A stretch of 64,000 nt of DNA from Niastella vici (GTDB taxonomy: Bacteria > Bacteroidota > Bacteroidia > Chitinophagales > Chitinophagaceae), in contig NZ_LVYD01000051.1 of the NCBI RefSeq assembly GCF_002077945.1, positions 62,001-126,000 of the forward strand, given 5' to 3'. Under the pieces are notes generated by a model. The model had not been told where the DNA came from and searched no databases. It was given only the letters and a program-made list of their open reading frames with translations. Position numbers and translations under genes: made by a program. Positions 1 through 64,000 of this stretch are shown here, one piece after another. Position 1 is the first letter of the stretch; every line of letters begins with the position of its first letter.

Positions 1-638
1 TCGAGCATAGCGCAATCTAACCCAACGTATGCATTGTATAAATTAGTAACGAATTTTACGCAGTTCTTGAATGCTTCACCTTTTAAACCCAGGTTAAATG
101 CAATTTTACGCGCCTGGAAAGGGTACAGTCCACTACCTGCGTGAACCCACTCTTTGAAGATCTTGTCGGGTGTATTGTGAGCCACTTCTTCGATATCCAT
201 ACCGCCTTCAGTGCTGTACATGATCACATTCTGGCCTTTTGTACGATCGAGCAGAATCGATAAGTAAAACTCTTTTACCGGGTTGGGACCAGGATAATAT
301 ACGTCCTGTGCAACCAGTACTTTGTTCACCAGTTTACCAGCTTCACCGGTTTGAATGGTTACCAGGGTGCCACCGAGTATATTACTGGCGATTGTTTTTA
401 TTTCTTCGGCACTTTTACCTACAGCCACACCGCGTTGTTCGGTGCCTCTGATTTTACCCTTACCGCGACCACCCGCATGTATTTGCGCTTTTACAACTGC
501 GAAGTTGTTGCCAAACTGAACTTTTAAATTCTTATATGCTTCTTCGGCCGCGTCGGCTCTGTCGACCGGTATTCCTTCCTGCACCGGTACATTGTATTTT
601 TTCAGTAATTCCTTTGCCTGGTATTCGTGAAGATTCAT
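1..638 (-). CDS. sucC: Succinate--CoA ligase (ADP-forming) subunit beta, 3' end outside window
   Basis: ATP-grasp beta subunit of succinyl-CoA synthetase, the TCA-cycle enzyme that makes ATP or GTP from succinyl-CoA. I translated the minus strand by hand: ATG at 638-636 gives MNLHEYQAKELLKKY, the hallmark SucC N-terminus. It continues with VKAQIHAGGRGKGK (the nucleotide-binding glycine-rich stretch, near residue 50) and GGMDIEEVA near residue 150. The frame is open for 212 codons to the window edge, against roughly 390-400 residues for the family, so about half the gene is missing here. It is divergent from the purine nucleoside phosphorylase gene. The gap between them holds a heptamer repeat element. 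Identity is secure; the truncation is only the window boundary. Confidence 0.95.
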   Translation of the reverse strand, partial: MNLHEYQAKELLKKYNVPVQEGIPVDRADAAEEAYKNLKVQFGNNFAVVKAQIHAGGRGKGKIRGTEQRGVAVGKSAEEIKTIASNILGGTLVTIQTGEAGKLVNKVLVAQDVYYPGPNPVKEFYLSILLDRTKGQNVIMYSTEGGMDIEEVAHNTPDKIFKEWVHAGSGLYPFQARKIAFNLGLKGEAFKNCVKFVTNLYNAYVGLDCAML

Positions 639-671
639 GCCGTAAAAAATTTTGGCGAAAATAAGCAAAAA

Positions 672-812
672 AGGTATTACCTGTTACCCCTGCTGCCAGT
701 TAACAGCCTACGATTTACGGTAACGTTGCCGGAAATCGGTTGTTACCGGTTACCAGTTTCCGGTTCCCGGGGCGAAACGCCTGGCAACTGGCAACCCGGC
801 AACCGGTAACTT
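672..812. repeat. Heptamer-period repeat element with inverted arms
   Basis: The sucC-PNP gap is built of 7-bp degenerate words. On the left the units ACCGGTT, ACCAGTT, TCCGGTT run from 745 to 765. On the right CTGGCAA occurs twice (781-794) and is followed by related CCGGCAA/CCGGTAA units to 809. GTTACCGGTT (743-752) and AACCGGTAAC (801-810) are exact reverse complements, so the arms can pair. A core CCTACGATTTACGG (707-720) resembles, in reverse, the CCGCAAATCGTA core of the element at 48045-48144. An open frame across 627-809 is just repeat and is not called. Confidence 0.75.
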
Positions 813-815
813 CCT

Positions 816-823
816 TATATTTG
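816..823 (+). promoter_or_regulatory. Bacteroidota -7 promoter element for the PNP gene
   Basis: TATATTTG matches the Bacteroidota -7 consensus TAnnTTTG and lies 52 bases before the PNP start codon, directly after the heptamer repeat. The -33 TTTG box is not obvious because the repeat occupies that position. Predicted from consensus only. Confidence 0.5.
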
Positions 824-874
824 CACGCATTTTCAACCAATAAAACGCGCCATTAACATTATTATTCATCATTT

Positions 875-1696
875 ATGCCCGGTATACTTCAACAATTACA
901 TGAAACCACTTCCTTTATTCAGAGCAATTATCCCCACATCCCCGAGGTGGGCATTGTTTTAGGAAGCGGATTGGGAAATTTTGCGCAGGAAATCAAAGTT
1001 GAAAAGGAAATCGCGTACGATGCCATTCCCCATTTCCCGGTTTCTACAGTAGAAGGCCATCATGGCAAGCTGATGTTTGGCGAATTAAGCGGGAAGAAAG
1101 TGGTGGTAATGGCCGGCCGCTTCCATTTTTATGAAGGATATACCCCCGATCAGGTATCCTATCCTATCAGGGTAATGAAACAACTGGGTATCCGGCAATT
1201 GATGTTATCCAATGCGGCGGGTGGGGTAAACCCGGCATTTACGGTGGGCGACCTCATGATCATTACCGATCACATCAGTTTCAGCACGGTAAACCCGCTG
1301 ATCGGTAAAAATTATACCGAACTGGGCCCCCGTTTCCCTGATATGAGCGAGCCATATACTAAAGAGATCATAAAAAAAGCCAAAGCCATTGCGGCCGCTT
1401 CGAATATAAAAGTGCAGGAAGGGGTTTATTTTGGTGTAACTGGTCCAACATTTGAAACAAGGGCCGAATACAAACTGATCCATCGTATGGGTGGCGATGC
1501 GGTGGGCATGAGCACCGTACAGGAAGTGATCATTGCAGTGCATATGGGCCTGCCCGTATTTGCCGTGAGCGTTATCACCGATATTGGTATACGGGAAGAA
1601 GATAATATAATCACGCATGAAGAAGTATTACAGGCCGCGAAGGAAGCTGAACCAAAGCTCACCGCTATCTTTAAACAACTGGTAGCTGAATTGTAA
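875..1696 (+). CDS. punA: Purine-nucleoside phosphorylase, trimeric PNP/MTAP family
   Basis: Cytosolic purine salvage enzyme that splits purine nucleosides with phosphate into base and (deoxy)ribose-1-phosphate. At 273 residues it is full length for the trimeric family. Visible motifs: phosphate loop GSGLG (30-34), GRFHFYEGY (81-89), SNAAGG (112-117), GPTFET with the base-binding Glu194 (190-195), and GMST (211-214). The residue aligned with human PNP Asn243, which sets 6-oxopurine preference, reads Asp236 (VITD), as in the adenine-specific MTAP branch. The substrate may therefore include 6-aminopurines. ATG at 875 follows a -7 promoter element at 816-823. A short palindrome (about 1699-1718) follows the stop, without a T-run. 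Confidence 0.92.
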   Translation: MPGILQQLHETTSFIQSNYPHIPEVGIVLGSGLGNFAQEIKVEKEIAYDAIPHFPVSTVEGHHGKLMFGELSGKKVVVMAGRFHFYEGYTPDQVSYPIRVMKQLGIRQLMLSNAAGGVNPAFTVGDLMIITDHISFSTVNPLIGKNYTELGPRFPDMSEPYTKEIIKKAKAIAAASNIKVQEGVYFGVTGPTFETRAEYKLIHRMGGDAVGMSTVQEVIIAVHMGLPVFAVSVITDIGIREEDNIITHEEVLQAAKEAEPKLTAIFKQLVAEL

Positions 1697-1792
1697 TATG
1701 CCGAAGCTGCCGGCATTCTGACAGCTTCGATTAGTCAGCACAATTAACTTTCTTATAACCGGTATCGGTTTAATAATTATTAATTTGTCGCC

Positions 1793-3868
1793 TTGTTTAA
1801 TAATCGTTCATACTTGTTAAGGATCTGGTACATATTTATTGGTTCCCTTTTACTGACCGGCTTTGTAAATTCGGCAAAGGCCCAACAGGATTTTCTTCGT
1901 AAGGCGCAGGGGAAGTTCAGTGGCATGAGCATGTCGGGTGGTGGCAGCGATTCAATTGGCCACCGTACGGGCCTCGAAGATTCCATCACCATCCATTTCC
2001 GTTTCCTCGATACAAGCAGGTTGCAGAATTTCGATTCCGTATTATACGATTTCAGCAAACGCATAAATGTTCCCTGGTACCACGTTAACCTCGGTAATTT
2101 GGGCACCGCCTCGCGCAGTCTTTTGTTTGAACCTAAAATGAAGGCCGGTTGGGACCATGGCTTTCATGCATTTGATATTTACAACTTAACGGTGCAGGAC
2201 GCCCGCTTTTATAATACAACCCGCCCGTATGCCGAATTGAATTATCTGCTGGGGTCTAAATCGGAACAATTGATCCGCCTCATGCATACCCAAAACCTGA
2301 AGCCAAACTGGAACATGGCTTTTGAGTACCGGCTGATCAATGCACCGGGTTTTTTTCAGAACCAGAATACCAATCATAATAATTACCGCTTTACTTCCTG
2401 GTACCAGTCGAAGAACAAACGTTACCAGAATTTCATAGTGATAGTGGGCAACAAACTGCAATCAGGTGAAAACGGCGGTATAAAAGCCGATGGTAACTAC
2501 CTCGATAGTGCGGGCGGCGCCTACGATGAACGGTCAAATATTCCCACCAAACTGGGACCCGACCAGCCCGGCAGCCGCAATTTCTTCAGCTCCAATATAC
2601 CCACCGGTACCAATTATACCAATGCTACGTATATGCTGCGGCAGCAGTACGACCTGGGACAAAAAGACTCCCTGGTGGTGAACGATACCACTACAATACC
2701 TTTGTTTTACCCGCGTTTGCGCCTTGAGCATACTATTGCGTTAAGCACCTATCATTACCGCTTTCATGATAACTATTCAGATACCAACTATTACGATAGC
2801 CTGTATGCCATCCCTTTGAGAAAGAACCGGGATACTTTTTTTAACCGGGAACACTGGCGGGAATTAGTGAATGATTTTTCGATCTACACTTTCCCTGATG
2901 CTAAAAATGCAGGACAATTCCTGAAGCTGGGCGCCTCCTTACAAACCCTGAAGGGGGAATTTATTGATTCGGTGTATTTGAAAGACAGCAGCTTCACTAA
3001 AGACTATTATAACTTCTTTGTACACGGCGAATACCGCAACCGCACCCGCAACAAGAAATGGGATATTGAGGCCCTGGGTAATTTTTATGTGAACGGAAAT
3101 AATGCCGGCGACTATAATGCCTACATCAGTTTGCAGCGGTTGATCAGCCGGCAGATCGGGTATTTACAGGTGGGCTTTCAAAACACCAACCGTACGCCTT
3201 CTTATGTGTACAACCCCAACAGCAGTTTTTATCTTGATTCGGCAGCCAGCCCCATCGATCTTAAAAAAGAGAATACGTCTATACTGTTCGGTTCTTTTGT
3301 GCAACCCAAATTGAGGTTGAAACTAACCGGAAAGTATTACGTGGTTACCAATTATACTTATTATACCAATTACATGCATGTTGAGCAGGCTACCACGCTG
3401 TTCAATGTGTTGCAGGTATCGGCCGAAAAGATCTTCCGCATTGGCGGCAGCTGGAACTGGAAAACCTGGGTGGTATTACAGCAACGTATAGGTGATGGTC
3501 CGGTGAACCTGCCCCTGCTTACCACCCGCAACCAGGTAGGCTATGATGGCACCCTTGGCTTTAAGAACCTGCGCATCAGCTTTGGCGCCGAAATGCGTTA
3601 TTTCACTTCTTATAAAGCGCCGCAATATTCACCCCTTATAGGGCAGTACTTTTACCAGAATGAGACCACCGTAAAGCTGGCAAGGCCCGATTTAAGCGCT
3701 TACCTGCATTTCCGTATTAAAAGCTTTAGCGCTTATGTACGGGCCGAAAACCTGAACGCGCTGAACCCATCACAGGGTGGCTTTACAAAGAATAATGTTC
3801 CCACTATTGATTATCCTTATCCCGGTATGCAAATTCGGGTAGGTATCTTCTGGAGCTTTGTGAATTAA
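1793..3868 (+). CDS. Putative outer-membrane porin (Bacteroidota 'putative porin' family)
   Basis: Predicted outer-membrane beta-barrel of 691 residues. The start is TTG at 1793: an in-frame TAA lies at 1781-1783 and no ATG precedes the signal peptide, whose hydrophobic core (IWYIFIGSLLLTGFV) ends at AKAQ around residue 31. The body is rich in alternating aromatic/polar strands (for example YNLTVQDARFYNTTRPYAELNY) and ends in VGIFWSFVN, a C-terminal aromatic strand typical of barrel proteins. This pattern fits the large Bacteroidota porin-like family (Porin_10 type); cargo is unknown. It is convergent with the DUF2306-like gene, overlapping it by four bases. The TTG start is inferred. Confidence 0.75.
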   Translation: MFNNRSYLLRIWYIFIGSLLLTGFVNSAKAQQDFLRKAQGKFSGMSMSGGGSDSIGHRTGLEDSITIHFRFLDTSRLQNFDSVLYDFSKRINVPWYHVNLGNLGTASRSLLFEPKMKAGWDHGFHAFDIYNLTVQDARFYNTTRPYAELNYLLGSKSEQLIRLMHTQNLKPNWNMAFEYRLINAPGFFQNQNTNHNNYRFTSWYQSKNKRYQNFIVIVGNKLQSGENGGIKADGNYLDSAGGAYDERSNIPTKLGPDQPGSRNFFSSNIPTGTNYTNATYMLRQQYDLGQKDSLVVNDTTTIPLFYPRLRLEHTIALSTYHYRFHDNYSDTNYYDSLYAIPLRKNRDTFFNREHWRELVNDFSIYTFPDAKNAGQFLKLGASLQTLKGEFIDSVYLKDSSFTKDYYNFFVHGEYRNRTRNKKWDIEALGNFYVNGNNAGDYNAYISLQRLISRQIGYLQVGFQNTNRTPSYVYNPNSSFYLDSAASPIDLKKENTSILFGSFVQPKLRLKLTGKYYVVTNYTYYTNYMHVEQATTLFNVLQVSAEKIFRIGGSWNWKTWVVLQQRIGDGPVNLPLLTTRNQVGYDGTLGFKNLRISFGAEMRYFTSYKAPQYSPLIGQYFYQNETTVKLARPDLSAYLHFRIKSFSAYVRAENLNALNPSQGGFTKNNVPTIDYPYPGMQIRVGIFWSFVN

Positions 3869-4557
3869 TGGCTGCCTGCGGGTGCTGCCTGCACGGTGGC
3901 TTTCTTTCCTTTGAACAGGTTGCGGTAATGCGATAAGATCCTGCTGGTCCAAAACCCGATGCCTACACCGGGTAATATCCATAACAGCCAGCTTAATGAA
4001 CCCATTTTCACGTTCACCACAATAAATGCGGTAACGGTGGCGGCAAAAGCCCCGCCCATCCGGCTGCCATGGGTGAAGAACCAATGCTGTTTTTCGGCCG
4101 GCCGCCTGTAAAAACGGCGAATGTCCTTTAAGCCGCTGATAAAGCAAAAGATGCCGAAGCTGAGCGGAACAGTTCCCCACATACCCCGCTGTGTAAACCA
4201 GAAATAACTGAAGATTACCAGGGCCAGTCCGGCCAGCATACCGGTACCGCTTATGAACCAGTCGAGCCCGGCAGGTTGCTGTTGCAGATGCAGTTTTTTG
4301 AGGTACAAAGCCCGGTAGCCCGAGCTGGCGAGGTAATAGCTGAAAAAGCCTACCATAAACAGGAATGGAATGTTCTTGACTATTGAAATGAAGGTGGCTG
4401 TTATAAAAACACCGGTCATCCCAAAAAAGAAGATCTTCCCGGTAAGGCGGTGACGCGGGGCGCCTTTTTTATTGAGCATGGAAAGAAGTCCGGTAGATAA
4501 TGCAGTAAATCCACTGATGATGTGCAGGATGAGCATAATTTTTAATGCGATGGTCAT
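3865..4557 (-). CDS. DUF2306-like multipass membrane protein
   Basis: A 230-residue polytopic inner-membrane protein with about six to seven hydrophobic helices. The first is LKIMLILHIISGFTALSTGLL, followed by HRLTGKIFFFGM, then helices near 60, 100, 125 and 180. HR-x-x-GK-F after helix 1 and HGSRMGGAFAATVTAF near residue 165 are the conserved His/Arg features of the DUF2306 group of heme-protein-like membrane proteins. The biochemical role is unknown. ATG at 4557; the 3' end overlaps the convergent porin stop by 4 bp. The upstream 517 bp contain an 11-bp periodic array rather than a recognisable promoter. Confidence 0.7.
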   Translation of the reverse strand: MTIALKIMLILHIISGFTALSTGLLSMLNKKGAPRHRLTGKIFFFGMTGVFITATFISIVKNIPFLFMVGFFSYYLASSGYRALYLKKLHLQQQPAGLDWFISGTGMLAGLALVIFSYFWFTQRGMWGTVPLSFGIFCFISGLKDIRRFYRRPAEKQHWFFTHGSRMGGAFAATVTAFIVVNVKMGSLSWLLWILPGVGIGFWTSRILSHYRNLFKGKKATVQAAPAGSH

Positions 4558-4748
4558 ATCTGATGGCTTTTTTTGATTTTGGCAATGAGTTGGTTGCCTT
4601 CACAAAAATGCCTGTATATCAGGGCGTTTTCCAAATGCAAGGGATGAAATGCGCGGGTTTGGGACAGAATGCAGGCCACACAGCCTCCTGAAGGGGGAGT
4701 TTTCAAACCGGCAATCATTTGTGAGGTCAGGCAGCTGTACTTCGGTTA

Positions 4749-5064
4749 GGTTGTGGTTTGGTTGTGGTCGTATTGTGGTAATATCAGGTTAACCTTTTGG
4801 TTACCCTTTAGGTAATAAAATGGAAATGAAAAGGTAAAGGCAATATTACCCTAACATAAAGGGTACCTGAAGAAGGGAGAAGAAAAGCCAACCCGGGGGT
4901 AATGAAAAGGAAAAGGGGAGGTCACCAGGGGGTAACAAAAAAGAGAGGACTACCTAAGCAGGAGGTAACCAGGAGGAAACCAGGGGGTAAAGAAATGATT
5001 TTGCTGATGTTGGAAATCAACTAATTGCGAAACGCCGGGGTAACCAGGAGGTAAACAAGAGGTA
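4749..5064. repeat. Degenerate 11-bp periodic intergenic array
   Basis: This gap of about 517 bp between the DUF2306-like gene and the LytTR gene is not coding. From 4749 it reads as exact 11-base units, beginning GGTTGTGGTTT (4749-4759), then GGTTGTGGTCG, TATTGTGGTAA and CCTTTTGGTTA, drifting to about 4836. A second run uses ACCAGGAGGTA-type units at 4957-4967, 4968-4978 and 4979-4989, and again at 5043-5053 and 5054-5064. The + strand is strongly purine-rich (G/A) in the second half. The flanks 4558-4748 hold nothing I recognise. Confidence 0.7.
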
Positions 5065-5074
5065 AAGAATTGAC

Positions 5075-5953
5075 TTATCCCATGCTGAGCAAAAGGGTTT
5101 GTTCGGAGAGTTTTGAATTCAAATTCCGCGAAACCGGCACCGGTTCCGCCCCATCTTTTAAATGCAGTTTATACCCCTGCGCATTGCCGCTTACATGCGC
5201 TACGGCACTCAAATTCACAATAAACGCGCGGTGGCAGCGGAAAAATTGGGGGAAGGGGGCCAGCATTTCTTCTACTTTTCGCAGGGTGCTGCGCAAAAGA
5301 TACGTAGCGGGTTCGTTTTCTTTTAAAAAATGGATCTGCACATAATTATCCGCCGAAGTAATATACCGGATATCGCCGGGGGCTACCATAAACTGTTCTT
5401 TCCCGTTCTCACTGGTAAATACGATGTTCTCTTGCTGGTTCAACAGTACCGGAGCCGGGCTTTCTGCCTGGTGCAATTGTTTATCCAGTTGCGAAGCGCC
5501 GGCCTTGTATTTTTTTAACAGGCGTTGTTGTTTCAATAAGATATTCAGCCACAGCGTGAAGATGCCCACTATCAACGTCCACCATAAAAAACGGATCAGC
5601 ATATACCACGACAAAGTTGTTCCCGACAGCCAGTGGTTCAGCAACCAGTTACCAAATGCAATAACCACCAGTTGCCAGCACATATGCACCAACTCTTTGC
5701 CAACCGTCCATTTTTCTTCGCGGTAAACAGCCGGCAAAAGCCAGGGCAGCATAAAAGTATTCAGGGTGGCAAGAACAAAAGTGACCAGCGCGTATAAGGA
5801 AGCCTGTAAGATGCGGGCGGAAAGGCTTAGCTCATTAATGCCAAAAGGCTGTAACAGGAACAGGATCAAAAATACACACAACGCGGCATAAAAAGTATAC
5901 CGGAACGCCTGGCGCGAGGGCGCATCTAAAGGAAAAGGACGGTGTAATAACAT
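5075..5953 (-). CDS. Membrane-anchored LytTR-family transcriptional regulator
   Basis: A 292-residue regulator. The N-terminal half has four hydrophobic helices (about 18-38, 48-70, 85-105, 120-142), a short coiled linker (150-175), then a C-terminal LytTR DNA-binding domain (about 190-288). Domain features are DIRYITSADNYVQIHF, LRKVEEMLAPFPQFFRCHRAFIVNL and PVSRNL near the end. There is no response-regulator receiver domain, so sensing is probably through the membrane part rather than phosphotransfer. ATG at 5953, divergent from the small secreted protein at 6073. Target genes cannot be told; an effect on the neighbouring metal-efflux operon is possible but unsupported. Confidence 0.85.
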   Translation of the reverse strand: MLLHRPFPLDAPSRQAFRYTFYAALCVFLILFLLQPFGINELSLSARILQASLYALVTFVLATLNTFMLPWLLPAVYREEKWTVGKELVHMCWQLVVIAFGNWLLNHWLSGTTLSWYMLIRFLWWTLIVGIFTLWLNILLKQQRLLKKYKAGASQLDKQLHQAESPAPVLLNQQENIVFTSENGKEQFMVAPGDIRYITSADNYVQIHFLKENEPATYLLRSTLRKVEEMLAPFPQFFRCHRAFIVNLSAVAHVSGNAQGYKLHLKDGAEPVPVSRNLNSKLSEQTLLLSMG

Positions 5954-6072
5954 AAATGGGCCTTGATGGCGGCATAAAGATAATATTCCATATTATTGGG
6001 CCCTGGTCTTAACACAGGTTAAAAAATAATTATTATCCTTTTATTTGACCGGCTGTTTTGTACATTTGACCC

Positions 6073-6462
6073 GTGAAAAAGGCCGTAGCCATATTTTTTG
6101 TAAGTATTTATATGCTGTCGTTCTCAGAACTGCACCAGTTTCTGCGAATGCCCGTATTGATACAACATTTTATTGAGCACCGGCATCAGGACCCATCCAT
6201 CTCCCTGCTTTCTTTCCTGAACTTACATTACATTCATCAGTATGTAAAGGACGAGGATTATCAACGCGATAACCAGTTGCCTTTTCGCCATACCGATTGC
6301 TGCGTAGCCAATACCACCATTTGTTGCGAGTGCCCGGTAAATGCAGTTATTGAATTGCCGGTACGCAGTATAGAAGCAAAGAACGAGTTTATTCTGCACA
6401 ATGAAGATAATCACTCCCTGCTCGCAGTAGCCGATATTTTTCAGCCACCCCGTTGCGCCTGA
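6073..6462 (+). CDS. Small secreted Cys/His-rich protein upstream of metal efflux pump
   Basis: A 129-residue protein of a type often found in front of CzcA-like pumps in Bacteroidota; no named function. The GTG start at 6073 gives MKKAVAIFFVSIYMLSFSE, a basic then hydrophobic signal-like segment. The mature part contains HYIHQY, an acidic DEDYQRD turn, LPFRH, and a cysteine cluster DCC..TICCEC (about 78-90) that could bind soft metals. TACATTTG at 6061-6068 matches the -7 promoter consensus but would place transcription start at or beyond the GTG. So either the promoter is spurious or the real start is ATG 6112. The 190-bp gap to the pump gene shows no terminator. Confidence 0.6.
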   Translation: MKKAVAIFFVSIYMLSFSELHQFLRMPVLIQHFIEHRHQDPSISLLSFLNLHYIHQYVKDEDYQRDNQLPFRHTDCCVANTTICCECPVNAVIELPVRSIEAKNEFILHNEDNHSLLAVADIFQPPRCA

Positions 6463-6653
6463 GCCATAACCATTTTATTGTAGGCAAAAAAGTGAATGCG
6501 CTATAAGCAGCATCACTATTTGTTTATCGTGTATTGATACCGAATCAGGCAAAGTACATTGTACAACAAACCATGGGCGTATGCAGGCAACTACTGTATA
6601 CGATGTAATTGCTGTTTGTTGTAGTGTGCCTTTACCTGTACAAAAAGTATTTC

Positions 6654-9600
6654 ATGATCCAATCTATCATTCGTTTTTCTATCAAGAATAAACTGATAAT
6701 CGGTTTATTTATACTGGCGCTTATCATTTGGGGCGGTTATTCCGTAACCCGGCTACCCATTGATGCCGTGCCCGATATTACCGATAACCAGGTACAGGTG
6801 ATCACTATATCCCCATCGCTGGGCGCACCCGATGTAGAACGGTTGATCACTTTTCCTATTGAACAGGCAAACAGTACCATACCCGGTCTCAAGAAGATCA
6901 GGAGTTTTTCCCGTTTTGGTTTATCGGTAGTGACCATTGTTTTTGAAGACAATGTCGATGTATACTGGGCCCGGCAGCAAATTGCTGAACGGCTGCAGCA
7001 GGTGCAGAACCAGATACCCACACAATTGGGTAAACCCGAAATGGCGCCAATTACCACAGGCCTTGGTGAAATTTACCAGTATGTGGTGCGTGCAAAAAAA
7101 GGCTATGAGCAGCAATACGATGCCATGCAGTTACGAACGATCCAGGACTGGATCATTCGCCGGCAATTGCTGGGCACACCCGGTGTGGCCGATGTTTCCA
7201 GTTTTGGCGGGCTGCTGAAGCAATATGAAATAGCTGTGAACACATCGCGGTTGAAATCGTATAACCTCACGATCGATGATGTATTCAATGCCCTGGAAAA
7301 AAATAATCAGAATACGGGTGGCGCCTATATTGAAAAAGGTCCGGCCGTATTATTCATCCGCAGCGAAGGACTGATCACCAATGAACAGGATATTGGCAAT
7401 ATAGTAGTAAAACAGATCGATGCCGGTATACCGGTGCTCATGCGCGATGTAGCCACCATACAACTGGGCAGCGCTACCCGCTACGGGGCCATGACGTATA
7501 ATGATAAAGGCGAGGTAGCCGGCGCCATTGTAATGATGTTGAAAGGTGAGAACTCGTCGGCCGTCATAAAACGGATAAAGGAAAGAATAAAGCAAATACA
7601 ACAAACCCTGCCCGAAGGGGTAGTGGTAGAACCGTTCCTCGACCGCACCAAAATGGTGAACCACGCCATTGGAACGGTAGAGACCAATTTGATTGAAGGC
7701 GCCCTGATCGTGGTGTTTGTGCTGGTTGTGTTTTTGGGTAACCTGCGGGCGGGGCTGGTAGTGGCATCTGTCATTCCTTTATCGATGTTGTTTGCCATCA
7801 TTCTGATGAATGCGTTTGGCGTAAGCGGTAACCTTATGAGCCTTGGCGCTATTGATTTTGGATTGATCGTTGATGGGGCCGTGATCATTGTGGAAGCCGT
7901 GATGCACCGGTTAAGCCATTCCCGGCATTTTACGGGCGTGAACCGGTTGAACCAAAGCAGCATGGATGAAGAAGTACAGCAAAGCGCTTCCCGCATGATG
8001 AATGCCGCCATTTTTGGACAGATCATTATCCTCGTTGTTTACCTGCCTATTTATTCTTTACAGGGTATTGAAGGAAAAATGTTCCGCCCTATGGCGCAAA
8101 CGGTAACCTTTGCCTTGCTGGGCGCATTCCTGCTGTCATTCACCTATGTGCCCATGATGACCTCGCTGTTCCTCAGTAAAAAATTATCGCATACCGAAAG
8201 CTTCAGCGACCGCATGATGCGGCGGTTAGAGAAAATATATCAGCGCGGGCTGGAAAAACTGTTGCATTTCCCCAAAACCATAGTAGCTGCAAGTATCCTG
8301 TTCTTTGGGCTCAGCCTGGTGATCTTTTCCCGGTTGGGCGGCGAGTTTATTCCGCAGCTGGAAGAAGGAGATTTTGCTGTTGAAACCCGGGTGCTTACAG
8401 GAAGTAATATCAGTACCTCAGTGAACACCCTTACAAGGGCAGCCCATATCTTAAAAAGCCGTTTCCCTGAAGTGATAAAGGTAGTAGGCAAGAACGGCAG
8501 CAGTGAAATACCTACCGACCCCATGCCTATTGAAGCCAGTGATCTGATGGTCATCTTGAAAGATAAGAAGGAGTGGACAAGCGCCCGCACATTTGATGAG
8601 CTGGCCCAAAAAATGCGTGTAGCCCTGGAAGATATTCCCGGCGCTACATTCGGTTTTCAGTTCCCGGTACAAATGCGGTTCAATGAACTCATCAGCGGTG
8701 CGCGGCAGGATGTGGTGTGTAAGATTTTTGGTGAAGACCTTGACACGCTGGCGCAATATGCCAACAAGATCGGGTCTATTATAAATACTGTTAAAGGAAC
8801 AAGCGATCTGTATGTAGAAACCGTTACCGGTATTCCGCAGATCCTGATCAGGTACAACCGGAATGCCATTGCCCATTACGGATTGAATATTGAAGACCTC
8901 AACCGCGTGGTGAACACGGCTTTTGCGGGGCAAAGCGCCGGACTGGTTTATGAAGGGGAACGGCGTTTTGACCTGGTTGTACGGTTAGAGAATACCCAAC
9001 GCCAGGATGTAACCGATGTACAGAACCTGTTAGTGCCCACCCCCAATGGCGCCCAGGTACCATTGAGCCAGGTAGCCACTGTTAGTATACAGGAAGGACC
9101 CAACCAAATACAACGTGAAGATGCCAAACGAAGGATCGTGGCTGGTTTCAATGTACGGGGGCGCGATGTGGAAAGTATTGTACAGGAGCTCGACAAAAAA
9201 ATAAAACAACAGGTGCATTTGCCCGCCGGTTATTACATCGATTACGGCGGCCAGTTCGAGAATTTAACCGAAGCGCGGCAGCGCTTGGCCATTGCCGTAC
9301 CAGTTGCCTTATTGCTGATACTGGTAATGTTGTATTTCGCATTCGGTAAAATAAAATATGGACTGCTTATTTTTTCTGCCATTCCATTATCGGCCATTGG
9401 CGGTATCCTGTTCCTGTGGATGCGGGGCATGCCCTTCAGTATTTCAGCAGGCATTGGCTTTATTGCCTTATTTGGCGTGGCAGTATTGAATGGAATTGTA
9501 TTGATCGCCGAATTCACCCGGTTAAAGCACCAGGGTATACACGATATTAAACAAATTATTATGGAAGGAACACGCATTCGGTTGCGGCCGGTGTTAATGA

Positions 9601-11021
9601 CTGCATCCGTTGCTTCACTTGGCTTTTTACCCATGGCATTGAGCCGCGGGGCCGGGGCTGAAGTACAACGGCCGTTGGCGACCGTTGTTATTGGCGGACT
9701 GCTTACTGCCACATTCCTTACTCTGGTTGTATTGCCTGTGCTGTATATGTGGTTCGAAAAACGGGTGCCCAAAGGGCCAGCGCCAAAACTGGCTGCCATG
9801 ATCCTGCTGCTGGGGTTATGCCAGCCCGTGCTTTCACAAACAACTGCCAGCCGTTCCATGCCGTTGGAGCAAATGTTGCAACAGGCCAATACCGGTAACC
9901 TGTCGTTACAGGCGAGCCGGAAAGGCATTGGCTACTGGACGCAATTGCAAAGCGCCACTAGCGAATTGCCACGCACGCAGATCGGCGGCGAATATGGTAA
10001 TATCAACAGTATGAAAAACGATACCCGGTTTTATATTAACCAGTCGTTTGAATTGCCGGTGGTATACCGGCGGCAGAAAGAACTGTACCAGGCCCAGGAA
10101 CAGGTGGCAACCAAACAGGTGGCGCTGAAGCAACAGGAATTGCATAAAGCCGTAAAGACCGTTTTTTATAATATGGTTGACCTGCTTGAGCGGCAACATT
10201 TGTTGATGCGCCTCGATTCAGTTTACAGCCGCTTTCTGGAAGCTGCTACCTTGCGCCTGAAAACAGGCGAAAGCACCATGCTCGAAAAAAGCAATGCCGA
10301 AACCCAGATACAACAATTGAAATTGCAACAGGAACAGGTAAAGGCCGATCTGCGTATTGAGCAGCAACAATTGCAATGGTTGCTTAATACGAATGAGAAC
10401 CTGTTACCCGCTTATGAGGCCCTGAAAAAAGGATCTGCAGTAATTACCGATACCATGGCAATCGCCGGCCACCCCGCAGTACAATTACAACAGGAACGGG
10501 CAAAGGTGAACGCTGCGCAAACCAATATAGAAAAGGCCCGGCTGTCGCCGGAATTTATGGTGGGGTACAGCAATCAATCTATTATAGGTTATCAGTCACC
10601 AGATGGTGTTACGCAGAAATATTACGATGCAGGTAACCGTTTTCATATTTACCAGATGGCGGTTGCAGTGCCCCTGTTCAACAAAGCTGTGAAGGCCCGC
10701 ATCAGGGCAAACCAGGTACAGGAAGAAACGGCCAAAATGGAAGTATCGGCCACCAGCCAGTACCTGAACAATCAATGGCAGCAATTGAACGAATCCTATA
10801 AAAAATATACTGAGCAGGTACGGTATTACGAAACAAGCGGACTGCAACAGGCTGCCTTAATTACCCGTAATGCGCGGCTGGGTTTTGAAAAAGGTGATGT
10901 AAGCTATGTTGAGTGGACCCTGCAAATGAATAATGCCGTGAACATAGAGCTCGGCTATTTACAGGCTGTACATGCCCTGAACAACACCATTATTGAACTG
11001 GAATATTTAACCGGAAAATGA
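6654..11021 (+). CDS. czcA: CusA/CzcA heavy-metal RND efflux pump fused to a TolC-like outer-membrane factor
   Basis: Proton-driven export of divalent or monovalent metal ions across both membranes. Residues 1 to about 1040 are a complete RND transporter: MIQSIIRFSIKNKLIIGLF at the N-terminus, periplasmic porter domains, and the transmembrane motif GAIDFGLIVDGAVIIVEA with the acidic proton-relay residues of CzcA. It ends LVVLPVLYMWFEKR. A second hydrophobic segment (AAMILLLGLCQPVLSQ, about 1050-1065) then leads into roughly 390 residues of outer-membrane-efflux (CzcC/TolC) sequence with long coiled helices. Start: an upstream TTG at 6609 would add 15 atypical residues; the ATG at 6654 matches the family N-terminus. 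Its stop overlaps the czcB start (ATGA). Confidence 0.9.
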   Translation: MIQSIIRFSIKNKLIIGLFILALIIWGGYSVTRLPIDAVPDITDNQVQVITISPSLGAPDVERLITFPIEQANSTIPGLKKIRSFSRFGLSVVTIVFEDNVDVYWARQQIAERLQQVQNQIPTQLGKPEMAPITTGLGEIYQYVVRAKKGYEQQYDAMQLRTIQDWIIRRQLLGTPGVADVSSFGGLLKQYEIAVNTSRLKSYNLTIDDVFNALEKNNQNTGGAYIEKGPAVLFIRSEGLITNEQDIGNIVVKQIDAGIPVLMRDVATIQLGSATRYGAMTYNDKGEVAGAIVMMLKGENSSAVIKRIKERIKQIQQTLPEGVVVEPFLDRTKMVNHAIGTVETNLIEGALIVVFVLVVFLGNLRAGLVVASVIPLSMLFAIILMNAFGVSGNLMSLGAIDFGLIVDGAVIIVEAVMHRLSHSRHFTGVNRLNQSSMDEEVQQSASRMMNAAIFGQIIILVVYLPIYSLQGIEGKMFRPMAQTVTFALLGAFLLSFTYVPMMTSLFLSKKLSHTESFSDRMMRRLEKIYQRGLEKLLHFPKTIVAASILFFGLSLVIFSRLGGEFIPQLEEGDFAVETRVLTGSNISTSVNTLTRAAHILKSRFPEVIKVVGKNGSSEIPTDPMPIEASDLMVILKDKKEWTSARTFDELAQKMRVALEDIPGATFGFQFPVQMRFNELISGARQDVVCKIFGEDLDTLAQYANKIGSIINTVKGTSDLYVETVTGIPQILIRYNRNAIAHYGLNIEDLNRVVNTAFAGQSAGLVYEGERRFDLVVRLENTQRQDVTDVQNLLVPTPNGAQVPLSQVATVSIQEGPNQIQREDAKRRIVAGFNVRGRDVESIVQELDKKIKQQVHLPAGYYIDYGGQFENLTEARQRLAIAVPVALLLILVMLYFAFGKIKYGLLIFSAIPLSAIGGILFLWMRGMPFSISAGIGFIALFGVAVLNGIVLIAEFTRLKHQGIHDIKQIIMEGTRIRLRPVLMTASVASLGFLPMALSRGAGAEVQRPLATVVIGGLLTATFLTLVVLPVLYMWFEKRVPKGPAPKLAAMILLLGLCQPVLSQTTASRSMPLEQMLQQANTGNLSLQASRKGIGYWTQLQSATSELPRTQIGGEYGNINSMKNDTRFYINQSFELPVVYRRQKELYQAQEQVATKQVALKQQELHKAVKTVFYNMVDLLERQHLLMRLDSVYSRFLEAATLRLKTGESTMLEKSNAETQIQQLKLQQEQVKADLRIEQQQLQWLLNTNENLLPAYEALKKGSAVITDTMAIAGHPAVQLQQERAKVNAAQTNIEKARLSPEFMVGYSNQSIIGYQSPDGVTQKYYDAGNRFHIYQMAVAVPLFNKAVKARIRANQVQEETAKMEVSATSQYLNNQWQQLNESYKKYTEQVRYYETSGLQQAALITRNARLGFEKGDVSYVEWTLQMNNAVNIELGYLQAVHALNNTIIELEYLTGK

Positions 11022-12169
11022 TCCCCGATATGAAGAATTTGTTTATATATAGTATTGTTTTGTTTTTATCAGCTTCCTGCTCCTCCTCAACAGAAGAGAA
11101 AGCCGCAGCGCCGGAAAAGGCAACCGATGAGAATGCCGTAAGCTTAACGGAAGCACAAATAAAAAATGCCGGTATTGAGACCGGGGCCATACAATCGCAA
11201 AACATGAACTCCGTATTAAAAGTGAACGGGGTTGTAGATGTACCGCCGCAGAATATTGTATCGGTGAGCTTCCCGCTGGGGGGATATCTGAAACATACAA
11301 ACCTGTTGCCCGGTATGCATGTGAGCAGGGGAGAGGTCATTGGTACCATTGAAGACCAGGGGCTGGTGCAATTACAACAGGATTACCTGATGGCCCAGGC
11401 CCGGTTGCATTTTCTGCAGCAGGAGTATGACCGGCAAAAAGAATTAAGTGAGCAACAGGTAAGCGCCGCCAAAACCTTTCAACAGGTGCAGGCCGATTTT
11501 GCGGCGCAGAAAGTGTTGGTAAAAGGCTTTGGGGAGAAACTGCGGTTGATAAATATTAACCCCGCCTCTTTGAATGAGAATAACATTTCGCGCAGCGTAC
11601 CGGTTTATTCGCCCATCAATGGTTTTGTGTCGAAAGTAAATGTAAACATCGGCAAGTTTGTGAATGCTACCGATGTGTTGTTTGAGCTCATTAATCCCGA
11701 TGATATTCATGCGGCCCTCACCGTTTTTGAAAAAGACCTGTCGAAGATAAAGGTGGAGCAACTGGTGAAGGTATCGTTTGTTGATGAGCCCGGTAAGGAA
11801 TACGATTGTGAAGTGATACTGGTTACCCGTAATGTGGATGTTAACCGCAGCGGTACCATTCATTGCCATTTCAAGACAAGGCCCAGGAACCTGTTGCCCG
11901 GTATGTTCCTGAACGGATCGATCCATATTGAAAATGTACCCGCGCTTACGGTGCCCGAAGAGGCCGTAGTGCGGTATGGCAATAAGGAATACATTGTACA
12001 GGCTACAGGGGAGAACAAGTTTCAGCTGGTGGCTGTGGAAACAGGTATCCGGGAAAATAAGCGCGTAGCCGTTAGTTCAACCAGCACGGAGCTTTCGGGT
12101 ATGCAGGTGGTCACTAAAAATGCGTATGCGGTATTGGGTAAAATGAAGAATACGGCGGAAGAAGAATAG
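11018..12169 (+). CDS. czcB: RND efflux periplasmic adaptor (membrane fusion) lipoprotein, CzcB-like
   Basis: Membrane-fusion protein linking the RND pump to its outer-membrane channel. The ATG at 11018 overlaps the pump stop codon by 4 bp (translational coupling). An internal ATG at 11030 (MKNLFIYSIVLFLSASC) is an alternative start, and either gives a signal II peptide with lipobox LSAS-C. Domains: barrel-sandwich (lipoyl-like) halves around 70-110 and 190-215, an alpha hairpin with Gln/Glu-rich heptads between (about 110-180), beta-barrel and membrane-proximal parts to 383. It follows the CzcA-OMF fusion, so the three pump functions sit in two polypeptides. Confidence 0.9.
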   Translation: MIPDMKNLFIYSIVLFLSASCSSSTEEKAAAPEKATDENAVSLTEAQIKNAGIETGAIQSQNMNSVLKVNGVVDVPPQNIVSVSFPLGGYLKHTNLLPGMHVSRGEVIGTIEDQGLVQLQQDYLMAQARLHFLQQEYDRQKELSEQQVSAAKTFQQVQADFAAQKVLVKGFGEKLRLININPASLNENNISRSVPVYSPINGFVSKVNVNIGKFVNATDVLFELINPDDIHAALTVFEKDLSKIKVEQLVKVSFVDEPGKEYDCEVILVTRNVDVNRSGTIHCHFKTRPRNLLPGMFLNGSIHIENVPALTVPEEAVVRYGNKEYIVQATGENKFQLVAVETGIRENKRVAVSSTSTELSGMQVVTKNAYAVLGKMKNTAEEE

Positions 12170-12174
12170 TTGAC

Positions 12175-12272
12175 AGTTTAAAGTTTACAGTTCAAAGTTA
12201 AGCCTTCGCTGCGCTCAGGGGTAATAAGCAATTGGGGTACCTGTCGAAACCGTGGACTGTAAACTTTAAACT
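12175..12272. repeat. Inverted heptamer repeat between czcB and cupin gene
   Basis: AGTTTAAAGTTTACAGT (12175-12191) and its exact reverse complement ACTGTAAACTTTAAACT (12256-12272) flank a 64-base loop. Each arm is itself made of 7-bp words (CAGTTTA, AAGTTTA, CAGTTCA). The right arm overlaps the stop codon of the convergent cupin gene, so a role as bidirectional terminator is plausible, although no T-run follows. Confidence 0.7.
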
Positions 12273-12583
12273 CTGTAATCTTCCCGTACCGGCGAAAAGG
12301 CATCCAGTACTTTAACCGCGGTACGCGCATAAGCACTATGCGGAACATTGCCGGGGATCACATGCACCATGCCGGGTGTCAGCAACATTTTTTCACCGCC
12401 GATAACCATTTCCAGTTCTCCTTCCATGATAAACGTGATCTGTTCATGCGGATGGCTGTGTTCGGGTAACTGTGCACCGGGTTCAATATCTACAAACGAC
12501 AGGGTCATGGTATCGCCATGTACAAAGCGGCCGTATAAACCCGGTACTATCACTTTGCCTTTTACGTCATTAAGATGTTGCAT
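12266..12583 (-). CDS. Cupin-domain protein
   Basis: A 105-residue single-domain cupin. The metal-binding motif 1 reads PEHSHPHEQITFIMEGELE (His44/His46 and a Glu-type ligand set) and motif 2 reads PGNVPHSAYA (about 77-86). Small cupins of this type act as isomerases, dioxygenase-like enzymes or ligand binders; the substrate cannot be read from sequence. It starts 23 bp after the stop of the ATP-grasp-like gene on the same strand, so the two are probably co-transcribed. That suggests a role in the same pathway. Confidence 0.8.
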   Translation of the reverse strand: MQHLNDVKGKVIVPGLYGRFVHGDTMTLSFVDIEPGAQLPEHSHPHEQITFIMEGELEMVIGGEKMLLTPGMVHVIPGNVPHSAYARTAVKVLDAFSPVREDYRV

Positions 12584-12606
12584 AATGAGGTTTTTATGTA
12601 AATGAA

Positions 12607-13800
12607 TTAGCGTTCAATAAAAGCGACGCTGCCGCCCACCCATTGTTTATCCTTGTTATACGACACGCCTATCATTTTGCCTTTGCTTAAACGGGCGAGG
12701 TTAATGACAGGTTGCGGCCGCTCCCAACCCTTTTTCCATACATACATGATCCTGATCTCTGCCTTGGCGGGAACGTCGGGCGTTTCAATGATATCGGCAT
12801 ATTGCACTTTACGTTGTAAGATCCAGTTTTGCGGGTCGTCTATTTTCTCAATGTCGGCCGGCGTTACATCGATCACCACGCCCTGTCCGGCAAAGGAGAA
12901 TAAAGGTTTTAAGACATAGTTCTCCAGGTCGGCAGGTATTTGTTTTATTTCATTCAGAAAATAGGTAGCCGGTATGTACGGATGATGAAGGAATGGCAGG
13001 GTATACTTGCTGATGCGGTAAAACCAGTTGGGATGGGGCACCCATTGTACATTCAGCTCCTGGGTAATATCGGTAAAATGGCCCAGCGTATCTTTCTTTG
13101 CACGCAGCTCATCGAATATAACGCGGTTGTAGATACGCTTTATGGCCGTTTTTTTGCCATCGCGCATATAGTACAGGTCTTTTCCTTCCTGAATCAATTC
13201 GGTAATACAAACCGGTTGTATGCCCAGGTAATCCTGCGTGCAATAAAAATCGATGCGGGTTTTTTGTTCGTGTGGTTTTATTTCGAGCAGAATGGTATTC
13301 TCAACCGGCACATCACCGGTGATCACTTCTTTTAACAGCTGCAAATACGTTTCGCGGGTATGACCATTCATGTACTGGCTGTAGTTTTCCGGAACAGGAA
13401 AATATTTCCGGAGCAGATCGGGGTAAAATACCTGAAAGCCAAAGAGGGTAGGGAAGCCCTGCATTTCAATCAACCGGGGTTCAGGTTGTTGTTCGTCGTT
13501 CAGGCAAACACCAAAATCGAAACAGAGCAGCTCGCAGTGATCGCTTTCATTGGGAACATGTTCGCCGGGTGGAATGGCCGGTTCGGTATATTGTTTAAAT
13601 GAAGGATCAGTGATCACATCAATGATATGCTCACAGGCCTCGATCATTTGACCGGCAAATTGTTTATCGACAAATACTGGTGTTTCTGCTAACCTGAATT
13701 GAATGGCGCCGGGGTATTTACTGTTGAGGTCTTTTAAAAATGCTTCGTACTGCTTATCGGTGAAAGATTCATTATACGCTTTCCGTAAACCGGGAACCAT
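12607..13800 (-). CDS. ATP-grasp-like protein of unknown substrate
   Basis: A 397-residue soluble protein that I do not recognise by name. The C-terminal half looks like an ATP-grasp ligase: YVLKPLFSFAGQGV (about 295-308, P-loop-like Lys and glycine turn), NWILQRKVQYA, AEIRIMYVW (Glu/Arg metal and phosphate contacts), VINLARLSKGKM and a final GG. The N-terminal region contains LLCFDFGVCLNDE and RLIEMQGFP, like the substrate-binding part of circularly permuted ATP-grasp proteins. ATG at 13800. The neighbouring cupin and amidotransferase genes on the same strand suggest a role in making or modifying a small amide or peptide. The ATP-grasp assignment is inference from motifs. Confidence 0.6.
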   Translation of the reverse strand: MVPGLRKAYNESFTDKQYEAFLKDLNSKYPGAIQFRLAETPVFVDKQFAGQMIEACEHIIDVITDPSFKQYTEPAIPPGEHVPNESDHCELLCFDFGVCLNDEQQPEPRLIEMQGFPTLFGFQVFYPDLLRKYFPVPENYSQYMNGHTRETYLQLLKEVITGDVPVENTILLEIKPHEQKTRIDFYCTQDYLGIQPVCITELIQEGKDLYYMRDGKKTAIKRIYNRVIFDELRAKKDTLGHFTDITQELNVQWVPHPNWFYRISKYTLPFLHHPYIPATYFLNEIKQIPADLENYVLKPLFSFAGQGVVIDVTPADIEKIDDPQNWILQRKVQYADIIETPDVPAKAEIRIMYVWKKGWERPQPVINLARLSKGKMIGVSYNKDKQWVGGSVAFIER

Positions 13801-13833
13801 GCTGATACAATTTAAACGAAAGGTACGAATTAG

Positions 13834-13968
13834 TTACTGGTTACCGATTGCCAGTTACCTGGAAATGCAGGTTACAAGTTTCAAGATTCAGGTTACATGG
13901 CTCTTGTAACTTGCAACCTGAAACCTGGAACAGCTTCTTCATTGACCATTCACCATTCACGTTACAGG
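13834..13968. repeat. Heptamer-period repeat array
   Basis: Nearly the whole gap upstream of the ATP-grasp-like gene is 7-bp words. The units are TTACTGG (13834), TTACCGA (13841), TTGCCAG (13848) and TTACCTG (13855), then AGGTTAC (13869 and 13890). The inverted forms TTGTAAC (13904), TTGCAAC (13911), CTGAAAC (13918) and CTGGAAC (13925) follow, and finally ATTGACC, ATTCACC, ATTCACG (13941-13961). The last unit overlaps the stop codon of the glutamine amidotransferase gene. Confidence 0.75.
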
Positions 13969-14798
13969 CTTCCTACTTTTTGAGAGGATTCAATAGCTAT
14001 ATTAAGAAAGTTCGGAAGAATATGAGAATATGTATATAAGATCTTATCCGGGTCATTAAGCTGTTCTATCATGGATTGCCATTTCTCGAACCCATGATTT
14101 TTGATTACCATCTGCTTCTTGTCGTCCCGTTGCAGGTAACGGCTCATCCCCGGCGCATCGGCCTCAGGATGAAATTGCGTGCCCACCATATAGTCGTTGA
14201 ACCGGATGCCCATGATGGCCCGCTCCAACGGTACGTGCGGCCGTTCTTTTTCTAATGCGAGTATGGAAGCGCCTGTTTGCTGCAATTGTTCGGGGGAAGG
14301 TTCTACTACCTGGTAATTGCGGCTGTCTACTGCATAAAAGGGATCCTGTAATCCGGTAAAAATAGGTTCCTCTTTTCCGCCTTCCATCATGTGAATGGGA
14401 AAAACGCCAAAAGCGGTGGATTTGCGTTTGGTTACAGTGGCTACTTTAAAATACTGAACCGCCAGCTGAAAGGAGTGACAAATAAAATACACATGTTTTT
14501 TGGGACCATCTCCGCGCAGGTTATATTGTTCCAGCTCATGCACCCATTCAAAATACAAGCGTTCCCACTCGTGGCCACTGATCAGCGGCGAACCGGGGCC
14601 GCCGGAAGAAATATATATATCGTGGTGTAAATCAGGCAACTGGCACTTAAGCCGCACATCAAATTCGGTACATACGAGATGTAAACCATGGGCATTACTA
14701 TACTGCTGCAAAATTTCGCGGATGCATCGCATTCCCTCATTTACCTGCCCTTCATACAAGTCAAGAAGGGCCACCCGTATGGTTGTTGGTTTATTCAT
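13962..14798 (-). CDS. Class I glutamine amidotransferase-like protein (GMP synthase-like)
   Basis: A 278-residue member of the triad glutamine amidotransferase fold. The oxyanion turn SSGGPGSP, the nucleophile elbow VYFICHSFQLA (Cys near 110) and the second catalytic pair GTQFHPEAD (His then Glu, near 215) are all present, so it should hydrolyse glutamine to deliver ammonia, or act as a peptidase-like relative. The frame extends to a TTG at 14810, but ATG 14798 (MNKPTTIRVALLDLYEG) is the more natural start. It lies upstream of the ATP-grasp-like and cupin genes on the same strand. The partner that receives the ammonia is probably one of the ligases nearby (inference). Confidence 0.82.
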   Translation of the reverse strand: MNKPTTIRVALLDLYEGQVNEGMRCIREILQQYSNAHGLHLVCTEFDVRLKCQLPDLHHDIYISSGGPGSPLISGHEWERLYFEWVHELEQYNLRGDGPKKHVYFICHSFQLAVQYFKVATVTKRKSTAFGVFPIHMMEGGKEEPIFTGLQDPFYAVDSRNYQVVEPSPEQLQQTGASILALEKERPHVPLERAIMGIRFNDYMVGTQFHPEADAPGMSRYLQRDDKKQMVIKNHGFEKWQSMIEQLNDPDKILYTYSHILPNFLNIAIESSQKVGSL

Positions 14799-14906
14799 AG
14801 TATACTGCAAAAATAATATATAGACCGCACAGATGCCAGTCTATACAAAAATTTGAAAGCATTTCACAGCATAAAACAATATAACCCTGGAAATGTTACA
14901 GCCTGA

Positions 14907-15575
14907 TTATTTCACCAGTGTTTTCATCATTTCATCTGCCACCAGCATATTGCCCTTGTCGTTGAGGTGAACGCCATCTGAAGTAAGGATGCCTCTGTCC
15001 TGGTTCTGTGCATTATTGGCCAGGTTATAGGCCAGGAAAGCTTTGCGCAGATCAACCAGTGGGCAATTATTTTTAGTGGCAATGCTGCGAACGATATTGG
15101 CATATTTGTTCAGATCGCCGTCGAGTTCATTGGAGAAATCGGTTTTTTCACCAATGGCTGCCGGTGTGCACATAACCACCTTTATATTTTTTGCCTGCAG
15201 TTTTTTGATGATGGCATTATAGAATTGCTCAAATTTGGGCGCATCGGTACCGGTGCCGCCTTTCTTGTGCCAAACGTCATTTACGCCAATCCAGATCACC
15301 ACCGTGTTGGGGTCTTTTGCCAGCACATCATCTTCCAGGCGCAAATACAGATCGGTCACTTTATTGCCGCTGATGCCGGCGCCTACCAGGTCATATTGGT
15401 CCTTTAATCCTTTTTGTGCAATCAGGTTGCCTAACACCGTTATATAGCCGTTAGGTGCAACCCCGGCCTGGGTAATGGAATCTCCAAAGAAAACAATACG
15501 TTGTTTTTGTTGCATACCGGTAAAACTTACCAATGTAATAGCTATGAATGAAGAAATGTACAGTAGCAGTCTCAT
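14907..15575 (-). CDS. Secreted SGNH/GDSL-family hydrolase
   Basis: A 222-residue exported esterase/lipase-fold protein. Signal peptide at 1-22 (LLLYISSFIAITLVSFTG). The four SGNH blocks are visible: FFGDSITQAG (nucleophile Ser, about 31-40), the Gly of block II in GAGISGNKVTDL, GVNDVW with the block III Asn (about 97-102), and DGVHLNDKGN with the Asp-x-x-His pair near 205. It probably deacylates a carbohydrate or lysophospholipid-type ester in the periplasm; the substrate is not readable. Stand-alone gene, ATG at 15575. Confidence 0.88.
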   Translation of the reverse strand: MRLLLYISSFIAITLVSFTGMQQKQRIVFFGDSITQAGVAPNGYITVLGNLIAQKGLKDQYDLVGAGISGNKVTDLYLRLEDDVLAKDPNTVVIWIGVNDVWHKKGGTGTDAPKFEQFYNAIIKKLQAKNIKVVMCTPAAIGEKTDFSNELDGDLNKYANIVRSIATKNNCPLVDLRKAFLAYNLANNAQNQDRGILTSDGVHLNDKGNMLVADEMMKTLVK

Positions 15576-15901
15576 AATTAATAAGTTTAGAAAAGTAAAA
15601 AGGCACTAATATGTACCATATAATGGGCAGCGAATCTAATGACTAATTTTTGATATTTATTGGGTAGTCCCCGCGTTTTTGCACAAATTGACCATAGTCA
15701 CGTTTTCGGGTGAAAGCACATAAGTGCCTGACGGTCTTCATGATAAATTCTTTTTTCGCCGCAATCCGTAGTTTTTAAATAGTTTGTCATAATTTAAGCG
15801 GCATAAATAGCCAACGGTTGCTGTAAGTAGTAGGTACAACTGAAAAATCGCGGAAATCAGGCGATCGAACCGATCCGCACCATTTATTAAAAACTAATTG
15901 C
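15576..15901. other. Gene-free gap upstream of the ethanolamine permease
   Basis: This 326-bp divergent region separates the SGNH hydrolase from the ethanolamine unit. I looked for a cobalamin riboswitch (conserved B12 box), since EutBC needs adenosylcobalamin, and found none. No tandem repeat is evident; there are only modest AT-rich stretches that could carry promoters for both sides. Confidence 0.5.
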
Positions 15902-17197
15902 ATGCATAGCAACCCTTCATTAAATAAAGTTTTAAGACCCGTGCACTTATGGGCGCTGGCGGTGGGCCTGGTTATCAGCGGCGAATATTTTGGCTGGAAC
16001 CTGGGTTGGAAGGTAGCCGGAACAGGTGGCTTTTTGATCGCTACCGTACTCGTCACCATCTTTTACATAACATTTATTTTTAGTTATACCGAATTAACGG
16101 CTGCCATACCACAGGCCGGTGGCCCCTTTGCCTATGCGCATAAAGCATTAGGGCCGCTGGGTGCACTGGTTGCCGGTTATGCCACCCTGGTAGAATTTTT
16201 ACTGGCGCCGCCGGCTGTTGCTTTTGCGCTCGGCAGTTATGTACATTTTTTGTATCCATCACTGGGCGTTATTCCGGTGGCCATAGGTTGTTTTGTGGTA
16301 TTCACCCTTATCAATTTTCTGGATATCAAAGAATCGGCCCTCTTCTCGCTCGTGGTCACCTTGCTGGCTGTTGCAGAGTTGTTATTGTTTATGGGAATAG
16401 TGGCGCCCGGTTTTCGTTGGCAGAATTTTAAACAGGATGCCATGCCCTTTGGCTGGGGTGGCGTTTTTGCCGCTTTGCCATTTGCCATCTGGTTTTACCT
16501 GGCCATTGAAGGGGTGGCCATGGTGGCCGAAGAAGTGAAAGATCCGCAACGCACCATTCCGCGTGGTTATATTTATGGCATTGTAACGTTGGTGTTGCTG
16601 GCCCTGGGCGTCATGTTCTTTACCGGTGGGGTTACCGACTGGCATAAGCTGGCTTCTATTGATTATCCTTTACCAGAGGCGATCAGCATTGTGCTGGGAA
16701 AACAAAATGGCTGGACGAAGGTGTTTGCGGGCATCGGATTATTTGGTTTGATCGCTTCCTTCCATGGTATCATTATCAGTTACTCGCGGCAGTTGTATGC
16801 CATGGCCCGAAGTGGTTATTTACCTGCGGTACTGGCTACTGTAAACAAGCGTTTTAGAACGCCCCATATAGCACTGCTGGTTGGCGGTGGCATCGGGATT
16901 ATTGTGGTGCGTTTTGGTAATACGAATGATGCCATTACCCTGAGCGCCCTGGGGGCATTGATGTTATATATCGTAAGCATGATCAGTTTACTGGTTTTGC
17001 GGCGCACACACCCCAACATGGAACGTCCATTCAAAGTACCTTTGTATCCATGGTTTCCATGGACGGCCCTGGTACTGGCGGTTGTTTGCCTCATCGCTAT
17101 TATCTGGTACAATCCGAAGTTGAGTATTTATTTCTTTGGTGCATTGCTTGTACTGGCTGCACTGTTTATGGCATTTCGCAGGAAGACTCATCAATGA
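15902..17197 (+). CDS. eat: Ethanolamine permease (APC superfamily)
   Basis: A 431-residue amino-acid/polyamine/organocation transporter with about twelve transmembrane helices. The consensus entrance motif VGLVISGEYFGWNLGW (about 20-36) has the broken-helix Gly-Glu-Tyr seen in ethanolamine permeases. AAIPQAGGPFAYAHKALGPLGA and EGVAMVAEEVKDPQRTIPRGY (about 200-220) are APC signatures. It imports ethanolamine across the inner membrane by ion coupling. EutB begins 13 bp after its stop, so a permease-eutB-eutC operon is clear and supports the substrate. Confidence 0.9.
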   Translation: MHSNPSLNKVLRPVHLWALAVGLVISGEYFGWNLGWKVAGTGGFLIATVLVTIFYITFIFSYTELTAAIPQAGGPFAYAHKALGPLGALVAGYATLVEFLLAPPAVAFALGSYVHFLYPSLGVIPVAIGCFVVFTLINFLDIKESALFSLVVTLLAVAELLLFMGIVAPGFRWQNFKQDAMPFGWGGVFAALPFAIWFYLAIEGVAMVAEEVKDPQRTIPRGYIYGIVTLVLLALGVMFFTGGVTDWHKLASIDYPLPEAISIVLGKQNGWTKVFAGIGLFGLIASFHGIIISYSRQLYAMARSGYLPAVLATVNKRFRTPHIALLVGGGIGIIVVRFGNTNDAITLSALGALMLYIVSMISLLVLRRTHPNMERPFKVPLYPWFPWTALVLAVVCLIAIIWYNPKLSIYFFGALLVLAALFMAFRRKTHQ

Positions 17198-17210
17198 TCA
17201 TTCATGATTT

Positions 17211-18590
17211 ATGGCTTATCGCTATACCATACAACATCATACTTACACCTTCGATACACTGACCACCCTGCTGGCCAAAGCAAGCCCCTTTCGTTCGGGC
17301 GATGCATTGGCCGGGCTGGCAGCGGCCGATTATAAAGAGCGGGTGGCGGCGCAATTGGCGCTCGCTGATGTACCGCTCAGGAATTTTTTGCTGGAACCGG
17401 TTATCCCCTACGAACAGGATGAAGTTACCCGGCTGATCATTGATTCACACGATGCGGCCGCCTTTGCACCGGTAGCCCATTTCACCACCGGGCAGTTCCG
17501 CGACTGGTTGCTGAGCGATGAGGCCGACACGGTAACGCTGCGCAAGCTGGCGCCGGGTGTAACACCTGAAATGGTAGCTGCCGTTTCAAAGCTGATGCGC
17601 AACCAGGACCTCATCAGTGTGGCCCGGAAATGTGAAGTGATTACCCGCTTTCGCAATACGCTTGGGTTAAAAGGCCGGTTATCGGTACGGTTGCAACCCA
17701 ATCACCCCACAGATGATCCAAAAGGAATTGCCGCCAGTATAGTTGACGGATTATTGTATGGCAGTGGCGATGCAGTGATCGGCATTAACCCGGCTACTGA
17801 TTCCCCCGCACATGTACTAACGCTTTTGCACATGCTCGATGCCATCATTGAGCGGTTTAAGATACCCACGCAAAGTTGCATTTTAAGCCATGTAACTACT
17901 TCCTTACAATTGGTGCAGCAAAAAGCGCCGCTCGATCTGGTGTTTCAATCCATTGGCGGTACAGAGAAAACCAATAAGAGTTTTGGGATAAACCTGGCAT
18001 TGCTGCAGGAAGCCTGGGAGGCGGTTTTGTCGTTACAACGCGGCTCCCTGGGCAATAATGTAATGTATTTTGAAACGGGGCAGGGGAGCTCTCTTTCTGC
18101 CAACGCCCATGAAGGGGTCGATCAGCAAACCTGTGAGGCCCGGGCCTATGCGGTGGCCCGAAAATTCTCTCCCTTACTGGTGAATACCGTGGTTGGGTTT
18201 ATTGGTCCGGAATATTTATTCGATGGAAAACAGATCATTCGCGCAGCGCTGGAAGACCATTTTTGCGGCAAGCTGCTGGGCCTGCCCATGGGTGTTGATG
18301 TATGTTATACCAATCATGCCGAAGCCGACCAGGACGATATGGATAACCTGCTTACGCTGTTGGGCGTTGCGGGCTGCAATTACATCATGGGCATTCCCGG
18401 TGCAGATGATATTATGCTGAATTATCAGAGTACTTCTTTTCACGATGCGCTGTATGTGCGCAAGGTGTTGGGCTTAAAGCCGGCGCCGGAGTTTGAGCAA
18501 TGGCTGGTAAAACAGGGGATCATGAATGAGGGAGGAACTTTATTGCCGGTTGAAGAGAAGCATAAGTTGTTGCAATTGATCAATCAGTAA
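17211..18590 (+). CDS. eutB: Ethanolamine ammonia-lyase large (alpha) subunit
   Basis: Adenosylcobalamin-dependent radical enzyme subunit that converts ethanolamine to acetaldehyde and ammonia. The 459 residues fit the family. Features include SPFRSGDALAGLAA at the N-terminus, RLQPNHPTDDPKGIAASIVDGLLYGSGDAVIGINPAT (about 163-200, barrel active-site region), FETGQGSSLSANAHEG and GLPMGVDVCYTNHAEADQ near the C-terminal substrate and cofactor contacts. ATG at 17211, 13 bp after the permease. No EutA reactivase, EutE aldehyde dehydrogenase or microcompartment shell genes occur in the window, so acetaldehyde handling is encoded elsewhere. Confidence 0.95.
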   Translation: MAYRYTIQHHTYTFDTLTTLLAKASPFRSGDALAGLAAADYKERVAAQLALADVPLRNFLLEPVIPYEQDEVTRLIIDSHDAAAFAPVAHFTTGQFRDWLLSDEADTVTLRKLAPGVTPEMVAAVSKLMRNQDLISVARKCEVITRFRNTLGLKGRLSVRLQPNHPTDDPKGIAASIVDGLLYGSGDAVIGINPATDSPAHVLTLLHMLDAIIERFKIPTQSCILSHVTTSLQLVQQKAPLDLVFQSIGGTEKTNKSFGINLALLQEAWEAVLSLQRGSLGNNVMYFETGQGSSLSANAHEGVDQQTCEARAYAVARKFSPLLVNTVVGFIGPEYLFDGKQIIRAALEDHFCGKLLGLPMGVDVCYTNHAEADQDDMDNLLTLLGVAGCNYIMGIPGADDIMLNYQSTSFHDALYVRKVLGLKPAPEFEQWLVKQGIMNEGGTLLPVEEKHKLLQLINQ

Positions 18591-18679
18591 GTTTATAAGT
18601 TTATACGTTATTGAGTTCGTTAGTTTAAGTTCATAAGTGTTCGAGAGTTTAACTGAAAAACTAAAAGACTGAAAAACTT
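18589..18679. repeat. Twelve-unit octamer array filling the eutB-eutC gap
   Basis: From the last two bases of the eutB stop codon to the eutC GTG start, the sequence divides into 8-base words. AAGTTTAT occurs twice (18589-18604), ACGTTATT and GAGTTCGT follow, then TAGTTTAA, GTTCATAA, GTGTTCGA and GAGTTTAA (18621-18652). The end switches to CTGAAAAA, CTAAAAGA, CTGAAAAA (18653-18676). No gene or terminator is seen. The array forms the whole intercistronic spacer of two subunits of one complex. Confidence 0.75.
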
Positions 18680-19459
18680 GTGAAGGAGATTCAAAAACCA
18701 ATAGTACAAACAGACCCGTGGGCTGCATTAAAAGAATTTACTGCAGCAAGAATTGCATTGGGAAGAACCGGTACCGCCGAACCATTGCAGGCCATGCTGC
18801 AATTCAGGCTGGCGCATGCCAATGCCCGCGATGCGGTGTATGCTGTATTTGATCAGCAGCGCCTGTTGCAGGAATTACGATCATTGCAGCAGGCCGTATT
18901 TGTTTTGCATACCCAGGCTGCCGGCCGTAGCGAATACCTGCAGTATCCTCACAGAGGCAGACGCCTGCTGGCAAAAGCTGCCGACGAACTGAAATCATTT
19001 AACAGTACCAGTTATGATATTTGTTTGGTGCTGGCCGATGGTTTATCGGCCACCGCTATAAATAACCACGCGATTCCGGTACTGAAATTATTATTACCCC
19101 TTTTTGAAAAGTATGGCCTGTCCCTTGCTCCCATTTGTTTGGTACAGGAAGGAAGAGTGGCCATTGGCGATGAATGCGGCAGTCTGTTACGCGCCAGGCT
19201 GGTGGCGGTGTTAATAGGGGAGCGGCCGGGATTGAGTTCTCCCGATAGTTTAGGCGTTTACCTCACTTATCAGCCTGTACCGGGATTAACTGATGAGTCG
19301 CGCAATTGCATCTCGAACATCCGGCCCGAAGGATTGAATTACACCGCTGCTGCGGAAAAGATATGCTCGCTTATCAGAGAATCGTTACGCCTTCAACTTT
19401 CGGGCGTGGGCCTGAAAGACAATACAACAGCCTTACCCGGTAATGAAGAGCACGGGTAG
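18680..19459 (+). CDS. eutC: Ethanolamine ammonia-lyase small (beta) subunit
   Basis: Small subunit of the B12-dependent ethanolamine ammonia-lyase, which contributes to cobalamin binding. At 259 residues it is full length. The start is GTG at 18680; DPWAALKEFTAARIALGRTG near residue 12-31 is the canonical EutC N-terminus. RRLLAKAADELKSF, DICLVLADGLSATAINNHAIPVL (about 113-135) and GERPGLSSPDSLGVYLTY (about 176-193) are the conserved blocks. It is separated from eutB by 89 bp that are entirely octamer repeat, unusual for subunits of one enzyme. Confidence 0.95.
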   Translation: MKEIQKPIVQTDPWAALKEFTAARIALGRTGTAEPLQAMLQFRLAHANARDAVYAVFDQQRLLQELRSLQQAVFVLHTQAAGRSEYLQYPHRGRRLLAKAADELKSFNSTSYDICLVLADGLSATAINNHAIPVLKLLLPLFEKYGLSLAPICLVQEGRVAIGDECGSLLRARLVAVLIGERPGLSSPDSLGVYLTYQPVPGLTDESRNCISNIRPEGLNYTAAAEKICSLIRESLRLQLSGVGLKDNTTALPGNEEHG

Positions 19460-19572
19460 CCGTGTTGTTCATTATTAAGTTTACATATTGGAATATTGGG
19501 GACGTTGGATAGAAGGAAATCAAAGGAAACAGGAGGTAGAAAACAGGAAGCGGGATTCATGAACCGGGAATT

Positions 19573-19630
19573 ATTCACCACTCACCATTGACCCCGCCCG
19601 GATGACCGGTCGGACGGGCATTCACCAGTC
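19573..19630. repeat. Short heptamer run with GC-rich inverted repeat
   Basis: TTCACCA, CTCACCA and TTGACCC (19573-19593) continue the 7-bp pattern and match units at 13941-13961. They are followed by an inverted repeat GCCCG (19596-19600) / CGGGC (19615-19619) with a GACCGGTC palindrome between. It sits just downstream of the lipoprotein gene (minus strand) and could terminate it; no clear T-run. Confidence 0.5.
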
Positions 19631-19631
19631 A

Positions 19632-20165
19632 CTACTTTTGGAGCTTTACTTTGAACTGTCCATTTGAGATAATGGCAGAATCACTATTCGGATCAGTACT
19701 ATTGATAAACAGTTTTCCTTTAAAAGTACCGCTTAACGTAGTGGCCGTGATCTCTGTAAAGGTGATCTGGAACGGATTGGTATCATCATACCCACTGGCA
19801 AAGATCTTGGTGGCCTCTGTTGTGTTGGGATTGTAAATACCTGCCAGGAAGTAATCAGTAGTGGGGTCCGTTTCCTTGTAAGTGCCTGTGTTAAAAGGGA
19901 TGGAGAGCTGGATGGTAAAACCCATGCTTTCATAATTGCTGGCATCAGCTACTGCTTTTCCAAAAACGGAATAACTTGTAATGCCGCCACCCAGGTCTGA
20001 CTTGGCTGCAGCTGCATTCACATTAAAGGTTTTGTCGACGCCGCCTATCTTGCATTTGAGAAAGTATTGCCCCTGATCTTCCTCTACACTTTTTTCCTTA
20101 CCACACGACGCTACGAAGATCAGCAATAGCAGCACAGGCCAGCCATTAACCAGATATTTTTTCAT
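19632..20165 (-). CDS. Hypothetical lipoprotein
   Basis: A 177-residue protein with a signal II peptide: MKKYLVNGWPVLLLLIFVAS-C, lipobox Cys at about residue 21, followed by a charged linker (GKEKSVEEDQGQ). The mature part is a beta-rich domain beginning YFLKCKIGGVDKTFN. Its alternating Thr/Ser and aromatic residues, and the closing ITFTEITATTLSGTFKGKL and GQFKVKLQK, resemble the small beta-sandwich lipoproteins common in Bacteroidota. No enzyme motif is visible and the function is unknown. It is convergent with eutC. Confidence 0.75.
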   Translation of the reverse strand: MKKYLVNGWPVLLLLIFVASCGKEKSVEEDQGQYFLKCKIGGVDKTFNVNAAAAKSDLGGGITSYSVFGKAVADASNYESMGFTIQLSIPFNTGTYKETDPTTDYFLAGIYNPNTTEATKIFASGYDDTNPFQITFTEITATTLSGTFKGKLFINSTDPNSDSAIISNGQFKVKLQK

Positions 20166-20342
20166 ACCGGAACAGATTTAACCAAAGGTATTTTATTTCG
20201 GGAATTTACAGTGAGCGTAGGGACGGGATTGGTGGCTATAACGGTCAAATGTGAGTAAATATTGTACTATCAGGGCAATAAGCGCCGGAAGCGACAATAA
20301 CGACCGTTGATATGTTATGGTAAATGTTAATATCTGATGCTG

Positions 20343-20450
20343 TTACCAGTTACCAGTTCCCCGTTACCTGGCAAAAAATTTGGAGAACCCGGTTATATGC
20401 AGAGTGATCGAATTTCAAGTCCAGGTATCTGGTACCCGGTAACTGGCAAC
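20343..20450. repeat. Heptamer repeat element with inverted arms
   Basis: The left arm TTACCAG (20343-20349), TTACCAG (20350-20356), TTCCCCG, TTACCTG (to 20370) is mirrored by the right arm AGGTATC, TGGTACC, CGGTAAC, TGGCAAC (20423-20450). The arms are roughly reverse complementary, separated by about 52 bp of unique sequence. The last unit touches the stop codon of the carboxylate-amine ligase gene, so the element lies directly at its 3' end and upstream of the lipoprotein gene. Confidence 0.75.
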
Positions 20451-21562
20451 TATATCCCCGCCAGGAACTGGCTGTGGATGTAATCAACCACGTGTACGAG
20501 GCTGCCTGTTTGCTGAAATACTTTTAGCTGGCGGTCGGCCCCGGTGCCTTCTTCCATTAATTTGGTGATATAGTTAATGGCATGGCGGCTGCCCAGCTCA
20601 TCAACCACGTCATCCACAAAATCGAGCAGCTCGTAGATCAGCACCCGGGTATTGATCTCTTCTTCTTTTCCAAAATCAATGAGTAAACCGTCGATGCCAT
20701 AGCGGCTGGCCCGCCATTTATTTTCGTTTATGAGGGCGCGTGAGTATTGAATGAAGTTCAGGTTCTGTAACCGGAGTTTATATATTTTGGCGCATACACC
20801 CTGGAACAACGCGGCAATAGTAATGGTTTCCTGCACCGTTAAAGGAACATCACAGATCCTGAATTCTACCGTGTTGAAAAATGGATGCACGCGAAGGTCC
20901 CACCATATCTTTTTGGCATTGTCGATGCAATTCGTTTTTACCAGCAGCTTTACAAAATTATCATAGTCCTCGATGGTATCGAAAGTTTCGGGTATGCCAG
21001 TGCGGGGGAACTTGTCGAATACTTTGGTGCGGTACGATTTGTAACCGGTATTTCTGCCTTCCCAGAAGGGTGAATTGGTGCTGAGTGCATAAATATGGGG
21101 TAAGAAGTACCGGGTTGAATTGGCGATGTGATTGGCCATTTCCCGGCTTTCCATGCCCACATGTACATGTAAGCCGAAGATGAGGTTGCTGCGTGCCGCA
21201 TCCTGCAATACATCCAGTATTTCCTTATACCGGGCATGATCGGTTATAAGCTGGCTTTCCCAATGACTGAACGGATGGGTGCCTGAAGCCCCTACCCAAA
21301 AGCCAAGATCACCGGCAATATGGGAAATGGTGCGGCGCAGGTTGCTTACATCTTTATGGGCTTCGTCAACATTACGGCAAACATCGGTTCCCACTTCCAC
21401 TACGGCCTGGTGCATTTCGGCTTTCACCTTGTCTTTAATTACCTTTTGGCCTTCGGTCACGATCTTTTGCTGATGACTCTTCAGCTCGCGGCTGGCGGGG
21501 TCAAGCACCATGTATTCTTCTTCAATGCCAAGCGTAAAATGCGAAAAGTTGATGTTTGCCAT
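20450..21562 (-). CDS. GCS2-type carboxylate-amine ligase (YbdK-like)
   Basis: A 370-residue glutamate-cysteine ligase family 2 enzyme. The fold joins an amine to a gamma or alpha carboxylate with ATP. Diagnostic residues: LGIEEEYMVLD (12-22, Mg-binding Glu triad), VEVGTDVCRNV (about 55-65), NLIFGLHVHVGM (about 125-136) and WWDLRVHPFFNTVEFRICDVP (about 224-244). E. coli YbdK has weak glutamate-cysteine ligase activity, but the natural substrates of this branch are unknown. It starts 32 bp after the stop of an ATP-grasp gene on the same strand; the pair is probably an operon building an amide-linked small molecule (inference). Confidence 0.9.
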   Translation of the reverse strand: MANINFSHFTLGIEEEYMVLDPASRELKSHQQKIVTEGQKVIKDKVKAEMHQAVVEVGTDVCRNVDEAHKDVSNLRRTISHIAGDLGFWVGASGTHPFSHWESQLITDHARYKEILDVLQDAARSNLIFGLHVHVGMESREMANHIANSTRYFLPHIYALSTNSPFWEGRNTGYKSYRTKVFDKFPRTGIPETFDTIEDYDNFVKLLVKTNCIDNAKKIWWDLRVHPFFNTVEFRICDVPLTVQETITIAALFQGVCAKIYKLRLQNLNFIQYSRALINENKWRASRYGIDGLLIDFGKEEEINTRVLIYELLDFVDDVVDELGSRHAINYITKLMEEGTGADRQLKVFQQTGSLVHVVDYIHSQFLAGI

Positions 21563-21594
21563 TTATTGATTCTTAGTTTGCAAATGTATCTGGT

Positions 21595-22593
21595 TCAATC
21601 TATTCTTCCTGTCTCTGTTACTAATTCCTCATTTTTTATTTCTCCCAGCGGCATCCGGTGAACACTTCGTTTGGTGAATTCACCCCAGGTTAAGTTGTCG
21701 CGCCCCGGATCATGCATAAGCGCTCTTTCAATAGCATAGGTGGCGGCGGTATCAACCACCCATTCAAAATTATCATCGCCTACGCTGGGCCGGTCGGCAT
21801 CGGGGGCGGGGTTGCAAAAATCGATGGCATAGGGAACGCCGTCGCGAACAGCGAGTTCAACAGTATTAAAATCGTACCCCAGGAATTGATTGATGCGGCA
21901 TACGATGTCATGCATCTGGTGAGCCAGTTCGGGTGATGGCGTAAAATCACATTTATACCGCAGGTGATGCGGGTTACGCGGTTCATAAGGCATGATATGC
22001 ACATATTTACCGCCAATGCAATAGCAACGGTAGTATTGTTCAAAAACAATTTCTTCCTGTAACAGCATTACCAGCTGGCCGGTTTCTTTATGTATGCGGA
22101 AGAATTCTTCCCTGTTATGCAGTTTGTAAACGTTTTTCCAGCCGCCGCCGGCAAAAGGTTTCATATATGCCGGAAAGCCCACATACGAGAAAATGGTTGA
22201 CCAATCGAGCGGATAAGCCAGGTTGGCGAATGATTCGGCACTGGTTTCGGCCGGCAGTTCGTAGGAGGGAAGGATCACCGTTTTAGGCACGGGTACGCCG
22301 ATCTGTACGGCCAGGCAGTTGTTGAAGAATTTTTCATCGGCGCTCCACCAGAAAGGATTGTTGATGACGGCGGTACCGCAAATAGCTGCATTTTTTAAAA
22401 ATGACCGGTAAAAAGGAACATCCTGCGAAATGCGATCGATGATGACATCATATTCAGCCGCGGCGCCTTGTATTACTTTGTCAATATGAACAGGTTCTGC
22501 AATAATATCGGGGGTGTTCCGGCTGTTCACGCGTTCAATAAAAGCCATCGGGAAAGTTCTTTCCCGGCCGAACAGAATACCGATCTTTTTCAT
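21595..22593 (-). CDS. ATP-grasp domain protein (RimK-like ligase)
   Basis: A 332-residue predicted ATP-dependent carboxylate ligase. N-terminal Rossmann-like half (MKKIGILFGRERTFP, YDVIIDRISQDVPFY), then the ATP-grasp: YVGFPAYMKPFAGGGWKNVYKL (about 137-158, Lys plus glycine-rich loop), LLQEEIVFEQYYRCYCIGGK (about 178-197, adenine hinge and Arg), and a metal-binding end GYDFNTVELAVRDGVPYAIDFCNPAPD (about 238-264). Product and substrate are not readable. It lies immediately upstream of the GCS2 ligase and divergent from an esterase. This neighbourhood resembles the amidoligase/ATP-grasp gene sets that Iyer, Aravind and colleagues described for peptide-like metabolite synthesis. Confidence 0.82.
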   Translation of the reverse strand: MKKIGILFGRERTFPMAFIERVNSRNTPDIIAEPVHIDKVIQGAAAEYDVIIDRISQDVPFYRSFLKNAAICGTAVINNPFWWSADEKFFNNCLAVQIGVPVPKTVILPSYELPAETSAESFANLAYPLDWSTIFSYVGFPAYMKPFAGGGWKNVYKLHNREEFFRIHKETGQLVMLLQEEIVFEQYYRCYCIGGKYVHIMPYEPRNPHHLRYKCDFTPSPELAHQMHDIVCRINQFLGYDFNTVELAVRDGVPYAIDFCNPAPDADRPSVGDDNFEWVVDTAATYAIERALMHDPGRDNLTWGEFTKRSVHRMPLGEIKNEELVTETGRID

Positions 22594-22721
22594 ACTAGCA
22601 CATTTGGGTGATTCAATTTTCCTGCCACACTAACCTGGTTACCAAATTTATCGGAAGGTTCGTGAATAAACAAATCGTACAATTCCTGTACATTTAACGT
22701 TACCACTATTGCATATTTTCC

Positions 22722-22729
22722 TAATTTTG
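22722..22729 (+). promoter_or_regulatory. -7 promoter element of the esterase gene
   Basis: TAATTTTG fits TAnnTTTG. Transcription would begin at or next to the ATG at 22736, implying a leaderless or nearly leaderless mRNA. Consensus match only. Confidence 0.4.
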
Positions 22730-22735
22730 GCGGCT

Positions 22736-23563
22736 ATGCAAACAGAACTCAGTACCGGAGTAATGGTAGAAACGGTAGAATTGCCATCTGAAGCGCTCCA
22801 ACGTACCATAACGATCAATTTTTACAGTCCCGCCCATATTCCTGCGGATAATCAGCTCAGCCTGTTATTACTGAACGACGGCCAGGATATTGAAGCCATG
22901 GGCTTTGATAAAATGCTGGCCTATTTGCTGGAAACAGAGGCTATTAAGCCGATGTTGTGTGTGGGTATTCATTGTGGCGAAGAAAGGATGCTTGAATATG
23001 GCATGATCAGCAGTGCCGATTTCAAAGGCCGGGGCGCGAAAGCTGGTTTGTACCGTCAATTCATTCTGGAAGAATTATTGCCATTTATACATGCGCGTTA
23101 TAATCAATTAGTTTTTAATGAAATGGCATTTGCCGGTTTTTCATTAGGCGGGTTAAGCGCGTTGGATCTTGTTTGGAACCATCCCGAGGTATTTTCGAAA
23201 GTGGGCGTATTTTCCGGTTCTTTGTGGTGGCGGTCGAAAGATAAAAAGGAGAAAGACTTTAATGAGGCCAACGACCGGTTGATGCATCGCCAGATACGGC
23301 AGGGAAAATATCAGCCCTCGCTGAAATTCTTTTTCCAGTGTGGTGAGCTCGATGAAACGGAAGACCGCAATGGAAATAAAGTGATCGACTCCATCGACGA
23401 TACTATCGATATAATGCGCGAACTGCTGGCTAAAGGATGGAAAGAAGGAAAAGATATGCGTTATCTGCAATTGCCCGATGGCAGGCATGATGTTCGTTCC
23501 TGGGCCAAAGCATTACCCGTGTTCCTGAAATGGGGATGGCGGAAGAAAGTTCAACATTCATGA
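22736..23563 (+). CDS. Putative esterase of the alpha/beta-hydrolase fold (enterochelin-esterase/EstD type)
   Basis: A 275-residue cytosolic hydrolase with no signal peptide. The nucleophile elbow is AFAGFSLGGLSALDL (G-x-S-x-G, Ser near 134). The acid lies in ECG-type GELDETEDRNGNKVIDS, and the catalytic His in LPDGRHDVRSWAKALP near the end. ATG 22736 was chosen over a TTG at 22709 because TAATTTTG at 22722-22729, a perfect -7 element, ends only seven bases before that ATG. It is divergent from the ATP-grasp and GCS2 genes and may hydrolyse their product or trim a protecting ester (inference). Confidence 0.82.
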   Translation: MQTELSTGVMVETVELPSEALQRTITINFYSPAHIPADNQLSLLLLNDGQDIEAMGFDKMLAYLLETEAIKPMLCVGIHCGEERMLEYGMISSADFKGRGAKAGLYRQFILEELLPFIHARYNQLVFNEMAFAGFSLGGLSALDLVWNHPEVFSKVGVFSGSLWWRSKDKKEKDFNEANDRLMHRQIRQGKYQPSLKFFFQCGELDETEDRNGNKVIDSIDDTIDIMRELLAKGWKEGKDMRYLQLPDGRHDVRSWAKALPVFLKWGWRKKVQHS

Positions 23564-23583
23564 TCAATTACAGCATTCCAATA

Positions 23584-23617
23584 AAAAAAGCCTCCCGATG
23601 CATCGGGAGGCTTTTTT
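23584..23617. terminator. Bidirectional intrinsic terminator
   Basis: A perfect ten-base-pair palindrome, CCTCCCGATG and CATCGGGAGG (23591-23610), has an A-run before it and a T-run after it. It serves both the esterase gene (+) and the convergent TonB-dependent receptor gene (-). Confidence 0.92.
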
Positions 23618-23639
23618 GTGCTGCTTGCGCTTTATTGTC

Positions 23640-26600
23640 TTAGTTAAACATGTAACGGATTCCGAACTGCATTTGCCAGCGCGATCCAATACCTGTGCTA
23701 TTGTTAAAGCTATTGGTACGGGGAGCCTGGTTGGTTGCATCTGCGTATGGGAATGAGAATAAAGGTGTTTTATTATCAGCTGCCATACCTTCAAATGTCA
23801 ACAATTGATAGCCTGAAGAGTTGCTGCTGAGGGTTGGCGTTTTAACCAGTCCCCAGTTTTTATTAACGAAGTTGCCTACGTTAATGATATCCAGGCTCAA
23901 ACGCAGGGTATGTTTATCATTATCACCTTTGTTTTTGGTATAGAAATAAACATCCTGCGTGATATTCAGGTCAAGTTTTTTATACCAGGGGAAAACCCAC
24001 GCATTCGCCTTGGCATATTGACCGCGGTGTGAATTCAGGTAATTGTCCTGTTTGATGAAGGCATCTAACTGGTTCCAGATCTGTGAAGCAGTTCTGGGAT
24101 CTGCAGTGGTACCGGTGGTTGAACCGGTATGTGTAGAGGTGCTATAAGAACCTGCATCGATCAAATTGATCTCGCTTTGGTTTCTTGGAATATACACCAG
24201 GTCGTTGGTGTTACCATCACCGTTCAGGTCGTTTGTATAAATATAAGAGCTTACACCAGCAGGAGCTGCTTCAAAGATAGCACCGATTGACGTAGCAAAA
24301 TATTTGGCATATTCAAACCGGTAAGAAGCAACTGCGATCACGCGGTGCGGTTGGTAGTAGCTTGCATAGGCCAGGTTATCGGTATTGGGGCTTTTGCTGC
24401 TAACCGATCTGGCGCTCCATAATGAAGAAGCGGTGCTGCCACCTTCTGCTACGTTTCTGGCATCCATGTACGTATAAGCAAGGCTGGTATACAGGTTTTT
24501 GAACGTTTTCTCAACTCTTGCTGTTATGGTATAGGCATATCCTTTTTTAGAATTCTTCATTAAAATAGCAGTTCCCAATGCGGGGTCCTGCAAGGTATTG
24601 CCTGTAAAGCTGCTGATAGAAGGCTTATTGTAGTAATACTTGTTACTGGTATACTGTGCATACGTGTTGGAAGTAGAAGAAGTGGAATTAAGGTAGCCGG
24701 TAAAATACCTGTACCTGTTATCTGCTCCTTCCATAGCATAACCATTGTCTTCTTTTAAATTCAGGTTGGAATAATACACTGAATTGATGTCTTTAGAAAA
24801 GCTTCCTTCCAAAGTAACTACCCAGTCATTGGCAAATTTCTTGTCAATGCCCAGGTTGGTCTTTAATACAGTAGGATATTTAAAGTTTTTATCAACCAGG
24901 GCTACGCTGTAGCTAGTATTGGCGCCACCGGTAGAAGGCTTATAACCAAATGCTACGTTGCTGGTTTGTACTGCTCCAAACTGAATACCGTTGTTGCTGG
25001 CCTGGTTGCTGATCCATACAAATGGTGGTGGGCCAGAGAATATACCGCCACCGCCACGGATCTGCAGTGATTTATCACCCAAGGCATCCCAGTTAACACC
25101 AACGCGGGGAGAAAGGATCAGGGCATTGCCCGGGCCTTTACCAATGTTATATGACTTTCCGTCCTTGAACGTTAATGCATCGAAATATGGATTGTCGGTG
25201 AATTGTTGTTTGTAGAAGGTCATATCAGCCCGCAAACCCAGCGTTACCGTGAGGTTCCTGGTCATACGCCATTTATCTTGCGCAAATACGCCTAATTCAG
25301 TAGAACCGGCATACGCCCAGGGGAAAGCTCCACCAGGTAAAGCAGAATACTGAAGATAATAGTTCCTTGCATTGGCAGTACCATTCAGCAAGCTGTTCCT
25401 GAAATCGTTCAGGCTGTTAAACTGGTAAACACCAGCGTAACCGGGTGCAAATGCATTCTGGTATTTTCTATAATATCCCTGGAACCCGGTTGTAATTTCA
25501 TGGGCGCCTTTAAATATTTTGAAAATGTCAGATACCTGGTACACGTCGGTATTCAGCTTGTTGTTGTAAGTGTACATTTCATAGCCAAATGAGGTAAAAA
25601 TGTTACCTGAACCATCGAGGATGTCAACAAATGGCATGGTATCGTTAGGGGAGTGCGATACCCTGAAATCCCTTAAAGCAGTATAACCTACCTGAAATTT
25701 ATTCGACATGGAATTGCCAAAGCGGGAGTTCAACTCGGCAATGAAAATATTGAAGTTGTTGTTGATGCCATAACCGGCTGCCCAGAAAGGCATTGCTGTG
25801 TTATTAGCTGAACCCGAACCGCTGGTTACCAGTGACGATCCGTTGTTTGGCCGGCTTGTGCTGGCAAACTGATCGGCATAAGACTTCAGGTAATTGTATT
25901 TAAGGGTAAGGGTATGGTTCCTGTTAATGTTCCAGTCAATCTTGATAGTCATCTTCTCGCTCCTGGTGAGGAAGTTATAACCCTGATAAGCGCCTGGATT
26001 ATAGCCGCCAGTCTTGGGTGAACTATTCAGCAAAGAAATCAATGCTTCCAGTGAATCTTTATTTGCTTTTGAAACGCTGCCGGTTACCGGTGGATTGCTG
26101 GCATCAGAAGCCGTGTAACTGGTGGCGGGTACTTCCTGGCGTACTTTTTCAGCGCTAATGAAGAAGAATAATTTGTTTTCAATTATAGGACCGCCAACTG
26201 AAAAACCCAGCAGATTATAGGTAAGAGGTGTTTTTGGAGCAGTGGCATTTTGTACCTTATATCCCTGGGTGTTTTCATTTTTTGTGTACAGGTACGCTGA
26301 GCCTTTGAATCTGTTGGTGCCGCTGCGGGTTACCGAGTTGATACCTGCACCGGTAAATCCGCCTTGTGTTACATCGTAGGGTGAAACGTTCACCTGTATT
26401 TGCTCAATGGCATCGAGACTGATGGGTTGTGAGTTGGTTTGTCCACCCAATACAGACGAAAGACCGAATGAGTTGTTGAAATTGGCGCCATCAACCGTCA
26501 TGTTGTTATACTGGTTACTGCGGCCGCCGATGTTCAAACCATTTGAAGTGGGTTCAAGTTTGGTAAAGTCTTGTAATGACCGGCTGATGGTAGGGAGTCT

Positions 26601-27038
26601 TTCAATCTGTGTGCGATTGATAACTTCCTGGCTACCGATATGGCTGGTATTAAACACTTTATTTTGTTTGTAAGCTGCCACCACTATTTCTTTCATTTCT
26701 TTTTGAGCATCGCTGAGTGAGAAATCGGCCTTGAATTCCTGACCGAGCAACAGGTTTACGTTTTCCTGTTCCGACTTTTTAAATCCTACATACGTAACTG
26801 TGATCGTGTAAGGACCGCCAACGCGCAGGTTGGGTAAATTAAAGCGTCCGTCTTTACGGGATGTAGTGGCATACCTTGTGCCTGAGGGGGTGTGCAGGGC
26901 TACTACTGTGGCGCCAGGCAAAGGGGCTCCATTATTGTCTGTTACTGTGCCGTGGATCTCAGATGTTGTTTCCTGAGAAAAAACATTAGCTCCAAAACAT
27001 AGTACTGCCAGGAGTAGCAAAAGCGAGAATCTTCTCAT
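23640..27038 (-). CDS. TonB-dependent receptor, Oar-like, with CarboxypepD_reg domain
   Basis: Outer-membrane TonB-gated receptor of 1132 residues. Signal peptide FSLLLLLAVLCFGANVFSQ (to about 22), CarboxypepD_reg beta-sandwich (ETTSEIHGTVTDNNGAPLPG, 23-110), plug domain (about 130-250, with TQIERLPTISRSLQDFTKL and the VTRSGTNRFKGSAYLY strand), then a barrel ending FGIRYMFN, with terminal aromatic. The plug phrase INSVTRSGTN and the overall layout are typical of Oar-like receptors linked to protein or peptide transport rather than SusC-type glycan uptake. No SusD partner gene lies near. It follows a close paralog on the same strand after 417 bp. Confidence 0.9.
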   Translation of the reverse strand: MRRFSLLLLLAVLCFGANVFSQETTSEIHGTVTDNNGAPLPGATVVALHTPSGTRYATTSRKDGRFNLPNLRVGGPYTITVTYVGFKKSEQENVNLLLGQEFKADFSLSDAQKEMKEIVVAAYKQNKVFNTSHIGSQEVINRTQIERLPTISRSLQDFTKLEPTSNGLNIGGRSNQYNNMTVDGANFNNSFGLSSVLGGQTNSQPISLDAIEQIQVNVSPYDVTQGGFTGAGINSVTRSGTNRFKGSAYLYTKNENTQGYKVQNATAPKTPLTYNLLGFSVGGPIIENKLFFFISAEKVRQEVPATSYTASDASNPPVTGSVSKANKDSLEALISLLNSSPKTGGYNPGAYQGYNFLTRSEKMTIKIDWNINRNHTLTLKYNYLKSYADQFASTSRPNNGSSLVTSGSGSANNTAMPFWAAGYGINNNFNIFIAELNSRFGNSMSNKFQVGYTALRDFRVSHSPNDTMPFVDILDGSGNIFTSFGYEMYTYNNKLNTDVYQVSDIFKIFKGAHEITTGFQGYYRKYQNAFAPGYAGVYQFNSLNDFRNSLLNGTANARNYYLQYSALPGGAFPWAYAGSTELGVFAQDKWRMTRNLTVTLGLRADMTFYKQQFTDNPYFDALTFKDGKSYNIGKGPGNALILSPRVGVNWDALGDKSLQIRGGGGIFSGPPPFVWISNQASNNGIQFGAVQTSNVAFGYKPSTGGANTSYSVALVDKNFKYPTVLKTNLGIDKKFANDWVVTLEGSFSKDINSVYYSNLNLKEDNGYAMEGADNRYRYFTGYLNSTSSTSNTYAQYTSNKYYYNKPSISSFTGNTLQDPALGTAILMKNSKKGYAYTITARVEKTFKNLYTSLAYTYMDARNVAEGGSTASSLWSARSVSSKSPNTDNLAYASYYQPHRVIAVASYRFEYAKYFATSIGAIFEAAPAGVSSYIYTNDLNGDGNTNDLVYIPRNQSEINLIDAGSYSTSTHTGSTTGTTADPRTASQIWNQLDAFIKQDNYLNSHRGQYAKANAWVFPWYKKLDLNITQDVYFYTKNKGDNDKHTLRLSLDIINVGNFVNKNWGLVKTPTLSSNSSGYQLLTFEGMAADNKTPLFSFPYADATNQAPRTNSFNNSTGIGSRWQMQFGIRYMFN

Positions 27039-27455
27039 ATTTGACGTTTGGTTTTAATTCGGGCGCAAAGAAAGCATGAGCTATCATCTATAGTGTAAAA
27101 ACTATATTATCAAATGTTTAAATAACATTTTGCAGATCTGCTTCCTGTATAGTGATATTGGGTGTTTGGCCTTGTTTATCTGGCGTAAACGGCAAGAATC
27201 GTAGCAGTTATAAGGAATCCTGTTCAACACAATCCTGATTGCACAAGCATCAAATATAAACGAAAAAAGAATTAATGTTAAAATAATTAACGTGAAAAAA
27301 AGACAGGCGATTGGCGCCAAAAGCTGCAATGGGGTTGGTTTTCGCTTTCTGCGCAATTTACGTTAGTGGTTTCTGGGTAGTTGTAGTTTTTTTACTACAA
27401 AGAAAAACCGTCCCGGACGGTCCGGAACGGTTTTTTGTAATTGTTTTTTACACCT
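27039..27455. other. Gap between the two TonB-dependent receptor genes
   Basis: The 417-bp spacer contains a terminator for the upstream receptor gene (next entry), a small TTGTAGT/ACTACAA stem at 27381-27400, and an AT-rich stretch at 27070-27300. On the minus strand TTTCTTTG at about 27083-27090 is a one-mismatch -7 element for the 27038 gene. No small open reading frame is convincing. Confidence 0.45.
27404..27436 (-). terminator. Intrinsic terminator of the second receptor gene
   Basis: An imperfect GC-rich hairpin centred at 27419 (ACCGT...ACGGT arms) is flanked by A-run and T-run on opposite sides. It lies about 20 bp past the stop of the 27456 receptor gene on the minus strand. Confidence 0.8.
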
Positions 27456-30400
27456 TTATTGGTTGAAGATATACCGCAACCCGAGTTGAATACCCCAGGT
27501 GCTGGTAGTGGAATAATTGGGTTGGTATGCTTTTGCCGGGTTGGCAGGGTCAAAGGTAAATTTTGGGGAAGCCTGGTTAAATGTAGATGGCACACCTATT
27601 ATGCCCATATCCTGGAAAGAGCCGTAAGTATAGGAATACCGGTATCCCCACTGGCTGTTCAACAGGTTCAACAGGTTAATTACATCTATGCTGAACTGTA
27701 AGGTATGTTTGGTGGTCCCCGATTTGTAAACAAAGTCCTGCAATATTCTCAGATCAACTGTATGGTTCCAGGGTAGGGTGGCGCCATATTTCTTCATGTA
27801 TTCCCCCTTGTGATCTTTCAGGTATTTGTCGTTGTTCACGAAATTGAAAAAGGCATCACTTTGCTGCTGGGCGGTATAGGTTTTACCTCCTAACACAGCT
27901 CCTTCAACAAATGAGATCTCTGAAGGATCTTTAGGTATGTAGATCACATCGTTGCTTTGACCATCACCGTTTATATCACCACCATACCTGAACGTATACC
28001 GTTCCTGCGGTTGTGCAGCATAGAACAGGCTAAAGGTAGTGGCCATGCGCTTTTCCAGGTATTCCAAACGATACGAAACATTCGCTACAATACGGTGTGG
28101 TATTGAGTAGTTGGAATATCCAAGATCGGGTTTGTTAGGATTGAATGTAATGTTATTGGTATTGAAACCGCTGCCGCTTTGGTCAGAACTGCCGATGGCT
28201 ACTTCCCTGGCCAGGGTGTAAGTGTAGGCAAGGCCGGCTTCCCATTTATCGGAGAAGGATTTTTGCAACTGGGCGGTCAATGCCAGGCTGTATCCTTTGC
28301 TGATATTATCCATAACGATCATCTGGTTAACCAGGGGCACAGGTCGTGCAGTTTTCACATTATTAAAGATCGGCCGGTTATCTGCAACGCCACCCAGTTT
28401 ACCTACTTCGGGCCCAAGGTTGTCATTACGGAAATACACGTTATTGATCATCTTCGTGTATATAGCCTCGAAAGTGGCAGTGTAGTTGCTGGCAAACCGT
28501 TTGTCAACAGCCAGGTTCGAACGCCATACCTGCGGCATTTTGAATTCCCTGGCAGCAGCGCTGAACGACGATTGATCGGGTATGCTGGTGCCCACAGCCG
28601 GTGGGTTATAATTTTCCAGATAGGTTGTTCTGCTGGTGCTATAGCGAATAGCGGCCAGATCGGCGCCTGTAGGCTGGTAAATAGCGCGTACCACACCATC
28701 ATCACCTACCTGGTTCACCAGCCAGATGAACGGAATACGGCCGGTAAAAATGCCGGTTCCGCCGCGTACAACCCACGATTTATTGCCCTGCACATCATAG
28801 GAAAAGCCAAAGCGGGGCGAGAAGAGCAATTTATCATCGGGCCATTTGCTTACGTCAAATTGTTCATCAACGCCATTCGGGTCTTTAAAGGTAACCTGTT
28901 CCAGTGCAGGGTTGCGGGGCGGATCGTATGGATAGAACGGTTTATCGACCCGTAAACCAACCGTAACTTTCAATTTGTTGTTAACTGTGTACAGGTCTTG
29001 CAAATACACCCCTAACTGTGCAAATTTGGCTTCCGGTACTTTTATTCCCAATTTATTAGTGGGATCGTAGGCCACGGCAAATACAGAAGGCGCTTTATTT
29101 GCCATAAAATCGCTCAATGAATTGAACCGGTAATAACTGGGGCCACCGGCGCTGGTGAAAGAGTTGGCAAACGTCATATAATCGTAGCTTACACCGCCCG
29201 TAAACGTATGTTTGCCCATGGTATAGGTTACGTTGTCAGCAACGTTTATGGCTTTATCCTTGATCTCGTTCATATACGAGAAAAGATCGGTGCCAAAAGA
29301 AATGTACACATTGTTTGCATCGCGCATAATGTCGGCAAACGGCATACTGCTGTTGGGAATGCGCACCAGGTTGTTATTGGTATAAGAAGCAATGAGCTGG
29401 TTAGCCCACTGGTTGTTGAAATTTGAGTTCAACTCAAGTACCCCCGACCATACTTTCACATTGTTCTTGAAATTACTTCCGCTATAAGCCATTCCTCCGG
29501 TGGAACCGCCGCGACGGCTGTTGTTAATGCGATTTGCCGATACGCCGGTTACGCTGCTCGCATTTATCATATCATCGTCGTTCGTCTCTGAATTGGTATA
29601 CCGCAGCGTTAAACGATGTTTGCCGGTGATATTCCAGTCAACCCGGGCCAGGTATTTTTTATTGTCGGTTTGAAAATCATAGCCTTCATATGAACCCGGA
29701 TCGTATTTATAGGTACTGATGAGGTATGTTTTCAATGCATCGAGGTCGCTGGCCAGTACTGCGGTAGCGTTGGGATCGGTATCAGTAGCACTTTTTTTGG
29801 CTACATAGGTTTGACCCGGTTGGGTGCGTTTTTCATTTTCATAGTTGAAAAAGAAGAACAACTTGTCTTTGATGATAGGCCCGCCAACACTGCCGCCATA
29901 TATTTTGGTGGAGCGGTTGGCATTGGGAACATCTGTTTCTTTTACTTTAGCACCATTGAAATCCTGGTTCCTGTAATAACCGTAAACAGTTCCGTACCAG
30001 CTATTGGTACCTCTTCGTGTAACGGCATTGATGCCACTGCCTATAAAACCGGCCTGGCGAACATCATAAGGCGCAATGTTCACCTGCACCTGGTCAACCG
30101 CATCGATTGAAATAGCCGATGTAGCGCCACCGGGTATCATACCATCGCCGCTGCGGCCAAAGTTGTTGTTGAACAGCGAACCATCGATCATCAGATTGTT
30201 GTACCGGTTGTTCATACCGGCAAAGCTGTTGCCATTGCTTTGGGGTGTTAGGCGGGTGAGGTTGGTAAGGCTGCGCGATACGTTGGGAATGTTTTGCACC
30301 AGGCGGTTGCTGATGTTGGTTGAAGCGCCTGTTTTTTCAGAGGCGGCTTTACGGCCTGCTGCTGTAACTATAACCTGCGTCATTTCTTTATCGGTCATTT

Positions 30401-30728
30401 CAGTGAGCAGGTCATATTTTTCACCTAAGGGTATAATGATATCGCTTTTTTTGAAAGCGGCATATCCTACATAGGTTATAGTAACTGTATAGGGCCCGCC
30501 GGGGGGCAGGTTTTGGAGATCAAAAAATCCGCCGGACCTTGTTATGGTTGTAAAGGCCGAACCTGTTGGTTCGTGGCGGGCTATTACGGTAGCACCAACC
30601 AGGGGTTCTCCTTTGCCTGATTTAACAATGCCGGACATACTACTGGTTGTAACCTGCGAATACCCGAACTGTAATCCGGCGCCAACCAATAATATTGTTA
30701 ATAACAAGTAAGCCTTGAGTTTTCTCAT
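27456..30728 (-). CDS. TonB-dependent receptor, Oar-like, with CarboxypepD_reg domain (paralog)
   Basis: Second outer-membrane receptor, 1090 residues. ATG 30728 (MRKLKAYLLLTILLVGAG) was chosen over a TTG at 30752 that only adds eight residues before the signal peptide. After the signal peptide come CarboxypepD_reg (SSMSGIVKSGKGEPLVGA, about 30-110), a plug with RLVQNIPNVSRSLTNLTRL and GINAVTRRGTNSWYGTVYGY, and a beta-barrel ending QLGLRYIFNQ. It shares order and many phrases with the downstream receptor (INRNHTLTLKYN versus ITGKHRLTLRYT), so the pair arose by duplication. Substrates are unknown and no SusD-like lipoprotein is adjacent. Confidence 0.9.
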   Translation of the reverse strand: MRKLKAYLLLTILLVGAGLQFGYSQVTTSSMSGIVKSGKGEPLVGATVIARHEPTGSAFTTITRSGGFFDLQNLPPGGPYTVTITYVGYAAFKKSDIIIPLGEKYDLLTEMTDKEMTQVIVTAAGRKAASEKTGASTNISNRLVQNIPNVSRSLTNLTRLTPQSNGNSFAGMNNRYNNLMIDGSLFNNNFGRSGDGMIPGGATSAISIDAVDQVQVNIAPYDVRQAGFIGSGINAVTRRGTNSWYGTVYGYYRNQDFNGAKVKETDVPNANRSTKIYGGSVGGPIIKDKLFFFFNYENEKRTQPGQTYVAKKSATDTDPNATAVLASDLDALKTYLISTYKYDPGSYEGYDFQTDNKKYLARVDWNITGKHRLTLRYTNSETNDDDMINASSVTGVSANRINNSRRGGSTGGMAYSGSNFKNNVKVWSGVLELNSNFNNQWANQLIASYTNNNLVRIPNSSMPFADIMRDANNVYISFGTDLFSYMNEIKDKAINVADNVTYTMGKHTFTGGVSYDYMTFANSFTSAGGPSYYRFNSLSDFMANKAPSVFAVAYDPTNKLGIKVPEAKFAQLGVYLQDLYTVNNKLKVTVGLRVDKPFYPYDPPRNPALEQVTFKDPNGVDEQFDVSKWPDDKLLFSPRFGFSYDVQGNKSWVVRGGTGIFTGRIPFIWLVNQVGDDGVVRAIYQPTGADLAAIRYSTSRTTYLENYNPPAVGTSIPDQSSFSAAAREFKMPQVWRSNLAVDKRFASNYTATFEAIYTKMINNVYFRNDNLGPEVGKLGGVADNRPIFNNVKTARPVPLVNQMIVMDNISKGYSLALTAQLQKSFSDKWEAGLAYTYTLAREVAIGSSDQSGSGFNTNNITFNPNKPDLGYSNYSIPHRIVANVSYRLEYLEKRMATTFSLFYAAQPQERYTFRYGGDINGDGQSNDVIYIPKDPSEISFVEGAVLGGKTYTAQQQSDAFFNFVNNDKYLKDHKGEYMKKYGATLPWNHTVDLRILQDFVYKSGTTKHTLQFSIDVINLLNLLNSQWGYRYSYTYGSFQDMGIIGVPSTFNQASPKFTFDPANPAKAYQPNYSTTSTWGIQLGLRYIFNQ

Positions 30729-31233
30729 ATATGCAATGTTTAAATGTGCCAATAATTAGGATCATCGGTACGGGGAGCGTGGTAGAGAAAGGGTTCGTAA
30801 AGGTTCAGGCTTCCAGATCACGTAGTATTGTGAACATACAGGAAGCGAATTGTAATAGTTCATCAGGCCAAACCAGCATGATTGGTAAATCATGCTGTCA
30901 GCAATTGCATTAATGTTGAAGCAAATGTAGCTGAAATTAAAATCAAACGCATAATCCCTTATCAAAAGCAGTTCACAGGTTATTAACGCTAACAAATACA
31001 CTGAATTGTTTTTATCCAGATACCGGTGCTTTGCGTGGGCTTGTATCACAAAACATTTACGCTGCTTGCGTCCGATATAGCGCCCACGCCATTTTCTTAT
31101 CTAGTTTTGGTTGAATTCCTTTGATTGGTTGTACATTTCCTGTTCATGTACTCCGGCAACTGTATGCTATAGAGGCAATGTGAATTGTTAAAAGGCTGCA
31201 TGGGAAGGGGGGCTTTCTGCACTAACCGTTCCA

Positions 31234-31297
31234 CCAGGGTTGCACTGAATATAGTATCCCAGTGCAACTCCGGTGCAACCCCAGTGCAACCCCCTGG
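31234..31297. repeat. 11-bp tandem repeat with inverted copy
   Basis: Three tandem 11-mers of consensus C(A/G)GTGCAAC(C/T)C occupy 31260-31270, 31271-31281 and 31282-31292. An inverted copy, CCAGGGTTGCACTG, lies at 31234-31247 and can pair with 31282-31297 (one bulged C). It is located some 260 bp upstream of ribBA. Confidence 0.75.
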
Positions 31298-31536
31298 CCC
31301 TAAATGGCCTGATAGTTAACAGAGCAAGGCAACCTGGCAGGCCTTTTAACCGAATATCTGATTGACCTTAAAAGTCTTTACAAATACCATTGAACAATTC
31401 AACCATATCCTTGTTGTATATCTGTCATAGATAGCAAATAATCAATCGATTATGATTTTCTGGTTTAGGCCTGACCGGTTTTCAACCGCAGCCTTCCCGG
31501 CATATTCGACCGGCTATTTGCTTCCCTGTTTTATGT

Positions 31537-31544
31537 TAACTTTG
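31537..31544 (+). promoter_or_regulatory. -7 promoter element of ribBA
   Basis: TAACTTTG matches TAnnTTTG, and a TTTG at 31517-31520 may be the -33 box, with slightly short spacing. Transcription would begin near 31551, inside the longest open frame. This argues for the ATG at 31560 as the true start of ribBA. Confidence 0.5.
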
Positions 31545-31559
31545 CCGAAATTTCATAAC

Positions 31560-32762
31560 ATGCTCGATTCTATTGAAAGTGCAATTGAAGATATTAAAAA
31601 TGGTAAGCTGGTTATTGTAGTGGATGACGAGGACCGTGAAAATGAAGGTGATTTTTTGACCGCTGCCCAGAATGTAACCCCTGAGGTTGTGAATTTTATG
31701 AGTAAATACGGGCGCGGCCTCATATGTGCTCCCCTGGCAGAAGAACGTTGCGCCGAACTGCAGCTCGACCTGATGGTCAATAACAATACAGCCCTCCATG
31801 AAACAGCTTTTACCGTGTCGGTTGACCTGCTTGGGCATGGTTGTACCTCCGGTATCAGTGCCCATGACCGGGCAAAGACAATTCAGGCGTTGGTTGACCC
31901 CACAACCAAACCCGAAGATCTGGGCCGGCCCGGCCACATTTTCCCCCTGCGGGCAAAAAAAGGGGGTGTTTTACGCAGGGCAGGGCATACCGAAGCGGCC
32001 AACGACCTGGCGCGGCTGGCCGGGTTTGAACCTGCCGGCGTACTGGTTGAGATCATGAATGAAGACGGCTCCATGGCCCGCCTGCCCGAACTGGAAGAAA
32101 TTGCCAAACGCTTTGATCTGAAACTGATCTCTATTAAAGACCTGATCGAATACCGCCTCAAAACAGATTCGCTGATCGAAGAGATCGTTCGGGTTGATAT
32201 GCCTACCAAATGGGGCAATTTTAAACTGATCGCCTTTAATGAAAAAGGTACAACCAATGAACACCTGGCCCTCATAAAAGGAGAATGGCAAAAAGATGAA
32301 CCGGTGCTGGTGCGGGTGCATTCTTCCTGCTTTACCGGTGATATTCTGGGCTCCATGCGCTGCGATTGTGGCGAACAACTGCACGCCGCCATGCAACATG
32401 TTGAAAAAGAAGGTAAAGGTGTGATATTATATATGAACCAGGAAGGCAGGGGCATTGGACTGGTAAATAAATTAAAAGCCTACAAATTGCAGGAAAGCGG
32501 TTTTGATACCGTTGAAGCCAATTTGCACCTCGGCTTTCCCATGGATAAGAGGGATTATGGCATTGGCGCCCAGATATTGCGTTACCTGGGTATTTCCAAG
32601 TTGCGCCTGTTGAGCAACAATCCTAAAAAACGCGCGGGCCTGCTGGGTTATGGGTTAGAAGTGGTGGAAGCTGTTCCTATTGAAGTGGTACCCAACCCGC
32701 ATAATGAAAAATATCTTACTACCAAGAGAGATAAGCTGGGGCATGAGATCTTGAAGAAGTAG
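31560..32762 (+). CDS. ribBA: Bifunctional 3,4-dihydroxy-2-butanone-4-phosphate synthase / GTP cyclohydrolase II
   Basis: Cytosolic enzyme for the two entry steps of riboflavin synthesis, 400 residues. The RibB half (about 1-200) carries [11 protein letters not shown] (acidic Mg site, about 20-30), [13 protein letters not shown] and [16 protein letters not shown]. The RibA half (about 205-400) carries the zinc motif [19 protein letters not shown] (three Cys), NQEGRGIGL and [16 protein letters not shown]. The frame extends back to 31452, but that adds 36 residues unlike the family and precedes the promoter element, so ATG 31560 ([16 protein letters not shown]) is preferred. A terminator follows the stop. 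Confidence 0.95.
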
Positions 32763-32784
32763 GCGCCAGCGTTAAATTTATATA

Positions 32785-32817
32785 GATGCCATTCCTGTCA
32801 GGGGATGGCATTTTTAT
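32785..32817 (+). terminator. Intrinsic terminator of ribBA
   Basis: The hairpin ATGCCATTCC/GGGATGGCAT (about 32786-32811) is followed by TTTTTATTTT, 23 bp after the ribBA stop. Confidence 0.85.
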
Positions 32818-32894
32818 TTTAATAGCTGAATAGCGAACAGAACCGGGAAGTGTGCGACGCAAGCAAAGCCCAATAGAAATTCGAAAGCTGAAAC

Positions 32895-35800
32895 CTAATT
32901 GCTTCCGGTATCGGCCCTTGAGGTGGTATCAATGATCGGTTTAAGTTTTTTCTTTCTGTCGGCCCGCCACAGATCGCTCAGGCGTTCGAAGTCGCGCCGA
33001 TAGCTGATGCTGGCGCCGGAACGGTTTTGCCGGGCGCCTATGCCCGACAGGTAGTTATACGAGTCGCGGTAAAAGAAGGTGAGCACAAGCTTTCCATCCT
33101 GGCGAATTTTCCAGTCGGCCGAAATATCGGGGAGGAATTGCAGGTTCTTGGTTGCCTGCACCTGCTGGGCCGACAAGCCAAAGTCAACTGCACTGCCAAA
33201 GGTGAATGTAAGCCGTTCGTTCAAAAAGCTTTTACCAATATTGAAATTGAGGTTGGTACGGTCGATGTTCAGTTTGTTATTATTGATACCGTCGACCAGG
33301 TTGCTGCCATTATATAACTGGGCATTGAAGTTGACCTTAATGCTTTTATCGTTGAACAGCTTTTGGAAGATGGAGGAGAACTGTTTGCTGAGCGCGCTTG
33401 ACAAAACGCCGGAAATACTGTTCACCACAACACCGCTGATTGCAATGTTGCCAATGTTACCCTGACTGGAAGTAGACATAGGGCCGAAGCTGTTGAACAC
33501 AATGAGGAAGGCTACCTGTTTGTTCAGTTCGTTCTGGTCGCGCTGGATCAGTTGCAGAATGGCCAGTGCATCGGGGTCGTCTTTTAACGGACTGTTTGCG
33601 GGCAGCTCGATCTGGAATTTAATATCCGGCTTCATCAGCTTATCAGTAAGCATCGCAACCACAATTACCTTACCACGATATTTGCGCACATTGTCGTTGG
33701 CACTGGTAACGGCGGTGGTAGCCAGGTCGCTGAACCGCACATCATCAGCCTCATATTCAGCGTCAATATCAATAGTGGCGTCGTATGGATCGCCGCGCCA
33801 TTGTATGTAATTACCTGCGTTCTCTCTTAATTTAAACGGTTTGCGCAGCAATGACTGAAAGTTGAAATTATAATTACCGCGATCTATTTCGTACCGGCCG
33901 GTGAGCGAAAAATTACCATCGGTGCCGGTTTCCATTTTCAGGTTACCATGTCCTACAGCCTGTATGATGTCGCCGGTTAATTCATCGATGATCACATACA
34001 TTTTGGCGTAATTGTTCGCATTAACATCAAGCGATACCCGCAGGTTGCTTTCTTCTGAACTGCGCACGGCTTTCATTTCGCTACCGTACTTTTTCCATAT
34101 AACAAAGCTGGCTTCGCCACTTTCGCGACCGGTTTGTGACCGGATGTACAGGGAGGAGCTATCGGCGGGCTCGCCATGCACATCGAGCCGCATATCTTCG
34201 AGCGGTCCTCTGAAGGTGGCGTTGGCTTTTGCGAACATGGTGCCGTAAAATACATCCTTGCTGGTGCTGGGCGTATTCAACACCTGCAGTTTATTGGTGT
34301 TGAAGGCAAAATCAAAATACAGGTTGTCAAAGGCCTGGTGTTTCAAAATGCCTTTGGTGATATGGCCGGTATTCCCAAACTCGTCTTTAAAGGCAAATGA
34401 GCCAAAGTCGATGGCGCCATCTTTAAAATCGAACACTGCCGACGGGATCTTGTACAATACGTTGGTATAGATCACCCGCAGTTCGCCGTCGTGCAGCTGT
34501 AACCGGCCCAGGTATTTCAGGTCATTGGGCGGGCCTACAATGCGCAATTGCCCGGTGGCATACCCATTGAGATCGGTGAATACATCTGAAAGATATTTAT
34601 CGAGCAGCTTGATCTTTGTATCCCTGAAATTGCTGGTAATGTCTAAAGGTGCGGTATTGGCAGTGTCTGACAGATCATATGATCCGTTGAGATCAAAATT
34701 ATATTTCTCATTATCTGAAAGGGTGCCAAAATTCACCTTGCCGGTGCGCTTGCTGTAGCCGGCATTCAGTTGCAGCCTGCCTATAGAATCGTTATCGAGC
34801 CGGAACTGCTCGGCTTCCCCTTTCATATCAACGATCATTTTTCCGAAAGGATCAATAATATCCACATTGGCGGTCAGTAACCCCTCGAGCCGGTTATCAG
34901 AAACTACATAGGGTGCAAAATCGCCAATGTTCACTTTGGTTAATTCCACTTTTATATCATTAGTGGTGCCTTCGTCGCTGGGGTGGGTGGTAACCAGTAT
35001 TTCCTGCTGGCCGTTATAGATCTTTACGCCATCGGCCGAAATGAGTTCTTTACTTAACACCAGTTCGCCATTCTTTTCAATGGTCCAGTTCTTACCATTC
35101 AGGTCAAAGTTCGATTCGTTGAAGGTAATGCGCACCCCGCTTGGCATGGTTTGCACGCGGGCAAACAGGTCGGCAGAATTAAGGGTTTGGTTGGCCGCTG
35201 TTTTTAACTGTACCAGCGACATGTCATTGGCCGAGCGTACCCGCAGATCGGTACCGGGGAAATGCAGGCTGTCGTTGATGAATACATCGGCAATGGAACT
35301 GGTCAGTGACAGGGTATCGAGGGTGCCGGTGCCTTTCAGGTTTACGTTATAAAAGTGAATGTTTTTATAGTTGAACTGCGGAACCTCTGCATTGAGGTCG
35401 AGCAGGTTTTCCCTGCTGTTGATGCGGCCGGTGATGGTGCTGTAATTGAACCCGCTCAGGTTTTTATCGATAAAGCTCATGTATTCATCCACTTTTTTGG
35501 TGGTGAATACAAAGCTGAAGTTCTCATTCTTCAGTTCTTTTTTCGACGGTTTAATATAGCTGGGGTAATATTTGTTCAGGAAAGTTCTTACTGCATCGGG
35601 CAGGTCCCTGATAGAAAATTCACCTACCAGCGCCCCGTCAAATTCGTTGCTTACCACGGTAATAACCTTGTTATTGCCCATGGCTTTTGATTCAATACTT
35701 AATGAATCGAAGGAAAGCGGTTTGCTGTTCCTTAAAATAGAGGTTTCGTAAATACGGGCGGTACCCAGGAAGTTATCGATACTGTTGCCGGTGAAGTTCA

Positions 35801-37670
35801 TTCTGAACTTACCTTTTACTTCAATGCTGTCGCTGGTGAGCTTAACATTTTTTAGATCGGCTTTGCTCACCTCGGCATCGAAATTAAACGTAGGTACTTT
35901 TTTGCTGAAATCGACCAACCCGTTGAGCCGGGCAGTTAAATTGGGGTCATTGCTAATGACCTCACCATTAAAGAGGCGTTTGGCAATGGTACCTTTTACC
36001 ACAATGTTCTGGTAGTTATAATCATTTACCTCGAGCGAGCGAATGTTGCCATCGAGTTTGGCATTGAGTGTACTGGCTTTTAGCCCGCGGCCATTTACCG
36101 AACCGGTGAAATTGATCTTTCCCACCTGGGGTGCATCAACAAATTCGCCCAGGGCAAAAGAGCGGGTTTCAATACCCCCGGTGTATATGGTTGGACCATT
36201 ATCGGGGAATTTCATGTTCACGTCGCTCACCACCACGCCCAGTTTGGTTTCTATGGTACCATAGGTAACAAAATCTTTTATAAAGCCGGTGAAGTTACCC
36301 CTGAAGCGGAGGTATTCGAGCTTATCGAGCCGCGGCTGGGTAAATTCTTTCAGGTCAGGAATAATGGTTACGGCATCGCGGTAGGTGGTCCTGAATTCGG
36401 TTGCTTCAAAGTCGATATAGGTTTTATCGAGATTGGTAAGGCTGTTGAGGCGGATGTTACCGTTGAGATAGGTGTCTTTTCCGGCTTCAATGACCAGTTT
36501 GCGGGCGGTCAGGTTCTCAACCGTACCTTTTACTTTACCGGTAATGCGTATTTCTTTTTTCCAGGCCTGCAGTTCCGGGGCAAAATAGGCGATGTCGTCG
36601 CTGTTCAATACGGCGTTGGTAAAATCCCCTTCCATCCGAACCTTATCAACAAAGTCGCTCATATCGTCGAAGGTGGCGTACCGCATGGCGAAGAAATTCT
36701 GCAGGTGGCTGCGGTTGGTTTGAATATCGAGCCGGGCAAATTCCATTGCTTCGGGAAACCATTTAACCCGGGCATTTAACTTTTTAACTACCAGGCCGCT
36801 CCGTTCTTTGGTAGTAAGCTGTAAGCCGGCGGTAATGGTATCCTGTTTGAATGCTACTTTACTGAATATGGCGTTGATCTCGGAAAACTGAATATGGTTA
36901 CCGTCGAAATAGGGATAGGGCTTCCTGTCTGTATAAACATCGTTGTGGAAAGTTCCCTTGTTGAGGGTGAGCTGGTTTACGGCAATATCCCAGTTGCCAA
37001 CATTCCAGCGCAGGTGTTTGGGATCGTTGATGATAGCGGTGGTATCATCTTTAGGCCTTAATGAATCGGGCCGGTTGCCGGTATAGTTGTAAATGGAAAA
37101 ATCGGGCCTGGTGATATCGATGTTGTTGATGTGGGCGATGCGTTTCTGCAGGTTGATCTCGTCGGCATTTACATCCATGGCGCCCATTTGCAAGATCATG
37201 TTCTCCCCGCGCCAGCCATCGAGCTGCTTCAACTTTACATTGCGGAATTCAATTTTATCGAGGTCGAGGTCAATATCGTCCTGTCTTTTTGGTTCCTTTT
37301 TTTTCGGGCTGCTGAAATAGTTGGCCAGGAAGCCGTAGTTCCAGGTGCTGTCGCTGCGTTTTAATTGAATAAGCGCATCTTCCAAACCGATATATTTCAT
37401 CACGATCCGGTCTTTAAGGAAGAACCAGTCGGTGAGGTTGACCTTTACGGAGCCGGCGTACAGGAGGGTGTCGTTGTGCTGGTCGTTCACCAGGGTGCCT
37501 TCGAGCACCATTTTATTAAATAAAGCGAAATCAACGTGTTTGATGCTTACAGTAGCATGCAGGTTTTTGGAAAGTTTGCCTGTGATCTGTTTAACCAGCC
37601 AGTTTTGGACCAGGGAGGTTTGAATGGACAGCCATACCAGTATGATCAGGCCGATCAGAACCAGCAGCAC
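32895..37670 (-). CDS. TamB/AsmA-like translocation and assembly protein
   Basis: A very large (1591-residue) envelope protein with one N-terminal membrane anchor (VLIGLIILVWLSIQT). It is otherwise almost all beta-strand repeats typical of the AsmA/TamB bridge family (lipid transfer between membranes and barrel assembly). The TamB DUF490-like end is around 1080-1560: QLRIVGPPNDLKYLGRLQLHDGEL, the FNFQSLLRKPFKLRENAGNY region, then LPANSPLKDDPDALAILQLIQRDQNELNKQ. The GTG at 37670 puts the anchor at the extreme N-terminus without positive charges. The frame stays open upstream through LRKFWKISRT from a CTG at 37700, which would supply the usual basic start, so initiation is uncertain. Single-gene unit. 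Confidence 0.85.
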   Translation of the reverse strand: MLLVLIGLIILVWLSIQTSLVQNWLVKQITGKLSKNLHATVSIKHVDFALFNKMVLEGTLVNDQHNDTLLYAGSVKVNLTDWFFLKDRIVMKYIGLEDALIQLKRSDSTWNYGFLANYFSSPKKKEPKRQDDIDLDLDKIEFRNVKLKQLDGWRGENMILQMGAMDVNADEINLQKRIAHINNIDITRPDFSIYNYTGNRPDSLRPKDDTTAIINDPKHLRWNVGNWDIAVNQLTLNKGTFHNDVYTDRKPYPYFDGNHIQFSEINAIFSKVAFKQDTITAGLQLTTKERSGLVVKKLNARVKWFPEAMEFARLDIQTNRSHLQNFFAMRYATFDDMSDFVDKVRMEGDFTNAVLNSDDIAYFAPELQAWKKEIRITGKVKGTVENLTARKLVIEAGKDTYLNGNIRLNSLTNLDKTYIDFEATEFRTTYRDAVTIIPDLKEFTQPRLDKLEYLRFRGNFTGFIKDFVTYGTIETKLGVVVSDVNMKFPDNGPTIYTGGIETRSFALGEFVDAPQVGKINFTGSVNGRGLKASTLNAKLDGNIRSLEVNDYNYQNIVVKGTIAKRLFNGEVISNDPNLTARLNGLVDFSKKVPTFNFDAEVSKADLKNVKLTSDSIEVKGKFRMNFTGNSIDNFLGTARIYETSILRNSKPLSFDSLSIESKAMGNNKVITVVSNEFDGALVGEFSIRDLPDAVRTFLNKYYPSYIKPSKKELKNENFSFVFTTKKVDEYMSFIDKNLSGFNYSTITGRINSRENLLDLNAEVPQFNYKNIHFYNVNLKGTGTLDTLSLTSSIADVFINDSLHFPGTDLRVRSANDMSLVQLKTAANQTLNSADLFARVQTMPSGVRITFNESNFDLNGKNWTIEKNGELVLSKELISADGVKIYNGQQEILVTTHPSDEGTTNDIKVELTKVNIGDFAPYVVSDNRLEGLLTANVDIIDPFGKMIVDMKGEAEQFRLDNDSIGRLQLNAGYSKRTGKVNFGTLSDNEKYNFDLNGSYDLSDTANTAPLDITSNFRDTKIKLLDKYLSDVFTDLNGYATGQLRIVGPPNDLKYLGRLQLHDGELRVIYTNVLYKIPSAVFDFKDGAIDFGSFAFKDEFGNTGHITKGILKHQAFDNLYFDFAFNTNKLQVLNTPSTSKDVFYGTMFAKANATFRGPLEDMRLDVHGEPADSSSLYIRSQTGRESGEASFVIWKKYGSEMKAVRSSEESNLRVSLDVNANNYAKMYVIIDELTGDIIQAVGHGNLKMETGTDGNFSLTGRYEIDRGNYNFNFQSLLRKPFKLRENAGNYIQWRGDPYDATIDIDAEYEADDVRFSDLATTAVTSANDNVRKYRGKVIVVAMLTDKLMKPDIKFQIELPANSPLKDDPDALAILQLIQRDQNELNKQVAFLIVFNSFGPMSTSSQGNIGNIAISGVVVNSISGVLSSALSKQFSSIFQKLFNDKSIKVNFNAQLYNGSNLVDGINNNKLNIDRTNLNFNIGKSFLNERLTFTFGSAVDFGLSAQQVQATKNLQFLPDISADWKIRQDGKLVLTFFYRDSYNYLSGIGARQNRSGASISYRRDFERLSDLWRADRKKKLKPIIDTTSRADTGSN

Positions 37671-38101
37671 GGTCCGGGATATTTTCCAAAACTTTCTCAG
37701 GGTTGGAGCGTATTAATTGTAAAAGTAATAAAACCGTTTCCTAATTGGCGCAAAATCAATACCAGGACATTGTTTTTGGACAACTTTTCAGTGCCCTTAA
37801 CATATATAGAAACGTTTAATGCGCCTGTCGCTGTATAGTACATACGTAAAAAGGATGTGAAGGTTGGTTATTTCATTGGTTTTTAACGAATAATTTGTGT
37901 AAATGGTTCAAAAAAGGTAAACGGGGTAATTGCGTTCTATCGGTTGGGGGTGAACTTGTAAATGAGGAGGTGAAGTTACTCAAAAGGGGGCTTGAATCCT
38001 AATGGGGTGAGTGGGTAAATTGCCGGTTGGTTGGCGAATGAATCAGCAAATCCCCCGAATTCGGGGGATTTAAACCTGTCGAATTCGATAGGTTTAAAAG
38101 C
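37671..38101. other. Gap with three 20-bp units and tandem palindromes
   Basis: The 431-bp region upstream of the TamB-like gene and downstream of the DinB gene contains three to four 20-base units, each opening GG(A/G)GG (37946-37965, 37966-37985, 37986-38005, and a weaker one at 38006). Two adjacent palindromes follow at 38048-38098. No coding frame is supported. Confidence 0.5.
38048..38098 (-). terminator. Two tandem palindromes centred on GAATTC, probable terminator
   Basis: Palindrome 1 (38048-38071) is a perfect 24-base inverted repeat with arms AAATCCCCC/GGGGGATTT. Palindrome 2 (38069-38098) has arms TTTAAACCT/AGGTTTAAA and one imperfect pair. Both centre on GAATTC and share bases. 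They sit 4-50 bp after the stop of the DinB-fold gene, so termination on the minus strand is the likely role. Confidence 0.65.
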
Positions 38102-38653
38102 CTACTCCTTCTTCGCCGGGTCCTTTATACCCTCACTTTTGTTATAGGCTTCCGATCTTCCTTTTTCGATCGACAGGCTTTGCCACCCGTTGTCTTTGAT
38201 TATTTTGCCTATGTACAGGATCTGCCCAACGTGATAGGGATAATGCGCCAGCTGCCGGTTAATGGCATCTATGACCAGTAGCGGTTCTTCCCTGATATAA
38301 ATGGTTTTCAACAGGTCATTTTCAGTAAGCGCGGTGAGCGCGTTTAAAAAACAACTCCAGCCTTTTTCCCACAGATCGAACAATTGCTGTTTGGAATAGT
38401 TGTGCACTTCAAACTCTTCATCACGATTCCGCCATGATTTTTCGCCGTCTTCAGTAAGGAAGTTGGTCCAGCGGCTGAGCATATTTCCCGAAATATGTTG
38501 AACGATGACGGCAATGCTGTTTGAGGCTTCGTTGGGTTTGAGATGCAGATCGGCATCTGTTAACTGTTCGAATGTTTTTTCGCCCAAACCTTTATAGTAG
38601 CGCAACCGCCTGATGGCCGTTTGCAGGTATTCGGTGCCTAATGAGTTTGACAT
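38102..38653 (-). CDS. DinB-superfamily protein (DUF1572)
   Basis: A 183-residue four-helix-bundle protein. The metal-ligand His pattern of DinB-like proteins is visible: VIVQHISGNMLSRW (first His near residue 53) and RQLAHYPYHVGQILYIGKI (two His near 137 and 141). NFLTEDGEKSWRNRDEEF between them is characteristic of DUF1572. Relatives act as thiol-dependent S-transferases (BstA/YfiT type) or are uncharacterised. It begins 46 bp after the gamma-glutamyltransferase stop on the same strand, so it may share that transcript; the link to glutathione-like thiols is suggestive only. Confidence 0.85.
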   Translation of the reverse strand: MSNSLGTEYLQTAIRRLRYYKGLGEKTFEQLTDADLHLKPNEASNSIAVIVQHISGNMLSRWTNFLTEDGEKSWRNRDEEFEVHNYSKQQLFDLWEKGWSCFLNALTALTENDLLKTIYIREEPLLVIDAINRQLAHYPYHVGQILYIGKIIKDNGWQSLSIEKGRSEAYNKSEGIKDPAKKE

Positions 38654-38699
38654 GGCTAAAATTTATTGCAATTTACAAAAATGGAGAAGCGCCGGGGAA

Positions 38700-40412
38700 T
38701 CAATACCCCGCCGCTGAATCATTGCCGCGTTTATCGGCCACCGCTTCAATGGCGCCATTGGGGTCAATACGTATCACCTCGGTACGGCCAATGGAACCGC
38801 GCTGGGTAACCTTATACCCCATTTGCGTCAACTGTTGTCTTACTTCCTGCGGAAATTCTGCTTCAACATATATTTCATCGGGCAGCCATTGATGATGGAA
38901 TTTGGGTTTATTCACTGCATCTTCGGTGCTCATGTCAAATTCCAGCATATTAACAAGGGTTTGAAATACCGAAGTGGTTATGGTGGTGCCACCCGGTGTG
39001 CCTGCCACCAGGAACGGCTTGTTATTTTTTAAAACAATGGTTGGTGTCATGGAGCTAAGCATGCGTTTGCCCGGTGCAATAGCATTGGCATCGGCGCCAA
39101 CGGCGCCATACATATTGGGTACGCCCGGTTTAATGCTGAAGTCATCCATTTCATTATTCAATAAAAAACCGGCGCCGCCCACTACGGTTTTGCTGCCGTA
39201 CCAGCCATTTAGGGTAGTGGTTACCGATACGGCATTGCCGCTTTTGTCGTACACACTGAAATGCGTTGTTTCTTCACTTTCGGCAATAATACCGGCCTGA
39301 ATGGTTTGGCTGCTGCCTGCGGTTTGTGTTGAATAATCTTTCATTCTTTCCTGCGCATAGGCTTTGCTGGTTAATTTTTTTACCGGCACTTTATAGAAAT
39401 CGGCATCACCGAGGTATTTGGCGCGGTCGGCATAGGCGCGGCGTTCTATTTCGGTCATTAACTGCACTGATTGCGTTGTTTGAAACCCATATTTTTTTAT
39501 GGGGTATTCTTCTATCATGTGCATCATCTGTGGCAATAAAACACCACCGCTGCTGGGCAGCGGCATCGTAATTATTTTAAATGTTTTGTAATCGAACACA
39601 ACTGGCTGCCGCTCTTTGGCTTCGTAGTTTTTCAGGTCTTCATAGCTGATAATACCACGGGCTCTTTTCATTTCTTCCACGATCAGTTTTGCGGTTTCTC
39701 CTTCGTAAAAACCGGCTTTGCCTTTGTCGCGAATGCGTTTCAATGTATTGGCCAGGTCCTTTTGAATCAGTGTATCTCCGGCCTTCCAGTCGCCGGGTTT
39801 TACAAAAACAGGGGTAACGGTATTATATTTTATAAAAACATCCCTGGAATGGTTCAGGCTATTGGCTTCCGATTCGCCAATAACAAAACCTTTTTCAGCC
39901 AGGTCAATAGCAGGTTGAATTAATTTTTTAAAAGGAAGGCGGGCATATTTCATACAATCGAATAAACCGGCAATGGTGCCGGGCACCCCTGCTGCAAGGT
40001 GACCATTCTGGCTTAATTCGGTTTGGGCGTTGCCCTGGCCATCGAGGTACATATCACGGTAAGCCGTAGCCGGGGCCTTTTCGCGGTAATCGATCGTAAT
40101 GTTTGAACCGTTCGCCAGCCTGATAACCGTAAAGCCGCCACCACCGATGTTTCCTGCACCCGGATACACTACCGCCAGCGCCAGCTGGGTGGCAATAGCA
40201 GCATCTATGGCGTTACCTCCCTGTTTCATAATGGCAATACCGGTTTCACTGGCCAGCGAATGAGCCGAAACCACGGCGCCATTTGAACCGGTCGCCTTTT
40301 TTTGTATAGTGTATTCATAGGGGTTAAATGGAAGAGAAGTGGCAGAACGCTGACCAAAACATGCGGTGCACAGCAGCACTAACGGGAATGAATAAAAAAA
40401 GAATGATCTCAT
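38700..40412 (-). CDS. ggt: Gamma-glutamyltransferase (gamma-glutamyltranspeptidase)
   Basis: Periplasmic N-terminal nucleophile hydrolase that removes or transfers gamma-glutamyl groups from glutathione and related peptides. 570 residues with signal peptide FFFYSFPLVLLCTACFG. It is made as a proenzyme and cleaved before the nucleophile Thr382 in EETTHFSVYDKSG. Other family marks: GGNAIDAAIATQLALAVVYP (65-84), GNIGGGGF (88-94), DYREKAPA (108-115), and LNNEMDDFS, with the SSMTPTIVL motif (oxyanion Ser pair and glutamate contacts). DUF1572/DinB follows in the same direction. Confidence 0.94.
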   Translation of the reverse strand: MRSFFFYSFPLVLLCTACFGQRSATSLPFNPYEYTIQKKATGSNGAVVSAHSLASETGIAIMKQGGNAIDAAIATQLALAVVYPGAGNIGGGGFTVIRLANGSNITIDYREKAPATAYRDMYLDGQGNAQTELSQNGHLAAGVPGTIAGLFDCMKYARLPFKKLIQPAIDLAEKGFVIGESEANSLNHSRDVFIKYNTVTPVFVKPGDWKAGDTLIQKDLANTLKRIRDKGKAGFYEGETAKLIVEEMKRARGIISYEDLKNYEAKERQPVVFDYKTFKIITMPLPSSGGVLLPQMMHMIEEYPIKKYGFQTTQSVQLMTEIERRAYADRAKYLGDADFYKVPVKKLTSKAYAQERMKDYSTQTAGSSQTIQAGIIAESEETTHFSVYDKSGNAVSVTTTLNGWYGSKTVVGGAGFLLNNEMDDFSIKPGVPNMYGAVGADANAIAPGKRMLSSMTPTIVLKNNKPFLVAGTPGGTTITTSVFQTLVNMLEFDMSTEDAVNKPKFHHQWLPDEIYVEAEFPQEVRQQLTQMGYKVTQRGSIGRTEVIRIDPNGAIEAVADKRGNDSAAGY

Positions 40413-40865
40413 ATGAAAGAATAGATTGAGTAGCTAAAATTAATGAACCAAAATTAGCTGGCGGTTTTTTTTATAATTGAATGAAATGTTCTAATTTTAG
40501 AATTAACAAAAACTGTTTACGGGGACCAAACCACATGAGCTTATGAGGAAACGCCATTTTTCACAGCGTATAGTACACTTCTATTCATATCATTTCCCAT
40601 ATGTTTTGCGGTTTTATGCATTCTCCTTGTTGATCAGCAGGTTTAAACATATTTTCAACCCATATATTTACGCAGACATTTCCACTAACAACTTGCCCGG
40701 CAGGTAGTGGCCGCTGCCAGGTTAACCATGTTCACTGGCGCGAATTTTATTTGCGTTTTTAATAAAGACTTAGTGGTCACATGAGAAAATAAAAGCATTT
40801 CACCCCGGTGAGGTGCTTTTTTCATTTTCAACGATTTAATTACTTTCACGGTACATTTTTTAATT
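40413..40865. other. Divergent gap with an orphan hairpin
   Basis: The 453-bp gap between ggt and the M14 peptidase. Apart from the strong hairpin at 40791-40823 I see no gene. A 73-codon minus-strand frame at 40685-40906 overlaps the peptidase start and is not credible. A TTTATTTG at about 40748-40755 could serve as a -7 element for a short RNA ending at the hairpin. Confidence 0.4.
40791..40823. terminator. Terminator-like hairpin with no gene before it
   Basis: Arms AAAAGCATTTCACC (40797-40800 region onwards) and GGTGAGGTGCTTTT can pair over 14 positions with two G-U pairs, and TTTTTTC follows. It lies about 45 bp upstream of the M14 peptidase ATG and downstream of nothing on the + strand, so it may be a leader attenuator or end a small RNA. 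Confidence 0.55.
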
Positions 40866-43397
40866 ATGAAGAAAGTCCCTGGTGGCGTAGCCTTGTTGTT
40901 ATTCATCTCCAGCCTGGCATTGGCACAGGTAAAATCACCCGATCAGTTCCTGGGATATAAATTGGGTACCCGGTATACTCCCCACTATAATATAGTCAAT
41001 TATTGTAAACAGGTGGCCGAAGCGGCGCCCGGCATGGTAAAGCTGGAACAATATGGCGCCACCAATGAAGGCCGTCCGCTGTTACTGTTAATGGTTACTT
41101 CGCCCACCAACATGGCGCGCCTGGAGGCCATCAGGCTAAATAACCTGCATTTGGCCGGCATGACAGACGATAAAACGGCGCCCGATGAAAAAGGCCCGGC
41201 CATTGTGTGGTTAAGCTATAATGTGCATGGCAATGAAACCTCTTCCTCTGAAGCGGCCATGCTAACCCTGTATGAACTGGTAAATCCTTCTAACACAAAA
41301 ACAAAAGATTGGTTGCAAAATACGGTCGTTATTATTGACCCCTGCATTAACCCCGATGGCCGCGACCGGTATGTGAACTGGTTTAATTCGGTGGTAGGCA
41401 TTCAACCCAATCCGCAGCCTTTTACCAGGGAGCATTCAGAACCCTGGCCGGGCGGCAGACCCAATCATTATTATTTTGACCTGAACCGCGACTGGGCCTG
41501 GCAAACACAGGTTGAAACGCAGCAACGTGTTGAGCAATACAACCGGTGGTTACCGCAGGTACATGTTGATTACCACGAACAGTATTATAACAATCCCTAT
41601 TATTTTGCGCCGGCAGCCGAACCTTACCACGAAGTGATCACCACCTGGCAGCGCGAATTCCAGACCATCATTGGCCGGAACAATGCAAAATATTTTGATC
41701 AGAACGGATGGCTGTTCTTCACCAAAGAACGGTTCGATCTGTTCTATCCCAGCTATGGCGATACCTATCCTTTGTACAAAGGCGCTATTGGTATGACGTA
41801 TGAACAGGGCGGACATAGTCGCGGAGGCGCGGCCGTCATTAATCATGATGGCGATACGCTTACCTTGTGGGACCGGCTTTATCACCATTTCACCACCGGC
41901 ATGAGCACCATTGAGGCCACTGCGCAAAATGCGACAAAGCTGGTGCAGGAATTTAAAAAGTATTACGATAAAGCGCGTACTGCGCCGCCCGGGGAATTCA
42001 AGGCCTATGTTATAAAAGCCGATGAAGGAAAAAAGATTTCCCGGTTAAAACAATTGCTCGACCGCAATGCGATCAAATGGTTCGATGCAGAAGAAACCAG
42101 TTATACAGGCATCAATTATTTTACCGGCAAAGCAGAAACGATTAAAGCAAACGATCACGATGTAGTTATTAATGCCAATCAGCCCAATGCAAACCTGTTA
42201 AAAGTATTGTTTGAAAGGAACTCCCGCCTCAGCGATTCGGTAACGTACGATATCACGGCCTGGTCGGTGCCCTTTGTATATGGCCTCACTACCTATGGTA
42301 TAAGCAATTATGTAAAGAGCGGCCTCAATACGAAAGCAAAGAGCCTTTCAGGTATAACAACACAGAGTGCCCCTGTTGCCTGGATCGTACGTTGGAATGG
42401 ATTAAACAGTGTTCAGTTCCTCAGCGCTATATTGCAAAAGAAAGTAAAGGTGCGGTATGCCGAGCAACCATTTAAAGCGAATGGAAATGATTTTGATAAG
42501 GGAACGCTCATCATAACACGTACAAGCAACCAATCGCTTGGCACATCCCTGGCCGGCATTATCAGCGATGCGGCCCGCGGAGCAGAAATAGATTTTACCG
42601 AAGTTTCTTCTTCCTTTGTTGATAAAGGATTTGATTTTGGATCAGAAAAAGTACATGTCATGAAGGCGCCTAAGGTCGGATTGCTGGCCGGCGATGGCGT
42701 ATCCTCACTGGGAATGGGCGAAGTGTGGCATTTTTTTGATAAGCAGATCGGTTACCCCCTGAATGTTATCTGGGCAAATGATCTTTCCAAAAACAGCCTG
42801 CGCGAGCTCGATGTGCTCATTTTGCCCGATGGCAACTACAAGTTTCTGGCAGACCGTCTCATGAATGATGCGTTAAAAGATTGGGTTACCAACGGTGGCC
42901 GCCTGATTGCCCTGGAAAGCGCCGTGGCGCAACTGGCTGTGTCTGATTGGGGCATCAAGATCAAAAAAAGTGACGATGACAAGGATAAACCCGATGACAA
43001 AAAAGAAGATTACGGCTTGCTGCGCCGCTATGAGAACCGGGAGCGGGATTTTATACCCGGGGCCAATCCCGGCTCTATATTTAAAGTAGAGCTCGATAAT
43101 TCGCACCCGCTCGCATTTGGGTACGACGATGCTTATTATACCCTCAAACAGGACAATACCATTTACGATTTCTTTAAAGATATGGGCTGGAATGTAGGCG
43201 TGATCAAAAAAGACAACCAGGTAGCGGGTTTTGTTGGCTCAAAGCTGAAAGATAAACTGAAAGACGGCCTTTTGTTTGGCGTACAGGATATGGGGCAGGG
43301 GAGTGTTGTTTACCTGGCCGATGACCCGCTGTTCAGAAGTTTTTGGGAAAATGGCAAACTGCTGTTCAGTAATGCGGTGTTTATGGTAGGGCAGTAG
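40866..43397 (+). CDS. Secreted M14-family zinc metallocarboxypeptidase with GATase-like C-terminal domain
   Basis: An 843-residue exported peptidase. Signal peptide to AQ at 20-21 (GGVALLLFISSLALA). The zinc site is NVHGNETSSSEA (His121, Glu124) with a third His in QVHVDYHEQ (about 233-237). INPDGRDRYVNW (161-172) and DLNRDWAW are typical substrate-side motifs of the M14 branch. The C-terminal part (about 600-720) reads KVGLLAGDGVSSLGMGEVW ... DVLILPDGNY ... WVTNGGRLIALES, a class I amidotransferase/flavodoxin-like fold without its Cys. First gene of a + strand run with PIG-L and a symporter; probably hydrolyses peptidoglycan or dietary peptides in the periplasm. Confidence 0.88.
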   Translation: MKKVPGGVALLLFISSLALAQVKSPDQFLGYKLGTRYTPHYNIVNYCKQVAEAAPGMVKLEQYGATNEGRPLLLLMVTSPTNMARLEAIRLNNLHLAGMTDDKTAPDEKGPAIVWLSYNVHGNETSSSEAAMLTLYELVNPSNTKTKDWLQNTVVIIDPCINPDGRDRYVNWFNSVVGIQPNPQPFTREHSEPWPGGRPNHYYFDLNRDWAWQTQVETQQRVEQYNRWLPQVHVDYHEQYYNNPYYFAPAAEPYHEVITTWQREFQTIIGRNNAKYFDQNGWLFFTKERFDLFYPSYGDTYPLYKGAIGMTYEQGGHSRGGAAVINHDGDTLTLWDRLYHHFTTGMSTIEATAQNATKLVQEFKKYYDKARTAPPGEFKAYVIKADEGKKISRLKQLLDRNAIKWFDAEETSYTGINYFTGKAETIKANDHDVVINANQPNANLLKVLFERNSRLSDSVTYDITAWSVPFVYGLTTYGISNYVKSGLNTKAKSLSGITTQSAPVAWIVRWNGLNSVQFLSAILQKKVKVRYAEQPFKANGNDFDKGTLIITRTSNQSLGTSLAGIISDAARGAEIDFTEVSSSFVDKGFDFGSEKVHVMKAPKVGLLAGDGVSSLGMGEVWHFFDKQIGYPLNVIWANDLSKNSLRELDVLILPDGNYKFLADRLMNDALKDWVTNGGRLIALESAVAQLAVSDWGIKIKKSDDDKDKPDDKKEDYGLLRRYENRERDFIPGANPGSIFKVELDNSHPLAFGYDDAYYTLKQDNTIYDFFKDMGWNVGVIKKDNQVAGFVGSKLKDKLKDGLLFGVQDMGQGSVVYLADDPLFRSFWENGKLLFSNAVFMVGQ

Positions 43398-43478
43398 GTT
43401 GTTAAAATTTACCAGCGGATTGGCACACTGCCCTGCATTGTGTTATTTTGCCCCCGGTTTCAGCTCAAAACTTATAGA

Positions 43479-45998
43479 ATGAATGAATTTTACCCCGGGC
43501 GATTACTGTTACTGATTGCTTTGCTGTACGTATTGCCGGTATCAGCACAAACGCCTGCTGCCTATACATCGGCCGATATCTTTCTACAATTAAAAAAGCT
43601 AAAGGTATTAGGATCGGTATTATACTTTGCCGCCCATCCCGATGATGAAAATACCCGATTATTAGCCTGGCTTGCCCGGGAACGATTATACCGTACCGGT
43701 TATTTATCATTGACCCGTGGCGATGGCGGACAAAACCTCATCGGTGACGAACAGGGTATTGACCTGGGGCTCATTCGTACACAGGAATTACTGGCCGCCC
43801 GCCGCACCGATGGCGCCGAACAATTCTTTAGCCGCGCCTTTGATTTCGGGTTCAGTAAAAGCACCGACGAAGCCCTGGAAAAATGGGGAAAGGAAAAAGT
43901 GCTCAGTGATGCCGTGTGGATCATTCGCAAATTTCAACCCGATATTATTATTACCCGTTTTCCCGAAGACAGCCGCGCAGGCCATGGCCACCATTCTGCA
44001 TCTGCTGTGATCGCTCATGAAGCCTTCCGCGCAGCGGCCGATCCCAATCGCTTTCCCGAACAATTCAAATATGGCGTACAACCCTGGAAGGTAAAACGCA
44101 TATTCTGGAATACCTTCAATTTTGGAAGCGGCACCAATACTACCAGCAACGATCAAATGAAAATTGATGTAGGCGGTTACAATGCGTTGGTGGGAAAAAG
44201 TTATGGTGAAATAGCCGCTGAAAGCCGCAGCCAGCATAAAAGCCAGGGTTTTGGCGTGCCAGCCAGCCGGGGTACACAATTAGAATACTTTTCATTGACA
44301 GACGGAGAGGCACCCCAGGGCGACCTGATGGATGGCGTAAATACCGGCTGGACAAGGATAGAAGGTGGCAGCGCAATTGATGCCCAGATCGATGATATTA
44401 TTAAGAGCTATTCCCTTGCCAATCCCGAGAATTCCATTCCGGCCCTGGTGAATTTGTATAAGTCTCTGCAATCATTAAAAGACGGCTACTGGAAAACGCA
44501 GAAGATGGAAGAAGTGCAACGCCTTGTTGAGCAATGCAGCGGATTATGGCTCGAAGCCACTACCGGCAATGAGCAGATAGTAGATGGCGATTCCATAAAA
44601 ATAAATATAGCTGTCAATAACCGGTTAGGGGCGCCCATACAACTGAATAAGCTCAGCCTCGATGTGCTGGATACTTCCCTGAACATGAACCTGGAGAAGA
44701 ACCGGAACGTAAACCTGCAACGAACGTTCTATGTATTCACCACCAAACCCATTTCGCAACCTTACTGGCTTGAACATAAAATGAGCGATGGCTCCTTTAC
44801 TGTTGACGATCAGTCGCTGATAGGAAAGCCGCAGAACGACCCGCCTTACCAGGCGCGTTTTGAGTTGGTGATCGCAGGGCAACCGTTCTCCTTTATTAAA
44901 CCGGTATTATACAAGCATACCGATCCGGTGAAAGGTGAGCTGTACCAGCCGCTGGTAGTAGTGCCTTCTTCTACCGTTACCACCGATCCCAGCATCATCA
45001 TTTTCCGTAAAGGCGAAAAGCAAAGCGCCGAAGTGGCCATTACCGTAACGGCCAATAAACAATTCAACGGGTACAAAGCCAAAATATCAAAACGGCTTAC
45101 CTACGATAACAGCACAAAGACCGATAGCAATTTCAACATGCAACCCGGCATGCAACGTCAATACCTGTTCAACATTGATAATGGCATGCTGAAAGACAAA
45201 GAGCAGGATTTTGTGCAGGCTTTTGTTGAACTGAAAAACGGTACTGAAGAACAACCGGCTTATTTGAACCTGAATAATATTCAGTACGATCATATTCCGC
45301 ACATCCATTATTTTTATCAGGATGCCATCAAGGTATTGAATATTGATATAAAGACCGTTGGTAAAAAGATCGGTTATATAGAAGGGGCCGGCGATAAAGT
45401 GACCATTGCCCTGCAGCAGATGGGTTATGAAGTAACCATATTGAAAGAAAAGGATATTACCCCCTTTAATCTGAACCAATTTGATGCTGTGATCACCGGG
45501 GTGCGGGCATACAATGTGCACGATTACCTGGAAGGAAAACATGCCGTGTTGATGGAGTATGTAAAGAACGGCGGCAACCTGATCGTTCAATACAATACCA
45601 GTAATTTTATCAGTTCGGTAACTTCCAAAATAGGGCCTTATCCCTTTACCATTTCGCGCAACCGCGTTACCGATGAAAAGGCAACCGTGAATTTCGTGCT
45701 GCGCGATCATGCTGTATTAAACTATCCTAATAAGATAACTGCAAAAGATTTCGACAACTGGGTACAGGAACGGGGAATATATTTCGCCGATCAAATAGAC
45801 CCCGCTTATGAAATGCCGTTGTCTATGGCCGATCCAAATGAAAAGGAACAAACAGGCAGCCTCATCATTGCCAATTATGGCAAGGGAAAATTTGTTTATA
45901 CCGGGCTGGTGTTCTTTCGCGAATTACCTGCCGGCGTACCGGGTGCATACCGGTTGCTGGCCAATATTATTGCATTAAATAAAAAGAAAGGATTTTAG
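43479..45998 (+). CDS. Secreted PIG-L family deacetylase
   Basis: An 839-residue exported protein. ATG 43479 (MNEFYPGRLLLLIALLYVLPVSAQ) gives a clean signal peptide; the frame reaches a GTG at 43440 that only adds thirteen residues. The PIG-L/LmbE zinc site is AAHPDDENTR (51-60) plus HGHHSASA (about 170-177), used to deacetylate N-acetyl sugars. A long beta-rich middle follows. The C-terminus (about 640-720: IGYIEGAGDKVTIALQQMG ... FDAVITGVRAYN ... YVKNGGNLIVQYN) is a class I amidotransferase-like fold similar to that ending the M14 protein upstream. Its TAG abuts the ATG of a tiny membrane ORF. Confidence 0.9.
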   Translation: MNEFYPGRLLLLIALLYVLPVSAQTPAAYTSADIFLQLKKLKVLGSVLYFAAHPDDENTRLLAWLARERLYRTGYLSLTRGDGGQNLIGDEQGIDLGLIRTQELLAARRTDGAEQFFSRAFDFGFSKSTDEALEKWGKEKVLSDAVWIIRKFQPDIIITRFPEDSRAGHGHHSASAVIAHEAFRAAADPNRFPEQFKYGVQPWKVKRIFWNTFNFGSGTNTTSNDQMKIDVGGYNALVGKSYGEIAAESRSQHKSQGFGVPASRGTQLEYFSLTDGEAPQGDLMDGVNTGWTRIEGGSAIDAQIDDIIKSYSLANPENSIPALVNLYKSLQSLKDGYWKTQKMEEVQRLVEQCSGLWLEATTGNEQIVDGDSIKINIAVNNRLGAPIQLNKLSLDVLDTSLNMNLEKNRNVNLQRTFYVFTTKPISQPYWLEHKMSDGSFTVDDQSLIGKPQNDPPYQARFELVIAGQPFSFIKPVLYKHTDPVKGELYQPLVVVPSSTVTTDPSIIIFRKGEKQSAEVAITVTANKQFNGYKAKISKRLTYDNSTKTDSNFNMQPGMQRQYLFNIDNGMLKDKEQDFVQAFVELKNGTEEQPAYLNLNNIQYDHIPHIHYFYQDAIKVLNIDIKTVGKKIGYIEGAGDKVTIALQQMGYEVTILKEKDITPFNLNQFDAVITGVRAYNVHDYLEGKHAVLMEYVKNGGNLIVQYNTSNFISSVTSKIGPYPFTISRNRVTDEKATVNFVLRDHAVLNYPNKITAKDFDNWVQERGIYFADQIDPAYEMPLSMADPNEKEQTGSLIIANYGKGKFVYTGLVFFRELPAGVPGAYRLLANIIALNKKKGF

Positions 45999-46154
45999 AT
46001 GGCCCCTTTATCAAAGCGTGAATGGTTCTTCATTATTGCTATAGCGGTTGGACTTATACTTGGGAAGCTACTGAAAAGAGTGACCATAGGATTGGCGTTG
46101 GGATTGTTGCTGACATTTATGGTGGTCATGATCGTTTCGAACAAAAAGAAATAA
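45999..46154 (+). CDS. Tiny two-helix membrane protein
   Basis: A 51-residue ORF found by hand. The ATG at 45999 immediately follows the PIG-L TAG, and the TAA is at 46152-46154. It reads MAPLSKREWFFIIAIAVGLI, then LGKLLKR, a second hydrophobic stretch IGLALGLLLTFMVVMIV, and the basic tail SNKKK. Two transmembrane helices with a basic loop and tail. No name is known; tight spacing in the operon argues for a real gene. It could assist or regulate the symporter (inference). Confidence 0.6.
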   Translation: MAPLSKREWFFIIAIAVGLILGKLLKRVTIGLALGLLLTFMVVMIVSNKKK

Positions 46155-46171
46155 TACATTAAACACATTGC

Positions 46172-46297
46172 ATGTTGCCGGTTAAGAAAGAACAGATCCC
46201 TGTATTCAGGAAATGGCGGTACTGGTACCTGCTGGTGATCGGCTTTTTGTTATTGCTGATAGTTCTTTTTTATTTCTTCACTAAATACTTTGCATGA
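46172..46297 (+). CDS. Tiny single-helix membrane protein, translationally coupled to symporter
   Basis: A 41-residue ORF found by hand: MLPVKKEQIPVFRKWRYWYL, then LVIGFLLLLIVLFYFFTKYFA. Basic cytosolic head, one transmembrane helix. Its TGA (46295-46297) overlaps the symporter ATG (46294) as ATGA, a coupling arrangement. Similar small helical proteins precede SSS transporters as auxiliary subunits in some bacteria, but this one is too short to assign to a known family. Confidence 0.6.
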   Translation: MLPVKKEQIPVFRKWRYWYLLVIGFLLLLIVLFYFFTKYFA

Positions 46298-48039
46298 ACT
46301 TTTCCCGGTTAGACTGGACCGTATTGGTGTTCACCCTGTTGCTCATTATTGTGTATGGGGTGTACCGCAGCCGTACATCCAAAAACCTGGAAGGGTATTT
46401 ATTGAGCGACCGGCAAATGCCCTGGTGGCTGGTGCTGTTAAGTATTATGGGCACGCAGGCAAGCGCTATCACTTTCTTAACGGCGCCGGGTCAGGCGTAT
46501 AGTGATGGCATGCGGTTCGTGCAATATTATTTCGGTTTGCCCTTTGCGATGGTGGTGGTCTGTATCACCTTTGTGCCCATTTTTCACCGGTTAAAAGTAT
46601 TTACCGCTTACGAATTCCTGGAGCAACGGTTCGATGCAAAGACCCGCTTCCTTACTTCATTCCTGTTTTTACTCTCACGCGGGTTATCAACCGGTATAAG
46701 CATAGTAGCGCCCTCTATGGCCTTACATTTTATGCTGGGTTGGGATTTTACGGTCACCAATTTAATAATGGGCGGACTGCTGATCATTTATACCGTAAGT
46801 GGTGGCGCCAAAGCTGTAGCTTATACGCAGCAATTGCAGGTCATTATAATTTATGCAGCGATGTTTTTAGCCGCCTGGTGGGCCATAAAGATGCTGCCCG
46901 CGGGAATTGGCTTCACAGAAGCCCTGCATATAGGTGGCAAATCGGGTAAGCTGAACGTAATAACATCAGGGTTTACAGAGAAAGGGTTCGACTGGAAAGA
47001 CCGGTACAATATCTGGAGCGGCATCATCGGCGGATTCTTTCTGGCTTTGAGCTATTTCGGAACCGACCAAAGCCAGGTAGGCCGTTATCTCACTGCCCGT
47101 TCAGAACAGGAAAGCAAGATCGGCTTGCTGATGAACGGACTGGTAAAAGTCCCCCTGCAGTTTTGCATCCTGTTGATTGGGGTATTGGTTTTTGCATTTT
47201 ACCAGTTTAATAAAGCGCCAGCCTATTTTAACCTGGCGCACGAAAAAACCATGCAACAAAGCGCCAATGCCGGTGAATTTGCTGCTGCCTCGCAACATTA
47301 TCAGCAGGTGCAGGACGAAAAAAGTAAGACCGTTACCGCATTGGGTAATGCCTTGCAACAGCATGATGAAGCTGCTGTTAACCAGTTGCGCAGCCAGTTA
47401 CAACAGGAACAGCAGCAGGCCGGGCTGGTGCGTGATTCAATAAAGAACATTGTTAAGAAAACAATCCCCGGCAGTGATGGCAATGATACCAACTATATTT
47501 TCCTGCGCTTTGTAGGTGATTACCTGCCCAAAGGGCTGGTAGGGTTGATCATCGCTATTATCTTTCTGGCATCATGGAGCAGTATTGCAGCCGCTTTTCA
47601 TTCGCTGGCATCCTGTACCATGGTTGATTTTCATAAACGGTTATCCAAAACGCCCGCTACCCCCTTGCAGGAGTATCGCTGGTCGCAGGCCTATTCATTG
47701 ATATGGGGCCTGTTTTGTATTGTTGTGGCGCAATTCGGTTATAATTTGGGCAATAGTTTAATAGAAGCCGTTAATATCCTTGGCTCCTGGTTCTATGGTA
47801 CCATTCTCGGCATTTTCCTGGTGGCTATTTATATAAAAAGAGTAGGCGGTCATGCCGTGTTTATTGGCGCACTTATGGCCGAGGTTACCGTTATTGCTGT
47901 ATATTCCTTTGATTTGCTTTCATTCCTTTGGTTGAATGTTATTGGCGCGGTTGGGGTGGTGGTATTTTCGGGATTGTTGCAGGTTGTCTTCTTCGGACAA
48001 AGCCCCAAAGTGAAACAAAAACCTGCATTTGAGAAATAG
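46294..48039 (+). CDS. Sodium:solute symporter (SSS family)
   Basis: A 581-residue inner-membrane transporter with about thirteen helices. N-terminus FSRLDWTVLVFTLLLIIVYG, then the family motifs YLLSDRQMPWWLVLLSIMGTQASAITFL (about 34-62), GGAKAVAYTQQLQVIII (helix 5 region) and DQSQVGRYLTARSEQESKIGLL. Between helices 8 and 9 a hydrophilic Gln/Glu-rich insert (about residues 308-405, predicted coiled coil) is unusual for SSS proteins. It imports a sugar or amino-acid type solute with Na+. Placed after M14 and PIG-L genes, it may take up the products they release (inference). Confidence 0.9.
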   Translation: MNFSRLDWTVLVFTLLLIIVYGVYRSRTSKNLEGYLLSDRQMPWWLVLLSIMGTQASAITFLTAPGQAYSDGMRFVQYYFGLPFAMVVVCITFVPIFHRLKVFTAYEFLEQRFDAKTRFLTSFLFLLSRGLSTGISIVAPSMALHFMLGWDFTVTNLIMGGLLIIYTVSGGAKAVAYTQQLQVIIIYAAMFLAAWWAIKMLPAGIGFTEALHIGGKSGKLNVITSGFTEKGFDWKDRYNIWSGIIGGFFLALSYFGTDQSQVGRYLTARSEQESKIGLLMNGLVKVPLQFCILLIGVLVFAFYQFNKAPAYFNLAHEKTMQQSANAGEFAAASQHYQQVQDEKSKTVTALGNALQQHDEAAVNQLRSQLQQEQQQAGLVRDSIKNIVKKTIPGSDGNDTNYIFLRFVGDYLPKGLVGLIIAIIFLASWSSIAAAFHSLASCTMVDFHKRLSKTPATPLQEYRWSQAYSLIWGLFCIVVAQFGYNLGNSLIEAVNILGSWFYGTILGIFLVAIYIKRVGGHAVFIGALMAEVTVIAVYSFDLLSFLWLNVIGAVGVVVFSGLLQVVFFGQSPKVKQKPAFEK

Positions 48040-48044
48040 GAAAC

Positions 48045-48144
48045 AGTTTCCGGTTACCTGGTTCCGGTTGCCAGGGCCGCAAATCGTAAAGCCTGACTAA
48101 TAATTGGCTGTTCTCCCGGTAACCGGCAACAGGAAACTGGTAGC
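48045..48144. repeat. Heptamer repeat element with inverted arms
   Basis: The forward arm AGTTTCC, GGTTACC, TGGTTCC, GGTTGCC (48045-48072) and the inverted arm CGGTAAC, CGGCAAC, AGGAAAC, TGGTAGC (48117-48144) enclose a core with CCGCAAATCGTA (about 48077-48088), recalling the core at 707-720. It fills the space between the symporter stop and the stop of the convergent MarR-GNAT gene. Confidence 0.78.
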
Positions 48145-48148
48145 CGAT

Positions 48149-49099
48149 CTAAAGCACCACCTCCATTTGAATATTGCATCGTTCATACGGCGTTGCATGC
48201 CCCACCACTCTTTTGAATCCTAATTTATGATACAGGTTGATGGCGGGTTGTAGTATGGTATTGCTTTCGAGATACAATTTCTTAGCACCCAGCGACCGGG
48301 CCTTTTCCATGATGGCCTGGCCAAGCAACCAGCCGATATTTTTTCCCTGCGCTGCCGGTGACACAGCCATTTTGGCCAGTTCATATTCATATACCGGGTC
48401 ATCCATTTTTATCAATGCGCAAACGCCTACCGGTTCATTATTGTACAGGGCTACCAATATGTGACCGCCTTTGGCGATGATATTATTTTGCGGATGGTCA
48501 AGCGCCTTATGATCGGCCGCTTCCATTTTAAAATACTTCGAGATCCATTCCTCATTTAACCGTTTGAAGGCTTCCTGGTAGGCCGGTTTGTAATCGACGA
48601 TGTGCACATCGCGGCTTTCGCGTAATTTTTTTTGTTCCTGCACCCTGCGCAACAGCGATTTCTGTTGTAATAAAAATTCCCATTCTTCAATGGCCTTCCA
48701 CAGGTCGTACCGGGTTTGAGATAAAGCTTCTTCAATGGCATTGGTGACATCAATATATTGCGGGGCAATATTGGTTGCCACTTCCCTGCCTTTTTTGGAA
48801 AGCGCCACCACATTTTTACGGCCATCCTGTTTGTCTTTTTTCTCAACAACAAGCCCCTGTTTTACCATTTCCCTGATGATGGTGCTTACCGAGGGGTGCG
48901 AATGCCCGATTTCCTCAGCAATTGCGGTGATCGTTTTATCCTGTCCCTGCGACAGGGCATGGAACACCGGGAACCATTTTGGCTGTAGCGATACATTGTA
49001 CATTTTATAAACCTGGCTGGCATCCTCTGTGATCTGTTCACTCAGGCGGCGTAAGCGGCTGCCGATCGCCATTTTGCCTACGTTGTTGTAAAAGTCCAT
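48149..49099 (-). CDS. MarR-family regulator fused to GNAT N-acetyltransferase
   Basis: A 316-residue fusion. Residues 1-150 are a winged-helix MarR domain (SRLRRLSEQITEDASQVY, HSHPSVSTIIREMVKQGLVV recognition helix, then a basic wing VEKKDKQDGRKNVVALSKKG). Residues about 155-316 are a GNAT acetyltransferase (KMAVSPAAQGKNIGWLLGQA acetyl-CoA loop, LYLESNTILQPAINLYHKLGF). Such fusions couple regulation to acetylation of a small substrate. The start region is preceded by a 20-bp near-palindrome (49111-49130) that could be its own operator. Confidence 0.9.
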   Translation of the reverse strand: MDFYNNVGKMAIGSRLRRLSEQITEDASQVYKMYNVSLQPKWFPVFHALSQGQDKTITAIAEEIGHSHPSVSTIIREMVKQGLVVEKKDKQDGRKNVVALSKKGREVATNIAPQYIDVTNAIEEALSQTRYDLWKAIEEWEFLLQQKSLLRRVQEQKKLRESRDVHIVDYKPAYQEAFKRLNEEWISKYFKMEAADHKALDHPQNNIIAKGGHILVALYNNEPVGVCALIKMDDPVYEYELAKMAVSPAAQGKNIGWLLGQAIMEKARSLGAKKLYLESNTILQPAINLYHKLGFKRVVGHATPYERCNIQMEVVL

Positions 49100-49110
49100 T
49101 GTTTAAGTAA

Positions 49111-49130
49111 TTATGTAATTGATTACGTAA
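49111..49130. promoter_or_regulatory. Candidate MarR operator
   Basis: The inverted repeat TTA-x-GTAAT-xx-ATTAC-x-TAA (centre at 49120/49121) lies 12 bp upstream of the MarR-GNAT start codon. Symmetry of 8 bp per side and the 2-bp spacer are typical of MarR operators. The flanks also show an 8-bp period, so the pattern may be only repeat. Confidence 0.5.
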
Positions 49131-49210
49131 TTTACGACTTTAATTGAAATGCGGAAGTTTTATCCCCAAAATTTTAGTTTAGAAAAGAATGGCCGGGGCG
49201 CCGGCTGCCA

Positions 49211-49240
49211 ATAAAAAAGGTGCACCGCATTCGGCACACC
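49211..49240 (-). terminator. Intrinsic terminator of the DUF2911 gene
   Basis: On the minus strand GGTGTGCCG (49240-49232) pairs with CGGTGCACC (49227-49219), using two G-U wobbles, and TTTTTTAT follows. The hairpin is strong only in this direction, so it serves the 49268 gene. Confidence 0.8.
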
Positions 49241-49267
49241 CTTCTGGTATAAATAGTATAACCTTAA

Positions 49268-50107
49268 TTATTTCAGCGTAGCCAGCAGCTTTTGGTTCAG
49301 GGCTACATAATCATCGTTCTTGGCTTCTTTGGCCAGCTCAATTGATTTGTTGGCCGATTCAATGGCTTCCTGTTTTTTACCCAGTTTGGCCAGGCAGTTG
49401 GCCCGTTGGTGCATTACCCAGAATGCTTTGGGATTTTGTTCAGCTGCTTTGTTGAACCATTCAAGCGCCTGGTTCAGGTCTTTGCCGTTATCCAAATAAT
49501 ACATGGCGGCCTGGAAATAAGGACGGTCCTTTTCATCACCCTTTTTCATTTGCTCAGAGATCTGCGACATTACTTTGCTTTCGATCTCTGTAGTGATGGG
49601 CAGGGTTACATCAGTTTGGTCCCAGGTCATATGCAATTCAATACTGGTAGGTTTTACATTGGCGAATTGCATGGTAAAGGTTTCAAATTTGTTTTTGATA
49701 CCTTCTGGTTTTGCCTGTACGCGTACTACATCGCTTTCCTGTTTGTAGGCAGCGGGTGAAGTAACGTCCAGTTGTTTGGTGATGATGATGGTCCAGGAAG
49801 CTTTATCAGGAATAGTCAGCAAACCATATTTACCAGCTGGTATTTTGGTGCCGCCTATTGTTACCTCATCGGCGAAGGTAAGCGTAGTGGCCTGGTTGGC
49901 ACCGGTACGCCATACTTTTCCGAAGGGAACCAGGTCGCCGAATATTTTACGGCCTTTCATGCCCGGGCGTGAATACGACAATTCAATTGAGCCCAGACCA
50001 AAATCCTGTTTAATGGTTTGTGTTGAAGAAGGCGCAGGTGTTTTTAATTGCGCTTCAGTGGAAATTGCAAATGCAAGCAAGCATGCAATCAAACATATCT
50101 TTCTCAT
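49268..50107 (-). CDS. Exported DUF2911 protein with C-terminal TPR
   Basis: A 279-residue protein. Signal peptide RKICLIACLLAFAISTEA. The DUF2911 domain (about 20-170) is recognisable by DFGLGSIELSYSRPGMKGR, FGKVWRTGANQATTLTF and PAGKYGLLTIP. The C-terminus (about 190-275) has two to three tetratricopeptide-like repeats (ALEWFNKAAEQNPKAFW; CLAKLGKKQEAIESANKSIE). The family occurs widely in Bacteroidota and its role is unknown. Stand-alone gene ended by its own terminator. Confidence 0.88.
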   Translation of the reverse strand: MRKICLIACLLAFAISTEAQLKTPAPSSTQTIKQDFGLGSIELSYSRPGMKGRKIFGDLVPFGKVWRTGANQATTLTFADEVTIGGTKIPAGKYGLLTIPDKASWTIIITKQLDVTSPAAYKQESDVVRVQAKPEGIKNKFETFTMQFANVKPTSIELHMTWDQTDVTLPITTEIESKVMSQISEQMKKGDEKDRPYFQAAMYYLDNGKDLNQALEWFNKAAEQNPKAFWVMHQRANCLAKLGKKQEAIESANKSIELAKEAKNDDYVALNQKLLATLK

Positions 50108-50175
50108 GACGAACGAATTTCCGCGAAAGTAAGCTATTCAGGGAATGCACAATGAAATGTTGGATGAACGGATCA

Positions 50176-51678
50176 TTAAAAACGTACCATAACCGTTATC
50201 CGGGCTTTGCGTCCTTTTAGCAATTTCCAGGAAGGGCCCTGTTTAATAAGCCGGATGGCTTCGTCGTCGTATAGTTTTGAAAGCGATTGTTCTGTTTTGA
50301 AATCAGATAGCTCCCCTTTTTTATTTACCTGGAAGCTAACCAGTACCTGGCCGTTGAGGGCAGGAGCGCCTGCCGGTGTTTTTTTGTTTTTCTCGAGGTA
50401 TTGATCAAATGCCAGCCAGCCGAACACCGGTTCGGCATCATGCACCATCACATTGGGATATTGATTACTGCCCTCCGACAGCTTTTTCCCTTTTATAGGA
50501 GTTATAGCCACTTCATTCAATGCAATATTGGCAGGTAATAATTGCAGCTGGTTCATGGCCGCATTATTTTGTAATCTGAAATTCTGTGTGCCATAACCGC
50601 TTACATTTACCGCCACATCAACTACAGAGTCATTGGCGGGTATCTTGAAAAAGCCGGTCTTGTCGGTATAAAAATTATTACGGGTATTCGGTATCTGTAA
50701 ATACGCATTGGCGATGGGGTTATTGTAATGATCGGTTACCTGCCCCTTGATAACCCCCGACAGGTTGTTATCTTTTTTATTTGCGTTGGCGGTTTTTTTA
50801 TAAAGGCTCTTATAATTATAAAGGCTATCGTTCCTGGCAATGGTTATCACCTCTGTTTCCCGTTCTTTGTCTTTAAAGAGGTCATCTGTTCTGCGTGCCT
50901 TTGCCATATCGGGAGCAGCAGCTGCGGATGGCGCCGCCAGCTTTTTTTCTGCAACAACATCCTTCATGGCGGGTTTAGCCGCTTCGAAGGCATTGTTATA
51001 CTCCTGTTTAACCGAATCGGTTTGCTGTTTTCGATCGTCGTATGCATACACCTGTGGTGGCGCAGCGGATGCCTGCGGCTGCACTATACGGTTCCTGTAA
51101 TATCCGTTGGCATTGTTATGGGCCACCTCATTATGCACAGGTTTTGAAACGCTGGTAGCATTGGACCGGCCGGGTGTTACAATTGCGTCGGCACTTACAG
51201 TTGAATCGGTGCTTATTTTTTTCCCATCAGCTAAAGCGGGTGTGGGCTCCTGCTGCTTTGGCTGTTGTGTTTCGGTTTCAGGAACGGTGCTTTTATCGCT
51301 TTCTGTTTGGGCAATTGTGTTTTGTTCACTTATAGGAGAATTGTTTACCAGGGTATATATCCATACACCGGTTATGATCACAATCACGGCGGCGGCTACT
51401 GCCTGCCAGTACCGGAAGGGTTTAAACGCCACAACTTTGCCGGGGCCGGTAGTACGGGTTTTAATTTGTTGCTGTAATTGTTGCAACTGACCGGTCACCA
51501 GGTTTTCTTCATGTGTGGTAAAAGCCTCTTGCATACCTTCAATGGCATCGGCCAGGAACGGATCGTCCAGCGCCGCTTTTTCCATAGCGTGCATTTCCCG
51601 GGCAGATAATTTCCCCTGCACATATCGTTGAATATCTGCCGCTGTGTAATGACTGGTATGTTCCTTGTGCCCGCTCAT
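50176..51678 (-). CDS. Anti-sigma-like membrane protein with CarboxypepD_reg and TonB C-terminal domain
   Basis: A 500-residue protein paired with an ECF sigma factor. The cytosolic N-terminus (1-60: YTAADIQRYVQGKLSAREMHAME) resembles anti-sigma heads of Bacteroidota without a zinc motif. One transmembrane helix follows (about 91-111, WQAVAAAVIVIITGVWIYTL), then a long Gln/Pro/Thr-rich periplasmic linker. Next comes CarboxypepD_reg (about 300-380, GVIKGQVTDHYNNPIANAYLQ) and a TonB-like C-terminal domain (about 405-500: LNGQVLVSFQVNKKGELSDF, DEAIRLIKQGPSWKLLKGRK). So signalling and energy-transduction modules are joined in one chain. It starts 38 bp downstream of the sigma gene. Confidence 0.82.
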   Translation of the reverse strand: MSGHKEHTSHYTAADIQRYVQGKLSAREMHAMEKAALDDPFLADAIEGMQEAFTTHEENLVTGQLQQLQQQIKTRTTGPGKVVAFKPFRYWQAVAAAVIVIITGVWIYTLVNNSPISEQNTIAQTESDKSTVPETETQQPKQQEPTPALADGKKISTDSTVSADAIVTPGRSNATSVSKPVHNEVAHNNANGYYRNRIVQPQASAAPPQVYAYDDRKQQTDSVKQEYNNAFEAAKPAMKDVVAEKKLAAPSAAAAPDMAKARRTDDLFKDKERETEVITIARNDSLYNYKSLYKKTANANKKDNNLSGVIKGQVTDHYNNPIANAYLQIPNTRNNFYTDKTGFFKIPANDSVVDVAVNVSGYGTQNFRLQNNAAMNQLQLLPANIALNEVAITPIKGKKLSEGSNQYPNVMVHDAEPVFGWLAFDQYLEKNKKTPAGAPALNGQVLVSFQVNKKGELSDFKTEQSLSKLYDDEAIRLIKQGPSWKLLKGRKARITVMVRF

Positions 51679-51716
51679 GAATTTATTTATACATTGGCTT
51701 CTTTACTTTTATATTT

Positions 51717-52313
51717 CTAATTCCTAACCTCTGATTTTTCGGTTTCCATCCCCTTTTCCATACAGATCTTTAAATTTCGCCGGCCGTTCTGGATAAAGCT
51801 GCGCACTTTATTCCACTCGATGCCGGTAACATCTGCAATTTCTTTATAACATTTATTTTGCAGATAGAACAGCTCTACCGCTTTTTTTTGCTCTGTTGAT
51901 AAAGTTTGCAAACAACGCTCCAGCTTTTGCAGGTTCTCCTCCTTCAGCTGTATGCCATTCAGATGCGCTTCTTCCTCTAATTGCATACTTTCTACCTTAA
52001 ATTCCGTTGTTTTCAGGTTTTTTGGGGTGCGTAACTGCATGAGGCAGTAATTTTTAGCAAGGGTATACAGCCAGCTTTTAAAATTATCCACCTCGTGTTT
52101 GGGCAATTTGGCCACCAGTTCCTCAAAGATCTGCATCACCGCATCCTTGGCCGCCTCAGGCTGTTTCAGGTACTTCAGGCATACCCCGTACAACAGGTCC
52201 ATATACCGTTGAAAAAGCACGGCCAGCGCCTCCATATTACCGGAAGTGCGAAACAGGTTGACCAATTCTTTATCGGGCAACGCATTGGTTGGTATGTTCT
52301 TTATGAATGCCAC
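51717..52313 (-). CDS. ECF-type RNA polymerase sigma factor
   Basis: A 198-residue sigma-70-family factor with region 2 (about 25-90, LFQRYMDLLYGVCLKYL ... VDNFKSWLYTLAKNYCLMQLR) and region 4 (about 130-180, LSTEQKKAVELFYLQNKCYKEIA, then VTGIEWNKVRSFIQNGRRNLK helix-turn-helix). The GTG start at 52313 gives MAFIKNIPTNALPDKEL. Operon with the anti-sigma/TonB protein; divergent from the paralogous CarboxypepD proteins, which may be targets. Target promoters are not identifiable from this window. Confidence 0.92.
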   Translation of the reverse strand: MAFIKNIPTNALPDKELVNLFRTSGNMEALAVLFQRYMDLLYGVCLKYLKQPEAAKDAVMQIFEELVAKLPKHEVDNFKSWLYTLAKNYCLMQLRTPKNLKTTEFKVESMQLEEEAHLNGIQLKEENLQKLERCLQTLSTEQKKAVELFYLQNKCYKEIADVTGIEWNKVRSFIQNGRRNLKICMEKGMETEKSEVRN

Positions 52314-52495
52314 CGACGGCTAAAATTAACAAAAGATATAACAAGTAGTGTATGTAATTAATAAGACGGAAATTATGCGCAGGGGTTGCAATGACTTTTC
52401 CCCCAACTGAATGCCCGGTACCGGGTTAAATATTTTTTATTTCCCCGTTATGTAATTTCTCCGGTGCGCCCATCTAATTAGGCAAATGCCTGTTT

Positions 52496-53551
52496 ATGCC
52501 AAGATCTTTACGACTGATTATACCCGAACCCTGTCACGAGAACTGGCAGCAGATGACACCCCGGGAACAGGGACGTTTTTGCGGTTCCTGCCAGAAAACT
52601 GTTGTGGATTTCAGCATGATGAGCGATCAGGAGGTGTTGAACTATTTTTTGAAAGCCGGTCATAAGGTGTGTGGCCGGTTTGCCGAAGACCAGCTGAATA
52701 GGGAACTGCCAATAACTGAAAAGCGAAAACGCTTTTCATGGGCCTATGTGTGGAATGTATTGCTGGCCACCTTCCTGCTCACGGAAGCCAATGCACAGGT
52801 TAGGCCAAAGGCCAGGCCCAAAAAGCTGGTTAGAACCATTGAAAGAATGCCCCAGGTAATGGGCGATGTGGAATCTATACGTTTGGATCCTGTTGAGACT
52901 GTAATACCGGTTACAGTAAAAGGTAAGGTGATTGATTCGAAAAGTAATCAACCGGTAGCAGGGGCCAGTATCAGAATAAAAAATACTTCCAGGGGTGTCA
53001 TGGCCGATACGCTGGGTAATTTTAAGTTACCTGTTGAAAAGAAAGATTCCCTGGTGCTGGAGTTCAGCGCCATTGGTTACGAAACACAAACCCGCGTAAT
53101 AGATGGGCTCACCGGCTGGCAGCATGTTCAGGTGTTTTTGAAGCCGGCCTTTGCCAATTTGGGGGAAGTTAGTGTTATTGCCAATGAGAACACTACCAAA
53201 AGAGGGTATACAATATGTAATTATACATTTACAAGATCAGAAATAATAAAAAGAAATATCAACGATTGGGTACCCACTGCCCTAAAAAAGGACGTTAAAC
53301 TGTATCCTAATCCTGTTGTTCGCGGGAATTACATACAGGTGAGCCTGGCGTTAAAACAAGCCGGCAACTACAAGCTGGAGGTAATGAACACTGCCGGACA
53401 GATCATGCTGGTGCAGCCTGTTGTAATGGCAACGAAAGAACAGCAGGTTAATATTTACACGCAATCAGCATGGAGCGCCGGTATTTACTGGGTACGCATT
53501 ATTTCCTCCAATTCAAAAACAGTTTACCAGAGCAAGTTTATATTGCAATAA
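52496..53551 (+). CDS. CarboxypepD_reg protein with Cys-rich N-terminus and T9SS sorting domain
   Basis: A 351-residue protein with an unusual order. Residues 10-60 hold a Cys-rich module, PEPCHENWQQMTPREQGRFC, then GSCQKTVVDFSMMSDQE. A hydrophobic stretch at about 82-100 (VWNVLLATFLLTEANAQ) follows, ending in a signal-peptidase-like site. Next is CarboxypepD_reg (about 138-220, VKGKVIDSKSNQPVAGASI), and a C-terminal type IX secretion sorting domain (about 265-351, LYPNPVVRGNY to YQSKFILQ). The export signal is thus preceded by about 75 residues. Members of this group are common in Chitinophagaceae, without known function. ATG 52496, divergent from the sigma factor. Confidence 0.82.
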   Translation: MPRSLRLIIPEPCHENWQQMTPREQGRFCGSCQKTVVDFSMMSDQEVLNYFLKAGHKVCGRFAEDQLNRELPITEKRKRFSWAYVWNVLLATFLLTEANAQVRPKARPKKLVRTIERMPQVMGDVESIRLDPVETVIPVTVKGKVIDSKSNQPVAGASIRIKNTSRGVMADTLGNFKLPVEKKDSLVLEFSAIGYETQTRVIDGLTGWQHVQVFLKPAFANLGEVSVIANENTTKRGYTICNYTFTRSEIIKRNINDWVPTALKKDVKLYPNPVVRGNYIQVSLALKQAGNYKLEVMNTAGQIMLVQPVVMATKEQQVNIYTQSAWSAGIYWVRIISSNSKTVYQSKFILQ

Positions 53552-53608
53552 TGGTTACGCCGATTATGGAATTTTAACCTGGTCTGCATCAAATATTAAA
53601 TAGCGTTT

Positions 53609-54671
53609 ATGTCGAAAGCCGTACAGCTACATATACCCGAACCCTGTCATGAGAACTGGCAAAACATGACGCCGCAGGAACAGGGTCGCTTTTGCGGTTC
53701 CTGCCAAAAAATAGTAGTTGATTTTAGCGTAATGAGCGATAAAGAGATCCTCAATTATATTTCCAGCGCCAGTACGCAGGTTTGTGGGCGGTTCGCGAAC
53801 GATCAATTGAAACGGGAGTTAAGTGTTGCAGAAAACAAACGGCGGTTCTCCTGGGCATATATCTGGAATGTATTACTGGCCACATTTCTGGTTACAGAGT
53901 CATATGCACAGGGCGAGCCGGTGATGAAAAAGAAACCGGTGACTACCAACAAACCGGTACTGCCTAATGCTTTACCTACAATGGGTACGATAGCCATTGT
54001 GGAACCGGTTGAATTGTCGCTGCCGAGGGAGATCAGTGGTACTATAATAGGAAGCAAATCCAAACAACCAATGTCCGGTGCTACTGTCATGATAAAAGGT
54101 ACAGGAAAAGGCGTGGTGGCTGATGCCCTGGGAAACTTTAGAATACAGGTTGAACAGCAGGATACGGTTACATTGGAAATAAGCTACGTTGGTTATCAAT
54201 CGCAGACCTTGGTGTTTGATAATAAAACGAACTGGAAAAATGTGAACGTTATACTTTTTGAAGAAGATGTAGTATTTACAGGAGAAGTTTTGGTAGTGCA
54301 TAAAGTAATCGTGTACAGAACGGGAAGATGTGCTGGGTAAAATAGCGATTGATGAAAAACCTACTGCTATTTTACAGCAACAGGAAATCAAAGGAACTAT
54401 TCTGGATAGCAAAACAGGTGCTCCGGTAAAAGGCGCCAGTATTCATCTGGCTGATTATGGAAAAACCGTGTTGAGCGATTCAACGGGTAAGTTCAGTTTA
54501 ACGATTGAAAAAGGTGATTCCATTGTTCTTGAGGTCAAAGCTCCCTGGTATGTAACAAAACCGGTGCTGATAAATAACACAACCAACTGGCAGAATCTGG
54601 TAATAATGATGACGGAAGAATCAATTCACATGGGCGCAGTTGTGGTCGAAGAGGAGAATACAAATAAGTAA
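53609..54671 (+). pseudogene. Paralog of the 52496 protein, broken by a frameshift
   Basis: The first frame (53609-54340, 243 residues) repeats the Cys-rich module (PEPCHENWQNMTPQEQGRFC), the late hydrophobic export segment (IWNVLLATFLVTESYAQ) and a CarboxypepD_reg domain (EISGTIIGSKSKQPMSGATV). It then degenerates into HKVIVYRTGRCAG. A second frame, open from 54309 and readable to 54671, carries LGKIAIDEKPTAILQQQEIK and a second CarboxypepD_reg domain (GTILDSKTGAPVKGASI). The natural reading joins them by a one-base shift within 54309-54340. There is no homopolymer there. A GTG at 54330 would allow a separate 113-residue ORF, but without an export signal this is less likely. Confidence 0.72.
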
Positions 54672-54738
54672 TAGTTCTATACACGGGTTCATTCAGGATT
54701 AAAAATGAGGTAGTGATTATTTCTATTTCATGGTTCTA

Positions 54739-54765
54739 TACCGGCCGAAAGGCCGGTATTTTTAT
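54739..54765 (+). terminator. Intrinsic terminator of the CarboxypepD paralog
   Basis: Perfect hairpin TACCGGCC-GAAA-GGCCGGTA (54739-54758) followed by TTTTTATT. The GAAA tetraloop and T-run make this a strong terminator on the + strand. Confidence 0.92.
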
Positions 54766-54769
54766 TAAA

Positions 54770-54799
54770 TAAAAAAGCCATCCGGTGTTGCGGATGGCT
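54770..54799 (-). terminator. Intrinsic terminator of the small DUF6934 partner
   Basis: Hairpin arms AGCCATCCG (54776-54784) and CGGATGGCT (54791-54799) are exact. On the minus strand TTTTTT follows (54775-54770). It lies 21 bp after the stop of the 54820 gene. Confidence 0.88.
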
Positions 54800-54819
54800 C
54801 TTAATGATTTTATATCGAA

Positions 54820-55011
54820 TTATTTAAAAGGAATAATTATCATATTGTCCATATTCGACAATATCCTATTGGCTTCCTCTACTTTCTCGGGGAAGTAAAT
54901 TTTTTCAGAAGGCTTGTCGCTTACAGTTAAATTAATTCCTAATGAAGCGGCGTATTTAATCATGCGTTCCCTCTCCTCCATCTGTTCCTTCGTGATCTTG
55001 TTCTGTTTCAT
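54820..55011 (-). CDS. Small protein paired with a DUF6934 gene
   Basis: A 63-residue soluble protein, ATG 55011 (MKQNKITKEQMEERERMIKY), rich in Glu/Lys helices, and ending VEEANRILSNMDNMIIIPFK. The frame extends upstream to 55134, but that portion lies in the overlap with the preceding DUF6934 frame and is not likely coding. Small proteins of this size accompany DUF6934 genes in Bacteroidota, and the arrangement resembles a toxin-antitoxin or phage-defence cassette, although no function is established. The open frame and its own terminator argue that it is still expressed. Confidence 0.6.
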   Translation of the reverse strand: MKQNKITKEQMEERERMIKYAASLGINLTVSDKPSEKIYFPEKVEEANRILSNMDNMIIIPFK

Positions 55012-55496
55012 ACAATAATATTCTGTATTGTTGTTTAAATCTACGTTTTTTTGTTCGAACCAAAAAGCCAAAATAAGTAATACCTTTTTCAAAAGGCACA
55101 TTATTTGATGTATTCTTATCCGTAAGTGTTCCAACTATATCAAAATCAACACTTAATTCTTCTAAATTCAGGGTGATTGCCATTCGATAAAGTCTTGTTC
55201 TTTCCGGGCTGCTTCCTTTAAAAAAGACACATTTATCTGGATATTTCTCAAAGAAAAATTTAAGTACAGTTACAACGGTGGCTAGGATCTTATTTCTATC
55301 ATTGTTATTATCTCTTGCTAAATCGTCTATACTCCCAGTCTTTTTTATTTCCAAATGCCAGGTTAACAAACGATCCATCTGGTCTTTCTGTGAATTAAAT
55401 TAGTTTTCTAATAGGTCCTTTTGGCCCAATGCTGGTAAACTCATATTCAAGATAATCACTTGTCACAAACAGCTCTGTATACCTCTCATACTTCAT
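54956..55496 (-). pseudogene. Decayed DUF6934 gene
   Basis: Three-frame reading of the minus strand recovers a DUF6934-like protein broken at least twice. An N-terminal piece from ATG 55496 (MKYERYTELFVTSDYLEYEF, then TSIGPKGPIRKLI) meets TAA at 55397-55395, most simply Gln to stop. Past it, FTERPDGSFVNLAFGNKK continues, but then needs a one-base shift in the A-run at about 55340-55346 to reach TGSIDDLARDNNNDRNKILA and the rest (VTVLKFFFEKYPDKCVFFKG, SSPERTRLYRMAI, ending FGFLVRTKKRRF). The natural C-terminus may also be frame-shifted at the seven-A run near 55050. Surrounding DNA is visibly AT-richer than the neighbours, suggesting import. Confidence 0.7.
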
Positions 55497-55645
55497 ACGC
55501 CCGATACATGTATTACTTTACTATTAAATTAAGGAATACTATAATTACGGCCAACAATCAGCGATATTTTTTTTAATAAAACTGATTTAAAGTATGTGTA
55601 CAATCGGCGCTATATAGCCGATCCTTAGCAAACTTTCTCTCTGCT

Positions 55646-56548
55646 TCACCCCTTAAACGCCGGATGGAACTGTTGCAACGTATCGCGCAGGAACTCCCTG
55701 TCTAAATGCGTATATATTTCGGTGGTAGTGATGCTTTCGTGCCCCAGCATTTCCTGCACTGCCCGAAGATCGGCGCCGCCTTCTACCAAATGTGTGGCAA
55801 ATGAATGCCGGAAAGTGTGTGGTGAAATATTCTTCGTGATGCCCGCTTTCTTTACCAGTTCTTTCAACAGCAAAAAGATCATTACCCGGGTGAGCTTTGC
55901 ACCGCGCCGGTTCAGGAACAGCATGTCTTCATGTCCTTTCTTTACCGGCACATGCACCCGGATGTCCCTCTTATAAATGGTAATATATTTTACCGCTGAA
56001 TCACCTATCGGTACCAGCCGTTCCTTATCTCCTTTACCGGTTACGCGAATAAAACCTACATCGAGGTACAGGGCACTCAGCTTCAGGTTTACGACCTCGC
56101 TTACCCGCAATCCGCAGCTGTACATGGTTTCAAGAATGGCTTTGTTGCGGCCGCCTTCGGGTTTGCTCAGGTCTATTTCGCCAATAATAGCTTCTATTTC
56201 CTCAAAAGTGAGCACATCGGGTAGCGCGCGTTTTAGTTTGGGCGCTTCCAGCAGGGCAGTGGGGTCTTTGGTAACGATATTTTCAATAAGACAATACTTA
56301 TAGAATGCGCGGATGCCTGAAATGATGCGGGCCTGCGAGGTTGGCGTCATGCCCAGCTCACTTACCCAACGGATGAACAGTTGCAGATCGGGCAGGGTAA
56401 CATTGGCCGGACTTTGTACATTGTTCTTTTCCTGCAGGAACTGGGTAAGCTTTTCAATATCGCGCAAATAAGCTTCCACCGAATTGTCGGAAAGCGATTT
56501 CTCCAGTTGTAAGAAAGCCTTAAAGCCTTTTTTATACGGTTCCCACAT
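55646..56548 (-). CDS. xerD: Tyrosine recombinase XerD
   Basis: Site-specific recombinase that resolves chromosome dimers at dif. It has 300 residues, as usual for XerD, with a core-binding SAM-like N-domain (about 1-85) and catalytic domain (about 108-300). Catalytic residues are all visible: Arg148 (SCGLRVSE), Lys172 (GKGDKE), His244 and Arg247 (HTFRHS), His270 (LGHES), and Tyr279 (TTEIYTHLD). ATG 56548, divergent from the YkgJ gene. It is the housekeeping type, not an integrase of a visible mobile element. No dif candidate was searched for beyond eye inspection and none was seen. Confidence 0.93.
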   Translation of the reverse strand: MWEPYKKGFKAFLQLEKSLSDNSVEAYLRDIEKLTQFLQEKNNVQSPANVTLPDLQLFIRWVSELGMTPTSQARIISGIRAFYKYCLIENIVTKDPTALLEAPKLKRALPDVLTFEEIEAIIGEIDLSKPEGGRNKAILETMYSCGLRVSEVVNLKLSALYLDVGFIRVTGKGDKERLVPIGDSAVKYITIYKRDIRVHVPVKKGHEDMLFLNRRGAKLTRVMIFLLLKELVKKAGITKNISPHTFRHSFATHLVEGGADLRAVQEMLGHESITTTEIYTHLDREFLRDTLQQFHPAFKG

Positions 56549-56673
56549 AGTGTACTGTTAAAGCAAAATTGGGTTACATCAATAACGAAGCTATCCGTAA
56601 CAAAATTTGCTATATTCGTTGCTCAAAAATAACGCATCCATATCATTGGCCACTCTTAAAATCAACTGTCGAC

Positions 56674-57180
56674 ATGCTGCTTAGTCTTGCAAAGATGAAA
56701 AAGAAAATGCTCCTTAACCGGTCAGCTTTCAGAAGGTTTTTAACAAAGCTGGAGAAGAATCCGCCCCGCGGGCTCGATAATCTGGCAGTGGAAACTGATA
56801 AGCAGGTTTGGGCAGAAACCGATTGTCTGGCCTGCGCCAATTGCTGCAAGACCATGACGCCTACCTTCACCAATACCGATATCAAGCGCATTTCGGCCCA
56901 TCTTGACATGACTGAGGAGGCCTTTAAAAAGAAGTGGCTGAAGAAGGACCGGGCGGGCGATTGGGTGAATACCCGCCAGCCATGCCAGTTCCTGAACCTG
57001 AAAGATAACAAGTGCTCTATTTATGAAGTACGGCCAAAAGACTGCTCGGGCTTCCCGCACCATACCCGCCGCCGCATGATCGATTATATGCACGTGTTTA
57101 AACAGAATATTGAATATTGTCCGGCTACCTTCAGACTGATAGAGCGGATGATGGAGAAAACCAATGAAAAGCCTCAGTAA
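56674..57180 (+). CDS. YkgJ-family cysteine cluster protein
   Basis: Small putative zinc- or Fe-S-binding protein, 168 residues from ATG 56674. The frame reaches TTG at 56569, but the added 35 residues do not look like family sequence; ATG 56695 (MKKKMLLNRS) is another option. The diagnostic cysteines are ETDCLACANCCKTMTPTF (about 48-65), CQFLNLKDNKCSIYEVRPKD and CSGFPHH. The function of YkgJ proteins is unsettled (possible metal chaperone). It is convergent with yraN, one base after its stop. Confidence 0.82.
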   Translation: MLLSLAKMKKKMLLNRSAFRRFLTKLEKNPPRGLDNLAVETDKQVWAETDCLACANCCKTMTPTFTNTDIKRISAHLDMTEEAFKKKWLKKDRAGDWVNTRQPCQFLNLKDNKCSIYEVRPKDCSGFPHHTRRRMIDYMHVFKQNIEYCPATFRLIERMMEKTNEKPQ

Positions 57181-57540
57181 TTATAAATAAACATCCTCTA
57201 TAAAAAAGTATTCTACCGGCTGACCGGGCAGCATGGTGATCGATAAAATATTGAATTGCACCTCGCGCCATTGCTGGTTTTGGTACATATAGGCCCGGGC
57301 GGCCTGTAGCAGGTTCTTAATTTTCTTTTTTGATACGCTTTCCTCCGGATGGCCGAATAACAGGCTGCTCCTGGTCTTTACTTCTATAATGTGCAGCACA
57401 TTATCCCGTGACGCAATGATATCGATCTCATACCGGGCATAGCGCCAGTTGCGCTGTAAGATGGTAAACAGTTGCTTTTGCAGATAGGCAACAGCCATAT
57501 CCTCACCTTTTTTACCAGTATCATGATGCTGATAGCTCAT
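57181..57540 (-). CDS. yraN: YraN family (UPF0102) endonuclease-like protein
   Basis: A 119-residue member of the UPF0102 group with a restriction-endonuclease-like fold. GKKGEDMAVAYLQKQ (first Glu, about 10-24), RNWRYARYEIDIIA (Asp, about 31-44) and HIIEVKTRSS (Glu-x-Lys, about 52-61) form the PD-(D/E)xK pattern. The role is probably in DNA processing; E. coli YraN is poorly characterised. Divergent from manA by 35 bp. Confidence 0.9.
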   Translation of the reverse strand: MSYQHHDTGKKGEDMAVAYLQKQLFTILQRNWRYARYEIDIIASRDNVLHIIEVKTRSSLLFGHPEESVSKKKIKNLLQAARAYMYQNQQWREVQFNILSITMLPGQPVEYFFIEDVYL

Positions 57541-57575
57541 GGCATTTTTGTATCATTGCAAATTACTGAAGATAT

Positions 57576-58796
57576 ATGTCGAACAATACCAAAATATTTA
57601 AACTCCAGGGCAAGGTTCAGCATTATACCTGGGGCGGAATGGATTTTATTCCTGCGCTGTTGCATTTGTCGAACCCCGAAAAAAAGCCCTTTGCCGAATA
57701 CTGGATGGGGGCACATGATAATGTACCGTCTGAAGTAGAGCTGCCTGACGGTAGCCTGCAACCGCTTAATGCTTTTATAAAGCAGGATGCGGCTGCTTTG
57801 CTGGGGCCCGCTGTTCATCAACGTTTTGGCCGCCTTCCTTACCTGTTCAAGGTGCTCGATGTAAAAGATATGTTGAGTATTCAGGTGCATCCTACAAAGA
57901 AAGCAGCTGAATCGGCATTTGCTGCCGAGAATATGAAGGGCACGCCATTAAATGCACCGAACCGCAATTATAAGGATGATAACCACAAGCCGGAGTTAAT
58001 GCTGGCATTGAGCGATTTCTGGTTGCTGCACGGGTTTAAATCGCCCCAGGCGCTGGTGACCATCCTGATGCAAACACCCGAGCTGCAATTCCTGGTGCCG
58101 GTATTTGACAATGAGAATTATCATGCCCTGTACGAAAGGGTAATGACCATGGACCAGCAGGAGGTTGATGAGCGTTTACGCCCCTTGCTCGACCGCATCG
58201 TTCCCCTGTATGAAAAAGGATTTCTTGACCGCAGCCAGGAAGATTTCTGGGCAGCGCGGGCTGCTAAAACATTTTGTGAACCGAACCGGCTCGACCGCGG
58301 TATTTTTTCTATATACCTGTTCAACCTGTTGAACCTGAAACCCGGAGAAGCCATTTTTCAGGATGCCGGTATTCCGCACGCTTATCTCGAAGGACAGAAT
58401 ATGGAACTAATGGCCAATTCTGATAACGTGTTGCGTGGCGGGCTCACCAATAAATATATTGATGTACCGGAATTGATGCATCATACGAAGTTTGAAGCAG
58501 TGATCCCCAACATCCTCACAGGCACTAGTGGTGCAGTTACCGGTGAAACAGCTTTTCCCACGCCGGCGGCTGATTTTGAATTACGCAGGCTGGTGCTGAA
58601 ATCCGGTTCCACCGTATCGCTGACCGCTTCCACGGCCGAGATCTTTTTTGTGTATGAAGGGGCAGTGAAAGCGAAAGCAGGCAGTACTGAAATTTCCCTG
58701 GGTAAGGGCGAAACCATGCTGGCCACGGCCGGCGCTTCTTTTGAGCTGCAGATAAGTCAGGATGCGGTGTTGTTCAGGGCTACAGTTCCGCAGTAA
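57576..58796 (+). CDS. manA: Mannose-6-phosphate isomerase, class I
   Basis: Cytosolic zinc-dependent isomerase that interconverts mannose-6-phosphate and fructose-6-phosphate. At 406 residues it is full length. Zinc-site motifs are LSIQVHPTKKAAESAF (Gln/His near 102-104) and NHKPELMLAL (Glu/His near 140), with the C-terminal third GIPHAYLEGQNMELMANSDN and VLRGGLTNKYIDVPEL (about 265-300). ATG 57576 is 35 bp from yraN, and TATCATTG at about 57551 loosely fits a -7 element. It is followed by a short heptamer repeat and the long gap before rnhA. Confidence 0.95.
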   Translation: MSNNTKIFKLQGKVQHYTWGGMDFIPALLHLSNPEKKPFAEYWMGAHDNVPSEVELPDGSLQPLNAFIKQDAAALLGPAVHQRFGRLPYLFKVLDVKDMLSIQVHPTKKAAESAFAAENMKGTPLNAPNRNYKDDNHKPELMLALSDFWLLHGFKSPQALVTILMQTPELQFLVPVFDNENYHALYERVMTMDQQEVDERLRPLLDRIVPLYEKGFLDRSQEDFWAARAAKTFCEPNRLDRGIFSIYLFNLLNLKPGEAIFQDAGIPHAYLEGQNMELMANSDNVLRGGLTNKYIDVPELMHHTKFEAVIPNILTGTSGAVTGETAFPTPAADFELRRLVLKSGSTVSLTASTAEIFFVYEGAVKAKAGSTEISLGKGETMLATAGASFELQISQDAVLFRATVPQ

Positions 58797-58831
58797 GTGA
58801 AGTAAGAAGTAGGGAATAAGAGGTAAGAAGA
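58797..58831. repeat. Short heptamer repeat after manA
   Basis: Five 7-bp units, GTGAAGT (58797), AAGAAGT, AGGGAAT, AAGAGGT, AAGAAGA (to 58831), start immediately after the manA TAA. Same period as the other heptamer elements but purine-only. Confidence 0.7.
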
Positions 58832-59109
58832 TCCTGAATTTCAAAAATTCACATTTCATTTTACGGCTACCCTGTAATTCAGCCTAAAAATAAATTCCAT
58901 TGGCCATTCCGGTTTCCGGGATGGCCTCTTTGTTTGCCCAGACTGCCAATTACAGTGGTCTAAAGCCAAAACCAACGGCCATTGAGGGGTATATTTCCTG
59001 GCAGGAGATATACCTTTTTTATGCTATTAGGTTTGGGTCTTGGTTTAAAATAAAGCAGATTGAATGCGTTATAAATGCACATTAAACATATAGGAAATGC
59101 AGCTTTTAC

Positions 59110-59164
59110 CTGGGTTTGGTCTGCGTTTTATCTGGGTTTGGTCTGGGTTTAGTCTGTGTTTGAA
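59110..59164. repeat. Five-unit 11-bp tandem repeat
   Basis: Exact 11-base units: CTGGGTTTGGT (59110-59120 and 59132-59142), CTGCGTTTTAT (59121-59131), CTGGGTTTAGT (59143-59153), CTGTGTTTGAA (59154-59164). It is the same period as the arrays at 4749-5064 and 31260-31292, but a different word. Confidence 0.8.
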
Positions 59165-59227
59165 TAAAGAAATACGAAAGGAAACTGTAGCGAAGATGTC
59201 AGCAGGTCGCACCTCCTTTACTAAATA

Positions 59228-59264
59228 TTCAGGCCCGGGTAAAACTGATTTACCCAGGCCTGAA
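59228..59264 (-). terminator. Stable hairpin downstream of rnhA
   Basis: Arms TTCAGGCCCGGGTAAA (59228-59243) and TTTACCCAGGCCTGAA (59249-59264) pair over 16 positions with one mismatch. It lies 29 bp past the rnhA stop on the minus strand. T-run is weak, so this may be a stability stem or a poor terminator. Confidence 0.6.
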
Positions 59265-59292
59265 AAAGTTCAATATGTAGCTGGAAATGTTA

Positions 59293-59769
59293 TTAAACAT
59301 CGCCACCGAAGCCGGTGTCATCGAGCAGGTTACCCCCATCGGCAGCGGCAGTGGCCAGTTGGTCGCACCGGTTATTGAACGGGTTATCGGCATGGCCTTT
59401 TACCCATACAAACTTTAGCTGGTGTTTCTGCATCAATTTGTAAAAACGGGTCCACAGGTCTTTATTCTTCTTACCCCCTTTAAAATCGGTGGCAATCCAG
59501 TTTTTCAACCAGCCTTCCATAACCGCTTTTACCACATACTGGCTGTCGGAGTAAATCGTGATCTTTAATCCCTCGCGGTTGAGGGCTTCCAGAGCGGCGA
59601 TCACCGCCATAAGCTCCATGCGGTTATTGGTAGTACGGCGATAACCGGCCGAAAGTTCTTTGCGTGAAGCGCCCCATTGTAAGATAGCGCCATACCCACC
59701 CGGTCCGGGGTTGCCGCGGGATGCGCCATCAGTATAAATAACCAGTTCTTTATTCGAAGAAGTTGTCAA
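59293..59769 (-). CDS. rnhA: Ribonuclease HI
   Basis: Endonuclease that removes RNA from RNA-DNA hybrids. It has 158 residues; catalytic carboxylates Asp14 (YTDGASRGNPG), Glu52 (NRMELMAV), Asp75 (YSDSQYV) and Asp136 (NRCDQLA), with His126 (KGHADN), are all present. No ATG precedes the fold: upstream in frame read TTC, ATT, then TAA further out, so the TTG at 59769 (MTTSSNKELVIYTDG) is the assumed start. The upstream gene on the same strand is the acyl-CoA carboxylase, 36 bp away. Confidence 0.93.
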   Translation of the reverse strand: MTTSSNKELVIYTDGASRGNPGPGGYGAILQWGASRKELSAGYRRTTNNRMELMAVIAALEALNREGLKITIYSDSQYVVKAVMEGWLKNWIATDFKGGKKNKDLWTRFYKLMQKHQLKFVWVKGHADNPFNNRCDQLATAAADGGNLLDDTGFGGDV

Positions 59770-59805
59770 AATGAATACAGCTTATTTTAATGAGCCGGCA
59801 AGATA

Positions 59806-61434
59806 CTATACCTGAATGACACCCGTATTAAAAGGTGGAATATCGGGATTGTGATTGGCGGCGGCCAGGCTTTCTGAAATGATCTGCCGCGTTTGCGCCG
59901 GATCAATAATAGCATCTACCCACAGGCGGGCAGCTGCGTAATAAGGCGTTGTTTGCTTTTCGTACCGGCCTTTTATATCGTTCAACAGTTTTTGTTCTTC
60001 TTCGGGTGGCACCTCACTGCCTTTGGCCTTCATGGCGCTTACCTGTATTTGCAGCAATGTTTTAGCAGCCTGTTCGCCACCCATTACGGCAATCTTTGCG
60101 CTGGGCCAGGCATAAATAAACCGTGGGTCGTAGGCTTTACCGCACATGGCGTAATTACCGGCGCCATAAGAATTTCCTACAATGACAGTGATCTTGGGTA
60201 CTACCGAATTGGCAACCGCGTTCACCATTTTAGCGCCGTCTTTTATAATGCCTGCATGTTCGCTGCGCGAACCCACCATAAAACCGGTAACATCCTGCAG
60301 GAACACCAGTGGTATTTTTTTCTGGTTACAATTCATAATAAAGCGGGCCGCTTTGTCGGCACTGTCGTTATAGATAACGCCGCCCATTTGCATTTCACCC
60401 TTCGCGCTTTTTACCATGGTGCGCTGATTAGCTACAATGCCTACTGCCCAGCCATCGATACGGGCATAACCACAAAGAATGGTTTTGCCATAATCCTGTT
60501 TGAATTGTTCAAATACCGAGTCGTCGGTGATCTGTTCAATGATCTGCAACATGTCGTAGGGGCGGGTAGGGTCGGCCGGCAAAATGCCGTAGATATTTTG
60601 CGGGTCCTTTTTAGGTGGTTTGGGTTTGCTGCGGTGGAACCCGGCTTTGGGAGTATCGCCCAGTTTAGAGATGATCTTTTTTACCTGGTCGAGGCATTCC
60701 TGTTCGGTCTTGAATTTATAATCGGCGATACCGCTGATGGCGTTATGCGTAACTGCACCGCCCAGCGCTTCTGTATCAATATTCTCCCCAATGGCGGCTT
60801 TAACGAGGTAGGGGCCGGCCAGAAAAATGGAACCGTTGCCTTCCACCATCAGGGTTTCGTCGCTCATGATAGGCAGGTATGCACCGCCGGCCACACAGGC
60901 GCCCATAACGGCCGCAATTTGCGTTATGCCCATGGCGCTCATGCGCGCATTGTTCCTGAAGATTCTGCCAAAATGTTCTTTGTCGGGGAAGATCTCATCC
61001 TGCATGGGGAGGAACACGCCCGCACTATCAACCAGGTAGATCACCGGTAAATGGTTTTCCATGGCGATCTCCTGCAGGCGCAGGTTCTTTTTACCGGTTA
61101 GGGGGAACCAGGCCCCGGCTTTTACAGTTTGGTCATTGGCCAGTATAACACATTGCCTTCCACTCACATACCCTACACCGGCAACGGTACCGGCGGCCGG
61201 GCAGCCGCCCTGTTCTTCATACATGTCCCAACCGGCAAAGGCGCCGATCTCTACGAATGGGGTATCAGGATCGAGCAGATAGTTGATGCGTTCACGGGCC
61301 GTTAATTTGTTCTTTTCTTTCTGTTTGGCAATCGCTTTTTTACCACCGCCCAGGGCCACCTGTGCAAAGCGTTGGTTCATTTCGCTGAGGGCCCTTTTCA
61401 TGACATCCTCGTTGCGGTTAAATTCTAAATTCAT
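59806..61434 (-). CDS. Acyl-CoA carboxylase beta (carboxyltransferase) subunit, methylcrotonyl-CoA carboxylase-like
   Basis: A 542-residue carboxyltransferase subunit that moves carboxyl from biotin to an acyl-CoA. Features: LTARERINYLLDPDTPFVE (about 43-61), GAWFPLTGKKNLRLQEIA, PVIYLVDSAGVFLPMQDEIF, PDKEHFGRIFRNNARMSAMG (about 145-175, characteristic of the MCC/geranyl-type beta subunit), and GACVAGGAYLPIMSDE. Substrate could be methylcrotonyl-CoA in leucine breakdown or another branched acyl-CoA. The biotin-carboxylase partner is not in the window. It is followed by rnhA. Confidence 0.9.
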   Translation of the reverse strand: MNLEFNRNEDVMKRALSEMNQRFAQVALGGGKKAIAKQKEKNKLTARERINYLLDPDTPFVEIGAFAGWDMYEEQGGCPAAGTVAGVGYVSGRQCVILANDQTVKAGAWFPLTGKKNLRLQEIAMENHLPVIYLVDSAGVFLPMQDEIFPDKEHFGRIFRNNARMSAMGITQIAAVMGACVAGGAYLPIMSDETLMVEGNGSIFLAGPYLVKAAIGENIDTEALGGAVTHNAISGIADYKFKTEQECLDQVKKIISKLGDTPKAGFHRSKPKPPKKDPQNIYGILPADPTRPYDMLQIIEQITDDSVFEQFKQDYGKTILCGYARIDGWAVGIVANQRTMVKSAKGEMQMGGVIYNDSADKAARFIMNCNQKKIPLVFLQDVTGFMVGSRSEHAGIIKDGAKMVNAVANSVVPKITVIVGNSYGAGNYAMCGKAYDPRFIYAWPSAKIAVMGGEQAAKTLLQIQVSAMKAKGSEVPPEEEQKLLNDIKGRYEKQTTPYYAAARLWVDAIIDPAQTRQIISESLAAANHNPDIPPFNTGVIQV

Positions 61435-61463
61435 GTAGTTTTTGTAGTAATTGTTTTTGTTAT

Positions 61464-62775
<1,312 letters not shown>

Positions 62776-62823
62776 AGTATTATTGTTAGGGTGAATTTAA
62801 GCAAAATATGCTAATTTGATCAT

Positions 62824-62839
62824 CCCCGGCGTTTGCCGG
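62824..62839. other. GC-rich hairpin in the divergent promoter region
   Basis: CCCCGGC-GTT-TGCCGGG (about 62823-62840) can form a short stable stem between the 62775 start (minus) and the DUF3810 ATG (+). TAATTTG just before it resembles, but does not match, a -7 element. Significance unclear. Confidence 0.35.
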
Positions 62840-62859
62840 GATCAGTACATTAACAATAT

Positions 62860-63939
62860 ATGTGGAGGAAAAAAACTGCCTGGTTTATTTTATTAGGTCT
62901 GGCTATTGGTATTAAGATTTTTTCTTTATTCCCCGATGCGGTGGAGCGGTATTATGCTTCGGGGTTCTATCCTGTTATTTCAAAACTCCAGCGCATTTTG
63001 CTTGGCTGGCTACCTTTCAGTGTGGGTGATATCTTTTACGCACTAGTTATAGTTTGGTTGTTATACAAGCTGTATCATACTACGCGGCGTATTGTAAAAA
63101 AGCAAACGACTAAAAAATACTGGTTGCAGGCCCTGCTGCAAGTTGGGTTTGCTGTGCTGATCGTATATGTATCTTTTAATTTATTATGGGGGTTGAATTA
63201 TAACCGGCGCGGCGTGGCCTACCAGTTAGGTTTGAAGGTTCAGCGTTATTCAAAAAACGACCTGGTGCAGGTGATGCAGCAGGTCGTGATTCGCCTGAAT
63301 GTGCTTGACTCCGCTTCCCACGTTAACCGCGAAGCCCTGAACCGAAAACGGAATTTATTTGATGGCGCCACATCGGCCTACGGTCAGCTGAAACAACATG
63401 ATGCCCATTTTGCGTATTCATTCAGGTCGGTAAAGCCTTCATTGTATAGTTACCTGGGAAATTACCTGGGGTATACCGGTTATTACAATCCATTTAGCGG
63501 TGAAGCGCAGGTGAATACCACTGTGCCTTTGTTTGTGCAGCCTTTTACAACCTGTCATGAAATTGGTCACCAATTGGGCTATGCCAAAGAGAATGAGGCG
63601 AATTTTGCAGGGTATTTGTCGGCCAAATCTTCAACAGATGCGCTGTTCCGGTATTCCGTGTATTTTGACCTGTACAGTTATTCGCGGTATTATTTATATG
63701 CACAGGATTCAGTAACCGCCAAACAGCTCGATGCGCAATTGCCGCCCGGCTTCAAAACCGATTATAAGGAACTAAGACAATTTATAAAAAAGTACCGGAA
63801 CCCCATTGAAGTGATCATTGATCATTTGTACGGGCAATACCTCAAGGCGAATGAGCAGCCGGGTGGTAAATTAAGCTACAATGAAGTGGTGGCGTGGTTA
63901 GTAGCCTACTACAAAAAGTTTGGAGCAGAAGCGATATAA
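62860..63939 (+). CDS. DUF3810 zincin-like membrane protein
   Basis: A 359-residue protein with three transmembrane helices in the first 110 residues (about 7-25, 52-70, 92-112). A C-terminal domain follows, with the metallopeptidase signature CHEIGHQLGYAKENEANFAG (His233, Glu234, His237, and a third ligand Glu near 246). It is therefore probably an envelope-bound gluzincin protease, though DUF3810 proteins are uncharacterised. QVNTTVPLFVQPFTTC precedes the motif. ATG 62860; an octamer-repeat terminator follows the stop. Confidence 0.88.
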   Translation: MWRKKTAWFILLGLAIGIKIFSLFPDAVERYYASGFYPVISKLQRILLGWLPFSVGDIFYALVIVWLLYKLYHTTRRIVKKQTTKKYWLQALLQVGFAVLIVYVSFNLLWGLNYNRRGVAYQLGLKVQRYSKNDLVQVMQQVVIRLNVLDSASHVNREALNRKRNLFDGATSAYGQLKQHDAHFAYSFRSVKPSLYSYLGNYLGYTGYYNPFSGEAQVNTTVPLFVQPFTTCHEIGHQLGYAKENEANFAGYLSAKSSTDALFRYSVYFDLYSYSRYYLYAQDSVTAKQLDAQLPPGFKTDYKELRQFIKKYRNPIEVIIDHLYGQYLKANEQPGGKLSYNEVVAWLVAYYKKFGAEAI

Positions 63940-63942
63940 AAC

Positions 63943-63982
63943 CAATTAGCTAATGAGATAATTAGCTAATTGATCTTTTTTG
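63943..63982 (+). terminator. Octamer-repeat hairpin terminating the DUF3810 gene
   Basis: CAATTAGCTAAT (63943-63954) and its exact inverse ATTAGCTAATTG (63961-63972) enclose a six-base loop; GATCTTTTTT follows. The same bases form an 8-bp tandem: AATTAGCT (63944), AATGAGAT, AATTAGCT (63960), AATTGATC. Confidence 0.7.
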
Positions 63983-64000
63983 CCCTCTGCCGATTGCCAG

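Follow-up and report, generated by a model that had tools for sequence, protein, structure and literature searches.

Amide-ligase genes dispersed around an ethanolamine operon in Niastella vici: a candidate pathway to a peptide-like amide

Between positions 12266 and 23563 of a stretch of 64,000 nucleotides from Niastella vici (the window), genes for amide-forming enzymes and hydrolases lie scattered on both sides of an ethanolamine operon. The question raised by this locus is whether such scattered genes belong together and, if so, what they could make. A preliminary description of the same DNA had listed six members, namely a GCS2 ligase, a RimK-like and a second ATP-grasp protein, a glutamine amidotransferase (GAT), a cupin and an esterase, and had proposed that they make a peptide-like metabolite, possibly with ethanolamine or with ammonia from EutBC as the amine partner.

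Genes of the window

All the named genes are open and intact in the window, and those for the ligases, the amidotransferase and the esterase are present as first noted, each with the support of a sequence family or of a fold. The host genome (10.06 Mb in 134 contigs) contains a single GCS2 gene (20450-21562, minus strand). Its product matches PF04107 (202.9 bits) and exceeds the cut-offs of TIGR02050 (290.9 vs 176.4 bits) and of the NCBIfam model PRK13515, named "carboxylate-amine ligase" (519 vs 371 bits); the nearest solved sequence is YbdK (1r8g, E 2.5e-57). The GhExE motif, given as the Mg/ATP signature of GCS2 in the excerpted text of PMC2588565, reads GIEEE at residues 12-16, with G12, E14 and E16 invariant among 15 sequences. 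By score cut-off and signature, the protein belongs to the YbdK-type carboxylate-amine ligases.

The product of the gene at 21595-22593 (RimK, minus strand) falls below all family cut-offs, including that of TIGR00768 (29.6 vs 143.4 bits), and its assignment as an amide ligase relies on a structural model of middling confidence (pLDDT 71.8). The first structural match is RimK itself (5zct; Z 18.4, rmsd 3.8 over 259 residues), followed by LysX/ArgX and D-Ala-D-Ala ligases, and graspetide ligases are also in the list; the model therefore points to a RimK-type ATP-grasp fold. Membership of the R2K clade was considered and rejected (R2K_2, 14.1 vs 26.2 bits), the structure, middling as the model is, favouring RimK/LysX. 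On the minus strand, 50 bp upstream of the RimK start, a pattern scan found the promoter-like TTTG-N20-TAAATTTG (22643..22674), which follows the Bacteroidota consensus; for the interval before RimK, scanned on both strands, the expectation was 0.06 TANNTTTG. Divergent from RimK lies EST (22709-23563, plus strand), an alpha/beta-hydrolase of family PF00756 (91.7 bits).

The second ATP-grasp gene (ATPg2, 12607-13800, minus strand) encodes a protein that passes no Pfam or NCBIfam cut-off; GSP_synth PF03738 gave 12.5 bits, and at most 17.2 bits in three relatives, against a gathering value of 29.3. Its AlphaFold2 model has a mean pLDDT of 90.3 and is closest to YgiC (7uk8; Z 24.9, rmsd 3.6, 345 residues). 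The other matches include YjfC (Z 24.6), homoglutathione synthetase (3kal, Z 24.1), human glutathione synthetase (2hgs, Z 23.9) and the E. coli Gsp synthetase. The ranking comprises 26 entries of the glutathione-synthetase/Gsp-synthetase superfamily, all with Z of at least 19.7, after which come a putative gamma-glutamylcysteine synthetase (3k1t, Z 12.5) and other ATP-grasp enzymes (Z 8.1 or less). With Foldseek, all 24 matches at E <= 0.001 fell in the same superfamily, and the sole PDB sequence match was YgiC (E 0.0085). Residues E112, Q114, P117, K298, E348 and R350 do not vary among 16 sequences sampled across the phylum. ATPg2 is thus confidently modelled with an ATP-grasp fold of the glutathione-synthetase/glutathionylspermidine-synthetase/YgiC type, a fold which is by itself insufficient to fix the substrate.

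The neighbouring GAT gene (13962-14810, minus strand) encodes a protein of the class-I glutamine-amidotransferase fold (PF00117, 32.9 vs 22.8 bits), whose Cys-His-Glu residues, C111, H214 and E216, are invariant in 11 sequences from the host's family (hereafter the family).

The cupin gene (12266-12583, minus strand; Cupin_2, 59.6 bits), directly after ATPg2, and the SGNH/GDSL esterase gene (14907-15575, minus strand; assigned by family match) were considered as core members. Each was found in 5 of the 21 family loci inspected, and both are occasional neighbours rather than core genes. The part of the six-member list that stands consists of RimK, GCS2, GAT, ATPg2 and EST, which are recurring members of the set. 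The lipoprotein-like gene at 19632-20165 (minus strand; family scan), present in only the window and G071 among the 21 loci, is a bystander.

The ethanolamine permease, eutB and eutC genes (15902-19459, plus strand; family matches) are probably bystanders too, inserted in such a way as to split the operon. EutB occurs in 19 of the 98 family genomes, a 57-residue remnant in G071 having been dropped, and is weakly associated with the five genes: phi ranges from 0.06 to 0.24, and uncorrected Fisher tests gave p 0.02 for GCS2 and 0.04 for GAT. Only in the window, in G029 and, as the remnant, in G071 is it less than 10 kb from a core gene; the next nearest case, in G015, is about 19 kb away. Because the ethanolamine genes are whole inside the locus of one relative (G029) and a remnant in that of another (G071), they look inserted. 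The suggested link of the set with ethanolamine is not borne out by these data, and ethanolamine or EutBC-derived ammonia was rejected as the amine source.

Inheritance and gene order

All four core genes (RimK, GCS2, GAT and ATPg2) are present in 64 of the 98 family genomes; ten genomes have three of them, 24 have none, and not one has only one or two. In these counts a RimK match in G014 (35% identity) was excluded, and GCS2 of G057 and ATPg2 of G095, which are split over contigs, and the fragmentary GAT of G076 were counted as present. Five genomes have lost RimK and kept GCS2, GAT and ATPg2; EST is absent from all five, and all 67 genomes with EST have RimK. In a draw of 198 genomes from the phylum, GCS2 was found in 62, ATPg2 in 60 and both in 56, and RimK in 72 (distant matches in G014, G181 and G251 being kept). 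The six genomes with GCS2 but without ATPg2 have a diverged GCS2 (33-44% identity, as compared with at least 51% for the others), and four of them also have RimK and GAT. GAT is absent from 21 of the 60 ATPg2-bearing genomes, and in one family (f2) GCS2 is absent from all four genomes with ATPg2. That the ligases can be separated in this way counts against a single pathway. Phylogenetic profiling, which the preliminary description had proposed for all six genes, nonetheless shows GCS2, RimK, GAT and ATPg2 to be co-inherited.

It should be noted that these family counts hold few independent events. On a tree of BshC, an enzyme of bacillithiol synthesis, built for 60 of the 98 family genomes (the set-free G017, which has no BshC, and G032, whose BshC is split, were left out), one branch has 20 of the 22 set-free genomes on the same side, and only three changes are needed to account for the presence of the set. 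Family co-occurrence thus rests on about three independent events, and independent-pair tests could not reach significance. Because Fisher values ignore descent and the tree offers so few events, the case for the set rests on adjacency.

Within the family, RimK and GCS2 lie less than 2 kb apart on one strand in 66 of the 67 genomes with both, and RimK and EST are divergent and less than 2 kb apart in 59 of 67. Of the 71 genomes with both GAT and ATPg2, 46 have them within 2 kb (44 on one strand). In many genomes this pair is far from RimK-GCS2, with GCS2 and ATPg2 no more than 10 kb apart in 20 of 69. ATPg2 is present twice in G067 and in G075, and the best match was used for distances. Outside the family, genes less than 2 kb apart on one strand were found for GCS2-ATPg2 in 32 of 50 genomes with both, for GAT-ATPg2 in 23 of 33, for RimK-GCS2 in 32 of 52 and for RimK-GAT in 31 of 43.

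Maps were drawn for hand-picked loci (20 of the family plus the window, and 40 from 33 genomes of the phylum), with further maps of 19 loci and of nine loci from the five RimK-free family genomes; they rely on a simple longest-ORF choice, by which genes can be missed. RimK, GCS2, GAT and ATPg2 are consecutive in 10 of the 33 phylum genomes, and in eight of these ten loci a gene designated EST2 stands at the RimK end, in one case with two intervening genes. The order EST2-RimK-GCS2-GAT-ATPg2 is often found elsewhere in the phylum, and the scattered layout of the window is a derived, broken-up form of this compact Bacteroidota operon. In G109, G117 and G205, RimK, GAT and esterases occur together with another ATP-grasp-like protein, k9. 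ATPg2 and k9 could not be placed in one family, a profile comparison giving 11.8% probability (E 0.0025) even though the alignment was collinear over 258 columns, but k9 may be the functional counterpart of ATPg2.

One could object that these are unrelated genes kept together by inherited gene order, in agreement with the few gains and losses on the family tree and with the recurrence near the set of genes such as a riboflavin gene (9 of 21 loci) and TonB-receptor-like genes (12 of 21). This appears very improbable, considering that the same four genes adjoin in many families of the phylum, that family genomes with the dispersed layout retain them, and that genomes with one or two of the four do not occur.

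The GAT gene end overlaps the ATPg2 start (ATGA) in six loci from four families, picked because the maps showed the overlap. In two genomes of two families (G186 and G149), the GAT slot of the operon is occupied by an unrelated M29 peptidase. Inspection of the ATPg2 loci of 10 of the 21 GAT-free genomes gave, besides these two, three with a PF07969-like amidohydrolase beside ATPg2 (G137, G153 and G198; family assignment checked for G137) and five in whose GAT slot no such hydrolase was noted. GAT may well be the hydrolase that goes with ATPg2, comparable to the amidase half that accompanies the synthetase half in the E. coli Gsp synthetase/amidase. A role as ammonia supplier for ATPg2 is somewhat less likely: the peptidase in its slot weakens the reading of GAT as a mere ammonia donor and puts hydrolysis slightly ahead.

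A search for a shared precursor or carrier among 113 small ORFs from 17 of 19 loci gave no cross-locus match at E <= 0.01, although such a search can overlook ORFs that are very short or overlapped; a RiPP precursor or carrier protein was therefore set aside. A role in anti-phage defence was likewise discarded, as a PADLOC scan of six proteins gave no match at E <= 0.001. No dedicated transporter or regulator was identified for the set.

Possible product

The genes of the set very probably form one pathway. We lean towards the reading that this pathway, split here by insertions, makes a small soluble peptide-like amide through successive ATP-dependent ligations, much as glutathione and glutathionylspermidine are made. 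The guess of a peptide-like metabolite is thus supported by the co-inheritance of the ligases, GAT and the esterase and by their union in one operon elsewhere, after removal of its ethanolamine, cupin and SGNH parts. In the proposed route, GCS2 would activate the gamma-carboxyl of glutamate to give a gamma-glutamyl amide, ATPg2 would join a carboxyl of this product to an amine or amino acid, RimK would add another amino acid, and EST would act on the product of the RimK branch. The product is likely to be a free small molecule rather than a protein tag, and the chances that it is gamma-glutamyl are about even.

One alternative is ordinary glutathione synthesis, with GCS2 as glutamate-cysteine ligase, ATPg2 as glutathione synthetase and the rest as accessories. 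The fold of ATPg2 is compatible with it, as is the frequent adjacency of GCS2 and ATPg2, and GCS2 scores not far below two glutamate-cysteine ligase models (PRK13517.1-1, 285.5 vs 332 bits; PRK13517.1-3, 326.8 vs 409 bits). However, it remains below the cut-offs of all eight NCBIfam models of that name, in three cases by far (cyanobacterial TIGR02048, 56.5 vs 249.05 bits; plant TIGR01436, 17.5 vs 463.15 bits; EgtA TIGR03444, 13.2 vs 370.8 bits), whereas it exceeds that of PRK13515. In addition, plain glutathione synthesis has no need of RimK and GAT, with which GCS2 and ATPg2 are kept together, and all four ATPg2-bearing genomes of family f2 lack GCS2. Finally, BshC is found in 95 of the 98 family genomes, with or without the set, so that bacillithiol is likely to serve already as the thiol of the family. 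Glutathione synthesis is therefore improbable, and the metabolite route is apparently separate from bacillithiol.

One or more of the ligases could instead attach amino acids or a peptide tag to a protein, to be removed by the hydrolases, in the manner of RimK on ribosomal protein S6. RimK as the top structural match, the presence of LysX/ArgX and graspetide ligases in the same list, and the pairing of ligases with hydrolases, which suits reversible tagging, would all agree with this. Against it, no common small ORF emerged from the 19 loci within the reach of that search, the YbdK-type, Gsp-synthetase-type and PF00756 partners seem to point to small substrates, and the five family genomes without RimK kept the other three genes. 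We regard protein modification as unlikely.

A further alternative is a degradative or salvage route, in which an amine or peptide from the environment would be gamma-glutamylated for use, as in the route of gamma-glutamylated putrescine, with GAT as a gamma-glutamyl hydrolase. GAT-fold enzymes do include gamma-glutamyl hydrolases, and an amidohydrolase (7 of 21) or an amidase (4 of 21) lies between GCS2 and GAT in some family loci. A carboxylate-amine ligase next to a GAT-like thiol peptidase is also described in the excerpt of PMC2588565. Yet three ATP-spending ligases would be costly for a single salvage step, and the ten compact loci contain no oxidoreductase or permease gene from RimK to ATPg2, which makes degradation quite improbable.

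Within the preferred reading of a small peptide-like amide, a more specific and rather speculative version is a glutathione-like system beside bacillithiol, in which the YbdK-, Gsp-synthetase-fold- and RimK-type ligases would build a gamma-glutamyl tri- or tetrapeptide amide or amine conjugate, and the GAT-fold amidase and the alpha/beta-hydrolases would break it down. Because many families retain the set, mostly in single copy, such a peptide would be a coenzyme, a stored conjugate or a signal, and not a one-off antibiotic.

A pathway with three amide ligases, present in about three in ten of the sampled Bacteroidota genomes (ATPg2 in 60 of 198), should leave a detectable metabolite, and the compact operon reduces this question to a five-gene experiment. 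In addition, RimK and ATPg2, neither of which reaches any Pfam or NCBIfam cut-off, now have partners and a predicted activity.

Relation to known systems

That peptide ligases encoded side by side make peptide-like metabolites is a known principle, restated in the excerpted part of PMC4431377. As in the amidoligase sets predicted by Iyer, Aravind and colleagues, where unrelated ligases and hydrolases share one operon (same excerpt), at least two unrelated peptide ligases and hydrolases are found here in one conserved operon: the set comprises three carboxylate-amine ligase folds, a GAT-fold protein with a cysteine triad and one or two alpha/beta-hydrolases. A literature search, by title, found no description of this particular gene set among the matches listed.

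The combination of a GCS-superfamily ligase with a ligase of glutathione-synthetase/Gsp-synthetase fold is shared with the synthesis of glutathione, glutathionylspermidine and trypanothione, and the pairing of an amidohydrolase with a Gsp-type ligase is shared with the bifunctional Gsp synthetase-amidase of E. coli. In contrast to those systems, the present set also has a RimK-type ligase and PF00756 esterases, and its cysteine enzyme is a GAT-fold protein in its own right. ATPg2 of the window falls below the sequence cut-off of the Gsp-synthetase family and GCS2 below those of the glutamate-cysteine ligase models, and the hosts appear to have bacillithiol.

YgiC and YjfC of E. coli, peptide-spermidine ligases according to an entry in the reference list of PMC12568646, are structurally closest to ATPg2, tied within one Z unit with the glutathione synthetases. 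However, their identity with ATPg2 is 14-16%, ATPg2 is below the GSP_synth cut-off, and its gene is accompanied by those for two other ligases and GAT.

In the fungal E-64 pathway, as excerpted from PMC12568646, two free-standing amide-forming enzymes, Cp1B and the amide bond synthetase Cp1D, act successively on small molecules. That pathway differs from the present set in its epoxide-forming oxygenase and in its second ligase, which is of the ANL family. Cp1B, structurally nearest to homoglutathione synthetase, YgiC and YjfC according to the same source, has the fold of ATPg2 (9cjn, Z 21.6).

Gene layout and the compact operon

All the genes named in the preliminary description were found in the window with open reading frames and could be assigned to families (the host genome is 10.06 Mb). 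The genes for a cupin, the second ATP-grasp protein (ATPg2), the class-I glutamine-amidotransferase-like protein (GAT) and an SGNH protein lie in this order on the minus strand, with successive gaps of 23, 161 and 96 bp. They are followed on the plus strand by the ethanolamine genes eat-eutB-eutC, then by a lipoprotein-like gene and, again on the minus strand, by GCS2 (YbdK-type ligase) and RimK (RimK-type ATP-grasp), 32 bp apart; EST, a PF00756 esterase gene, is divergent from RimK. A pattern scan revealed promoter-like TTTG-N20-TAAATTTG, presumably the Bacteroidota promoter consensus, 50 bp upstream of RimK.

It had been noted that no transporter was present, which is perhaps overstated: the plus strand at 6609-12169 encodes an RND pump (ACR_tran family) with an OEP (outer-membrane efflux) domain joined to its C-terminal end, and then a CusB/HlyD-like adaptor, and such a pair occurs near the core set (RimK, GCS2, GAT and ATPg2) in 7 of the 21 mapped family loci. 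On the other hand, riboflavin and TonB-receptor-like genes also recur nearby. Two long tandem TonB-receptor-like proteins adjoining EST (23640-27038 and 27456-30752, minus strand) were recognized by eye; a relative is found near the core set in 12/21 family loci.

The four core genes are consecutive, in the order RimK-GCS2-GAT-ATPg2, in 10 of 33 hand-picked genomes for which locus maps were drawn. In eight of these ten, EST2 (a second PF00756-like hydrolase) is located at the RimK end, in one case with two genes intervening. GAT and ATPg2 overlap by ATGA in six loci from four families, loci that were chosen because the overlap was visible on the maps. Because the compact order also occurs within Chitinophagaceae (L052, L053, L054 and L055), the three-unit layout of the window is most simply regarded as derived.

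Co-occurrence and adjacency

The distribution of the genes was examined in a single draw of 98 Chitinophagaceae genomes from 97 genera, with EutB as a control. Matches numbered 72 for GCS2, 71 for ATPg2, 70 for RimK, 74 for GAT, 67 for EST and 20 for EutB; one RimK match (distant, 35% identity) and one EutB match (a remnant) were left out. All four core genes were present in 64 genomes, three in 10, one or two in none, and 24 genomes had none. Every EST-bearing genome (67/67) also has RimK, and EST is absent from two genomes (G006 and G018) despite the presence of all four core genes. GCS2 is single-copy wherever it is present in the family, one split gene apart, while two genomes (G067 and G075) contain two copies of ATPg2.

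These counts should be read against a BshC tree of 60 of the 98 genomes (BshC being a protein of bacillithiol synthesis), in which 20 of the 22 set-free genomes fall on one side of one branch. Set presence needs three changes on this tree (EutB needs 11), and therefore there are only about three independent events within the family. Two genomes, G014 and G093, are devoid of all four genes (the distant RimK match of G014 excepted) though placed inside the set-bearing part of the tree. Distant RimK-like proteins with no other core gene nearby were seen in G014, G251 and G181 (L218, L219 and L220).

Adjacency is stronger evidence than co-occurrence. Within the family, RimK and GCS2 are on the same strand and at most 2 kb apart in 66/67 genomes with both, RimK and EST are divergent within 2 kb in 59/67, and GAT and ATPg2 lie within 2 kb in 46/71. 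GCS2 and ATPg2 are within 10 kb in only 20/69; therefore, the set is often in two parts. The four genes span at most 14 kb in 19 of the 64 complete genomes, and at most 4.4 kb in six of these. Outside the family, same-strand proximity within 2 kb was observed for GCS2-ATPg2 (32/50), GAT-ATPg2 (23/33), RimK-GCS2 (32/52) and RimK-GAT (31/43).

In a draw of 198 Bacteroidota genomes (completeness at least 90%), RimK was found in 72, GCS2 in 62, ATPg2 in 60 and GAT in 50, with GCS2 and ATPg2 together in 56. In the six genomes with GCS2 and no ATPg2, GCS2 is diverged, and four of these genomes (G117, G197, G205 and G216) also contain RimK and GAT; the four genomes with ATPg2 and no GCS2 all belong to one family, f2. 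Among the genomes listed, in which set-free ones are only partly included, those of families f3, f5 and f9 have either GCS2 together with ATPg2 or neither.

As to the ethanolamine link that had been suggested, it was not borne out: the association of EutB with the genes is weak (phi between 0.06 and 0.24; for GCS2, Fisher p 0.02 before correction). The eut genes are whole in the window and in G029, and decayed in a same-genus relative, G071, where their place is taken by an eutB remnant of 57 residues and an eutC that is shortened (L042, about 8404-8945). The three genomes form one supported group in the BshC tree, and their common ancestor is probably where the eut genes were inserted between GAT and GCS2.

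Folds and possible product

The predicted structure of ATPg2 (mean pLDDT 90.3) matched a single block of 26 entries, including YgiC (Z 24.9), YjfC (24.6), homoglutathione synthetase (24.1), E. coli Gsp synthetase/amidase and human glutathione synthetase (both 23.9), trypanothione synthetase (22.1) and Cp1B (21.6). Below this block were 3k1t, a putative gamma-glutamylcysteine synthetase (12.5), and other ATP-grasp enzymes from 8.1; Foldseek gave the same answer. The sole PDB sequence match of the phylum-wide ATPg2 profile was YgiC (E 0.0085). The motif E112-x-Q114 is invariant and resembles the E-x-N motif that binds magnesium in glutathione synthetase. The RimK-like protein (pLDDT 71.8) matched RimK (Z 18.4) and LysX/ArgX. 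The solved protein nearest to GCS2 in sequence is YbdK, and GCS2 bears the GhExE signature described in PMC2588565.

The closest logic is that of glutathione and glutathionylspermidine synthesis. Plain glutathione as the whole story is nevertheless unlikely, considering that RimK, GAT and the esterases would be surplus to it, that BshC is present in 95/98 family genomes regardless of the set, and that GCS2 scores below the cut-offs of all eight models named glutamate-cysteine ligase, albeit by a modest margin for two of these. A small peptide-like metabolite assembled by successive ligations fits the data, because the operon encodes three distinct amide-forming ligases and hydrolases, mostly in single copy, and no small ORF was shared among 19 loci (113 small ORFs, from 17 of them). 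The underlying principle is already known: it is restated in PMC4431377, and the E-64 pathway, according to PMC12568646, realises it with two amide-forming enzymes. Among the titles listed by the literature searches, none describes the core set, its modules or the ATPg2 fold.

GAT might either supply ammonia or form a ligase/amidase pair with ATPg2, and both roles fit. We lean towards the amidase, because in two families the position of GAT, flanked by GCS2 and ATPg2, is occupied by an M29 metallopeptidase (L181, 9296-10324; L185, 9348-10367); a search for GAT in the genomes with this peptidase, G186 and G149, found none.

Modules and variant loci

Five family genomes retain GCS2, GAT and ATPg2 and lack both RimK and EST, which suggests that EST is part of the RimK step. 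In f2, EST2-RimK-GAT-ATPg2 are contiguous without GCS2 in two loci (L172 and L173) and RimK-GAT-ATPg2 in a third (L171), while the genes are dispersed in the fourth genome (G269). A version of the operon from distant lineages (L211-L213, from G109, G117 and G205) has RimK, the ATP-grasp-like protein k9, GAT and a PF00756 protein in that order. Against CP_ATPgrasp_2, k9 is above the cut-off in one of three cases and below it in two; its alignment with ATPg2 is collinear and shows comparable motifs (E-x-N/Q, YRR/YNR and KP), but the profile probability is low.

Finally, a PF07969 amidohydrolase (7/21) and a PF01425 amidase (4/21) are inserted between GCS2 and GAT in family loci L043-L046, L049, L051 and L060; in the one copy of each that was read, the N-terminus was secreted-like.
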